Assembly: GCF_041381155.1 (NCBI RefSeq)
Contig: NC_091136.1
Coordinates: 45,808,284-45,872,283, forward strand
Source of the DNA: Argopecten irradians
Lineage: Eukaryota > Mollusca > Bivalvia > Pectinida > Pectinidae
Direction of reading: 5' to 3'
Length of the DNA: 64,000 nucleotides
This document shows, piece after piece, positions 1 to 64,000 of the stretch. Below the pieces are notes generated by a model. That model did not search any database. It worked only from the letters and a program-made list of their open reading frames with translations, and was not told the DNA's origin. Position 1 is the first letter of the stretch. Each line of letters opens with the position of its first letter. The translations under genes were made by a program, and so were the position numbers.

Positions 1-590
1 CATTATCATGCCTAGGAAAACTTTGGATATTACTCCTAGTCCGAAACATTGTCAAAACATATGCAGATGTCGATTGGATCACGTGACTATATGTTTCTAG
101 AAGTTATAAACACACCTGTCAAAACTACTCCAAATAAGTAAATAAAACAAAAAATAAGCAACGTTTTTCATTATTAGTTTTAATTATTCATGAAGACAAA
201 ATTCAAAAATTCAAAATGTACAACGATATATAACTATAAAATTCTGAAAACAAAAAGTATTCAACAACATGTTAAAATCACATTTAAAGAGTTATTTTTT
301 TATTTCTTGATATGATAATAAGCTACTGTGTTTAGATGTTATTGGTAAATAATCTCCATGCATTAATTAAAAATAATAATAAAAAACTCAAACATAGCAT
401 GAATGCTGGAAATATCATAATATTACGCCATAGTGGCATGTCGCCAGTCGAATACGTTATAAGACGACCATTCAGGTACAGTTTTGATTTTAGTTTTCTT
501 ATAGAGTACTATGTCCCGGGAAATTGCGGTATCATCCTTAAAACATAGGACTACATTAACGTCCGGAGAGAAGAACCCGCGCTAGTCCTA
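1..590. other. AT-rich non-coding DNA
   Basis: No gene is recognised here. The stretch is AT-rich with short open frames that carry no domain or signal. It ends where a SINE remnant begins. Confidence 0.5.
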
Positions 591-594
591 TGTA

Positions 595-800
595 TGGGAC
601 AAACGAAAAATTGTCCTAACATATTACCTCAAGCTCTTCACCTTTAAATTGCGAGTTCGATTCCCATGTACCAGGTACTGACCACTAGTCCGTTTTTTGT
701 TTCTTCGGGTACTTAGTTTTTCCTTCACAATCTAAACTTTACACGTCCTTAAACGACCATGGCTGTTAAAAGGACATTAAACTGATCCACCAAAACCAAT
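595..800 (+). repeat. tRNA-derived SINE, degraded copy
   Basis: A B-box-like GCGAGTTCGATTCCC lies at about 651-665. It is followed by TACCAGGTACTGACC..CTAGTCCG and then a 3' part with ACGTCCTTAAACGACC and TGGCTGTTAAAAGGAC. The same module order is seen in the minus-strand SINE at 44978-45218. The A-box half is weak, so the 5' boundary is approximate. Confidence 0.6.
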
Positions 801-2090
801 CCAGAGAGTAGAATATACTTCCGATTCTGTCATATTATACTGACAGCAATCTTCAGAAGAAACAGAAACTAATTAATGTTTTGAGACCTTGGTGTTCCCC
901 AGTTATGAGATAGAACTAGAGCTTTCCACACAGGGCAAGCGATCTCAATGAAGGGCGTACATACAAAAATAGGAAAAAATATCCTACAATATCGTCAAAG
1001 ATCTAAAACGAGGTTAGAGTTACACATGATGGACTTAAATTGATAATTGCAGTTTTAGTCTTCAGTCTGAACTACCATCAAGTAAAGATACACATTGTTA
1101 TATGTTTTCATACTTTTAACATGATGCTTATGCCTACTAATGCTTACTTGTATACGATTTGATAACATCACAAAAATGAGGCCTGGTTACAACATGTTGT
1201 CAAGGAATTAATGTTGGGGCCTCGCATACTACATTTGGAAATAAGTTGAATTTAATTGGGTAGATATCTACTTTCTCATATGGCGGAATAATCACACTTT
1301 GAATACACGTTAAACATTAATAATGGCATGTAAGTGTATATATAAAAACACGTTATCAATATATATATATATATCTATTTTTATCAATGCAAAATAATTT
1401 CAAACTTTATAATAATTGGTATAATAATTATCTTATAATCTTTAAATTATTGTTCTTGCTAATTTCCGCTCCTAGCACTCCCCCCATTCCCCCCCCCCCC
1501 CTTCCCCCTTTTTTGTACCCACCTTTCCCGAATTCCCTGTTTCTCGCTCTCTCTCTCTATTTCTTCAACTCTTTCTTCTTCTATGTTTGTTTGTTATTGT
1601 CACGTGCAGGTGTCTTATGTGTAAGTTTGTATAGTTGTATGAAAATGGGTGTGTACGTATATAATCTATAAGTCATGATATGAGTCTGCGCGTGTAACTT
1701 AGTCCATAAATTTATATGAGAGTTAAACTATTAATTAGTGGAGGGAATTACTCATGTATTTTAATTCATACAATTTAAGCTTTATAGCGGCCTACTCCTT
1801 TGTTGGCAATATACATGTAGTTAATTTCAAATTTATATGTCTCAATGTAAAACAAATTACATGCATAATATGTGTTAGGAACGAAAGTTGCATATTGTTT
1901 ATATTGTTTATATGTTATATATATATATAACTGTCTGATAAAAATTTGGAAAAATAAAATAAATAAAAAAAAGCAAAAAAAAATGTGGGCAATAATCCAC
2001 TTTCATGTTTAGAAAATAAAACAGAAACTTTACATAAAGATCGCGTGAAAGTCGTGTAACACCTGTCTCAAATTATATGACTGTTGTGTT
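801..2090. other. Non-coding DNA with simple repeats
   Basis: No gene is seen. The stretch includes (TA)n runs near 1360 and 1915 and a pyrimidine-rich tract with a long C run near 1480-1510. The 94-residue frame crossing the C/T tract is low-complexity and is not taken as a gene. Confidence 0.5.
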
Positions 2091-2231
2091 AATATAGGGA
2101 TTGGATTGCACTTTTATGTTAACCTTGCTTGTATGGAGCAATTCATCTAAGAATACATATTGATTATATTCTTAGAGGAATTGCTCCATACAAGCATAGT
2201 TAACATAAAAGCGAAATCCAATCCCTATATT
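2091..2231. mobile_element. Foldback (hairpin) MITE-like element
   Basis: Two arms of about 63 bases form a nearly perfect inverted repeat around a short loop near 2157-2166. The left arm begins AATATAGGGATTGGATT and the right arm ends AATCCAATCCCTATATT. A transcript would fold into a long hairpin. No coding capacity is present. This could be a foldback MITE or a hairpin small-RNA precursor, and sequence alone does not decide. Confidence 0.75.
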
Positions 2232-3390
2232 TACACTCATACGATTTTTTTTTTAATTTCTTTTTTAATGCAATAAAATCGTCGTTTGAATGTGACGTAA
2301 TTATTCAATAAAAGTCGGTCAAAAGTGGGAGGAGCTTACTCAATTGAACAGCGAATGATGACTCTTAACGTAAGGTAGAATTATTCATCCGCGACAACAA
2401 AAAAGTTCAATATTTTATTGTAAAATAAACATGACAAACATTGTAAATTTCAGAGAAAATTTTATTTCATCAGATCAGAACTTTAAATATATATTCAATT
2501 TTGCTAAAAGTTAATATAATGCGTAATAACATAAAGAATTTGTACTCGGCCACATGTGTGAACTCGGTGACCGTTTTTGTGCAGCGAGGCGAAGCTGACG
2601 CACGCTTACACACTGGAGTTTGCCGAAGTTGTCAAACACCGATGTTCAAGTAGCTCAACGTGTTTGAGATTGTCGTCTGACTTGACGATATTACATCATT
2701 GGGAGCCATGTGATTATATAATATACGCTTAGATCCATCGCCATCTACAGACGGAACAATTTCACTTGTGTTCGATGTTCCAATGTATTTGTGGTGACGC
2801 GTTACTGTCAACACGTGAATTAGCCTACTAGAGGTGCATGTTTTATAATACACATGACTAAATTCTCAAAGAACAGAGACAAGAGGATATGTTTATAACT
2901 GACCTCTGTCAGAGGGTCTCACACCCGTTCACCCCAAAGACTCGATCGTACAATTCTAGGACGAACACAGAGGTATTGTTTACGTTTGACAGCACTGCAC
3001 GTCGCCCCGGTCGGAATATTTTTCCCGTTTCTTTATACAATTGTTAATTTAAAAAAGGTTGGTATCATATATACATGTAAAACATATATGTATTGTTTAC
3101 ATTTTTCCAAAATTCTATGAAAAACAACAACATACACGTAATGTTGCGTCAAAATGTAAACAAAGCCATGTGTTTCTTTTTAAAAAAGTAGCCCCTTTAA
3201 GTTGCATAGAACATTTTCATACGCAAATACAAAGTTCAATGTTACCATGCAGTTATGGTAAACAAAATCGGCTAGTACTTGCGTATAGTGAACAGGCCTA
3301 GCAAGTGTAAATATATGATTTTAGTAACTATCAAATTATCTACAACTTACATATTTACAAGTTTGCATAACCGATTTTCCACGCGTCGTT
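2232..3390. other. Non-coding region downstream of the minus-strand hydrolase gene
   Basis: This stretch holds the presumed 3' UTR of the minus-strand gene that ends at 3391, then intergenic DNA. A 73-residue minus-strand frame at 2632-2853 has no recognisable domain. No clear polyadenylation signal was picked out. Confidence 0.4.
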
Positions 3391-5046
3391 TTATAGAATT
3401 TGGTACCAGGAGCAGAGTGGTTTTCGACAACCGAATTTCATCGAACTCTCAAGATGATTCACAGACATCAAAGCAAATTTGGCGATGCTCTGGAATTTCT
3501 TGCCAAATACATTACAGCTGTTCAATGCCACGACGCCGTCGTTTGGTTGGTCCAGGTGTGAGAAGCTCTGTATGAACTTTAAGGTACCACTGAAGGAAAG
3601 GCTTAGACCCATCCCCCAGGGTGACGTCCCACATAGAGCCCCTGTCACGTGGAGTCTAGCTACAGCCACCAGATCGTCATAAGAGATTCCTGTTGGGGAC
3701 TTGTATGTGGGATGTAGTGTTCTGTAAGCAGGCGACATCTTGCCTTCGTGTGTGCAGTATTTTGTGTGCTCTAAAACTAACCACAATAGATTCTCAGATT
3801 TGTGGTGGCTCGGACCAAGATGGCCGGAACAGAGATCTTCGAGTTTCAATACCACTTTACTACCACGCCAGGGCGCAGATACGGAGAACCATTTACTGGA
3901 TTGTACATCGAAAGAGCAGACTTTTCTGTGGAGCGCGGCCGCAACGATGTTGTTTCCCATAGAATGCGTAAAAATAATTTTGTTTGAAATGCGTCCATCG
4001 ACATTTGAACCTGTGGCAAATTCACAAAACATTTTGTGTAACGATACAGAGTCCCAACCATTGTCGACAGTGTTGAACTGAATAAACTTGTGGGAGGAAC
4101 ACTGTGGGGTGTTTTTCTCGATATGTCCCCAGTAGCTCATGCTCTTCAGGCTTTTATAGCCGGTTTTAGGAGACTTCACACCTATTCCGTGTATAAATAG
4201 ACAATCGGGCTTAGCACTTCTGACAAATATTTCTGGTTGCTTCAAATATTCGTTATCCTTTCTATAAGTTTGTGAATAGCTCAACTGTTGCCGAGTAGAA
4301 TCAGAAGTGTTTTGTCTCTTGTCGTCATCCACCACAAGGAGTGACGTCATCTCGGAGTCCATCATTCCACATTTGGTAGCATCGCTGGGCAGTTTGATGG
4401 AAGATTGTGATGGAACCATCCACTCTTGAGATTGAGCGACTCTGTTGTCATACCTTATATAAGATATACGCTGGTCTATGATACAGATAAACACTCTCCG
4501 TCCATTATATGTTGTTGTCCACATACGCTCACGGCATCCGTCTTCCCTATGGTTTGACCGGACAGATTCCATGATTAGTGGTAAAATCGAATACCACTCA
4601 AAGATACTTGAGTTATCTGGGTTCAACCAGCAAGTCTCATTGCCAAGTTCATACGAAACTGTGGCGTTGTTATTCACTATGGTGACTGTAGTTAGGACAC
4701 TGTCGTTTGACACCATTTCCTCGGTTTTCTGTCGGTATCTGATGTCTTTCGGTTCGTGTTCCCATTTAATCGTGATATCATTTTCGGTCGATGTATCAGA
4801 AGTGTTTTTAGTGTGAAGTTTGAACTCGATGCCAAACGATCCAGGGAGAACATGTTTTAATTGGACATGCTTGTGAGTTTTGATACATCTCGATTTCCAG
4901 TAGATGAAGCCATATGCCAGACCAAGGGTGGTCCCCAGTAGGATAGCGATTGTGACCAAGATGATAATGATGAAGCTTCTTCTACGGTGACTGTGTTTTG
5001 TGTTTTTTGTCGGTAGAAGACTTTCGTATTCTTGTGTGTGCACCAT
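3391..5046 (-). CDS. Type II membrane alpha/beta-hydrolase-like protein (paralogue A)
   Basis: This is a 551-residue protein read from one uninterrupted exon. It has a short basic cytoplasmic tail ending HRRR, one hydrophobic segment at about residues 24-50, then a large domain with several N-glycosylation sequons, giving type II topology. The C-terminal half shows an alpha/beta-hydrolase layout: the strand and oxyanion-type motif CLFIHGIG, the nucleophile elbow FTHSMGN (Ser362), PNDGVVA (candidate acid Asp503) and VNHLESS (candidate His531). All are shared with paralogue B at 15561-17189. The elbow has Thr where lipases usually have Gly. The start is the ATG at 5044-5046. It aligns with the start of paralogue B and lies just inside a 3' splice site (TTTTCAACATTACAG), so the longer open frame to 5118 reads into a 5'-UTR intron. 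Family membership is inferred from motifs. Substrate is unknown; lipase, acyl-ester hydrolase or an inactive relative are all possible. Confidence 0.85.
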   Translation of the reverse strand: MVHTQEYESLLPTKNTKHSHRRRSFIIIILVTIAILLGTTLGLAYGFIYWKSRCIKTHKHVQLKHVLPGSFGIEFKLHTKNTSDTSTENDITIKWEHEPKDIRYRQKTEEMVSNDSVLTTVTIVNNNATVSYELGNETCWLNPDNSSIFEWYSILPLIMESVRSNHREDGCRERMWTTTYNGRRVFICIIDQRISYIRYDNRVAQSQEWMVPSQSSIKLPSDATKCGMMDSEMTSLLVVDDDKRQNTSDSTRQQLSYSQTYRKDNEYLKQPEIFVRSAKPDCLFIHGIGVKSPKTGYKSLKSMSYWGHIEKNTPQCSSHKFIQFNTVDNGWDSVSLHKMFCEFATGSNVDGRISNKIIFTHSMGNNIVAAALHRKVCSFDVQSSKWFSVSAPWRGSKVVLKLEDLCSGHLGPSHHKSENLLWLVLEHTKYCTHEGKMSPAYRTLHPTYKSPTGISYDDLVAVARLHVTGALCGTSPWGMGLSLSFSGTLKFIQSFSHLDQPNDGVVALNSCNVFGKKFQSIAKFALMSVNHLESSMKFGCRKPLCSWYQIL

Positions 5047-5223
5047 GTCAAGGCGGGTGGTTCTGTAATGTTGAAAATGTAGATAAAGATGATAGAAAAT
5101 AGGATTTATAGAAAACATGAGATTTACAAACTTTGGAGGTTATACATAATGTATGTCTGCTGTAACCCGGTAAAATACCAGCCGTAACATATTGGCATAC
5201 ATCGTCTCTGCAGCTCGATCAGC
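5047..5223 (-). other. 5' UTR end and intron of paralogue A
   Basis: Reading the minus strand, the bases next to the ATG are a short UTR. A polypyrimidine tract and TTACAG acceptor lie at about 5067-5100. The first non-coding exon was not located. Confidence 0.55.
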
Positions 5224-6108
5224 TTAAGGATGTGTTCTTCTGAGGTTTCAGTCCCGTTGAAGTCTCGTTTCGACAAATATCAAAGAAATTGTGAGATTTT
5301 CAAATATATTTTATCAATATCTGTAGTAAGTTGCCAGATGCAAATTTTGTCAAAAAATTACGTTTCTATTTTCAGTAGATTTTTTACACAGGGATTTTAA
5401 GAAATGGCCCATTTGGCGACCATTTTGAAATTGTGTCTTTCTTTGAGTAGAGCCATAGTTTAACCATTTTTTACTGAAATTGTTTTCACTTAAATCATCA
5501 CTGCACCAGTATTTTTAGCTGTATCGAGCTAATTTTTGCTGTTAATCTTTACTAAGTTCGTGGTTATTAAAATAGTGAGCATTATTGCGTGAAGTGATAA
5601 GCTTTTGTCACTTTATTTTTACATTTAATGGTAATTTGAGCACTTTTATTTTTACTCTAAAATACTGAAAAATAACACGTATTCAAATGGGGCAAAAAAG
5701 TAAGCACACTGACCCCCCCATTTTTCTGCCTAATTTAGAAAGAACAACCCATTCCCTATTGATATGCAAAATATTAACAAAAGTTTAATTCCACAACTGT
5801 TTCTATAAAGGGTTTAATTTGGCAAAAATGGCTGAAAATGGTGTATTTTGTATACATATCAAACATCTCATTAGGAAATTATGGCTTTAAACTCTTGTGT
5901 ATATGGTCAAAACGGCAAAAATCCCAAAAAATCTAAGATTTTGTCAACTTGGTACCTTTGAGTGACAATAGCTCAAAAACAAGCACACCGAAATATGTTT
6001 TTTCTTCCATTTTCTTGTATGGTATGAACTCCTATTTTCAAAAATCTGTATGAGAAAAAAAAGTTTAATACAAGAAAATTTTGACTTCTCAGAGGTATAC
6101 ATCCTTAA
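5224..6108. mobile_element. Non-autonomous TTAA (piggyBac-like) DNA transposon, 885 bp
   Basis: The element begins TTAAGGATGTG and ends CATCCTTAA. The terminal inverted repeats extend inward imperfectly (TTCTTCTGAGG on the left, ACTTCTCAGAGG on the right). TTAA at both ends fits the piggyBac target site. The interior has no transposase frame. A diverged relative of its right part (the last 250 bp or so) lies at 27945-28193. The superfamily call rests only on TTAA and the termini. Confidence 0.6.
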
Positions 6109-7420
6109 TAGAGAAACTAGTAAGTTATTGGTTCTATGTCCGATCTCTTTTCAGATTAACGATAACCAAGTGTGTATTAAATGAATTTATTACTATAACA
6201 ATATTTCTTCATTTTCGTTTATTTCCTCTCTGAGATGTAATTATATGAATCTGTTATGTTCCCGTTATTTTATATAAATAGATAATTATGGTAACAAGTT
6301 GAAATGTATCATTAGACTTATGACAACATGTATAAATAGTGAATATATTTAACATACATGTTGTGTCATATATAAGTGATGAGTGTAAACCACACACAAA
6401 CAATATTGCAATGGTGCGGAACATGATATTTAGCTTCAATATTTTACGGTGTATATTTATAATTACACATTATGTACACTATGTACCTACCTGGTCCTAT
6501 ATGGGATGGTGATGGGCTACATCTGTAGGTACGTAAACACTTCCCTAGAATGGTGATTCAAGGATGTACAAAAGATACCCTGTCTCGTACTCAATAAGGA
6601 AGAAAACATTAAGGAAACCCAAACATTACCACTCCAGTTAAAACTTCCTTATACGGGGCTTCTTAATTGTTATTTATAATCATATATAGACTACTACGGG
6701 TGGGGTACACGGAAGTCCTTCATGATATATATTGTTCGAATAAATTTAAGTACCCCTTTAAAATCAATTAAAACAATTTTTTATTTCATCTGGTAATTTG
6801 TCAAGATGTCATTCCTTTCTTTTTATCATTTTATTTTCTGTATATTTACACGTGAAATTATGCATAAGTTCGCACATTTCTCCCTTTCGCAATATAATCT
6901 TTTGTTAATGTAGTTCTATTTTTAAGGCTTCTATTGTCCGCGTTTATATAAGGAATGAGGATGTTTGACCAGGCACAATACAGCATATATAATTGTGTTT
7001 CGGCAATCAGAAATCATGAAAGCCGTAAGAGTTATCCTTCTTGAACAGTTTAGTACGTATTATTTATCCAGCTCTTAGAATATATATATATATATAAATT
7101 AAAAAAAAATAAAACAAATCTGCCATCTCTAGCGCTTTCACATCTACCGCTGTTCTTCAGGAGATATTTAATGACGTATATATAATAATCAATATTCATA
7201 TAGTTACAATATAGATATTTAATGATGTATATATAACGAAATCATAACGTTCATGAATTACCCCTCGGGTTGGGATTTCGTGTCACACCCTCTAGGTAGA
7301 TATATAGGGAAATAATTTATTAATCTTCAATTTTGGAAGAAATACGGATAATGAAAATCATTGAAAAGTTTGAGCTTCTTATTTAAAGATATTAAGAATT
7401 ATTATTTGCATCCCAAAAAC
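6109..7420. other. AT-rich non-coding DNA
   Basis: No gene or clear repeat is seen apart from a (TA)n run near 7081-7096. It may be part of the 5' intron or the shared upstream region of the divergent hydrolase pair. Confidence 0.4.
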
Positions 7421-7424
7421 GATC

Positions 7425-7812
7425 CATGTTACCTGTTGTCCTTGATGCGTGATCGTAAAAGGCGATACACCAAAGTCTATAAAAGTGGTAGTTTCTGCTC
7501 CTGCTTTGTGCTCAGCATACCGGGAGTGGGACGACTGGTTCGCCCGTTGTCAGCATAATGTGAACGGGTGTGGTGTGTTGCTTGGTATCTTCGATGGCTT
7601 GCTTAAGTGAAATAGCACTATAAAAAGGGAAGCAGTTTCACAATACATGAAGACACAACACGGATATACATGTATATATATACCACTGTCTTCCAAAACA
7701 TGCACCTCGCAGTGCACTACATACACACAACATACCGCATGCATGGGAGGCCGTCCCTACACGACCCTGGCTGTTAATAGGACGTTAATTAATCAAACAA
7801 ACAAACAAACAA
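7425..7812 (+). mobile_element. Second SINE-type element with the shared bivalve SINE tail
   Basis: The body contains GTGGTAGTTTCTGCTCCTGC and GGAGTGGGACGACTGG. It ends in CCTGGCTGTTAATAGGACG followed by a (CAAA)n tail at 7793-7814. A reverse-oriented copy with the same block order is at 32131-32420. Its last 45 bases or so match the tail of the tRNA-derived SINE family (595-800, 44978-45218), although the 5' bodies differ. Confidence 0.65.
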
Positions 7813-7814
7813 AC

Positions 7815-8018
7815 CTATATGGAGTACCAGAGATTTAAAAATATTCAAATCTCTGGGACATGGTACTGATTGCACATGTACCAAAAGCAAAATAAAGTAT
7901 TTTATACGTATTTTTGTGTTAATTAGACACACATATACACGATTATTTAAACTTTAATGAATATTTATTGTTCAAATGATGGTTATCGTTAATGCTTTGT
8001 CAGAGGTGAGCATCTTTA
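7815..8018. mobile_element. Part of a TTAA MITE, left of the LINE insertion
   Basis: This matches, in reverse, the MITE at 12020-12389. Shared blocks include CCTATATGGA, TTTTTGTGTTAAT and TTATTGTTCAAATGAT, and the right terminus reads GAGCATCTTTA. The copy is truncated on the left by the SINE at 7425-7812. It resumes at 11388 after the LINE, where the terminal TTAA is completed. Confidence 0.6.
7885..8018 (+). repeat. 134-bp direct repeat (left), target-site duplication of LINE 1
   Basis: This is base-for-base identical to 11254-11387. It begins AAGCAAAATAAAGTATT and ends GAGCATCTTTA. The two copies exactly bracket the LINE at 8019-11253, the position expected of a target-site duplication. 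Confidence 0.85.
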
Positions 8019-11000
8019 TTATTATTATTATTATCTTTATTTCCTCCAAAATGAAGAGTATATAATGATAATCCAAATGTATATGAAAAAAAACCCATAT
8101 GATAACAGCATGAGATAATATGTACAAAATTTGAGAGATAATAGGGGAAAATACAGAACATGGTTATTGTAAATCAGAGAAAAAGAGAAGAGGGCACAAT
8201 TCTCTCGGATATTTCTATATCAAATTATTTTCAATATTTATATATATTCATAAACGAGTAAGTTTTAATCAGTTACATAAACGAATTGAACATCTTTCTA
8301 AAATTGTACACGCATGTCAATCTGAATTGTTCTATATTATAACATTCCAATGTATAGTCCAAGGGACCTCCTAATAATACATGTATTAGCTCAAAATCTG
8401 AGAGGGAGTATAAATATGAAATAAAATCTACATTTGTGATTGATACAATTGAACATATGAAATCATTTCTTATTTGTTCAGTTAATGAACAATTCAAAAC
8501 AATATGACTAACAATATCAGTGTAAAAGTGTCCACAATAGTGACATAATATTACAGAATTTTCTAAACGTACAGACACAATCATTTTCATAATATATCTT
8601 ACATTTTCAAGGCAATTTGGATGACGTAGAGCTAGTTTCCAAAGGTAATGGGGTTTTAAACAATCATGTAATGATAAGAATCGTGTGAATTCTGCGTCAT
8701 TTGACATTCTCAATTTCCAGGCATTTGTTTCATACATAGTTACAGATTTGTGGACTAATGCCTTCCAACAATATCTGGAAGGAAAAGATCCATCATCGAA
8801 AATTTTTAAGACATATTCATATAAGTTGTATTTCTTAAGTATTTTGGTAATGTCTGGAATAAAACCTTTTTGAACATACGTAGTCACATTATTTAAAAAA
8901 TATCTCACATTGAAAATTCTAAAAATCAAATTTGTTCTTTTCATTCTACAAACTCTGCCTAGGAACAATAGTTTTTTTAATATCTATATAAGCCTCAATA
9001 GAGGTCCAACCTATTAGTGAAGTACACATATCTGTTCTAGTTCTTCTGTCAAACCCTTGTATAGACTTTATAATAAAATGTTGAGCCCTTTCAAGCATTA
9101 ATAAATCAGGTTTTGATAACACCCAAAGCTCACACCCATATAGAGCAGAAGGATAAACTTTTATTTTGATAATTTTTGAAATAGTAAGGGGGTTCAGGGC
9201 ACACTGGTGTGCACCAGAACGTAGTAATGCCATAGTACCACTTTTTAATTTGTTACATGCCTGTTTAATCCTTTCAAAGGATTGATGTTTACTATTCATA
9301 ATAAAACCAAGATGATTAGTTTCTAAAACAATAGGTAAAACGTTATTATAAAGACTAAATGAACAGTTGATGTTTAAAGTTCTCTTATCAGAAAATACCA
9401 TAACTTTACTTTTTGAGCTTGAATACAAAAATCTCCATTTTCTACTGTATTCTTCACATATACTTAACATTTTTTGGAGGCTCGTACTATTTGTACTAAC
9501 AAGACATATATCATCTGCCTGCGTAGGTAATTTGCAGGTATATCTATTATAGATGCACCTCTACCACAGTTTTCAACTTGATTCAATAAGTTATTAATAA
9601 AAACAAGATACATTTTTGCGGAGAGGGCCCCTCCTTGTAAAATACCTCTCTCCATATTGACTGGCTCAGATGTAATACCGTTAAACAATACTGAACTTTG
9701 TACATCTGTATACATAAACCTTAAGATATTCCATACCTTCCCTGTAAGACCAATATCGTATAATTTAACTAGTAGACCGTCATGCCAAACGGTATCGAAT
9801 GCTTTGGTACTATCTAGAAACGCCACATATACATCAGAACCATTTTCCATATTATAATAAATACATTCTTGTAAATTGAATGTTGTACAAAGACTACATA
9901 AGTTTTTTCTGGTACGCTGATTGCTGCTTGCTAGGAAATAATCAGAATCAATTATTTTGTTAATTCTATTGGCTATAGCCATTTCAAAAATCTTAAAAAA
10001 ATACTGGTAATAGCGTTATCCCTCTGTAGTTGTTAGGGTCGTCTTTTGACTTTCCGCAACCTTTATGTAATGTCACTATTATACCCTTTTTCTAACTCTT
10101 GGGGATATATTCATATTTTACAACAAGGTTAAATAAATTCTGTATGTGGTCAATCACAGATTGTCCAGCATATTTTACATGTTCATATACTAGACCTTCA
10201 TGACCACCTGCTTTATTCGCTTTTAAATTTTTACAGATCAGTTTAATTTCTTTTGATGAAAATTTTTCATATAAAAACATATCTTTATCAGATCGACTAT
10301 TGGTTTTAATAATTTCAATTCGGTTTTTAATCTCACTGCGGAAACAGTTGTCAAATTCATCTGCATCATGGTCTTTAAATATATTTTGAAAGTGCAAGGA
10401 CCAACCAGTTAAAATGTCGTCAGTATCCCTTAACATTTTTCCTTCTGATTTTAATTCGGTTTGCTGAACCTTTGTATTACTACATTTCCGTTTGTAAAGC
10501 TGCCAAAACAAGTTCTGGTCTAACTCACTTGATGTATCAATTTCAGTAAATTGAGATTTCATATACAATTCAAAACACTTACGCAATGTACGTCTAAATT
10601 TTCTTTTACAATTTTTATAATCAGTGAATGATCGACACTCTCTACGTTTTCCGGATTGTATCCAGGTATGCCGTTTTTGCTGCATTTCATTATGTAGCAA
10701 TGTTAGAGTTTCATCCCAATAAGGTTTTAAGTACTTTTTATAAACTTTTCTCTGTATACAACTATTTGCGGCTTGGTTTAAAACCGCACATATATCATCA
10801 TAATAATGATCTATTTTTTGAGGGTTTATATTTTCTCCCGGTACCTTAATGCAATCCAGTAAATGTTTGACATAACGTTCATAATTGCGTATCGAACCAT
10901 CTTGTACAGCTTTTCTCCATTTATATCTGTTACAATTCAATGAACTTTGTTTGGATACAATTTTAGGTAAACGTATTGAACAGATGATTGGGTGATGTTC

Positions 11001-11253
11001 AGACAAATTACTGTAATCGTCTAAAACCTCACAATATCGAATTAAATCTATACAATTTGATTCTATTAATATATGATCAATTGCCGTGGAATTTCCTGTT
11101 TCAGGATGAAACGTACAAACTGGACCACTGCATTCAGTCCTAACATTTGCTGAAATCAAGTTGACTCTATCTAAAAAATTCTGAAAAAACTCCGAACGAT
11201 CGTTATCTGTAAAGTCGTATCGTTCACCACGGACTTTTACATTTAAATCGCCT
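8019..11253 (-). mobile_element. LINE 1: 5'-truncated non-LTR retrotransposon
   Basis: On the minus strand the element starts inside the endonuclease domain at LGDLNVKV and contains IDHIL and the SEHHPI signature. The reverse-transcriptase domain follows: NKAGGHEGL; NNYRGITLLP; YVAFLDSTKAFDTVWH, which is motif A; a QGGALS-type motif; and the catalytic ADDI in a shifted frame near 9510. The C-terminus has a CHYC...H....C zinc-knuckle-like motif near 8500-8535. The frame is broken at several points: a TAG at about 10092, a shift near 9990, a shift near the ADD motif at about 9470-9510, and a shift near 8950. The 3' end is GGAGGAAATAAAG plus an ATA-type repeat tail. LINE 2 at 46629 has the same domain style and 3' end, so they are one family. 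The clade is not resolved by eye. Confidence 0.9.
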
Positions 11254-11387
11254 AAGCAAAATAAAGTATTTTATACGTATTTTTGTGTTAATTAGACACA
11301 CATATACACGATTATTTAAACTTTAATGAATATTTATTGTTCAAATGATGGTTATCGTTAATGCTTTGTCAGAGGTGAGCATCTTTA
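11254..11387 (+). repeat. 134-bp direct repeat (right), target-site duplication of LINE 1
   Basis: This is identical to 7885-8018 over its full length. To its right the MITE end continues into CTTTAAGAAAACG, which marks the pre-insertion site. Confidence 0.85.
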
Positions 11388-12019
11388 AGAAAACGCCAAG
11401 ACGTGTGGTTGTAAAATTATTTAATAAAAAAAGATAGCTACTGCAAAATCTGTTTCTTTTTAGACGGCACAACTGGTATAGCAGAACTGGTATAATCCTA
11501 CTTCATATCCTATTACATGTACTCATGACACCAGACATATTTCCTTATAAATTCTAGTTAAACTGACTTATACAGTATGTGATTTCTTATATTGAAGTTG
11601 AACATTGCGACCATCAAGTCTCTCGGACCAACCCGAAAAGTAAACACCCACAGACATGATCAGAATCAGCTAAACCCCACGGACTTGTATAGCTTCTGAA
11701 AGCTCATCTTGATACGTGTAACAGAGTAAGATTCCATGGCTTCATCAACACCATACCACAATAGTCCTAATTCCAGGTGAATCACTCCGTGTAATACAAC
11801 TAGGGTTATAGAATTTGAAATAAGGGTTTCGATAGGGATGCTGTCGCGCTTAGTCGACCAAAACAGAACTGAATCCCACTATACACTGATACATGCATGT
11901 ACTTATACTCAGTAAGCTGAAACGTGAAAAAAGTTAATTATAACCGCCGAGAGCGCACGGTGCACGTTATTGATACGTACATGTAATCATAATGACATTT
12001 TAGAAATACTGACGTTTTC
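11388..12019. other. Non-coding DNA between TTAA elements
   Basis: No coding region is seen. Short stretches near 11990-12019 (ACGTTTTCTTAAAG) mirror the right flank of the interrupted MITE (CTTTAAGAAAACG at 11383-11395). The two MITE copies are therefore in inverted orientation with related flanks. Confidence 0.45.
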
Positions 12020-12389
12020 TTAAAGATGCTCCACCGCCGACAGAACATAAAATGATATTCATGCATCATTTGAACAATAATTGGTGTTTAATCGAGTATA
12101 TATATGTCTTATTAACACAAAAAATAATATGAAATAATTTAGTTTGCCTTTGGTGCTTGCACAATCAGTACTTCATTCCATATAGGATATAGTGCCACCG
12201 ATTTTTTTCGGGATGCAATTAATTATTTTTTATATTTTTAACTTGAAGTAAAATGAGAAGCTCAAACTTTTCGATGGTGGTAATGGTGTAAAGTAAGTAA
12301 CATTTGTAACTGAAGAAAAATACTAAATCGTCTGCTCCTGTTTTTGATAGTGAAAAAAATGCCGTTTGTCAGCGGTGGAGCATCTTTAA
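12020..12389. mobile_element. TTAA MITE, 370 bp
   Basis: The left terminus is TTAAAGATGCTCCACCGCC. The right terminus is the near-exact inverse, ending GCGGTGGAGCATCTTTAA. The terminal inverted repeats are about 23 bp with one mismatch. There is no coding frame. A reverse-oriented partial copy hosts LINE 1 (7815-8018 plus the end at 11388). Confidence 0.75.
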
Positions 12390-13690
12390 AATAATGATAA
12401 AATAGTGCTACCTGACATTATATAAAAACGTACTACCTTTTAGGAATCTAACTCATTTCTTATGTTAAGTCTACTATCTCTTTTTTATTGTGGTAATTGT
12501 GTGTAATATGGAGATATCTTGTTACAGTGTAAATACAGTATAATATGTTGTTTTAAAATGTATATGTCAGTTCAAATGAACTAACCAATGTTTATTGTTT
12601 TTATGTCACCAACTTTAAATAAAGCTTGATTTTCAAGATTCCACATATATTAATACACGGGGCGGCACACATGTATATATATACTGGTAATTTCATATAG
12701 AGAACAGATGATGACCTATACAAAATCAATTCCATCTATTTATATTTTTAAAAAGCAACAGATATTTCTGAATGGTTTAGTCCGATAAACCTGCCTATAT
12801 TGTTAGATTTTTTAACTAATAGACTATAAACTATAATAATATGGGCAGATTTAGCGTTACATGTGCATACGTGTCTTTTAGGCCTACGTGTACTTGTAAG
12901 AACGAGAACTATTCGCCTCGGGTGTTTTTTTAGCCTCTCGCTTTCCTTCTGTTGCTAACACAATGTGCGATAAACACGGGACCTTTTGTGTGTCATGTGA
13001 TAATTAGACGCATTTCGCTATTGATTCACGCCTAACAACCGCGTGTTGTCGTACGTTGTACGTGATCGCTAAAGATTGACGACTGGTTAATCAGGTTTGC
13101 AACACACGCATATAGCCATATCCGGTTATCATATCGTACGATTTACGTTTTGTCTTTTATTTAGATTAGACTGGCCATAACCATGTAAAGCTGCACCCTG
13201 AACAACCTCAAACACCGGCGCTAACTCCTATATGGATAATATAGAGGTGAGTGTAAGAGTTTTCGTTATTTTTCATGAAACATGTGGTACTGTAACAGTG
13301 TATAGTTGTATGTATGTACGTTAGCTTTTTACATTTATACACACATGGTATCACGCGTGATCAAAACAGTTGCACGGTATAACTGTATGTTTATTGTAAT
13401 CCTTATATGTTGTTTGCATTTGGAATCAAATGAATTGAATAACTGTCTTGATTTTGTAAAATTATTTAGATCTAAATAGATCCGTCTTTTCGGTACCAAT
13501 ATACATGTACAATGTACATGTACTGTACATTGTACATGAACAAATACTTATGTAACTTCTGCATACATGTACATATGTACAAATAATATACATGTACACT
13601 ATATAATGTAATAGTTACAGTGTACATGTAGCTACAATATAGTTCAATATATATATGAATATTTATATTCGTCATGCTTTCGTTTTACAG
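12390..13690. other. Non-coding DNA; possible 5' exon of paralogue B
   Basis: A candidate donor (ATAGAG|GTGAGTG) sits at 13246/13247 after a less AT-rich stretch, so a non-coding first exon of the plus-strand hydrolase gene could end here. This is weak evidence. The region 13500-13640 is rich in TACATGTA-like palindromes, including a 14-bp inverted repeat around 13505-13537. Confidence 0.3.
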
Positions 13691-13801
13691 ACTGAGTTAC
13701 ATGTATATTCAAGATGTACACGTTTCTCTGTTATAAATTTGGAGACAAGACCTCTTGGGGGGTCTGAAGTGTGAGATGAATTTTACAGCCTTCATTACCA
13801 G
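13691..13801 (+). other. Candidate 5'-UTR exon of paralogue B
   Basis: The segment is bounded by an acceptor-like CGTTTTACAG (ending 13690) and a donor-like ACCAG|GTGAGC (13802). It would fit as an internal non-coding exon upstream of the acceptor just before the coding exon at about 15522. RNA evidence is lacking. Confidence 0.25.
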
Positions 13802-15520
13802 GTGAGCATACAGAACGGAACTTTGGCCGATTTTCTGGCGAAAATTAGGTAGTACGTCTATATATATAACATGCCACTACAATGTACATTATGGGATAGT
13901 ATAAATTTTACAATCAGATTAATATTTTCTGTATTTTGTTTGACTTTTCTGATGTATTACACTATGTTTGTGCTCCAATATGCCCAATGCACTGTCTACG
14001 TTATTGAGTTTATACATGTAGTAATTTAAAAGAAACAGCAACATTATTCTTGAGGGATAAGCTACACTGTACCATGTAAATTACTTGTACCTGCTCGGTC
14101 CTGCTGTGTCCATTTGTAAAGACTACAGTATGAGACAATGGGTCCAATCACATTATCTAGATTTTGCGGCATTAAAACATACACCGCCAACTAAATGCAT
14201 GTAGAACCGATTGGCAAACACATTATTCAGTCGAAATTGTTGTTTTTGTAGAACACAAGAAAAGAGTAAATAGATTAGAAAAAAATAAACTTCCTTGTAT
14301 GTAATGCCTGACTGATATGACTCTTGAGACACTTCTTTTGATAAGATTTTTCATAGTAAAAAAAACAGGAAGATTTGAAACTTCCTGATTGTCTTTTACC
14401 CTTGACTTATATGATAACATACCCGTTGAGATTTACCATACCTGTCCACCACATTGACTTATATGATAACATACCCGTTGAGATTTACCATACCTGTCCA
14501 CCACATTGTGCCGACTGCCGGAGGTGCTGTATGTATGCTTTATATCTTGACACATTGTAAGACAGTGTAGATTTTCTGTACTTCATTGTTGGTGTATCAA
14601 CTTAATCATCTTAATTTACTTTTCATTTTCCGACATCAAATTCACAGCCATTATGTCATTTCTCAAAAAAGAAGACATTATATCTTCAAAGTAATTACAT
14701 ATAATTGTGTAGTGAATGTTAACGATTTTCGTACTAGCTTGTCGATTTTCGTACTAGCTTGTCGATAGTTGAGTTACTGATAAAGGCCATATAATAAGTC
14801 CTATCATACAAAACAAATCATTAGTTTCAGTACGATGTAATGTAGTCTTTAGGTAGTTGATTAGACCATTTTCACATAGACCATTTTCACATAGACCATT
14901 TTCCATCATATTTTTTTTCAGTTCAGAAAGCTTACTGGTACTATGAAATTAATTTTCTTTTAGTTATAAAATTACTCAAAATACACATACTGTATAAATC
15001 ATCATACTGAATCAACCGTACTTGCAGGTACGAATTCGAATCCGTTGTATCTGTAATGGAATGCGCTGTGCTAGCCGAACCGTACGTTACAAGTGGTTCG
15101 TTTCTTGAAGCTTATATTATACCACTTGTATCCAAGATTGCGGATCCGACGTCTTTCATTTGTCATAGAAATATGAAAAATTGTTGAAAACAAGACATAT
15201 TAGATATAGGTTTTGATTTCGAAGCGTATCTTTCATATGAAAGCCGCCATATTGGAAAATACAAACGCGTGACGTATCAATTAAATATAAATGGCACGAA
15301 TCCGCAAAAGAAAAGCACGGAGAATACATTATTATGCTTTCGTTCCTTTGAAAATAAATGAAATTAATGACAATGATGGAACTTTTAATCATAGAAAATC
15401 ATGTATCCTAAAGTGGTAGTTGTTGATTAGACAAGCTTATTTTCTTAAATATTTGCCATTAATTTTATTATGTTTTAGGTGAACGTTGACTTTAAATTTA
15501 ATAATATATGTTTTCTTTTA
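13802..15520. other. Intron-like non-coding DNA with short tandem duplications
   Basis: No coding exon is supported. Three local duplications are visible: 52 bp repeated at 14402-14453 and 14454-14505, 20 bp repeated at 14724-14763, and a 15-bp unit (AGACCATTTTCACAT) repeated at 14863-14905. Confidence 0.45.
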
Positions 15521-15560
15521 AGGGACAGTCGAATTACACCTCATTGGAAAGGAGGCCAAA

Positions 15561-17189
15561 ATGGCGGACCCGGAAAGAACAAGACTTTTGGAAACGCGGA
15601 CGAGAAGCCCTCCAAATCGCCCGTATTGTAGAGCAGCTCTTGCTGTTGTTTTGCTTGTGACTGTTGTAGTGTTTATCAGTATCGGTGTCCATATTGCTTA
15701 CGTCACGTCCACATCCACTAGCGGTTCATTCTCTTCAACAACTTTATCTTCACAACAGGCGTTTTCTCATTCCTTCAGTGCCCAGCTGAAAGTATCAAAA
15801 CATATTGGGACAAAAGATACAGACACATTGATCGATATTGAATGGGATTCTGAAGCTAGATCGCTTACATATCAAGAAACTCCCATTTCCAGTTCTTTTT
15901 CTCACGATTCGGTCATAACAAGGTTCGTTTACGCAAACAAGTCCGCAGTTTTTGGTTTGATTCATGATTCGAGCGAAGAATGGTTTTGTCGAAACGACAC
16001 GGAATCATTCGAATGGCTAACAGTGATTCAAACCATTATTAAGCAAAAGGTCACACCGTTCACTGACAGTCACAAAAACGGTTCTACCTGTAACGGAAGT
16101 GAATATTCTACCACTGCATCTGGTAAGACAATTTTACTGTGTGTCAAAGGATCGCGATTGGTCTATATTGATCATGACGATGCACGCGCCTTAGTAACGC
16201 AATGGACTGCATCAACATCAGAGAGAATCAAACTACCTCAAAAGTTACAACAATGCAATGCTATATACACAAGCATACCTCATCTACAGGAAGGGGTCTA
16301 TTCATCGGAGGACTTAGCCACGAAATATAGATCAACACTCCTGAAGAGAAAACAAAGGAAGCATTGTTTATTCATTCATGGAGCAGGTGAGCGACCTCCA
16401 TCAGACACCTATATTGACAAAGGAGCATTGCCGATCTACTGGGGTAGTTACATAGAAAGCTACACTCCCCAGTGCCTCACACGTAGATTCATGTGGTACA
16501 ACAGCATAGACCGCGGCTGGGATGATACAAAAACTCAACAAATGTTCTGTGAGTTTGCCGTCGGCAATTCCAGTCGACCTATTTCAGATACTATGATTTT
16601 TACTCACTCATTGGGTAATCTGGTGGTTGCGGCAGCATTCCATAGACGCTTCTGTCAATTCGATCATAGAACAAGTGTTTGGTATGCAATACAAGCGCCA
16701 TGGAGAGGCAGTAAAGTATCGAATGAGCTGCACACTCTTTGCTCTAAGAAAAATTTCGAAACGCATATTACATACATTGTGTTGAGGGACCTACATTATT
16801 GTAAACGAAATAGTAACCACCCGTCACAGGCGTATGTGACGTTAAATACCTCATACGTCTCCCCTACCGGCGTATCATTTAATGACCTTATACAGACAGC
16901 TAGACGTTACATATCCGGTGCCGTGTGTGGGACGAGCGCTTTCGGAATGGATCTGTCTTTTTCCATGAGTGCTCGCTTACACCTTGTTTCCGCATACACA
17001 CAACTGTCGCTCCCAAACGACGGACTTGTGGCCTTCGAAAGTTGTAATATAAAGGGTGATTTTGACATTAGACCATCAAGTCGTTATTACAAAGGACATT
17101 TCAATCACGCAGAAGGGACCTGTCGCTTTGGTGAACGGAAGGGGGTTGGGGAACCAGCCCAACACCCGTGTCTATGGTACTGGAAATAA
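15561..17189 (+). CDS. Type II membrane alpha/beta-hydrolase-like protein (paralogue B)
   Basis: The protein has 542 residues in one exon. A polar N-terminal tail is followed by a single hydrophobic segment at about residues 25-48, a Ser/Thr-rich stem, and a domain with paired cysteines and N-glycosylation sequons. Motifs shared with paralogue A are CLFIHGAGE, YWGSYIESYTPQC, the nucleophile elbow FTHSLGN (Ser350), APWRGSKV, PNDGLVA (candidate acid Asp487) and FNHAEGTC (candidate His516). These make a plausible Ser-Asp-His triad. The start follows a 3' splice site (TTTTCTTTTAAG, ending about 15521) and a short UTR with AAAATGG context. The two paralogues are head to head about 10.5 kb apart and share the structure of a 5'-UTR intron followed by an intronless coding region, so they arose by gene duplication with inversion. 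Substrate is unknown. Confidence 0.87.
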   Translation: MADPERTRLLETRTRSPPNRPYCRAALAVVLLVTVVVFISIGVHIAYVTSTSTSGSFSSTTLSSQQAFSHSFSAQLKVSKHIGTKDTDTLIDIEWDSEARSLTYQETPISSSFSHDSVITRFVYANKSAVFGLIHDSSEEWFCRNDTESFEWLTVIQTIIKQKVTPFTDSHKNGSTCNGSEYSTTASGKTILLCVKGSRLVYIDHDDARALVTQWTASTSERIKLPQKLQQCNAIYTSIPHLQEGVYSSEDLATKYRSTLLKRKQRKHCLFIHGAGERPPSDTYIDKGALPIYWGSYIESYTPQCLTRRFMWYNSIDRGWDDTKTQQMFCEFAVGNSSRPISDTMIFTHSLGNLVVAAAFHRRFCQFDHRTSVWYAIQAPWRGSKVSNELHTLCSKKNFETHITYIVLRDLHYCKRNSNHPSQAYVTLNTSYVSPTGVSFNDLIQTARRYISGAVCGTSAFGMDLSFSMSARLHLVSAYTQLSLPNDGLVAFESCNIKGDFDIRPSSRYYKGHFNHAEGTCRFGERKGVGEPAQHPCLWYWK

Positions 17190-18780
17190 TGGCAACCCAT
17201 TGGCTTTAAAAAGAAATCCTTAAGGTTGTGCAAGAGTACATTCCACAGGCTTTCTCTAATTATACGGAATAAAAAATCTATACATCTTTATACCGGTTCA
17301 TATATATTGTTAATGATGACATACGTGATTGTATTTGGTTATATTTATTTTGATATTTAATGATAAATTTACTTGTGATCAGTTATTGTTTATGTATTTT
17401 TGTACCTCGGGAGATCTGTTGTAATATTGCATAATAAACTATCATTATAAACTTCTAACAATATAGAGTTTTCATTTTTGATACTGTTTTGCCATGTGAC
17501 TGACATACTAGTTTACAGTCGTTCACTGTGTTATCACAGGGCCTGTATTATGTAAGTTTCGGGAGCTCGGGATGTGCACTGTATAAGTTATGTTTAGGTT
17601 TTAGGTACCCAAGGACTTTTGGAAGGCTAAAGAAAGCATTTTGACTGGTTTTCTTTGCCCGACTCTTCACTTTAAAGTCCTATTAACAACCAGGGTCGTT
17701 TATAGCCCGGCGGATTGGTGACACAATTGTGCTATTATGGTTACAAGCATGAAACTTGGCATATATGTCAAGAAACATATTCAGAGTAAATTTTGATTAG
17801 GAGCCACTTGAAAAAAAACTAGACAAATATGGCGGCCATTTTTCAAAATGGCCGCTACAAACACTAAAAATATCAATTTCCTTCAAATACAGGAACCTTT
17901 TTATTGTCATTTTCACTAAAAAACAATGGTAAAAATAGCGTACACCGAAAATATGTTATCAAGTAAGAATTTGCATTATCAAAACATCGTCATCAAAACA
18001 ACAAAATGCTGAGTCAGCAAAACGCAATATAGGACCATATTTTACATTTCAAGTTATGAATTGATAAAGACCGATTGTATAATATATTCACAAGAACGAT
18101 ATCTTCACTTTTGATTGGAATTTTCGTCAAATATAATGGACCCATATGGATCATGTCCGAGTTCAAACAAAGGATGGACTCCGACACTCAGATAGGGTCC
18201 TCTACTTCACAAAAGAAACTCCTGTTTTCAATTTTTGGTGGAAATGTATCGGATATTATTTTATATGCATGATGGTATTAGGGATTTCTAGCAGATTTTT
18301 CATAGAGTAATTTATAGAAATCATTGTGGTTTATGAAGGGGAAAAGGCGACAGCAGATCACCAAGTAAGTATTCAAATACATAAGTTAAACATTTACTGC
18401 CAGTCTGCCTGTTAAAATTTCGCTGACTTCGAATCTGATAGTAGTAATGAGGTTTAATTCAACTTAATTCGACATCACAAACAGAAACTCCCAGTCGTAA
18501 AAGGATTTGCGTTTGGTTCTGTTATTGGAGTAGCATTCCTGACACAGAAATGCGGATCATTGTTGAATTTGAAGGGTGAAAGGCGACCGCAGAATACCAA
18601 CCACGCTTCCAAATACCATTTTCTATCAGTCTATATGTTAAATGTTAATATATCAGTCTTCACTTACTCTGAAGACCACTAGCGGGTTTCACATTCAGGA
18701 AAAGACCTAATTCGACTTAACAATATGTCGCCGTGATAATTCTTCAGTTCGCATTACAGTTAACACCCTCAAACTTACAT
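17190..18780. other. 3' UTR and repeat-rich non-coding DNA
   Basis: The 3' UTR runs to about 17460. A SINE-tail fragment (CCTATTAACAACCAGGG) lies near 17675-17700. At 17829-17857 a palindrome is formed by GCGGCCATTTT and AAAATGGCCGC. No functional gene is recognised. Two GGCGAC(A/C)GCAGA motifs near 18350 and 18580 suggest decayed repeated sequence. Confidence 0.4.
17433..17438 (+). terminator. Polyadenylation signal of paralogue B
   Basis: AATAAA lies about 245 bases after the stop codon in a T-rich 3' region. Confidence 0.55.
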
Positions 18781-19350
18781 GAAACCGGTATCATCGTCCA
18801 TAGCAGCTAGCTTCCAACCATCCTTAATGACCCATACCCATTTGTCAGTTAGTCCATGATCGTTTTAGTTGCATTTCCCCATCAATATACTCCCTGATAT
18901 GTTGCACTTTTGGTGTGCTGCTCAAATGCACCTGTAGTTGGCGGGATCATGTCCAGTGTTCTGCCTTTCTATGTAAACATCTATGTTTGATGCTGTGAAA
19001 CAGCATACATGAGCAGTGCAAACTTTTCTAATGTACTGAAAACCTTATTTGGTATATATTCCGGTCCCCCTGATAATGTTGGAAATGCTTGATTTGCTTC
19101 TCCGTATATCTTATATGTATCCCAAGCAGTTTTCGTGCATTGTGTATTACACATCTGGTGTAGGCATGGAATAATGGAAGGGTTATGATTTCTCAAAGCC
19201 ACAAGCGGAGGCAGTATCCTTAGCAGGGATGTATCGATAATTCCAAGTTTCAAAGGCCACCCATACTATTAACAGCTGCTACTACTAAGGCATCAACTTC
19301 TGTATCTGTCCACTGTTTGGATGGGAAATATTTCATACACTTCGTTAACA
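18780..19350 (-). pseudogene. Decayed copy of a recurrent invertebrate repetitive ORF
   Basis: On the minus strand, disconnected open pieces read in order: an EVYEIFPSKQWTDTE-like piece, IPCLHQMCNTQCTKTAWDTY, GGPEYIPNKVFSTLEKF, and RTLDMIPPTTGAFEQHTKSA followed by TYQG. This block order resembles a protein tail that I recall as recurring in many copies in mollusc and cnidarian genomes, probably carried by a mobile element. The recognition is from memory of sequence style, not from a search. The copy here is clearly non-functional, with several interruptions. The parent element's class is not established. Confidence 0.4.
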
Positions 19351-20784
19351 TCTGTCATATGAATGATCATCCTCGTGTTGCCTTCCTTATCATTGCAGGG
19401 CGAGAGAAGTTCTTGTACAGATAAGACAGGAAAAACATATTGTGCGTAGTTTTCGAATGCTATGACACAACCTTATCTGAGGATGTTTACTATAACTGCT
19501 CCGTCAAATCTTCTGTTTCCAGAGCTTCCACATACGTCTCGAGGTAAAAAGACCAGATTTCAAACCTTACTTAAGTTGAGAGAGTGATTATGGATAGGCG
19601 TGGTTCTCAGCTAGGTCTTGACTGGCAAGCGATATAAAGTCTTAAGAAAAACTATTATGTTTTCAATGATGATATTTGCAAACTTGTTTAAAATGTCTCT
19701 CTTGCGGATGGTTGGCTGAATTTTGCCAGTTTGTTCTTTCTTATTGGCTCTGTAATTGCGTTTGATCTGTCCACGAGGTGATCTTTAGTAAAGGCCTAAA
19801 ATTGTTGGTTGCCTTTAAATTCATTGTCTATATTCTGAACTATGTGACTATCAACGAGTCGGCTATGTCCCTTGTGTCGAATCTTACAAGACCACGACTC
19901 CATGAATGGATTCCAGTTAAAACATCAACCAAGTTTCGGGCATGTTTGACAAACGCGTGATGATTTGTTTGTTCTATGTGTTTATTTATGTTTGGTGGAG
20001 TTTTTTAATGGATGTTTCGAATTCCGTTGTGATTATGACTAATTCTGGTCCTGCAACTCAAAGCTTACGGATTAGGTGTAAATTCAATAGCACATCGTTC
20101 GCTCTTGACTATAACATTGATTTGATCATGAGCCAGGTCCATTGCAATAGACGAAAATGACCGTTTCCTTTAAATTATTTCTGGATGCATTTTTCACAAT
20201 ACAACCATATTTATGACATGGGCATGTAACCATATCGCATAGTTTGTGTGATCTAGACTAAAAACTAAAAAAAACCATGTAGCTAGTTTCGTCAAACATA
20301 ATATTGTTCACATATTTACCCTTTATATCGAGGTACTCGTGCTGACAAAAATGCAGAACGATAGAATACATCAAAGAAATCTTGGTTATTTAAGATATTG
20401 TGTACCCAAGAATTTGAAATAAAACAGATGTTTCTAAAACATATACATAATAATGACCACCTTCGTTATTTTTAAGATAATGCTTGTTAGGCGTATAGTT
20501 AACCTATATAATAATTACTGCATCGGTTTCTGTATCTGTCTTATAGCAAATTCTGATGATAAGAACAAACTTTCACCAAATATTTCTTTTTAATTCGGAA
20601 ATTTAAAAACAAGAGTCAGATAACACATCTGTTAGTTATACAATACTTTACCAAAGAAATCTTGTTGACGTAACAAAGAAACAGACTTTTATTCCCATCC
20701 CACAGAGTTCGTGTACTTTTACAGGGCACTGTGCTTAGTATAGATAATGCCATTCTTGCATACAAGCTATTAGTTGTAACGAAT
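19351..20784. other. Non-coding DNA upstream of the first C1q gene
   Basis: The first part may continue the decayed minus-strand ORF. The remainder shows no supported gene. Short frames at 19778-20160 lack any domain. Confidence 0.4.
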
Positions 20785-23265
20785 ATGGACATGGTACAAG
20801 TCAAACTACTCAAACGAATATTATTCGTACTTACTTTATGTTTGTATAAATCCGTCGCCGCCAACGATAGATTTTCAGACCAAACGTCCCAAGCAGCACC
20901 CATCGATGGACCAACCTCTGGTGAACAACTGGAAAGGTTGACCATGTGAATGGATCAGATGGAGCGTCTGCGTTCTAAAGATCTGCAAGAGATAGGCCGG
21001 CTGACCCAACCGATAGACGAACTCTATCGCTTACGTACTGAGGATGCAGAGTTGACTGATAAACTCAAACAGCGAGTAGAAGAACTGTATCAAAATTGTG
21101 GCCAAGATAAAACTACAGAGCAAACACTTGTTACCACGGATATAGGGAAACCTATTTCGAATACTAGTGAAATTCAAAATCCTTCTGCGACAATCATCTG
21201 CTGTACCAAAAACAAAAGAAGTGGATACAAGCAGTAAGAACGACGGAAAGGACTGTTTCTAGACACTATAGAAGGATTACGCGTATCAGTAAGTTTTCTT
21301 AGTTATCTTAGTTAGTCAAATCAAAAGATTAGGTTTTCAAACATCACCAAAAACTACCAACATTTTGACAACTACAATACTTTCAAGGCATAGATTTTAA
21401 ATTTATATCGTACAAATAAGAGCTCAAAATGATTTTTGACAGTATTGCCAAAATCATTATAATAACGTCTTTATTAACGAGATACACTGTACATACGAAC
21501 AGACCATGAATCCAAATTGTGGTCTACAATTTCCTTTAACATTTTTAGAGCATCATTAGTAATTGCAAAGTGATTTCTGCTGGTATGTTTCCATCTAAAC
21601 ATACAAAAGACATAAAAACACTGATTTTACAGTTAATCATTTTTGTGTTGTAACTAACGTTTATGAGGCATCTGAAGTCATTTGAATGATTTTCACAGCT
21701 TAATTCATCAAGCCTTATGGTTTTCAATAGATTAATAAAGAGAAAATAACATGATAACATATCAAAACTCTCGCCCAATTACGGCACATATAACTTAAAA
21801 AAAATATGTATCTGCACAGTTTATTTCCGTATAGTGAGGATCAAGTCCGAGGTTAAATAAATTTGGAACCGTTCCAATTGATGGGATTAGATTTTTGAAA
21901 ATTTAATCAAAAGGTTAATGAAGAAAAAGTGTCAATGCTAATGAAAAAACAATAGCTCTCTCTGCACGGTAAACAATAGCCTAACTCGTGGCTATTCAAG
22001 ATCGTTCTCGCTTACCTTCATGACACATGTACTTGTGTTAGTGTAAATTTTCAAAATGTCTGGTCATTTGTTTCTTATTCTACTATCAATTAGTGATGGA
22101 ATATTTATTGCTTATTTGAACAGCTAAGGACGCTTTTATGAACTTGCATGGTTTACTAGATTGGTATGGATAATTATGACTAAATTGCTCCTTTAATTGT
22201 ACCCAGTGAGCATTCCTTATTAAGTTCCGAATTACGAAATTGTTCGCAAAGATGATTTCAGAGGAAGTGTCTTTAGACTGATTTGGAGAAAAGATCTGTT
22301 GCCCGCAGTGTTTATTATACGCCCTGAAAACAAGTCTAATAATTCATGTTTGTTGATATGTAGTTGATGGATTCACTTATATCTACTTGGTAGCAACATT
22401 AGTGAGGGTTCAAACGTTGCTTATGGTCGTGTTGAACCATTGACGCGTCCTACGAAGCCATTATTGGCCACTTTGACTTTATTGATAGGAATCGTTAAAT
22501 CAGGTTTGTGTGTCTGACAGCATTCCTACAGGATTAGAATATTTGGGATAACCACTCCCCACCCCCGTATGTGGATTTAAAGGGCAAGGCAAAAAGTGGG
22601 CATATTAGTATCTAATTATTAATAATGTAGATAAAAAGCAGTTTGGTTTGCTACACATTGTCTTTTTAAAAAACACAGTTGTCAATTTATGTGGAAGCTT
22701 GTGCATCTACAAGTACATTGTGTTGATGTGAGAGATTTTAAATAGTTAGATACATCTGAAGGCTGTGAAAAAATCGTGTTTAGTGAAGTAGGACGAGTGA
22801 CAGGCGCTCTAGACTATTGCTTAAGGATGATCTTATTCTAAACCATGTACTCTCTCATCAGGTCCTTCGAAGACGATGGCCTTCCATGTTATTCTTAGTA
22901 AGGAAATGAACAATCCAAGTGAAGATATGATTGTGAATTACGATCGTCTTATCCTGAATACTGAAGGTGCCAACTACGACACGGCCATCACCGGCGTCTA
23001 CACCTGTACTGAGCCAGGAGTATATGTGTTCTCCTGGACTATATTTTTAAGTGGCCATGAAAACATGTACACTGATTTAGTGCGTAACGGTAACGTAATA
23101 GGTTCGGCACAAACAGGCCAGGATACAAGGTACACCATTTCCGGTGCTGCAATAGCTGCCACCGAGTTGGATATCGCTGATAAGGTATGGGTACGTTTGG
23201 GTAGACATAGTGGTGGAGCTGACATAAATCCTAAACTATCAATGTTCACTGGATTCCGTATCTGA
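20785..23265 (+). pseudogene. C1q-domain gene 1, probably broken in exon 1
   Basis: Two exons parallel the intact gene 2 at 25354-27162. Exon 1 (20785 to about 21288, donor GTAAGT at 21289) encodes a signal peptide (LLKRILFVLTLCLYKSVA) and a coiled coil. It has an in-frame TGA at 20947-20949 where gene 2 has CGA (Arg), a change that fits loss of a CpG. The frame is lost again before the donor, reaching a stop at 21235. Exon 2 (22862-23265, acceptor CTCTCATCAG) encodes a fully intact C1q domain of about 134 residues, from TMAFHVIL to LSMFTGFRI. A protein started at the ATG after the TGA would lack a secretion signal. The best reading is a recent pseudogene. A sequencing error at the TGA alone would not rescue the second lesion. 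AATAAA lies at 23287. Confidence 0.7.
21289..22861 (+). other. Intron of C1q gene 1
   Basis: AT-rich sequence between the GTAAGT donor and the TCATCAG acceptor. A TTAAGGATGATC stretch near 22822 resembles one end of the TTAA elements, but no partner end was found. Confidence 0.45.
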
Positions 23266-25353
23266 ACAAATCTGTATCATACATCTAATAAACTACAAAA
23301 GAGAATGTTGCATTTATCATCATTATGGACAAAACCACTTTACATACATTAGTATTGTTAATCGCAGGTTATGTGTTCGAACTGAATGTTATGCCAAACG
23401 ACTAGATTTTGCGTGTTAGAGTGGATTTCAGAGTCCGGTTGTTTAAAAGCCTGATCAACTTAATCATAAAATGAATACTTTTATATCCATTTCAAAGTCA
23501 TTATTATCAGAGGGATAGCATATCAATTATATTTTATATTTCTATAACTTGTGAAATTGGTTTAGTTGATAAGTTTAATGTCCTAGGTTCAGTTAAGGTT
23601 GTATGTGGAAAAAATTGGAGAACGAGAAGACCAGCGGTCAGCAAATGGCTGCCCCACATGGGATTCGAATTCGTAACCCAGAATTGGAGGTCTTGTGGTA
23701 ATATGTCGGGAAATGTTAACTACCCGACCAAAGTAGACGGACGGGATTGAATATGGCGTCAAATACGACTAGATCTACAAAAATGTGAATAAATCCAACT
23801 TATCGGAATGGCATGATACACTTGTACATTGGACTATGAAAAAATGTTTCTCCAAAAGATGAAAATAAAAAATAATCATCGATTCTCTAATAGAAATATC
23901 AATGATCAAAATAATACAGGTCTAATAAAGGTACTATCATGAATAAATATTCAAAAGGATCTGTTGGGATACCTAAAACAGAAATGCAGATATCAGATAA
24001 AAACAAAATATACGTGACTAGTAGCATTTAGAATCATCTGAATTTTTTTGAGATAATTCCATTTTAACAATTAATGGACCATCTTACTGACGTCCCGGAA
24101 AGCGACATGATTGTCTTGCAGATCCATTTGACAAACTGCATATTTGGTTTTACGTCTATCAAAGGACCTGTTTCAAGAACCATTGAATTTTGCCCAGAAA
24201 CCGCTTATTAACAAAATCTCTTTTATAGTACGATGACAAAGAAGCTGCAAGATACATTTGAAAAATTCAAGTGGTCCCAGTGACTGCCCCACTTCCTGTT
24301 AAAGTACACCTACACATTTTTGTATTTGCAAAAAACACAATAATAAGTGACCACAGTGAAAATTTTGAAAATATTGGATACCGGGAAGTTTGCCAATTTA
24401 AGATCAAATTGTGTCAATTTCTACAAATTTCCGATACGTTATATGATTCTATCCTGTTCACTTGATGATACATAAACAAATGTAAATAGAAAATTTAGCT
24501 TGGCAAAAGATGTATCTTCTTGTTCTTCATATGTTCAGTTTTGGATCAAAAGGGAACCCTGATGTTCACTTCGGAAGGGCAACATTAAATCATTCATAAC
24601 ACAGGCCCATGCGAATTTTTAAAGGTATCTTACAGGTTGTCTGTCATAGTACTGCAAAAGGCAATTGGGTTCTGTTAAATTGGTTCGTGGGAAAAATTCA
24701 ATAGTAGTTGTACAGGTCCTTTGCAGATCAAGTGTGGAGATAGTTTTATAAAGCTTGTTAACCATTTTGATGTGGTATAATAATCTCTCGTTTATTATCC
24801 ACGGATTTCTCTGAATTTATGTGGTTCTGTAGACTCATCTTAGGACACAAATAAAATGTTTCTAACATTATGATTGTTATTGACATTTTTGTTTCGGAAA
24901 CGTATAGTGGATGTTCAAGTGCCCCCATAATTGATACTGCAGCAGAATACATCTTGAATACTGCTGATAGAAGTTAGTCCGGCCCAAATATATTTATTGA
25001 ATTAATATTATTGTTTTATTTCGAAATTAGCCTTCACTAGAATTTACGTAAATTGGACTTTTGGAAAAAAAAACGGCAATATAATACTTTCAAATGTGTT
25101 TATATCTACAGGTTACGCGTCTATCTCTATAATGCAATTAGTTTTGATGATAAGGAATCTTCCTTTGGTCCTTTTTAATTTTTGTATTTAAAGGAATTTA
25201 AAAACTAATAGTGTCAGGTAGTATCTCGGTAAATTATGCAAGACTTTGCCAGATAAAACTGCGCAAATTTTGACCCGCATGACAATGACGTAATAAAGAA
25301 AGAAACTATAGATAAACACCTTACTTGTTTACAAGCAATTAGTTTCAACGAAT
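23266..25353. other. Region between the C1q genes
   Basis: It holds the 3' UTR of gene 1 and non-coding DNA. A reverse-oriented SINE remnant lies at about 23600-23745. Just before 25354 the sequence ACAAGC(A/T)ATTAGTT matches the sequence before the gene 1 start, as expected for a tandem duplicate. Confidence 0.5.
23600..23745 (-). repeat. tRNA-derived SINE, 5' part
   Basis: On the minus strand it reads an A-box-like TGGTCGGGTAGTT, then CCCGACATATTACCACAAG, then a B-box-like GAATTCGAATCCC. The order matches the SINE at 44978-45218. Confidence 0.65.
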
Positions 25354-27162
25354 ATGGAAATGGCGCAGGCCAAGCTACTGATACGGATAATGTTTGTACT
25401 TATATTAGGGTTGTGCAAATCCGTTGCCACCAACGAAGAAATCCAAGACCAAAAGTTCCAAATAACACCCCGTGGTGTACAAACCAGCGATGATCAGATG
25501 GCGATGCTAACCAAGCGAATGGATCGGTTAGAACTTATGCGTTCAAACGATCTGAAGGAGATAAGCCGGCTGACCAAACAGGTAGAAGAACTCTATCGCT
25601 TACGCGCTGAGGATGCCCACTTGACTGCCATCCTCAAACAACGAATAGAAGAACTGAATCGCTATTGTGGACAAACTAAAACGGAGGTGCGGGATGGTCC
25701 GATACATAAAGGTGGCTCCTCTGATGTTGAAATACCACGTTACAATACAAGTGACTACAAAGTTCCTTCTTTTTCGCGACCAGCCGTTGAAGCAGCAGTG
25801 ACGGAGGATTATTCTGCCAAAAACAGCGACGGGCTGGATAGGATCCACTTTGGACAGGATACAAGGACTATCAGTGATCGTAAGTATACTTTAAGGAAAT
25901 TAAACTGTCCATCTATCACCTATTTCAGTTTTGTCATCGGACATTTTCTCCAGCATCAGCTACATGTGTGCATCAAGAACAACTGTGCACAGGGATTTGA
26001 GAATTAGTTACAGATTATATAATCATGGACCCACCAGAGTGCCCTAAGACCATTTTTAGAGAGGTCTAGATCAAAAAACGATAAAAATCATATTCTACAT
26101 GGTGCTATACGAGAATCGTGGAAACTCACAAACTCCAAATTTCTAACCTGCCTACCTTTAGCGGCTATAAAAACACATTTCTAGTAAATCGTCATAAAAA
26201 CGGTCACTACCGTTGGAAAGAGCGATAATTTTCCTTTCAAAATCATCCTACATATCTATACAAAGTGTCGTCATTAAGACGATAAAAGCCCCGTTATGAC
26301 AAACACCTTGAACGTCAGCTTATTAAAATTCATACTGGTGGTGTGGCCTATATAATATGCATGAGCGAGGCTTCGGCTGCAATCTCATTGGTCTGTCTAT
26401 CATGCTACCCTACATTTCTCCAGCGACACCTATTTTGTTTGTGCCTTTCTGGACGAATGTGTAGCGGTAAACCGTATAGTCCTGTTCGGAAAACTTTATA
26501 ACCAGAAATTACGTCTCTTTAATATGGCTGATGTAGTTTTGTCGTAGGCTTTCCAACCCGATTAACTATGTCAACATTTTAAAGCAGAAAATGGAATTTT
26601 AAATAGGCAACAGTTTGGAAACGTAATAGAAAATGTTAGGAAATGTTTGAGAAAGCAACGTTTTTAATCTATTTAAACTCCTCTGGTACATAGACGCTTT
26701 ATTATTTTGCAATGTTTTTGCAATCATATCCTAAACTCATGTCATTTTGTACCAGGTCCCTATGGCACGATGGCCTTCCATGCTGTCCTAACTCGCATGA
26801 TCTACAATCCCAGTACCAACAGTCGAGTGATATACAACCATCTCGGCCTCAAGACTGGAGGCGCTGAGTACGATACAAACACCGGGATCTTTACATGTCC
26901 TGTGCCAGGAATTTATGTTTTCTCGTGGTCGATATTTGTAGGTGGTCATGAATACATATACACTGATTTAGTACGTACTGATTTTGTTATTGGCTCGGCT
27001 CAATGTGGCCAAGATACAAGATATACCATATCCTGTTCTGCAACAGTTGTCACGGCGCTGGAGATCGACGATAAAGTTTGGGTGCGCGTGGGATCACACG
27101 GCGGAGATCGAGGAGCTAATGTACAACCCTCTCTGTCAATGTTCAGTGGCTTCCGTCTCTGA
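25354..27162 (+). CDS. Secreted coiled-coil C1q-domain protein (gene 2)
   Basis: Two exons, 25354-25879 and 26756-27162, join in phase 1 (GATC|GTAAGT donor, TGTACCAG acceptor) to give about 310 residues. Exon 1 encodes a signal peptide (ending about residue 25, LILGLCKSVA), a coiled-coil segment with regular hydrophobic spacing at about residues 48-105 (MAMLTKRMDRLELM onward, ending NRYCGQ), then a polar linker. Exon 2 encodes one complete C1q domain (MAFHAVLTRM, then GIFTCPVPGIYVFSW, then VWVRVGSH and LSMFSGFRL). There is no collagen repeat, so it is of the coiled-coil C1q type common in bivalves. Such proteins are secreted, trimerise through the C1q domain and bind microbial or self ligands. 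The role here is inferred from the family. AATAAA at 27178 follows the stop closely. It is the intact partner of the broken gene 1. Confidence 0.9.
25880..26755 (+). other. Intron of C1q gene 2
   Basis: Non-coding sequence between the GTAAGT donor and the CCAG acceptor. No repeat is recognised. The open frame continuing past the donor to 26007 is read-through of the intron. Confidence 0.6.
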
Positions 27163-29922
27163 TATGCATTCATCACCAATAAAAATCGAAATAAGATATG
27201 CTGTTTTTCGTAAGTGTCAAAATAAAACCAACAATCAAACTGGACCCTGGCAACATGAAACATACGTATTTAATACCACTGCCAAATTTCATTTAAATGT
27301 TTTCATAATATGTTTCAAACTAAATATAGGCGGTATAGAAACCTAAGGTTTGCAGTAACACAGGGAGTTTGTGACAGAGCAAGGTAAAACGCACTTTTGA
27401 CATATAATGACTATAGACAGAACGTGTAAAGCAACAATAGGGCATTGTACAAATTTACGACTGACTGTCTTCTCACCCTTGCTATGGCGTACTCAATGTC
27501 ACTCTGTACTCGTATGTACGGTTGGTTAGGTCTCGTGCGGGACACATACTTTACGAGTTTATAACTATATATATCCTTTCCTGCTAAGGGACAAATACTC
27601 ATTTAAATTATTCGTGTAGATTCCAAGATTTTAATTGTTATGTCATTAGTTTGAGCACAAAAATGACGTTATATTTTTGTGTAGAAATATGACGTTATGC
27701 TTACAGAAATACGACGTAATAACCGCAAGGGCAAATAATTCTGTAAAATAAAATGGCGGAATTACCTTTGGCAGAACTAGTAGTGATTGTCTTCTGTAAA
27801 TGAAATTGAGAAAACAAATGTAATAAATAGAATAATCCTTGTTTCGTGATGAATACCAGTTATATTTCATCGAGTGAGATGGAAACTTTGACATTTTTCA
27901 CGAGCATAAAAGACAAATGTACAATGAATTCTGCAAATATGCCTACATGTACATATCAAACAAAGCGTAAGGAAATCACAGCTTTATTCATCGTACATAT
28001 GATCAAGACGACAAAATTCTCATACAATCCAATATGTATGCATCTAATAGATATCTTTGAGTGGCAATAGCAGGTACATGAATACGAGTGTTTTGTTCTA
28101 CTTTCTTCTCTGTTATGGACAATTTCCAAAACATTATACGACAAATATGTTAAATACAAGAAAAGGTTTACTTTTCAGAAATGTGCATCATTAATCAATT
28201 AATTATGCGATTCATAGAGCTTGATTTCGTCTATACTGCTAAAACTGGCATTATATCTTTTTAAAATCAATCAATTAGAAAGATGATATATAATGCAGAA
28301 TTATGTACAGTTTCGTATATTTAGTTTCACCAGAAATGTTTTCACTAAGGCATGAAATTGTGTTTCCAATATCTGATTAAATGGCTGTTAATATCTGTCG
28401 GATCACTGGACCATGTCCATGTATTACAATGACCTGTTATATAGCAGTAAATTGCTTAGAGACCGTTTCTTTTTTTGGTAGCTCATGAACAAATGACATT
28501 GAAGAAAGCAGCCAATCTTTGAATACCCATTAATGCATAAAATAATCAAATGATTGAATAGTATCTCGCAATCCCTTGTTTGGCCTTAAATAAAGAAAGC
28601 ATTTTGCAAAAGAAAATTGGACAAAGATTTATAGAGTTCACTTTAACATTAATTCGTCAATATTCGCATATGATGTTCAATGGCTCCTCTGGATTTTCAG
28701 GAGATATTGTGACTGCCTACTGATAGAATTATAATAACAATCAAATTCGATTGATGTATGAAGACTTTTGAACTGGCTGTATACAAGGGTGAGTAGACGA
28801 TTAACATTTCACGTAGCATGTATTGGTCTATTAATGAACAACGATAACTATCCATAGCTAACATTGATGTTAATTTGGAAAGTCAAATTGATATTCAAGT
28901 TCAAAGTATCAATTTAGATAATGTGTAGGTAAAACATGTAAAATTGGAGGAACTTCGTTGCAGACTGTACTATATTTTAGGCTACCTTCAGGCCAAAATC
29001 CATAACAAGATGAGTGCAAGGCCCTACTTTACAGTAACACAAGACGCTTATATGAACCATAATGAGGATATTGACTTGAATTGCTTAATATTTGAAAATA
29101 AAATTGTTTGTTAGTCTTTAGTAAAGTTGAAATGCTCCTCTTGAAAGTTCGCTAACCGAGTCTTATTCGAGCCTGCATATTTACCTGGATTCGATTTAGT
29201 CTTACTAATTTAGAGCGCTTTTGCTTCCAAAACCTCTACACCTTTTGCCTCATGTGTACCCAAAACAATCTGTAGTTTTGTTTTGAACACTCTTCAGTGA
29301 ATTATTTGTGATTTGATATAGGACTCTGGTGCGGAAACCCCACTATAACAAATGTGTACAAAATATGTAGATACACTAATGCCAAAAACTACACCGGTGT
29401 TTTCTATGCATAAGTTTGTATGTAATATAAAATGTGTAAATTGTTTACGATGACTTGGGGACATGTTAAGTGAAAACATCAATATTGAAGTTAGATTGTT
29501 TTCACGATAGTGTTGATGGTTAATTCACTCTGTGTGGTGGTACCATGTATAAACCAGGATGTCGATATGTGTGGTTGGCGAGGGAGACGTTTCATATTAT
29601 AAGATATATTGTGATTGAACAGGTCAAGCTGCCTTCAAAAAAGAGCTATGCGACCGACGATATTTCGTTATGTTCCAATATTCCAGATACTCAGTAAAAA
29701 CTGTGCAAAGGCTCCGTCGCATTTTCCACTTTGCTTGTCTGTTTACATCGCCCTGTCCCTGTAAGGTCAGCCATTTATATTGATAAATAGTAGTGCGGTG
29801 ATTGATTTAATGTTAGTTAAAATAACAGTTTACAATATATTATATCTCCCTGTTTGCAACATTATCATTCGATTATAGTGTTGATAATGCCTAGGAGATA
29901 CAGCATTCTAGTATCTATGTGA
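27163..29922. other. Non-coding DNA downstream of the C1q genes
   Basis: It contains the 3' UTR of gene 2, a diverged relative of the right part of the 5224-6108 TTAA element (27945-28193), and AT-rich DNA without a recognisable gene. Confidence 0.4.
27945..28193 (+). repeat. Diverged copy of the right end of the TTAA element
   Basis: Shared blocks with 5855-6108 occur in the same order: TACATATCAAAC, TTTGAGTG(A/G)CAATAGC, AATACAAGAAAA, CTTTTCAGAAATG and CATCATTAAT. Divergence is high, so this copy is old. Confidence 0.5.
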
Positions 29923-30186
29923 AGCTGAGCACGAACTGTGGTACTGCTGATCTGAATGGAACAGAGCACGAACTGTGGTACTGCTGATCTGAATGGAACA
30001 GAGCACGAACTGTGGTACTGCTGATCTGAATGGAACAGAGCACGAACTGTGGTACTGCTGATCTGAATGGAAAAGAGCACGAACTGTGGTACTGCTGATC
30101 TGAATGGAAAAGAGCACGAACTGTGGTACTGCTGATCTGAATGGAACTGAGCACGAACTGTGGTACTGCTGATCTGAATGGAACAC
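29923..30186. repeat. 37-bp minisatellite, about seven units
   Basis: The unit contains GAGCACGAACTGTGG and TACTGCTGATCTGAATGG. Units are nearly identical. Because 37 is not a multiple of three and the unit has no stop on the minus strand, long cyclic minus-strand frames appear. They are not genes. Confidence 0.9.
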
Positions 30187-31530
30187 GATCTTGTCAAGGT
30201 GATCGATACTCAAAAGTATCACTCAATTGAATTTCATATTGACATAGAATCAATTAGGATAAACACTTTAGAAAACGTTTTTTGATAAGATCTGGTTTAA
30301 CAAAATTATAACTTTGACTGGGATCAACGATCTCTTTTAGTACGTGTATGTACCGGTATGTTTCTTTGAGATAGCGCTATAACAATGTCTGGAGTCTCAC
30401 AAAGGCATCTTACAAACCTCTTGTAGTAATATGAATGATCTGACTTCAATTATTTAACGATGGTCATATAAGGTTCCCTATAACATATTCGGCAACATAA
30501 AGAAAAAAAGGCATGTTCAAAATTGCAATTTGTCTTATAAATAGCAACCAGTGAAAGCGACATTACTTTGGCGTTTTGAAGTCAGAAATATTTGTTTGTT
30601 ATTGTAAAATTATATCAACAATCATAAATGTATTACAGGTAGCAAGTCTTCCTTGTTCCCACCAATAATTGTTTACCGAGTGTTATCGATGTAGCAGTGA
30701 CCACTTACTCCCTCGTACGTAATATCTATTTTATTTAATGCTGTAATGTATGGTCTTCCAAAATCTCAAGTTTTGTTTGGCTGTCTGTTGTTTTGCAAAC
30801 ACTTTGAAAACCAATGTGATAATATCCAGAGTATTTGGGAAAAACAAAAATAAATAAAAAATCTTCGAAGAATTTATCCGAAATGTAACAAAAATACTAC
30901 AAATAGTTTCATTATTTTATACAACTGTAACAATCGCATCCAATCGCGATTTTTTTCAAGTTCTCTGATCAAGTTACTGTAGCTCGTATATGCCCGGCGC
31001 TAGACGTAAACTGCAGATACACATCTATTACAGTGGCAAATACCTATATTAAAAACCAATTATCAAATCTTAAAACAACTAGAAAAGTTAAGATATTGTA
31101 GATAAAATTACGTCCATAGAGTGAGATATTAGGAAGTCAAGTACGGCTAGCTCTTTGCAAAAAATGTATTTCAGGGCGGTTTAGTGGTTTCAGATGCACA
31201 TTTTCATTTTGTACATACACGTATGTATGTATAAAACTCCATTTGTGGTAACTACAATGTAAGGCATTGCGAAATAACACACATTACGTTGACAGTTCAA
31301 TAGTATTCATTTCACTTCACATTAACTGGAGAGGTAAAGTTTAAAACCAGGGAGTTAATCATATGGTTGTTTTGTAAACATCGTTATATTCTTATGTCAT
31401 GCAATCAGCTAGGTCTCGTCACGTTCCGAAGTGAGGTATGTTATTGGCTTTCGTTACGTCTCAGCAGTTATAGGTCGAGCTGGCGGGGTAGCTTGTATAC
31501 CAGATTTACTGGCTCCATGACGGCAACGTG
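30187..31530. other. Non-coding DNA, presumed promoter region of the 31531 gene
   Basis: No coding region is supported. The last 130 bases or so are less AT-rich and lead into the signal-peptide exon. No TATA box is convincingly placed. Confidence 0.35.
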
Positions 31531-34500
31531 ATGGCGTCGTGTTTTCAACTTTGTGTTACGATTTTCATCATCTTTTACCTCGACAAGACGGGTAAGTCAT
31601 TCATAACAAAGGTTGATCTGGTAGTTATCGTTTGTATAGTGTTTTGTAATACTGTCTTGTTTAATAACTTAAATGGCTCATCAAAAGCTACGCTATAGTC
31701 ACTCGAGGACGGCTTATTTCCAATGCATGATTTAAAGAGATAATGCAGCATCTAGAAACCCAAAATGGAACGCTACCAAAAATGGAACACTTTCAAAATA
31801 TTTGATACCGAATTTTTATTTTGCAATACAAACTTACTGCTGAATCACAGGACTTGATCAGACATGCTTTAAAACACTTAATCACCAAATACACTGCTGA
31901 TATGTAAACAAAACATTAAATGAGAACTGAAGGTATCTATTTTTGAAATGCCAGAGAAAAATCCTAATTGAAATTATCGGCTGAAATGTTTTACAGTTAT
32001 CTTTATATCTTTAAAAGGTGTTCCAAATTAAAATTGTAGCGTTACTTTTGAAGATACAGCATTTTAGTGATTGTGTGAAGCTGAGAATCAAACCATGTTG
32101 CTTTCTACCTCAACGACTCTTCTCATTATTGGTTGATTAAATTAATGTCCTATTAACAGCCAGGGTTATGTTAGGACGGCCTTCATATATGCGGTATGTT
32201 GCGCGTATACAGTTCGATGATACTACGGTATATTAGTGTTGTGTCTTCTTGTACAGTGGAATTCTTGCTATTTTTAAAGTGATATCACTGAAGCATGCCG
32301 CCGAAGACACCAGGCAATACACCCCACCCGGTCACATACCGACAACAGGCGAGCCAGTCGTCCCACTCACTCCCTTAATGCTGAGCGCTAAATCTACCAC
32401 TTTTATAGAACCCAGAGCCTTACCTCACAAGGGTTTCAACTGAAGGCCAAAAGGAAGAATAAAGTCAGTTAGGAAAAAGAGAAAAGATAATATCCTAAAT
32501 TTTGTTGCGTTTTACGCTCATGAAATAGGCGCAGCAGGTAAAATTCTAACGCCCTACCTACAGGACAACATTATATATAGGAGACAATCATAGATCTTAT
32601 CACTTAACATTCACCCATCTGTCTACTTTATATGGTAATGTATAATTAAAAATCAGTTAGGATCGTGATTACTGATAGCGAAAGGTTTATAGCTTTAAAA
32701 TACAATCAAATAATTTTTACTAAGCTGCGTCTTTAAAGCATTGACATTTGGTTCAGCTAATTTTCTTTAAGTCATACGAAAAAAAGCCGACAGAAGATTA
32801 AGGTCCATGACACGCGGCCTTGGACCGCTGTTCAAAAGAGTAGGTACATCTTTTCAACTTTTGCATTATTTGATTTACTGCACCAATGCTCTATTGTCAA
32901 GGACCTTGTATCAGCCGGAATCTGCAGTATGGTTTATACAAGTCGTGGTTAGGTAATACCCGGTCTATTTTACTGTTAAACCCCGCCACAGTTCACGATG
33001 CTATACGTTACAGGAATGATATATACGTAATACACCAGATTGTGAGGTGCATTACAACAAAATGTTATTTTGATGTGAGGTGTTTGAATACCGTATATAT
33101 TGACTGCGTTACGGCCTATCCCTTTACACGAGACGATAAAGATCTGTACTTGTTACTTTTATAAATTTCATTTTATATCTATTGTGGTCACGAACATTCA
33201 CTTCATAGTTTTAGGTAAGGGGCCGCGAAGGCCGTATGACTAAAATGTCTCGTCATAATACCACAAGCTCTCCACCATCTCATGTGTAATAGTTGCCAGG
33301 CACTGACTGCTAGTCGGTGTTTTTTCTCCTGGTCCTCTGGTTTCCTTCCACTATCAAACCTGACATTAGAGTAACGAGTCCTTAAATCAATATTTGCCTA
33401 TATACTGTTTATTGTTAAAGAAGGAAGATAAATAGAATGGTGCCCGTTATTAAGTGTATTACTTATATTTCCATTACTATCATTAAAATTCAAAAATGTA
33501 CGTGTATATATTTTGATTTCCCACTTGCACTAGTATTGGCGTCATCACGTGCAATAAATGAAACAGCCACAACATCAGCTTCTGAATATAGTTCCCCAAA
33601 AACTGTTTGAAACAAGTGAACAAATGAAAACTAAGCGATGATACTTTTTAATACATGCTATTTTGTCAACACGTACAACTTTAAAAACACTTTAAAAAAA
33701 AAACATTTGACGTAAGTATAGGTTGTATACATCCTACGTTTGACCAGATGGTAGTTCATAGCCTGATGTATTCCCATCTGGTGTTACATAGATTAAACGG
33801 CAAACTGAAAGTAGAATGGGAATATACAATAATAATTAGTTACTGAGATCAGGGACAGACACTAACAGAACATTGTAGCTTTATAACATTAGCTGTAAAG
33901 ATTACGTAAACAAACGCACGTAGAATATGTCTGCGTCTTATTATGGTACACAGAAACATATTTCAGAACTGAAGTATGACTTCCTTTTCTGTGTATTGAA
34001 TGTACATGACATTACACTGAGTTCTGTACATATGTAGAATGGCTGTTTAACGTTCGTGGAGGTGTAGTTTATGTTATAGGCATAATGTTTACATTTACAT
34101 GTACAAGTTGCAGAGACTGACAGTGCTCACACAGGATAATTGTTTGAGTTTCTTAAAATATTAAGTGTTCATGCAAAGGTGAAGACGTTTCTTGTTCTGT
34201 TTTCTGTAATTCACATAAGATTTGGAAAATACGTGGGTAATGGTAAAGTAAAAAATGTCGGTAAGAAAAGTGTTGATATTTGTGTTATTTTATCGTAAAG
34301 AAAAGTGTTGATATTTGTGTTATTTTGTCGTAACGAAAAGTGTTGATATTTGTGCTATTTTGTCGTAAAGAAAAGTGTAGATATTTGTGCTATTTTGTCG
34401 TAAAGAAAAATGTTGATATCTGTGTTATTTTGTTGTTAAGAAAAGTATTGATATTTGTGTTATTTTGTCGTTAAGAAAAGTGTTGATATTTGTGTTATTT

Positions 34501-35027
34501 TGTCGTTAAGAAAAGTGTTGATATTTGTGTTATTTTGGAAATTAACAGATTGATTTACGGTTACTATTTCCAATTGATTTCTTGTTTATTGTAATAGATA
34601 TTGAGAGTAATTAAAAATTTTAACTAAAATAAAATGTTACATTGACACAACTAAAATTTCATAGATATCTTCAACCGTGAGAGGCTAAAACCAAAGGAAA
34701 ATATTTCAAGTTCAAAAGTCAAGCTGACGGGTTTGATTGACGAAATGATACCACTGTTTGGAAATAATTTAGTTGAACTATGATAATTTGAATTTATTCA
34801 GTCAAATTAACATTAACATAATGTAATAGATATTGCCTTAACTCCAGGTACTGCAAGTACTTCAACCATGGAAACAATCACGGACAAAACCACGGACATA
34901 TCCACGGACATTACCACGGAAACTACCACGGAAACTACCACGATCGCTACGACTACGTTCAATGAAATGACGAATACCATGGAGATAATGGATACCACCG
35001 ATCCTCCAACCACCACGACAACCACGG
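31531..35027 (+). CDS. Secreted Thr-rich (mucin-like) protein, 5' exons
   Basis: Two exons are proposed. Exon 1 (31531-31591) encodes a signal peptide MASCFQLCVTIFIIFYLDKT and ends G|GTAAGT in phase 1. Exon 2 (34848-35027, acceptor TAACTCCAG) continues in phase 1 with TASTSTMETITDK, then repeated (T)DIT/TETT-type Thr-rich sequence, and ends PPTTTTTT plus a split Gly at G|GTAAGA, again phase 1. The product is a secreted segment heavy in potential O-glycosylation sites. No downstream exon can be assigned with certainty. The SRCR exon at 49716 has a compatible phase, so one possibility is a Thr-rich stalk followed by SRCR domains. The 11-kb array that begins about 165 bases after exon 2 is built from the exon 2 end. 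Linking the two exons is inference from phase and orientation. Confidence 0.5.
32131..32420 (-). mobile_element. Reverse copy of the 7425-7812 SINE-type element
   Basis: It starts with the tail AATGTCCTATTAACAGCCAG. It continues in reverse order through the blocks seen at 7425-7812 (CACCCGGTCACATACCGACA, CCAGTCGTCCCACTC, AATCTACCACTTTTATAGA). It is diverged and lacks the far end. Confidence 0.65.
33215..33390 (+). repeat. tRNA-derived SINE, degraded copy
   Basis: The 5' end GGGGCCGCGAAGGCCGTATG corresponds to the tRNA-like A-box end of the family. ATAATACCACAAGCTCTCCA and GTTGCCAGGCACTGACTG follow in family order. The B box is lost. Confidence 0.6.
34258..34538 (+). repeat. 35-bp minisatellite, about eight units
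   Basis: Units contain AAAAGTGTTGATATTTGTG followed by TTATTTTGTCGT(T/A)AAG. Variation is limited to a few positions. It lies about 300 bases before the Thr-rich exon. Confidence 0.9.
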
Positions 35028-35192
35028 GTAAGATCGGATCCCCGCAATTGTAAGGTAGATCAAAGATGAGACCAATAGTCTTTAACCACACTTTACAAAT
35101 ACAGGTATAACGGATAATTCAAGACAAATCCTATTACCAACACGGCAGGTACAGATTAAATCACCATGACAATACAAAGTTAGGCACATGAC
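35028..35192 (+). other. Linker between the Thr-rich exon and the 33-bp array
   Basis: Intronic sequence between the GTAAGATC donor and the first regular repeat. Reading through the exon frame meets TAA at 35051. Short AG|GT sites (AATACAGGTATAAC at about 35099, GGCAGGTACAG at about 35143) could serve as splice sites. Confidence 0.5.
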
Positions 35193-38100
35193 GATTACAG
35201 GTAAGACCAACTCTACCACCACGAAGATTACAGGTAAGACCAAATCTACGACCACGACGATTACAGGTAAGACCAACTCTACCACCACGACGATTACAGG
35301 TAAGACCAACTCTGCCACCACGACGATTACAGGTAAGATCAACTCTGCCACCACGACGATTACAGGTAAGACCAACTCTACCACCACGAAGATTACAGAT
35401 AAGACCAACTCTACCACCACGAAGATTACAGGTAAGACCAACTCTACCACCACGAAGATTACAGGTTAGATCATAGCTACGACCACGACGATTACAGGTA
35501 AGACCTAACCTAACACCACGACGATTACAGGTATGACCAAATGTACCACCACGAAGATTACAGGTAAGACCAACTTTACCACCACGATGATTACAGATAA
35601 GACCAAACCTACGACCACGACAATTACAGGTAAGACCAACTCTACCACCACGATGATTACAGGTAAGACCAACTCTACCACCACGAAGAATACAGATAAG
35701 ACCAACTCTACCACCACGAAGATTACAGGTAAGACCAACTCTACCACCACGACAATTACAGGTAAGACCAACTCTACCACCACGAAGATTACAGATAAGA
35801 CCAAACCTACGACCACGACAAATACAGGTAAGACCAAATCTACCACCACGATGATTACAGGTAAGACCAACTCTACCACCACGAAGATTACAGATAAGAC
35901 CAACTCTACCACCACGAAGATTACAGGTAAGACCAACTCTACCACCACGACAATTACAGGTAAGACCAACTCTACCACCACGAAGATTACAGGTAAGATC
36001 ATAGCTACGACCACGAAGATTAAAGGTAAGACCAACTCTACCACCACGAAGATTAAAGGTAAGGTCATAGCTACGACCACGACGATTACAGGTAAGACCT
36101 AACCTAACACCACGACGATTACAAGTATGACCAAATCTACCACCACGAAGATTAAATGTAAGACCAACTCTACCACCACGAAGATTTCAGGTAAGATCAA
36201 AGCTACCACCACGACGATTACAGGTAAGACCAACTCTACCACCGCCACGATTACAAGTAAGACCTAACCTACCACCACGACGATTACAGGTAAGACCAAC
36301 TCTACCACCACGAAGATTACAGGTAAGACCAACTCTACCACCACGAAGATTACAGGTAAGACCAACTCTACCACCACGAAGATTACAGGTTAGATCATAG
36401 CTACGACCACGACGATTACAGGTAAGACCTAACCTAACACCACGACGATTACAGGTATGACCAAATCTACCACCACGAAGATTACAGGTAAGACCAACTT
36501 TACCACCACGATGATTACAGGTAAGACCAACTCTACCACCACGAAGATTACAGGTAAGACCAACTCTACGACCACGACGATTACAGGTAAGACCAACTCT
36601 ACCACCACGAAGATTACAGGTAAGACCAACTCTACCACCACGAAGATTACAGGTAAGACCAACTCTACCACCACGACAATTACAGGTAAGACCAACTCTA
36701 CCACCACGAAGATTACAGATAAGACCAAACCTACCACCAAATACGATAAGACCAAATTACCACCACGATGATTACAGGTAAGACCAACTCTACCACCACG
36801 AAGATTACAGATAAGACCAACTCTACCACCACGAAGATTACAGGTAAGACCAACTCTACCACCACGACAATTACAGGTAAGACCAACTCTACCACCACGA
36901 AGATTACAGGTAAGATCAATAGCTACGACCACGAAGATTAAAGGTAAGACCAACTCTACCACCACGAAGATTAAAGGTAAGGTCATAGCTACGACACCAC
37001 GACAAGATTACAGGTAAGACCTAACCTAACACCACGACGATTACAGTATGACCAAATCTACCACCACGAAGATTAAATGTAAGACCAACTCTACCACCAC
37101 GAAGATTACAGGTAAGACCAACTCTACCACCACGAAGATTACAGGTAAGATCAACTCTACCACCACGACGATTACAGGTAAGACCAACTCTACCACCACG
37201 ACGATTACAGGTAAGACCAAATCTACGACCACGACGATTACAGGTAAGACCCAACCTACCACCACGACGATTACAGGTAAGACCAACCACGAAGATTACT
37301 AAACCAACTCTACCACGACGATTACAGGTAAGACCAACTCTACACCACAGATTACAGGTAAGACCAACTCTACCACCACGAAGATTACAGGTAAGACCAA
37401 CTCTACCACCACGAAGATTACAGGTAAGACCAACTCTACCACCACGAAGATTACAGGTAAGACCAACTACACCACAAATTACAGGTAAGACCAACTCTAC
37501 CACCACGAAGATTACAGGTAAGACCAACTCTACCACCACGAAGATTACAGGTAAGATCAAACCTACGACACGACGATTACAGGTAAGACCAACTCTAACC
37601 ACCACGACGATTACAGGTAAGACCAACTCTACCACCACGACGATTACAGGTAAGACCAACTCTACCACCACGAACGATTACAGGTAAGACCAACTCTACC
37701 ACCACGAACGATTACAGGTAAGACACCTACCACCACGACGATTACAGGTAAGACCAACTCTACCACCACGACGATTACAGGTAAGACCAACTCTACCACC
37801 ACGACGATTACAGGTAATGACCAACTCTACCGACCACGACGATTACAGGTAAGACCAACTCTACCACCACGAAGATTACAGGTAAAGACCAAATCTACCA
37901 CCACGACGATTACAGGTAAGACCAAACTCTACCACCACGAAGATTACAGGTAAGACCAAACTCTACCACCACGAAGATTACAGGTAAGACCAACTCTACC
38001 ACCACGAAGATTACAGGTAAGACCAACTCTACCACCACGAAGATTACAGGTAAGACCAACTCTACCACCACGAAGATTACAGGTAAGACCAACTCTACCA

Positions 38101-41100
38101 CCAGGAAGATTACAGGTAAGATGACCAAATCTACCACCACGAGATTACAGGTAAGACCAACTCTACCACCACGAAGATTACAGGTAAGACCAACTCTACC
38201 ACCACGAAGATTACAGGTAGACCAACTCTACCACCACGAAGATTACAGGTAAGACCAACTCTACCACACCACGAAGATTACAGGTAAGACCAAACCTACC
38301 ACCACGACGATTACAGGTAAGATCAACGATACTAAAACTCGACCACGAAGATTACAGGTAAGATCATAACCTACGACCACACGACGATTACAGGTAAGAC
38401 CTAACCTAACCACCACGACGATTACAGGTAAGATAGCTACACCAACGATTACAGGTAAGACCAAACCTACGACCACGACGATTACAGGTAAGACCAAGTA
38501 CCACGAAGAATTACAGGTAAATACAAACCACCACGAAGATTACAGGTAAGACCAACTCTACCACCACGAAGATTACAGGTAAGATCATAGCTACGACCAC
38601 GAAGATTACAGGTAAAGACCAAACCTAACACCACGACAATTACAGGTAAGACCAACTCTACCACCACGAAGATTACAGGTAAGACCAACTCTACCACCAC
38701 GAAGATTAAAGTAAGATCATAGCTTACGACCACGACGATTACAGTAAGACCTAACCTAACACCACGACGATTACAGGTAAGACCAACTCTACCACCACGA
38801 AGATTACAGGTAAGACCAACTCTACCACCACGAAGATTACAGGTAAGACCAAAGCTACCACCACGAAGATTACAGGTAAGATCATAAGCTACCACCACGA
38901 CGATTACAGGTAAGACCAACTCTAACACCACGAAGATTACAGGTAAGACCAACTCTTCCACCACGAAGATTACAGGTAAGATCAAAACTACCACCACGAC
39001 GATTACAGGTAAGATCATAGCTACACCACGAAGAATTACAGGTAAGACCAACTCTACCACCACGAAGATTACAGGTAAGACCAACTCTACCACCACGAAG
39101 ATTACAGGTAAGACCACTCTACGACCACGAAGATTACAGGTAAGACCCAACTCTACCACCACGAAGATTACAGGTAAGACGACTGGTAAACCTATTCCTA
39201 ACCACCACGACGATTACAGGTAAGACCAACTCTACTCACCACGAAGATTACAGGTAAGATCAAACTCTACCACCACGACGATTACAGGTAAGACCAACTC
39301 TGCCACCACGACGATTACAGGTAAGACCAACTCTACCACCACGACGATTACAGGTAAGACCAACTCTACCACCACGAAGATTACAGGTAAGACCAAAACT
39401 CTACCACCACGAAGATTACAGGTAAGACCAAATCTACGACCACGAAGATTACAAGGTAAGACCAAACCTACCACCACGACATTACAGGTATGACCAACTC
39501 TACACCACGAACGATTACAGGTAAGACCAACCTACGACCACGACGATTACAGGTAAGACCAATCTACACACACGAAGATTACAGGTAAGACCAACTCTAC
39601 CACCACGAAGATTACAGGTAAGACCTAACCTACACCACGACGATTACAGGTAAGACCAATCTACGACCACAAAAAATACAGGTAAGACCAACTCTACCAC
39701 CACGAAGATTACAGGTAAGACCAAACCTACGACCACGACAGATTACAGGTAAGACCAAATCTACACACCACGAAGATTACAGGTAAGACCAAACCTACGA
39801 CACCACGACGATTACAGGTAAGACCTAACTCTACCACCACGACGATTACAGGTAAGACCAAACCTATGACCACGAAATTACAGGTAAGACCAACTCTACC
39901 ACCACGAAGATTACAGGTAAGATCATAAACCTACGACCACGACGATTACAGGTAAGACCAAATCTAACACCACGAAGATTACAGGTAAGACGAAACTCTA
40001 CGACCACGACAATTACAAGGTAAGACCAACTCTACCACCACGAAGATTACAGGTAAGACCAAACCTACGACCACGACAATTACAGGTAAGACCAAACTCT
40101 ACCACCACGAAGATTACAGGTAAGATTAATACCTACGACCACGACGATTACAGGTAAGACCAACTCTACCACCACGAAGATTACAGGTAAGACCAACTAT
40201 ACCACCACGAAGATTACAGGTAAGAAAACCAAAGTCTACCACCACGAAGATTACAGGTAAGATCATAGCTACGACAACGACGATTACAGGTAAGACCTAA
40301 CCTAACACCACGACGATTACAGGTATGACCAACTCTACCACCACGAAGATTACAGGTAAGACCAACTCTACCACCACGAAGATTACAGGTAAGACCAAAT
40401 CTACGACCACGACGAATTACAGGTAAGACCAACTCTACACCACGAAGATTACAGGTAAGACCAAATCTACCACCACGAAGATTACAGGTAAGACCCAACT
40501 CTACCACCACGAAAGATTACAGGTAAGACCAACTCTACCACCACGAAGATTACAGGTAAGACCAACTACTACCACCACGAAGATTACAGGTAAGATCATA
40601 GCTACCACCACGACAGATTACAGGTAAGACCTAACCTAACACCACGACGATTACAGGTAAGCTCCACCAACAAACGAAACAGGTAATATCTACCACCACG
40701 AAGATTACAGGTAAGACCAAACTCTACCACCACGAAGATTACAGGTAAGACCAACTCTACCACCACGAAGATTACAGGTAAGACCAACTCTACCACCACG
40801 AAGATTACAGGTAAGACCAAACCTACGACCACGACGATTACAGGTAAGACCAAATCTACCACCACGAAGATTACAGGTAAGACCAAACCTCTACCACCAC
40901 GAAGATTACAGGTAAGACCAACTCTCTACCACCACGAAGATTACAGGTAAGACCAAAAATCTACCACCACGAAGATTACAGGTAAGACCAACTCTACCAC
41001 CACGAAGATTACAGGTAAGACCAACTCTACCACCACGAAGATTACAGGTAAGACCAAATCTAACACCACGACAATTACAGGTAAGACCAACTCTACCACC

Positions 41101-44100
41101 ACGAAGATTACAGGTAAGACCAACTCTACTACCACCACGAAGATTACAGGTAAGATCATAGCTACACCACGACGATTACAGGTAAGACCTAACCTAACAC
41201 CACGACGATTACAGGTATGACCAAATCTACCACCACGAAGATTACAGGTAAGACCAACTCTACCACCACGAAGATTACAGTAAGACCAAACTCTACCACA
41301 CGAAGATTACAGGTAAGACCAAATCTACCACCACGAAGATTACAGGTAAGACCAAATCTACCACCACGAAGATTACAGGTAAGACCAAACTCTATCACCA
41401 CGAAGATTACAGGTAAGACCAAAACTCTACCACCACGAAGATTACAGGTAAGATCCAAACTACCACCACGACGATTACAGGTAAGATCAAGCTACGACCA
41501 CGACGATTACAGGTAAGACCAACTCTTCCACCACGACGATTACAGGTAAGACCAACTCTACCACCACGAAGATTACAGGTAAGACCAACTCTACCACCAC
41601 GAAGATTACAGGTAAGACCAAGCTACGACCACGAAATTACAGGTAAGACCTAACTAACACCACGACGATTACAGGTAAGACCAACTCTACCAACACGACG
41701 ATTACAGGAAAGACCAAAAGCTACCACCACGACGATTACAGGTAATGACCAACTCTACCACCACGACGATTACAGGTAAGACCTAACCTAACACCACGAC
41801 GATTACAGGTAAGACCAACTCTACCACCACGACGATTACAGGTAAGACCAACTCTACCACCACGAAGATTACAGGTAAGACCAACTCTACCACCACGAAG
41901 ATTACAGGTAAGACCAACTCTACCACCACGAAGATTACAGGTAAGACCAAACCTACGACCACGACAATTACAGGTAAGACCAACTCTACCACCAGGAAGA
42001 TTACAGGTAACACGAAACCTACCACCACGACAATTACAGGTAAGACCAACTCTACCACCACGAAGATTACAGGTAAGATCATATCTACCACCACGACGAT
42101 TACAGGTAAGACCAAACTCTACACACCACGAAGATTACAGGTAAGACCAACTCTACCACCACGAAGATTACAGGTAAGACCAACTCTACCACCACGAAGA
42201 TTACAGGTAAGACCTAATAGCTACCACCACGACGATTACAGGTATGACCTAACCTACCACCCACGACGATTACAGGTATGACCAACTCTACCACCACGAA
42301 GATTACAGGTAAGACACAAACTCTACCACCACGAAGATTACAGGTAAGATCAAACTCTACCACCACGACGAATTACAGGTAAGACCAACTCTACCAGCCA
42401 CGACCAGATTACAGGTAAGACCAAACTCTTACCACCACGATAGATTACAGGTAAGACCAACCCCTACCATTACGAAAGATTACACGGTAAGATTCAACTC
42501 TACGACAACGACAATTACAGGTAAGACCCAAACTCTACCACCACGACGATTACAGGTAAGACCGAAACCTACGACCACGACAATTACAGGTAAGACCAAC
42601 TCTACCACCACGAAGATTACAGGTAAGACCAACTCTACCACCACGAAGATTACAGGTAAGACCAACTCTACCACCACGAAGATTACAGGTAAGATCATAG
42701 CTACGACAACGACGATTACAGGTAAGACCTAACCTAACACCACGACGATTACAGGTATGACCAAACTCTACCACCACGAAGATTACAGGTAAGACCAAAG
42801 CTACCACCACGAAGATTACAGGTAAGACCAACTACGACCCACGACGATTACAGGTAAGACCAACCTAACACCACGACGATTACAGATAAGACCAAATCTA
42901 CCACCACGAAGATTACAGGTAAGACCAACTCTACCACCACGAAGATTACAGGTAAGACCAACTCTACCACCACGACGAATTACAGGTAAGACCAAACCTA
43001 CACCACGACAATTACAGGTAAGACCAAATCTATCACCACCACGACGATTACAGGTAAGATCAAACCTACGACCACGACGATTACAGGTAAGACCAACTCT
43101 ACGGCCACGACGATTACAGGTAAGATCAAAACTACCACCACGAATATTACAGGTAAGACCAACTCCACCACAACGACGATTACAGGTAAGATCAAACTCT
43201 ACGACCACGACGATTATAGGTAAGACCAACTCTACCACCACGACGATTACAGGTAATATCATAGCTACGACCACGACAATTACAAGTAAGACCAACTCTG
43301 CCACCACGACGATTACAGGTAAGACCAACTCTACCACCACGACGATTACAGGTAAGACCAACTCTACCACCACGACGATTACAGGTAAGACCAACTCTAC
43401 CACCACGACGATTACAGGTAAGACCAACTCTACCACCACGACGATTACAGGTAATGATCATAGCTACCGACCACGTCCAAGTAAGACCAACTCTTCCACC
43501 ACGATAATAAACACTATACCACCACGAAGATTACAGGTAAGACCAACTCTACCACCACGAAGATTAACAGGTAAGAATCATAGCTACCGACCACGACGAT
43601 TACAGGTAAGACCTAACCTAACACCACGACGATTACAGGTATGACCAACTCTACCACCACGACGATTACAGGTAAGACCAACTCTACCACCACGACGATT
43701 ACAGGTAAGATCAACTCTACCACCACGACGATTACAGGTAAGACCAACTCTACCACCACGACGATTACAGGTAAGACCAAATCTACCACCACGACGATTA
43801 CAGGTCAGACCCAACCTACCACCACGAAGATTACAGGTAAGACCAAACCTATGACCACGACAATTACAGGTAAGACCAACTCTACCACCACGAAAGATTA
43901 CAGGTAAAGACAAGCTACAACCACGACGATTACAGGTAAGACCAACTCTACCACCACGACGATTACAGGTAAGACCAAATCTACACCACGAAGATTACAG
44001 GTAAGACCAACTCTACCACCACGAAGATTACAGGTAAGATCATAGCTACGACCACGACGATTACAGGTAAGACCTAACCTAACACCACGACGATTACAGG

Positions 44101-46220
44101 TAAGACCAACTCTACCACCACGAGATTACAGTAAGACCAACTCTACCACCACGAAGATTACAGGTAAGATCAACTCTACCACCACGAACGATTACAGGTA
44201 AGACCAAACCTACCACCACGACGATTACATATCAAGCTACACCACGACATTAGTAACAACTACCACCACGAAGATTACAGGTAAGACCAACTCTACCACC
44301 ACGAAGATTTACAGGTAAGATAAAAGCTACGACCACGACGATTACAGGTATGACCAAATCTACCACCATGACGATTACAGGTAAGATCAAACCTACGACC
44401 ACGACGATTACAGGTAAGACCAACTCTACGGCCACGACGATTACAGGTAAGACCAAATCTACCACCACGACGATTACAGGTAAGACCAACTCTGCCACCA
44501 CGACGATTACAGGTAAGACCAACTCTACCACCACGACGATTACAGGTAAGACCAAACCTACGACCACGACGATTACAGGTAAGACCAACTCTACCACCAC
44601 GACGATTACAGGTAAGACCAAAACTCTACCACCACGACAATTACAGGTAAGACCAACTCTACCACCACGACAATTACAGGTAAGAACAACTCTACTATCA
44701 CGAAGATTACAGATAAGATCAACTCTACCATCACGAAGATTACAGGTAAGACCAAATCTACCGCCACGACAATTACAGGTAAGACCAACTCTACCACCAC
44801 GACAATTACAGGTAAGAACAACTCTACCACCACGAAGATTACAGGTAAGACCAACTCTACCACCACGAATATTACAGGTAAGATCAAAGCTACCACCACG
44901 ACGATTACAGGTAAGACCAAACCTACGACCACGAGAATTACAGGTAAGACCATCTCTACTACCACGAAGATTACAGGTTGGTTTGGTTTGTTTAGTTTTA
45001 CGTCCTATTAACAGCCAGGGTCATGTAAGGACGTGCCAGGTTTTGTTGGTGGAGGGAAAGCCGGAGTACCCGAGAAAAACCACCGGCCAGCGGTCAGCAA
45101 CTGCCCCTCTACCACCCACGAAGCAACTCCCCACAGGATTAGACAAACCCGCATCCCAGAGGTGGAGGGCTTGTGGTAATATGTCGGGACATCAAACCAC
45201 TCGGCCACCGCGGCCCCTAGGATAACAGGTAAGATCAAACCTACGACCATGACGATTACAGGTAAGACCTAGCCTAACACCATGATTATTACAGGTAAGA
45301 CAAAATCTACCACCACGCCTATTACAGGTAAGACCAACTCTACCACCACAAAGATTATAGGTAATACCAACTCTACCACCACGAAGATTACAGGTAAAAT
45401 CAAACCTACGACCACGACGATTACAGGTAAGACCAAATCTACCACCACGCCGATTACAGGTAAGACCAAATCTACCACCATAACGATTACAGGTAAGACC
45501 AACTCTACCACCACGAAGATTACAGGTAAGATCAAACCTACGACCACGATGATTACAGGTAAGACCAACTCTACCACCACGAAGATTACAGATAAGACCA
45601 ATTCTATCACCACGAAGATAAGATTAAAGATAAGACCAACTCTACCACCACGAAGATCACAGGTAATGTCATAGCTACGACCACGACTATTAGAGGTAAG
45701 ACCTAACCTAACACCACGACGATTACAGGTATGACCAACTCTACCAACACGACGATTACAGGTAAGATAAAAGCTACGACCACGACGATTACAGGTATGA
45801 CCAAATCTACCACCATGACGATTACAGGTTAGACCTAACCTAAAACCACGACGATTACAGGTAAGACCAACTCTACCACCACGAAGGTTACAGGTAAGAC
45901 CAACTCTACCACCACGCCGATAATACCAAATCTACCACCACGACGATTACAGGTAAGACCCCAACCTACCACAACGACGATTACAGGTCAGTACCAAATC
46001 TACCACCACGAAGATTACAGGTAAGACCAACTCTACCACCACGACGATTACAGGTAAGACCAAATCTACCACCACGACGATTACAGGTCAGACCCAACCT
46101 ACCACCACGACGATTACAGGTCAGACCCAACCTACCACAACGACGATTACAGGTCAGACCAAATCTACCGCCACAACGATTACAGGTTAGATAAAACCTA
46201 CCATCGCGACGATTACAGTT
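35193..46220 (+). repeat. 33-bp tandem array, about 325 units, carrying a 5' splice site in each unit
   Basis: The unit reads GATTACAGGTAAGACC, then AACTCTACCACCACGAA, with common variants (GAC for GAA, AAATCTACG). On the plus strand it encodes an 11-residue cycle, ITGKTNSTTTK, with an N-S-T glycosylation sequon. Each unit contains ACAG|GTAAGA, a near-ideal 5' splice site. The unit matches the 3' end and donor of the exon at 34848-35027 (ACCACCACGAC, then GGTAAGA; 22 of 27 bases), in the same reading frame. The first 1.5 kb is mostly in register. From about 36.7 kb many single-base indels break the frame. The minus strand gives hydrophobic VVVELVLPVIF frames that are antisense shadows. Higher-order markers (GACCTAACCTAAC) recur. 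A SINE interrupts at 44978. Confidence 0.95.
44978..45218 (-). mobile_element. tRNA-derived SINE inserted in the 33-bp array
   Basis: Read on the minus strand it starts GGGGCCGCGGTGGCCGAGTG, a clear tRNA-like A box. CCCGACATATTACCACAAG, a decayed B-box region (GATGCGGGTTTGTC), a CCGCTGGCCGGTGG body and the tail CCTGGCTGTTAATAGGACG with a TTTG-type end follow. This is the most complete copy in the window. Both sides are array units (ATTACAGGT on the left, ATAACAGGT on the right), which may be the target duplication but are ambiguous inside a repeat. Confidence 0.85.
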
Positions 46221-46573
46221 AAGAAGTATGTATTGAAAATGGTAATACAGCAGCACTAAGTGAAAACCTAACAACCTTTGCTTAGTACTTGCAACTGCAG
46301 CACATCAGATTTCAACTGAATACCTAGAGATAGAGAAATTATGGTAAAAGTCAGGACATCGTATCCAGGCGACGATAACTACTCAATACGATGGCCATGG
46401 CAACGCATTAGGGGAAATCATTACCGGAAGTAATACCCGTTTCATTCTATGGTTTATATGTATGCATTCGACTTGGTCACTCGAGTGTCGAGTAAATGTT
46501 TCTTAACGCATATGCTGTGTGATTAACATAAATTACAAAAGAAACGCCGAGAACAATTTTTAGAAAGCGATTA
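46221..46573. other. Non-coding DNA between the array and LINE 2
   Basis: Unique-looking sequence with no supported gene. No exon following the Thr-rich exon could be recognised here. Confidence 0.4.
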
Positions 46574-46628
46574 CAATGTAATTCAAGAGTCGCTGAAAGT
46601 TTATTACTGTTTTTTTATTTCCATATAA
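46574..46628 (+). repeat. 55-bp direct repeat (left), target-site duplication of LINE 2
   Basis: It begins CAATGTAATTCAAGAGTCGC and ends ATTTCCATATAA. It matches 48715-48768 except for one extra T in a T run. Confidence 0.85.
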
Positions 46629-48714
46629 ATCATAAGTACGCTGTATAAGGGCAGCAATAAACCTAAGAATGATCCAAACAGTTATCGAGCGATATCTTTA
46701 CTTCCTGTCACTTAAAAAATCTTTGAAAAACTTTTTCTTAAGAGACTTGAGTCCACTAAATTGTTTGTTGTAAATCCGCTACAAAATGGCTTTCAGCCTC
46801 ATGTTAGCAGTACGATGACCTCATTTTTGGTACATGAAGCGGTTACATATGCAAATGAGCAAAGTAATAAGTTATTTACAAGTTTTCTTGATGCCGCTAA
46901 AGCATTTGATTGTGTTTGGCACTACGGATTATTTATGAAAATGTATGATTTAGGGTTTGATATAAAATTTATCAAAATTTTAGCTTCAATGTATTGTGAT
47001 ATGCAAACTGCGGTTGTTTATAAAGGTTTTGTTTCTAACACGTTCTCTATAGAACAAGGTACTAGGCAAGGTAGTATTTTATCACCATGGCTGTATACAT
47101 TGTTTATCAATGATCTTTTGGAAGAATTATGTAAATCAAAGTCTTCACTAATGATAGAAGATGTTAACGTTACCTGTCCCACTCAGGCTGACGATATTGT
47201 ACTTTTATCTTATACTAAATGTAATCTAGATGTTTTGATGAATTTATGTTATGGATATAGTTGTAAATGGAGGTTTACGTATAATGCTTCCAAAACATGT
47301 ATTGTAGTTTTTAATGAATCGAAAACATGTTTTGCAAGATCCGCACGCAACTGGAGTTTGGGTGGTAAAACTGTGAATGAGTCTGAACATACGACACATG
47401 TTGGAATATTTTTAGACAAATATAAACTTGGTTGTCCTGATATTGAAAATGAACTTAACAAATTAAAAGTACTTGCTTCTCGTTTTTAAATGGAGGCTTA
47501 ATCGGTAATTCGATAAACCCTCTCATTGGTTTGAAGCTATTTCGCTCTATCACACTTCCGTGCAGTTTATTTGGCTCGGAGTTATGGTTTTCATTAAGCT
47601 CGAAAGATTGGTCGCGGCTTGAAATAATTCAACATTTTTGTGCAAAAGTCATTCAGGGATTTCCTTTAAGAACTAGATCGGACATGGCACTTGGTATGTT
47701 GGGCCATATTTCTTTGAATGCAAAAGTCGAACAGTCTAAACTTCATTTTTTTGGTTCGATGTGTCGTCTGAGATCTTCAGCTGCAGTAAAACAGCTATTT
47801 CTGTTAAGGTTATACCAGAAACACCTTGGTGTTTATAAAAGTACTAAAGGTGTCATTAACGACATCTGGGTTATTATTTTTAAGTACGGTTTAGAAGAAG
47901 ACTTGAACATATTTCTGGAAGACGGGTTTTTCCCTTCCAAACAGTCTTGGTAATTGTTTGTCAAAAATGCTATTTATTGGAAAGAACAATCTGAATGGCA
48001 TGTGCGCCTTAGCAATTGTGATGATTTTAGTCGATTTAAATGTTTGCATGGATCACTTCGTCCGTCGTCTCTTTGGTTTCTTTGGAAACACTTATCTTCT
48101 TTTCAAGCTAATATTTGCAGTAGAGTAGCAAGTCTGTGGTTGTTAAGCCCACGTTGTGAGCTGTTATGTGCGAAATGTAATGTGATATCTCATGATGCTT
48201 TGACCCATTGCTTACTTGATTGTAAACATCAAGATCTATTTGATCTACGTGATGAATTCTTTACAAATATTTGTCAACAATTATCCAGTTGAGGTATACG
48301 TAAAATTAGACAATTTAGATAGACACGAACTTATTTGTGTCCTATTAGGGTACATCCCTGATTATATACAGGAACTATTACCGGATGATGTGTATTCTAT
48401 AAGATTTTCTTACGTTTGTTGTTGCTTTTCTGTGAAAGCTGCTGAATTAGCGTTTCAGTAAATATGTGTACATTCTTACATTTATATCATGATGTCTTTG
48501 AAGATGTCAGTTTGTATTTAATCATTTTTCCTTGTTGATGTATTGAATTTTTTCCCTCTCTCTATATATATTTTTTCCTCTCAGTTTTTTTATAATAATG
48601 TCCTGATTTAGGACGTCAAAAATGTGTTATTTATGTAATCGCTTCCATTTCTCTTTTTTGTAATTCTTTATCTGAAAGTTTTGTATAAACTCTTCATTTA
48701 TGGAGGAATAAAGT
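46629..48714 (+). mobile_element. LINE 2: 5'-truncated non-LTR retrotransposon
   Basis: It begins inside the reverse transcriptase at IISTLYKG. Motifs in order are NSYRAISLLP, FTSFLDAAKAFDCVWH (motif A), QGTRQGSILSPWLY, TQADDIVLL (catalytic ADD), then a thumb region and a C-terminal CAKC...H....C zinc-like motif near 48170-48225. Breaks seen: a stop just after SLLPVT, a shift near 47488, a TAG at 47951, and a shift near 48290. The 3' end is TATGGAGGAATAAAG, like LINE 1, and there is no ATA tail. Motif wording and domain order match LINE 1, so the two are copies of one family at different truncation points. Confidence 0.9.
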
Positions 48715-48768
48715 CAATGTAATTCAAGAGTCGCTGAAAGTTTATTACTGTTTTTTATTTCCATATAA
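48715..48768 (+). repeat. 54-bp direct repeat (right), target-site duplication of LINE 2
   Basis: Copy of 46574-46628, directly after the LINE 3' end. Confidence 0.85.
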
Positions 48769-49196
48769 GTTTCATATTCTGCTTTTTACATCAACATATT
48801 GATATCAAAAGTGATTTTCATCAGTTAAACACTTCACTTCCGGGTTTTCTTTGCCACTATGTGACGTCAAGACACCCGTTCACTCCTGGCAAAGTAGCGA
48901 GACTCGGGTCACATTCGGGTCATTCGATTTGCAAATCCCACACTCGTGTCGCAGCACCTAGTCCAATCGAACGCAGCTATGAAAAGCAAACACATGTTAA
49001 GCACAGAACGGTAATGAAACCACATTGACCGTGTCAACATCACGATTACAAACCTTTAAAACACATACTTTCAAATACAAATATTTACCTTACCTTGTCT
49101 ATAAAGACTCCTGGTCAGTGTTTCATGCAATTAGTTCAAAAGCGAGGTAATTCGAATCGATAAAATTGTGTTGTCAGTTGTGTCTGGAGGGGCTTT
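48769..49196 (+). promoter_or_regulatory. Upstream region of the SRCR gene
   Basis: This stretch lies directly before the signal-peptide exon. It is less AT-rich and contains TATGTGACGTCAAG (a CRE-like TGACGTCA core) near 48860. No TATA box is clear. Promoter function is inferred from position only. Confidence 0.3.
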
Positions 49197-49260
49197 ATGA
49201 TGTCAGTATATTTTCGATATATCGTCCCCACCGTGGTTGTTCTCTATGGGAAGTTTGTTG
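49197..49260 (+). CDS. SRCR gene exon 1 (signal peptide)
   Basis: Two adjacent ATG codons (49197, 49200) are followed by a hydrophobic stretch (YIVPTVVVLYGKFV). The exon ends TTG|GTAAGT. The exon 31531-31591 has the same layout and phase, so the two could be alternative first exons or first exons of neighbouring paralogues. Confidence 0.7.
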
Positions 49261-52200
49261 GTAAGTCCACCTAACACTGATCGGGTGGTTGTTGTTCATA
49301 TAAAATGAATGTAAACGTGATGAGGCATGATATTGTGTGATAATTTGTTACTCTTAATATCATTTATATATATATATATATAATATGACATAGATGTTAG
49401 AAACGTATCTAGAATAAAGATATCAAAATGTTTCAAAACGAAATCGTGATTTTACTCGACTATTTTGCATTTGAATTATCGTTGTTTTGTGTTTGCTTCC
49501 ATCACGGTACATGAATATAATAATATGAATATGTGTGTCGAGAAAGATATACAAACATAGTATGCATGAAAAGTGGTATGTCATGTGCAGGCAAAATATA
49601 TTAATGTACGTATTTTCATTCGAATAGCTTTCAGTGAATTTAGTTATGAAAATAAATATTATTTAGCATAATATTATACTAAGATATTTTGCGGATTATT
49701 TTGTTTCCGGTATAGAAACTCTAACAACAGAGTCGCCTTTTGCGATACGTCTGGAGAACGGCCTGCACAACCATACTGGACGGGTAGGAGTATATCATGA
49801 CGGACAATGGGGCGGGATCTGTAGTAGGTCACGAACCAATAACATCGCAAACGTGGCGTGCAGGATGTTAGGCTACAGGTATGGATACTAATGATGTTAG
49901 GCTACAGGTATGGATACTAATGAGGTTAGGCTACAGGTATGGATACTAATGAGGTTAGGCTACAGGTATGGATACTAATGAGGTTAGGCTACAGGTATGG
50001 ATACTAATGAGGTTAGGCTACAGGTGGATACTAATGAGGTTAGGCTACAGGTATGGATACTAATGAGGTTAGGCTACAGGTATGGATACTAATGAGGTTA
50101 GGCTACAGGTATGGATACTGATAAGGTTAGGATACAGGTATGGATACTAATGAGGTTAGGCTATAGGTATGGATACTAATGAGGTTAGGCTACAGGTATG
50201 GATACTAATGAGGTAAGGCAATAGGTATGTATACTAATTAGGTTAGGTACAGGTGTGATACTAATGAGGTAAGGCAATAGGTATGTATACTAATGAGGTT
50301 AGGCTACAGGTATGGATACTAATGAGGTTAGGCTACAGGTATGGATACTAATGAGGTTAGGCTACAGGTATGGATACTAATGAGGTTAGGCTACAGGTAT
50401 GGATACTAATGAGGTTAGGCTACAGGTATGGATACTAATGATATTAGGCTACAGGTATGGATACTAATGAGATTAGGCTACAGGTATGGATACTAATGAG
50501 GTTAGGCTACAGTTATATATACCAATGAGGTTAGGCTACAGGTATGGATACTAATGAGGTTAGGATACAGCTATGGATACTAATTGGGTTAGGACACAGG
50601 TATAGATACTAATGAGATAAGGCTAAAGGTATGGATACAAATGAGGTTAGGCAACAGGTATGGATGCTAATGTGGTTAGGATACAGGTAGGGATGCTAAT
50701 GGGGTTAGGCTACAAGTATGGATACTAATGAGGTAAGGATACAGGTATAGATACTAATGAGATAAGGATACAGGTATAGATACTAATGAGATAAGGCTAC
50801 AGATAAAGATAATAAAGAAGTTTGGATACAGGCATAGATACTTATGATGTTAGGCTTTATGTATGAATACTAATGAGGTTAGGCTACAGGTATGGATACT
50901 AATGAGATTAGGCTTCAGGTATGGATACTAATGGGGTTAGGCTACAAGTATGAATACAGTGAGATTAGGCTACAGGTATGAATACTAATTAGGTTAGGCT
51001 ACAGGTATGGATACTAATGAGGTTAGGCTATAAGGTATGGATACTAATGAGGTTAGGCTACAGGTATGGATACTAATGAGGTTAGGCTACAGGTATGGAT
51101 ACTAATGAGGTTAGGCTACAGGTATGGATACTAATGAGGTTAGGCTACAAGTATGGATACTAATGAGGTTAGGCTACAGGTATGGATACTAATGAGGTTA
51201 GGCTACAGGTATGTATACTAATAAGGTTAGGCTACAGGTATGGATACTAATGAGGTTAGGCTACAGGTATGGATACTAATGAGTTAGGTTAGGCTACAGG
51301 TATGGATACTAATGAGGTTAGGCTACAAGTATAGATACTAATGAGATTAAACTATATGTATGGATACAAATGAGGTTAGGCTACAAGTATGTATACTAAT
51401 GATATTAGGCTACAGGTATGGATACTAATGAGGTTAGGCTACAGGTATGGATACTAATGAGGTTAGGCTACAGGTATGGATACTAATGAGGTTAGGCTAC
51501 AGGTATGGATACTGATAAGGTTAGGATACAGATATGGATACTAATGAGGTTAGGCAATAGGTATGGATAATAATGAAGTTAGGCTACAGGTATGGATACT
51601 AATGAGGTTAGGCTACAGGTATAGATACTAATGAGGTTAGGGAACAGCTATGGATACTAATGAGGTTAGGCTACAGGTATGGATACTAATGAGGTTAGGC
51701 TACAGGTATGGATACTAATGAGGTTAGGCTACAGGTATGGATACTAATGAGGTTAGGCTACAGGTATGGATACTAATGAGGTTAGGCTACAGGTATGGAT
51801 ACTAATGAGGTTAGGCTACAGTTATATATACCAATGAGGTTAGGCTACAGGTATGGATACTAATGAGGTTAGGATACAGGTATGGAAACTAATGGGGTTA
51901 GGACACAGGTATAGATACTAATGAGATAAGGCTAAAGGTATAGATACTTATGATGTTAGGATACAGGTATGGATGCTAATGAGATTAGGCTACAGGTATG
52001 GATACTAATGATGTAAGGCTACAGGTATTGATACGTATGATGTAAGGATACAGGTATTGATACTAATGAGATAAGGATACAGGTATAGGTACTAATGAGA
52101 TAAGGCTACAGATATATATAATAAAGAGGTAAGGATACAGGTATAGATACTTATGATTTTAGGCTTTATGTATGAATACGAATGAGGTTAGGCTATAGGT

Positions 52201-55200
52201 ATGGATACTAATGAGATTAGGCTTCAGGTATGGATACTAATGGGGTTAGGCTACAAGTATGGATACAAATGAGGTTAGGCAACAGGTATGGATACTAATG
52301 AGGTAAGGCTACAAGTTTGGATACTAATTAGGTTAGGCTACAGGTATAGATTCTAATGCGATTGGGCTACAGGTATGTATACTAATGAGGTTAGGCTATA
52401 GGTATGGATAGTAATGAGGTTAGACTGCAGGTATGAATACCTATGATGTTAGGCTACATGTATGGATACTAATGAAGTTAGGCTACAGGTATGGATAGTA
52501 ATGAGGTTAGGCTACAGGAATGGATACTAATGCGTTTAGGCTACAGAAACGGATACTAATGAGGTCAGACTACAGGTATTGATACTAATGAAGTTAGACT
52601 ACAGGTATGGATATTAATGAGGTTATGCTTCAGGTAATGATACTAATGAGGTTTGGCTACAGAAACGGATACTAATGAGGTTAGGCTACAGATATGGATA
52701 CTAATGAGGTTAGGCTACAGGTATTGATATTAATGAAGTTATGGTTCAGGTATGGATACTAATGAGGTTTGACTACAGGTATGTATACTAATGAGGTTAG
52801 GCTACAGGTATCTATAGTAATGAGGTTAGGCTACAGGTATGGATACTATTTAGGTTAGACTACAGGTATGGATACTAATGAGGTTAGGCTACAGGTATGG
52901 ATATTAATGAGGTTATGGTTCAGGTATTGATACCAATGAGGTTAGGCTACAGATACGGATACTAATGAGGTCAGACTACAGGTATGGATACTAATGATGT
53001 TATGCTACAGGTATGGATACTAATGAGTTTAGGCTACAGGTATAGATACTAATGAGGCTGGACTACAGGTATAGATATTAATGAGGTTATGCTACAGGTA
53101 TGGATACTAATGAGATTAGGCTACAGTTATGGACACTAATGGGGTTAGGCTACATGTATGTATAGTAATGAGGTTAGGCTACAGGTATGGATACTAGTGA
53201 GATTATGCTATAAATTATGGATACTAATGAGGTTAAGGCTACATGTATGGATACTAATAAGGTTAAGCTACAGGTATAGATACTAATGTGGATTAGGCCA
53301 AAGGAATGGATACTAATGAGGTTAGGACTACAGGTATGGATACTAATGAGGTTTAGACTACATGTATGTATAGTAATGAGGTTAGGCTACAGGTATAGAT
53401 ACTAATGAGGTTAGGCTACAGGTATGGATACTAATGAGGTTAGGCTACAGGTATGGATACTAATGAGGTTAGGCTTCAGGTATGGATACTAATGAGGTTA
53501 GGCTACAGGTATGGATACTAATGAGGTTAGACTACAGGTATGGATACTAATGAGGTTAGGCTACAGGTATGGATACTAATGAGGTTAGGCTACAGGTATG
53601 GATACTAATGAGGTTACTACAGGTATGGGGATACTAATGAGGTTAGGCTACAGGTATGGATACTAATGAGGTTAGGCTACAGGTATGGATACTAATGAGG
53701 TTAGGCTACAGGTATGTATACTAATGAGGTTAGACTACAGGTATGGATACTAATGAGGTTAGGCTACAGGTATGGATACTAATGAGGTTAGGCTACAGGT
53801 ATGGATACTAATGAGGTTAGGCTACAGGTATGGATACTAATGAGGTTAGGCTACAGGTATGGATACTAATGAGGTTAGGCTACAGGTATGGATATTAATG
53901 AGAGTTAGGCTACAGGTATGGATACTAATGAGGTTTGACTACAGGTATGGATACTAATGAGGTTAGGCTACAGGTATGGATACTAATGAGGTTAGGCTAC
54001 AGGTATGGATACTAATGAGGTTAGGCTACAGGTATGGATACTAATGAGGTTAGGCTACAGGTATGGATACTAATGAGGTTAGGCTACAGGTATGGATACT
54101 AATGAGGTTAGGCTACAGGTATGGATACTAATGAGGTTAGGCTACAGGTATGGATACTAATGAGGTTAGGCTACAGGTATGGATACTAATGAGGTTAGGC
54201 TACATGTATGGATACTAATGAGGTTAGGCTACAGGTATGGATACTAATGAGGTTATGCTACAGGTATGGATACTAATGAGGTTAGGCTACAGGTATGGAT
54301 ACTAATGAGGTTAGGCTACAGGTATGGATACTAATGAGGTTAGGCTACAGGTATGGATACTAATGAGGTTAGGCTACAGGTATGGATACTAATGAGGTTA
54401 GGCTACAGGTATGGATACTAATGAGGTTAGGCTACAGGTATGGATACTAATGAGGTTAGGCTACAGGTATGGATACTAATGAGGTTAGGCTACAGGTATG
54501 GATACTAATGAGGTTAGGTTACAGGTATCTGATACTAATGAGGGTTATGGCTATGAGTTATACAGATACGGATACTAATGAGGTCAGACTACAGGTATGG
54601 ATATTAATGAGGTTATGCTACAGGTATGGATACTAATGAGGTTAGGCTACAGGTATGGATACTAATGAGGTTAGGCTACAGGTATGGATACTAATGAGGT
54701 TAGGCTACAGGTATGGATACTAATGAGGTTAGGCTACAGGTATGGATACTAATGAGATTATGCTACAGGTATGGATACTAATGAGGTTAAGGCTACAGGT
54801 ATGGATACTAATGAGGTTAGGCTACAAGGTATGGATACTAATGAGGTTAGGCTACAGGTATGGATTACTAATGAGGTTAGGCTACAGGAATGGATACTTA
54901 TGAGGTTAGACTACAGGTATTGATACTAATGAGGTTAGGCTACAGGTATGGATACTATTTAGGTTAGGCTACAGGTATGGATACAAATGAGGTTAGGCTA
55001 CAGTTATAGGGTTCTAATGAGGTAAGACTAAAGATATGTATACTAATGAGGTTAGACTACAGGTATGGATACTAATGAGGTTAGGCTACAGGTATGGATA
55101 CTAATGAGGTTAGGCTACAGGTATGGATACTAATGAGGTTAGGCTACAGGTATGGATACTAATGAGGTTAGGCTACAGGTATGGATACTAATGAGGTTAG

Positions 55201-58200
55201 GCTACAGGTATGGATACTAATGAGGTTAGGCTACAGGTATGGATACTAATGAGGTTAGGCTACAGGTATGGATACTAATGAGGTTAGGCTACAGGTATGG
55301 ATACTAATGAGGTTAGGCTACAGGTATGGATACTAATGAGGTTAGGCTACAGGTATGGATACTAATGAGGTTAGACTACAGGTATGGATACTAATGAGGT
55401 TAGACTACAGGTATGGATACTAATGAGGTTAGGCTACAGGTATGGATACTAATGAGGTTAGGCATACAGGTATGGATACTAATGAGGTTAGGCTACAGGT
55501 ATGGATACTAATGAGGTTAGGCTACAGGTATGGATACTAATGAGGTTAGACTACAGGTATGGATACTAATGAGGTTAGGCTACAGGTATGGATACTAATG
55601 AGGTTAGGCTACAGGTATGGATACTAATGAGGTTAGGCTACAGGTATGGATACTAATGAGGTTAGGACTACAGGTATGGATACTAATGAGGTTAGGCTAC
55701 AGGTATGGATACTAATGAGGTTAGGCTACAGGTATGGATACTAATGAGGTTAGGCTACAGGTATGGATACTAATGAGGTTAGGCTACAGGTATGGATACT
55801 AATGAGGTTAGGCTACAGGTATGGATACTAATGAGGTTAGGCTACAGGTATGGATACTAATGAGGTTAGGCTACAGGTATGGATACTAATGAGGTTAGGC
55901 TACAGGTATGGATACTAATGAGGTTAGGCTACAGGTATGGATACTAATGAGGTTAGGCTATAAGTATGGATACTAATGAGGTTAGGCTACAGGTATGGAT
56001 ACTAATGAGGTTAGGCTACAGGTATAGATACTAATGAGGTTAGGCTACAGGTATGGGATACTAATGAGGTTAGGCTACAGGTATGGATACTAATGAGGTT
56101 AGGCTACAGGTATGGATACTAATGAGGTTAGGCTACAGGTATGGATACTAATGAGGTTAGGCTACAGGTATATGGATACTAATGAGGTTAGGCTACTACA
56201 GGTATGGATACTAATGAGGTTAGGCTACAGGTATGGATACTAATGACGGTTACGGCTACAGGTATGATACTAATGAGGTTAGGCTACAGGTATATGGATA
56301 CTAATGAGGTTAGGCTACAGGTATGGATACTAATGAGGTTAGGCTACAGGTAATGGATACTAATGAGATTAGGCTATAAGTATGGATACTAATGAGGTTA
56401 GGCTACAGGTATGGATACTAATGAGATTAGGCTATAAGTATGGATACTAATGAGGTTAGGCTACAGGTATGGATACTAATGAGGTTAGGCTACAGGTATG
56501 GATACTAATGAGGTTAGGCTACAGGTATGGATACTAATGAGGTTAGGCTACAGGTATGGATACTAATGAGGTTAGGCTACAGGTATATGGATACTAATGA
56601 GGTTAGGCTACAGGTATGGATACTAATGAGGTTAGGCTACAGGTATGGATACTAATGAGGTTAGGCTACAGGTATGGATACTAATGAGGTTAGGGCTACA
56701 GGTAATATGGATACTAATGAGGTTAGGCTACAGGTATGGATACTAATGAGGTTAGGCTACAGGTAGTGGATACTAATGAGGTTAGGCTACAGGTATGGAT
56801 ACTAATGAGGTTAGGCTACAGGTATGGATACTAATGAGGTTAGGCTACAGGTATGGATACTAATGAGGTTAGGCTACAAGTATGGATACTAATGAGGTTA
56901 GGCTACAGGTATGGATACTAATGAGGTTAGGCTACAGGTATGGATACTAATGAGGTTAGGCTACAGGTATGGATACTAATGAGGTATAGGCTACAGGTAT
57001 GGATACTTAATGAGGTTAGACTACAGGTATGGATACTAATGAGGTTAGGCTACAGGTATGGATACTAATGAGGTTAGGCTACAGGTATGGATACTAATGA
57101 GGTTAGGCTATAAGTATGGATACTAATGAGGTTAGGCTACAGGTATGGATACTAATGAGGTTAGGCTACAGGTATGGATACTAATGAGGTTAGGCTACAG
57201 GTATGGATACTATAATGAGGTTAGGCTACAGGTATGGATACTAATGAGGTTAGGCTACAGGTATGGATACTAATGAGGTTAGGCTACAGTATGGATACTA
57301 ATGAGGTTAGGCTACAGGTATGGATACTAATGAGGTTAGGCTACAGGTATGGATACTAATGAGGTTAGGCTACAGGTATGGATACTAATGAGGTTAGGCT
57401 ACAGGTATGGATACTAATGAGGTTAGGCTTACAGGTATGGATACTAATGAGGTTAGGCTACAGGTATGGATACTAATGAGGTTAGGCTACAGGTATGGAT
57501 ACTAATGAGGGTTAGGCTACAGGTATGGATACTAATGAGGTTTGGCTACAGGTATGGATACTAATGAGGTTAGGCTACAGGTATGGATACTAATGAGGTT
57601 AGGCTACAGGTATGGATACTAATGAGGTTAGACTACAGGTATGGATACTAATGAGGTTAGGCTACAGGTATGGATACTAATGAGGTTAGGCTACAGGTAT
57701 GGATACTAATAGGTTAGGCTTCAGGTATGGATACTAATGAGGTTAGGCTACAGGTATGGATACTAATGAGGTTAGGCTACAGGTATGGATACTAATGAGG
57801 TTAGGCTACAGGTATGGATACTAATGAGGTTAGGCTACAGGTATGGATACTAATGAGGTTAGGCTACAGGTATGGATACTAATGAGGTTAGGCTACAGGT
57901 ATGGATACTAATGAGGTTAGGCTACAGGTATGGATACTAATGAGGTTAGGCTACAGGTATGGATACTAATGAGGTTAGGCTACAGGTATGGATACTAATG
58001 AGGTTAGGCTACAGGTATGGATACTAATGAGGTTAGGCTACAGGTATGGATACTAATGAGGTTAGGCTACAGGTATGGATACTAATGAGGTTAGGCTACA
58101 GGTATGGATACTAATGAGGTTAGACTACAGGTATGGATACTAATGAGGTTAGGCTACAGGTATGGATACTAATGATGTTAGGCTACAGGTATGGATACTA

Positions 58201-61113
58201 ATGAGGTTAGGCTACAGGTATGGATACTAATGAGGTTAGGCTACAGGTATGGATACTAATGAGGTTAGGCTACAGGTATGGATACTAATGAGGTTAGGCT
58301 ACAGGTATGGATACTAATGAGGTTAGGCTACAGGTATGGATACTAATGAGGTTAGGCTACAGGTATGGATACTAATGAGGTTAGGCTACAGGTATGGATA
58401 CTAATGAGGTTAGGCTACAGGTATGGATACTAATGAGGTTAGGCTACAGGTATGGATACTAATGAGGTTAGGCTACAGGTATGGATACTAATGAGGTTAG
58501 GCTACAGGTATGGATACTACTGAGGTTAGGCTACAGGTATGGATACTAATGAGGTTAGGCTACAGGTATGGATACTAATGAGGTTAGGCTACAGGTATGG
58601 ATACTAATGAGGTTAGACTACAGGTATGGATACTAATGAGGTTAGGCTACAGGTATGGATACTAATGAGGTTAGGCTACAGGTATGGATACTAATGAGTT
58701 TAGGCTACAGGTATGGATATTAATGAGGTTATGGTTCAGGTATTGATACCAAAGAGGTTAGGCTACAGATACGGATACTAATGAGGTCAGACTACAGGAA
58801 TGGATACTAATGAGGTTAGGCTACAGGTATGGATACTAATGAGGTTAGACTACAGGAATGGATACTAATGAGGTTAGGCTACAGGTATAGATACTAATGC
58901 GGTACGGTCCATAGCTATGGATACTAATGAGGTTTGACTACAGGTATGGATACTAATGAGGTTAGGCTACAGGTATGTATAGTAATGAGGTTAGGCTACA
59001 GGTATGGATACTAAGAGGTTAGACTACAGGTATGTGTACTAATGAGGTTAGGCTACAGGTATTGATACTACTGAGGTTAGGCTACAGGTATGGATACTAA
59101 TGAGGTTAGGCTACAGGTATGGATATTAATGAGGTTAGGTTACAAGTATGGATACTAATGATGTTATGCTACAGGTATGGATACTAATGAAGTTAGAATA
59201 CAGGTATGGATACTAATGAGGGAAGGCTACAGGTATGGATACTAATGAGGTAATGCTACAGGTATGGATAATAATGAGGTTAGGCTACAGGTATGGATAC
59301 TAATGGGGTTAGGCTTCAGGTATGGATACTAATGAGATTAGGCTACAGGTATGGATACCACTGAGGTTAGGCTACAGGTATGGATACTAATGAGAATAGG
59401 CTACAGGTATGGATACTAATGAGGTTAGGCTACAGGTATGGATACTAATTAGGTTAGGCTTCAGGTATGGATACTAATGAGGTTAGGCTACATGTATGGA
59501 TACTAATGAGGTTAGGCTACAGGTATGGATACTAATGAGATTAGGCTACAGGTATGGATACTAATGAGGTTAGGCTACAGGTATGGATACTAATGAGAAT
59601 AGGCTACAGGTATGGATCTTAATGATGTTAGTTATAGGTATGAATACTAATGAGGTTAGGCTGTAAGTATGGATACTAATGAGGTAAGGCTACAGGTATG
59701 GATACTAATGAGGTTAGGCTTCAGGTATGGATACTAATGAGGTTAGGCTACAGGTATGGATACTAATGAGGTTAGGCTACAGGTATGGATACTAATGAGG
59801 TTAGGCTACAGGTATGGATACTAATGAGGTTAGGCTACAGGTACGGATACTAATTAGGTTAGGCTTCAGGTATGGATACTAATGAGGTTAGGCTACCGGT
59901 ATGGATACTAATGGGGTTAGGCTACAGGTATGGATACTAATGAGGTTAGACTACAGATATGTATACTAATGATTGATATGTACGTAATATCTCTTTCACA
60001 CATACATGAAAGCCATGCGCATCAACATTTCTTCTTAATATATTTTACCTAAATTGATTCCATCTGTGATTTATTTGCCTAATATATATGAAAAGGTATG
60101 TGTAAGTTTTCATTGCATGAACGGTACATTAGAAATATGCCACTGCATGAAGTAGCGTAGGTCAAATCTGTCCTACGATTTCATGTTTTAATAAGTACTG
60201 CGATACCCGGGGTTGGGGATTAGGACATATGAGTATGAAATATGAGTAAGGTCAGGTCGGACTGCCTTGTCAGTTATAGAGGGTGAAATTTTATTTGTAA
60301 TTTTATATCGAATTATATTTTAAAATTATTTTTCATGAATTACTATGAATTGATATGTAGCAAATAAAACAAATTGTGAAATAAACTTACTGTCAAAAAG
60401 TGACAGTTTGAATTGGATTAATTTAGATACTTACCCTTATTATGACATACACATTTGAGATAAAGTTGATGTACTTTTCTTCGTTTGTAATAGTTACGGA
60501 AGTAACGTTGTTGGAAGGGATCCTGTTTTCACTCTCGCGTCGGCCTGGTATGAATGGTTTGGTAATGAGACAGACCCAGACCTTATATGGATGGATAATG
60601 TCCAGTGTACTGGTACAGAGTCCAGCCTGGAAGATTGTGCCTTTGATGGATGGGGTATTCAACGAAATCCTTGTAACTCAGATTACAGACCCTATGTGTT
60701 TTGCTACGCGGAAGGTAATTTGCTTGTTTTATTGTGAATTCCAATCCAACGAGCGAAACATAACATGCTTGAAATGCTAGATACATTTCGTAGGTTTATC
60801 TCTAACAAAACAAAATAAATCTAATCATAGTTTTCATAAAAACGTTATGCCAATTAGTGTTCATACCGAAGGCCTTTTGCGTAAGCTAGTTTGTCGATCA
60901 AAGACATCGTTTTAACTTGATGTGTGGTTAAGTGTGAATTTTCATTTCACTGCTTTTGAACATACATGCATATGTGTACATAAATGTGTTATCAGATAGG
61001 CATTTCAAACTCCTCTATACAATATTCCATACGTTTTTAAACGTTGATGTTGTAGCACAACATTCATTTTTAGCTCGCCTATTCGAAGAATAGGGGGAGC
61101 TAATGTTGTCAAC

Positions 61114-61145
<32 letters not shown>

Positions 61146-62656
61146 AGCGTTGGCGTCCCATTTCACGTTAAAGTTTTTGAGCAAGTTTCTGTTTCGTCAA
61201 TTGTTTAAGCTTAAGTCATCATAAATGTTTATGATTTTATTTTCCTAATGTGTATGGATGCTGAACGTGATAATACAACCAATTTGGGGCCCTTTAGGTT
61301 TTTTTTGAGTCTGTTAATTTGTCATATTTCCATGTTAAAGTTTTTGAGCAAGTTTCTATTTTGTCTATTGTTTAAGCTTAAGTCATCATAAATGTTTATG
61401 ATTTTATTTTCCTAATGTGTATGGATGCTGAACGTGATAATACAACCAATTTGGGGCCCTTTAGGGGTTTTTTGAGTCTGTTAATTTGTCATATTTCCAT
61501 GTTAAAGTTTTTGAGCAAGTTTCTATTTTGTCAATTGTTTAAGCATAAGTCATCATAAATGTTTATGATTTTATTTTCCTAATGTGTATGGATGCTGAAC
61601 GTAATAATACAATCAATTTGGGGACCTTTAGGTTTTTTGGAGTATGTTAATTTGTCATATTTCCATGTTTAAATAGTAAATACTTGAACATCAACTTCTT
61701 CTGAATAGGGAGCTTTGCTGTTCTCCAACAGCTCTTGTCTTGTCAGATTTAACACTTAAAATGGAAAAATACATAAAATTGTATTTTTAAAAAGATTTTT
61801 TGTGCAATACTGCATGCGATTTTCTTCCATGTTATGCTATCCTGAATTGTGTTATCTATTGAAAACCATACGGTTCGTTGAATTAAAGAGTGGATATAAT
61901 TCCAATGGATATACACGCATGTATGATGCCTTATAAACATTGGTTGCAACACATAATTTATACATTGTAAAATTCCTGTAAAACATGAAATGAAATTGTA
62001 GACCACACCATGGTTTCATAGTGCGACTATATGTACTTCCAAAATTATTTTTGAGCTTTTATTTGAACTGTAAAATTTAGACCTATGTATTGTAAGTATT
62101 GTAATTATCAAAACAGCATACGAAGTATTGTAATTATCAAAACAGCATACGAACCTGGCACGAATTTCTTACCCGCAGTATTCATATATAAATATATATA
62201 TCATAGTATCAAGGGTATGAACTCTACGGTGGAGAAAAACTGACACATTTGTTAATCAATGATTCTTTTTTTAAATAAACGGACTCTCTATGTCAGTGAC
62301 GCATGGAGACATAATTTTTTCTATGTAAATGTTATATATATGTATTGTACCTTTTGTGGGCTTACATGATTAAGTGTGAAATCAGCGTAAAATCAGAATT
62401 ATCAAAATGCCTGTTACATAAATAGAGGTACTGTATTCTGTATCACCCATAAAGCTCGCAGAAAGTCACATTGCTTTAGTGTGACTATCGTATTAATGTT
62501 TTTACATTCAGATGACAGTAACATAGGAGTCCGGCTAGTGGGTGGTACCTCCGAAGCCAGTGGACATGTTGAAGTGCATTACAGTGGTTATTGGGGCAGT
62601 GTTGGTTATTCCTGGCATAGAGTGGACCAGGTTGTATGTAGGATGCTTGGATACAG
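49197..62656 (+). CDS. Secreted or membrane SRCR-domain protein, 5' four exons (gene continues past window)
   Basis: Four exons join with consistent phases: 49197-49260 (phase 1 end), 49716-49878 (phase 2 end), 60494-60714 (phase 1 end) and 62512-62656 (phase 2 end). The product has a signal peptide starting MMSVYFRYIVPTVVVLYG and a short ETLTTESPF linker. A complete SRCR domain follows (AIRLENGLHNHTGRVGVYHD to YRPYVFCYAE) with six cysteines, the group A pattern. The N-terminal half of a second SRCR domain comes next (IGVRLVGGTSEASGHVEV to CRMLGY). Both domains are interrupted after the CRMLGY motif, the same intron position. SRCR proteins bind microbial or endogenous polyanionic ligands. The intron in domain 1 is 10.6 kb and is mostly a tandem array grown from the exon 2 end. 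More SRCR exons presumably follow. Confidence 0.85.
49261..49715 (+). other. SRCR gene intron 1
   Basis: AT-rich intron with a (TA)n run at 49363-49383. The acceptor is TTTCCGGTATAG. Confidence 0.6.
49716..49878 (+). CDS. SRCR gene exon 2 (first half of SRCR domain 1)
   Basis: Encodes the start of the domain through GQWGGIC and ANVACRMLGY, with two cysteines. Its last 12-14 bases, (AT)GTTAGGCTACAG, are themselves the first unit of the array that follows. The donor is GTATGG. Confidence 0.85.
49865..59975 (+). repeat. 29-bp tandem array, about 345 units, filling SRCR intron 2
   Basis: The unit reads GAGGTTAGGCTACAG|GTATGG followed by ATACTAAT. It repeats the end of exon 2 (GTTAGGCTACAG) and its donor (GTATGG). 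The first intronic unit still has GATGTTAGG as in the exon. Later units have GAGGTTAGG. The left 3 kb and the right 1.3 kb are diverged. The centre (about 53.4-58.7 kb) is almost uniform. Every reading frame meets stops, so the array is non-coding. The unit has a 5' splice-site copy, an AG preceded by TAC, and a TACTAAT that resembles a branch point. Confidence 0.95.
59976..60493 (+). other. 3' end of SRCR intron 2
   Basis: Ordinary AT-rich intron after the array. It ends in an acceptor TCGTTTGTAATAG with a T-rich stretch (ACTTTTCTTCG) before it. Confidence 0.6.
60494..60714 (+). CDS. SRCR gene exon 3 (second half of SRCR domain 1)
   Basis: Joined to exon 2 it reads CRMLGYSYGSN, then IWMDNVQCTGTESSLEDCAF, NPCNSDYRPYVFCYAE. 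It supplies the last four cysteines of the domain in canonical order. Donor GAAG|GTAATT. Confidence 0.88.
60715..62511 (+). other. SRCR gene intron 3
   Basis: Contains a transposon-like repeat with internal 167-bp tandem units (61072-61745) and a 29-bp duplication (62095-62123 and 62124-62152). Acceptor TTTACATTCAG. Confidence 0.6.
61072..61745 (+). mobile_element. Repeat element with (GGCGTC)n and three 167-bp internal units
   Basis: The start is TTAGCTCGCCTATTCGAAGA, a small hairpin (GCCTATTCGAAGAATAGG). A (GGCGTC)n run at about 61108-61150 follows, then three tandem copies of a 167-bp unit beginning GTTAAAGTTTTTGAGCAAG at 61167, 61334 and 61501. The end is about GAACTGTTGGAG-like sequence in reverse (CTCCAACAGCTC) near 61730. 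The structure resembles a non-autonomous repeat common in bivalve genomes. The class is not certain. Confidence 0.55.
62512..62656 (+). CDS. SRCR gene exon 4 (first half of SRCR domain 2)
   Basis: Encodes IGVRLVGGTSEASGHVEV, then GYWGSVGYSWHRVDQVVCRM and LGY, ending at the same point of the domain as exon 2. The usual first Cys (WGxxC) is Gly here. Donor TACAG|GTAAGT. Confidence 0.85.
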
Positions 62657-63004
62657 GTAAGTTCACCCAAAACTACCAGTATGAAACCATCTAACCAACG
62701 ACACGTTTTTTGTGATCAATACAACAATAAATTCACTATTTTGATCGATAATCAAACTGACTTCGCCATGAGCCATTTACTTTTTTTCCAATTGGTGCTC
62801 TCGAGTGTGATCTATTTATTCAGTAGGTACATTGTAGAAAGGCATCTAAGAAACAATTGAAAACAAATAAGCATTTGTTTATAAATGCAATTCAATAATA
62901 ACCGCATGCGAAATATTCAATGTACACTCTCATATCAGTGTTGGAGTGAAACGGTATGTAAAAGTCGACCAATTAAAAGAGGTATTTAATCACGTGATCA
63001 AACA
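62657..63004 (+). other. Start of SRCR intron 4
   Basis: Non-coding, AT-rich. It leads into a LINE on the opposite strand. Confidence 0.5.
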
Positions 63005-64000
63005 TAATGGTAGTCAAGATTCAAGATTTTATTTGTTACTCTCAGACACATAAAAATGTGTTACATGAGGACATAATGATATACATAGACATATACATGA
63101 CAAGATGGACACAAAATATACATGTACAAGATATACAAATACATAGAGTTATAATCGTATAATGTTTAAAGTAATTTCATTATCTTTCTTAGAAAAATTG
63201 CGAATTTGTTTAAAACTTGAATACTGCAGTTTTCCCGCCAAAAATCGTTTCCAATGAATGAATGAAATGATAATGATAATAAATTAATATAAAAATCATG
63301 TTCTAAGTGTTTGGTAAAAAAAATACTATACTCAAAACTTTTGACCTTTAACTTAATTTGTTGTACATGTATAGCTTTCTCTAATAGCTTTAATTTCCCT
63401 TTTTTGACATTTGAAAAGATAGTGAAATTCATCTCCGATATCAACATGACATAAATTACATATTCTATTTTCTTTTGGGATACCGAGCCATCGTCCAGTT
63501 TCAATAGGGAACTTTATATTTGAGGTACGAAATTTTGTAATAGTAATTCTGTTTTGTTCCGATAACTTTCGAAAATAATTTCTTTTTAAATTTTGAATAA
63601 AACCGACCTTTGCACGAGAATTCTATGTCTGCGAACCATTTTTTGTACAAATGCGTCACTTAGACGTTGTGTAACTTCATGCTTATAAAAATTTGCATTC
63701 ATAGATGTTTCACTATCAAATATATATGTAAATCCATTATCATTAAAGATTTGTTTAACACGATCTAACCATGTAAACCGCATTTGTCCATTACGACTTA
63801 AACTCGCCATTAGTCTATATAAAATATTACTTAATTTATTTTCATTTAACAAAAGGTTGTTCCAAAAATTTAACATTCTCAGCTTTACCTTTATTTCTAA
63901 CGGATATCTTCCCAATTCACCATAAATCATATACCCAGGCGTGCTAGCCCTAACATTTAAAATTCTTTTGCAAAATTTAAGATGGGTTTGTTCTAAAATC
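63005..64000 (-). mobile_element. LINE 3: 3' part of a non-LTR retrotransposon, cut by the window end
   Basis: Minus-strand frames at 63586-63930 and 63166-63504 encode the C-terminal region of a LINE polyprotein (ASTPGYMIYGELGRYPL, SRNGQMRFTWLDRVKQIF). A C-terminal zinc-like motif (RICNLC...H....C) follows, near 63400-63470. A frame change separates the two pieces. The 3' end is AAATAAAATCTTGAATCTTG at about 63010-63034. Wording differs from LINE 1 and LINE 2, so it is another family. Confidence 0.75.

Follow-up and report, generated by a model that had tools for sequence, protein, structure and literature searches.

A 29-bp intronic array apparently grown out of an SRCR exon end with its 5' splice site, with copied donors that look neutral

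The second intron of a predicted SRCR gene is 10.6 kb long, and most of it is occupied by a 29-bp tandem array whose units resemble the very 5' splice site with which the intron opens. This raises two questions: how such an array came about, and how a gene copes with hundreds of near-identical donors behind the predicted true one. We consider it very probable that the array is a mirage-type minisatellite, amplified from the exon 2/intron 2 junction, and that the copied donors are apparently neutral. The window, here and below, is the whole 64,000-nt stretch of DNA that was analysed, and the positions of its features are collected in Table 1.

Table 1. Predicted exons and tandem arrays in the window (a slash marks the exon-intron boundary or its copy within a repeat unit)
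Feature	Position	Strand	Description	Basis
Second array	35190..46224	+	33-bp unit CTCTACCACCACGACGATTACAG/GTAAGACCAA; 324 full units, mostly with CAG/GTAAG; an inserted element breaks it at about 44977-45220	
Thr-rich exon (predicted, 180 nt, phase 1-1)	34848..35027	+	similar to the 33-bp unit at its end, ACCACCACGACAACCACGG/GTAAGA	
Exon 1 (predicted)	49197..49260	+	start codon and signal-peptide-like coding sequence, then GTAAGTCC; phase 1	sequence and in-frame splicing
Exon 2 (predicted, 163 nt)	49716..49878	+	N-terminal half of SRCR domain; end ...AGGATGTTAGGCTACAG	
29-bp tandem array	49864..59970	+	347 full units; consensus GAGGTTAGGCTACAG/GTATGGATACTAAT	TRF and cyclic alignment
Unit 1 of 29-bp array	49864..49892	+	last 15 nt of exon 2 joined to the 14 nt that open intron 2; donor CAG/GTATGG, then TACTAAT	
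Exon 3 (predicted, 221 nt)	60494..60714	+	C-terminal half of SRCR domain; acceptor ...TTTGTAATAG/TTACGG	
Exon 4 (predicted)	62512..62656	+	first half of second SRCR domain; end AGGATGCTTGGATACAG/GTAAGT; paralogous exon end polarising the 29-bp array	

Spliced in silico, exons 1 to 4 give a single reading frame that is open throughout, and the start of the exon 1 product reads like a signal peptide. The SRCR profile PF00530 (Pfam) matches two stretches of the spliced product, with a score of 96.2 bits against a curated cut-off of 26.1; the match at 1.5e-27 covers residues 36-146 and crosses the exon 2/3 join. SRCR chains in the PDB also match the product, the best being M130 (4.1e-66). Because the four exons splice to one open frame and the SRCR domain spans the exon 2/3 join, the predicted donor of exon 2 at 49878 is well supported. 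The position of intron 2 is common to the two SRCR domains of the gene.

The 29-bp array is real and far above chance expectation. TRF placed it at 49867-59972 (347.0 copies, 91% matches, score 16838), and in the cyclic alignment 158 units equal the consensus exactly and 309 of the 347 are 29 bp long. The original prediction that the unit is the end of exon 2 joined to its donor, with the exon end itself as unit one, was borne out: the exonic GATGTTAGGCTACAG (49864-49878) and the intronic GTATGGATACTAAT (49879-49892) form one unit across the predicted boundary, although exon and unit have 15 nt in common and not the 12 nt first given. Units 1 and 2 are identical at 29/29 nt across the junction. 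The predicted total of about 345 splice-site copies agrees with the number of units but exceeds that of the donors, as GT is kept in 321/347 units and AGGT in 296/347, with 286 occurrences of CAGGT and 294 of TACTAAT; with GT lost from 26 units and AGGT from 51, the "identical local context" ascribed to the donors was overstated. Successive CAGGT motifs lie 29 nt apart in 214 of 285 intervals.

Variation along the array shows no steady drift away from the exon, contrary to what had been predicted. Mean changes per unit rise, fall and rise again: 1.0 in units 1-20, mostly 2.7-3.1 in units 21-120 (one 20-unit bin 1.35), 0.15-0.75 in units 121-300 (one bin 1.7) and 1.1-1.95 in the last 47 units. 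The exon variant GAT said to persist in the first intronic unit is indeed present in unit 2, but its T is found in 14/347 units (1, 2, 21, 35, 54, 73, 75, 76, 80, 90, 109, 286, 320 and 336), and at this base rate of about 4% the variant alone is weak evidence. We claim no special conservation of exon-proximal units: the 6 changes in units 2-10 are matched or beaten by 3/102 nine-unit runs within units 11-120, and by 147/339 overall. Variant sharing between units exceeds expectation at offsets 1-7 and 10 (at offset 1, 34 vs 14.0), with little excess at 8 and 9, and therefore fits local duplication. No multi-unit higher-order blocks (at least three identical units, at least two non-consensus) were found in the array, the viral and prokaryotic contig collections held no exact match to the unit, and Rfam gave 0 matches at the gathering threshold over the whole window.

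The copied donors appear selectively neutral, because changes in the donor core are as frequent as at base-matched positions (4.37% vs 4.40%, raw rates from units that are not independent); the core as a whole thus shows no selection. Weak constraint may act on GT (4.03% vs 4.72%), on the preceding AG (3.75% vs 4.46%) and on TACTAAT (2.43% vs 3.19%), all again raw rates over non-independent units. RNA structure hiding the donors was not evident in the first five units, whose folding is no more stable than that of shuffles (z 0.59; 146/200 shuffles at least as stable).

Each unit nevertheless has a donor (CAG/GTATG), an acceptor end (CTACAG) and a TACTAAT that resembles a branch point, and the array might be used in splicing, either through stepwise removal via ratchet-like or dual-specific sites or through U1 snRNP loading by hundreds of U1 sites. 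The AGGT and TACTAAT counts given above speak for such use, as do the slightly lowered raw change rates of GT, AG and TACTAAT, and at 257 of the 343 sites scored, U1 pairing is no less stable than at the real donor (pairing not forced into splice-site register). We nonetheless regard it as unlikely, given the ordinary change rate of the donor core as a whole, an acceptor without a pyrimidine tract (pyrimidine fraction 0.41 vs 0.65-0.76 at the three predicted acceptors) and the short distance, only about 16 nt as read from the unit, between TACTAAT and the AG. A ratchet point needs a functional acceptor with a pyrimidine tract and a donor directly after it, and in this respect the fraction of 0.41 sets the unit apart. 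Dual-specific AGGT sites of tandem repeats are, however, used in human UBC (PMC10809524).

Each of 20,000 random simulated splices from CAG/GT to CAG/GT left exon 2 and its GT intact, because the array is periodic; events of this kind would delete array sequence only and keep exon 2 before a GT, so the final mRNA need not change. Intron 2 could in principle be a splice-competent satellite, its units spliced to one another at random in the nascent transcript while the 10.6-kb intron shrinks stepwise and the mRNA stays unchanged, with some 525 strong U1 sites once the 268 of the 33-bp array (register again not forced) are added to the 257 here. We consider this unlikely; if it were true, closure under splicing would explain why donor-born arrays grow so large.

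In the reading we prefer, a mirage with neutral copies, the first donor, at 49878, would be the one used. If a later donor were used, the mRNA would be longer by 29n nt (n being the number of extra units) and would include the TAA that unit 1 carries in frame, which would make the message truncated and prone to NMD; each of the 285 alternative CAGGT donors leads to one and the same stop codon (index 79, counting from 0), just after exon 2. Four of these alternatives would make exon 2 192-279 nt long, so exon length alone cannot exclude them. With its predicted true donor followed by hundreds of almost identical ones, four of which would leave an exon below 300 nt, the locus offers a natural experiment in how 5' splice sites are chosen. 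That exon 2 truly ends further downstream, with part of the array coding, is highly improbable despite the strength of most later donors (the same 257/343), since the TAA follows exon 2 in frame for every CAGGT alternative and the SRCR domain is completed by the exon 2-exon 3 join.

As to origin, growth of the array from the end of SRCR exon 2 and its donor is well supported, with the exon most likely as the source of the copying and the array as its product. The exon 2 end carries a Met codon, ATG, in common with paralogous exon 4, where the array consensus has GAGG; with the T of this ATG absent from 333/347 units, the exon state is most simply ancestral. The ends of exons 2 and 4 are identical at 14/17 nt in a by-eye alignment. 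The cyclic alignment of the exon 4 end with the 29-bp unit scored 17, which is not significant (35/200 shuffles reach 17), so the comparison with exon 4 depends on the alignment made by eye and on the protein motif that both exons encode. Together, in-frame splicing, an SRCR domain across the join and a Met codon common to exon 4 but not to the array consensus upheld the predicted growth from an SRCR exon. Minisatellites are common in introns, but an unrelated one that arose or inserted here, matching the exon by chance or through array-to-exon conversion, is scarcely credible, given the complete identity of units 1 and 2 across the junction, an exon end that encodes an SRCR motif also found in exon 4 and is therefore hardly array-derived, and a scan of the rest of the window, both strands in 2-kb pieces, in which the unit never scored 34 or more.

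Mirage growth would have begun with the tandem duplication of a 29-bp segment over the junction (15 nt of exon, 14 nt of intron), perhaps by slippage between the GAT at the unit start and the GAT directly after the array, and slippage or unequal exchange would have amplified it to 347 units. The GAT microhomology measures only 3 nt and may be a chance match. Such growth would be tolerated because unit 1 holds an intact exon end and donor while all further units lie in the intron. The gene can apparently carry a very large load of duplicated splicing signal (about 350 copies).

Mirages as a kind have already been described, as a rare phenomenon, in amphioxus: minisatellite-like duplications of exon-intron boundaries in Adh3, in the globins BflGb6 and BflGb9 and in troponin C, with similar imperfect repeats in PGBD5 (PMC3087553; PMC3902484). 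The present array is very probably a further case. In both, the repeats span an exon-intron boundary, many contain AG/GT and the authentic exon end forms one unit; the 29-bp length falls within the 10-72 bp range of Adh3 mirage units (PMC3087553), whereas the two BflGb6 haplotypes have only 3 or 6 units, each 150-160 bp long (PMC3087553; PMC3902484), compared with 347 units over 10 kb here. Donor choice had been posed as an open question, but the literature has in part addressed it: amphioxus mirages have been suggested, partly from RT-PCR, to leave regular splicing undisturbed (PMC3087553; PMC3902484). The amphioxus work draws partly on RT-PCR and the present account on sequence, and the window holds two large arrays. 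What is new is thus the copy number, the pairing of arrays in one window and, probably, a non-chordate host. The host is probably no cephalochordate or other chordate; if it is a mollusc, as the element inserted in the second array may indicate, mirages are not peculiar to lancelets.

Other systems share some features with the array. Human UBC and VCX3A have dual-specific splice sites in tandem repeats (PMC10809524). UBC-type repeats resemble the 29-bp units in having an AGGT per repeat as potential donor or acceptor, so that inter-repeat splicing removes whole units, but UBC repeats are coding, 228 nt long and in frame, while the array is intronic, its 29 nt are not a multiple of 3 and its dual use is only potential. 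Introns can also be gained when AGGT is duplicated in tandem (Rogers 1989, through PMC3087553; the potato RdRp case, PMC4974935). The duplicated sequence contains AG/GT there too, but an exon thereby acquires a new intron, whereas here an existing SRCR-gene intron would have been enlarged. Recursive-splicing ratchet points juxtapose acceptor and donor as CAG/GT (PMC8605326), as does the 29-bp unit; without a pyrimidine tract or clear constraint, however, its sites are candidates only. Further reports concern a 27-bp intronic minisatellite of abalone, not placed at a splice site in the text examined (PMC6905558), intronic minisatellites of obscure nature in earthworm metallothionein (PMC12783039), and repeats at exon-intron boundaries of human paralogs that may form novel introns (PMC2812944).

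The second array of the window probably arose in the same manner, from the end of the Thr-rich exon, and would be a second mirage. This exon has no Pfam match, and the origin of the array is only probable because sequence rich in Thr has low complexity. The idea that decayed 33-bp units lie between the exon and the array found no support, as 63/200 shuffles were as good. The two long arrays suggest that minisatellites can be seeded at exon-intron junctions and tolerated there, and that introns can lengthen in this way; birth at an exon end is shown for the first array and probable for the second. The observed score between the Thr-rich exon end and the 33-bp unit was reached by 2/500 mononucleotide shuffles, a cruder first control, and by 0/200 shuffles in the dinucleotide control.

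The four predicted exons of the SRCR gene splice in frame to a stop-free product of 197 residues, which matched Pfam SRCR at 96.2 bits against a cut-off of 26.1, the best stretch (residues 36-146) spanning the join of exons 2 and 3. A PDB search with the same product matched 22 distinct sequences, headed at 4.1e-66 by M130 (CD163); the matched names are those of SRCR proteins. In the PDB alignment, the query SRCR protein carries extra residues directly after the exon 2/3 join. In a second SRCR domain, exon 4 ends at the equivalent place, its last bases AGGATGCTTGGATACAG preceding GTAAGT. Intron 2 of the predicted gene thus interrupts an SRCR domain, at a position that recurs within that gene. 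It measures 10,615 nt, about 95% of which is occupied by a 29-bp tandem array.

Predicted exons of the SRCR gene that hosts the 29-bp array
Feature	Position
Exon 1	49197-49260
Exon 2	49716-49878
Exon 3	60494-60714
Exon 4	62512-62656

TRF placed this array at 49867-59972 (347.0 copies, 91% matches), and cyclic alignment phased on the exon resolved 347 full units spanning 49864-59970, one extra partial unit being left out of the count. The consensus reads GAGGTTAGGCTACAG on the exon side of the junction and GTATGGATACTAAT on the intron side, while unit 1, GATGTTAGGCTACAG joined to GTATGGATACTAAT, spans the end of exon 2 (49878). The original prediction that the exon end is itself the first unit stands on this overlap, independently of a further argument from a GAT variant of the exon kept in the first intronic unit. 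That variant is indeed present in unit 2, which equals unit 1 exactly, but it is weak alone, as T occurs at column 3 in 14 of 347 units; the exact form is confined to units 1, 2 and 286. Overall, 308 of the 347 units are indel-free and 158 match the consensus exactly, with 150 distinct forms. Divergence is uneven along the array, at 0.15-0.75 changes per unit for most of units 121-300 and 2.7-3.1 for most of units 21-120, as expected of local expansions.

By eye, the ends of exons 2 and 4 have 14 of 17 bases in common, and both carry an ATG Met codon. Since 333 of 347 units are without that T, the exon state is most simply read as ancestral and the array as derived; most units would then trace back to a copy in which T had become G. 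We caution against placing too much weight on exon 4 as a guide to the direction of copying, because its end aligned to the 29-bp unit with a cyclic score of only 17, matched or beaten by 35 of 200 shuffles. The sequence immediately 3' of the array starts GATTGATATG. The founder may have been flanked on both sides by GAT, and slippage between these could have been the founding step.

GT and AG are each retained in 321 of 347 units, and AGGT in 296. Pairing with the U1 5' end was scored in the 343 units with an ungapped nine-base donor, unit 1 among them; 257 pair at least as stably as the predicted real donor (-7.7 kcal/mol), the register not being forced to the splice site. Change rate mostly follows base identity (G 6.7%, C 6.1%, T 2.6%, A 2.1%), and the donor core changed at 4.37% versus 4.40% at base-matched positions. 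GT alone (4.03% versus 4.72%), AG (3.75% versus 4.46%) and TACTAAT (2.43% versus 3.19%) fall slightly below base-matched rates, these being raw rates from units that are not independent. Weak constraint on the copied sites may exist, yet nothing requires it.

Five CAGGT donors, counting the predicted real one, would keep exon 2 at 300 nt or less, so exon size alone cannot single out the first. All 285 of the 285 other CAGGT donors lead to one common stop within unit 1, the codon of index 79 when counting starts at 0. Under the predicted gene structure, choice of a wrong donor would cut the protein short within the SRCR domain and would be expected, under the standard rule, to lead to NMD. Random splices from one CAG/GT to a later CAG/GT left exon 2 plus GT unchanged in 20,000 of 20,000 draws, a consequence of the repeat structure. 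For the same reason, splicing within the array cannot harm the mRNA, provided that the first donor finally joins exon 3. Heavy splicing of this kind is nevertheless disfavored by the pyrimidine-poor acceptor side of the unit (fraction 0.41, versus 0.71, 0.76 and 0.65 for the three predicted acceptors).

Minisatellites spanning exon-intron boundaries (mirages) are described in amphioxus (PMC3087553), an account repeated for Adh and troponin C (PMC3902484), and the 29-bp array agrees with amphioxus mirages in every sequence feature compared. In human UBC, dual-specific AGGT sites in tandem repeats are shown to be used (PMC10809524). Judged by its sequence, the array therefore belongs to a known kind. 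It differs in copy number, having 347 units where amphioxus BflGb6 has 3 or 6; this number, the pairing with a second array and the probable host seem new. A literature search of a limited collection brought up no comparable array outside chordates among the matches listed (in some listings a subset, such as the best 20 of 12,400 or 12 of 16).

The second array, a 33-bp repeat at 35190-46224, comprises 324 full units (328 with partial ones), and CAGGTAAG occurs 253 times. An inserted element, left out of the unit count, splits it at about 44977-45220; it resembles a bivalve SINE, and the insertion would postdate some of the array. Both this element and a repeat near 61.1 kb look like those of bivalve molluscs, which makes a bivalve host a tentative guess; fragments of the two gave no hit in a text search of papers. 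The donor is ungapped in 308 of 324 units, with GT in 296 of these, and 268 units combine GT with U1 pairing at least as stable as that of the exon 2 donor. With the donor in register, the unit aligns at 21 of 25 positions to the 3' end of a predicted exon rich in Thr, 34848-35027 (ACCACCACGACAACCACGGGTAAGA versus ACCACCACGACGATTACAGGTAAGA), and both have the same reading frame (TTTTTTGK versus TTTTITGK). The score of 30 was reached by 0 of 200 dinucleotide shuffles and by 2 of 500 mononucleotide shuffles of a wider region; when the 29-bp unit served as a control, its score was reached by 30 of 200 shuffles for that exon stretch and by 13 of 200 for the next. The 162 bp between exon and array hold no detectable 33-bp units (63 of 200 shuffles as good), and the exon has no Pfam match. 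We consider this array a probable second mirage.

A third array (34256-34537; 35 bp, 8.1 copies, 92% matches by TRF) begins with a donor-like copy, GTCGGTAAGAA, later copies having mostly GTAAAG or GTTAAG in that place; an exon ending at the first copy is possible. A 37-bp array at 29927-30185 (7.0 copies, 98% matches by TRF) lies at no recognised exon. Between the two long arrays, 46716-48460 holds broken reverse-transcriptase-like open frames, of which 46716-47486 was searched and matched Pfam RVT_1 at 1.5e-22; by eye, the minus strand holds similar frames around 9-11 kb. Two long open frames, 3391-5139 (minus strand, 582 aa) and 15522-17189 (plus strand, 555 aa), are alike by eye and had no Pfam match at 0.001. 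C1q-domain coding stretches at 22831-23265 (3.2e-18) and 26677-27162 (3.7e-18) together with the SRCR gene suggest an innate-immunity-like neighbourhood. Intron 3 contains, at 61115-61669, a run of CGGCGT and 3.1 copies of a 167-bp unit (95% matches, TRF).
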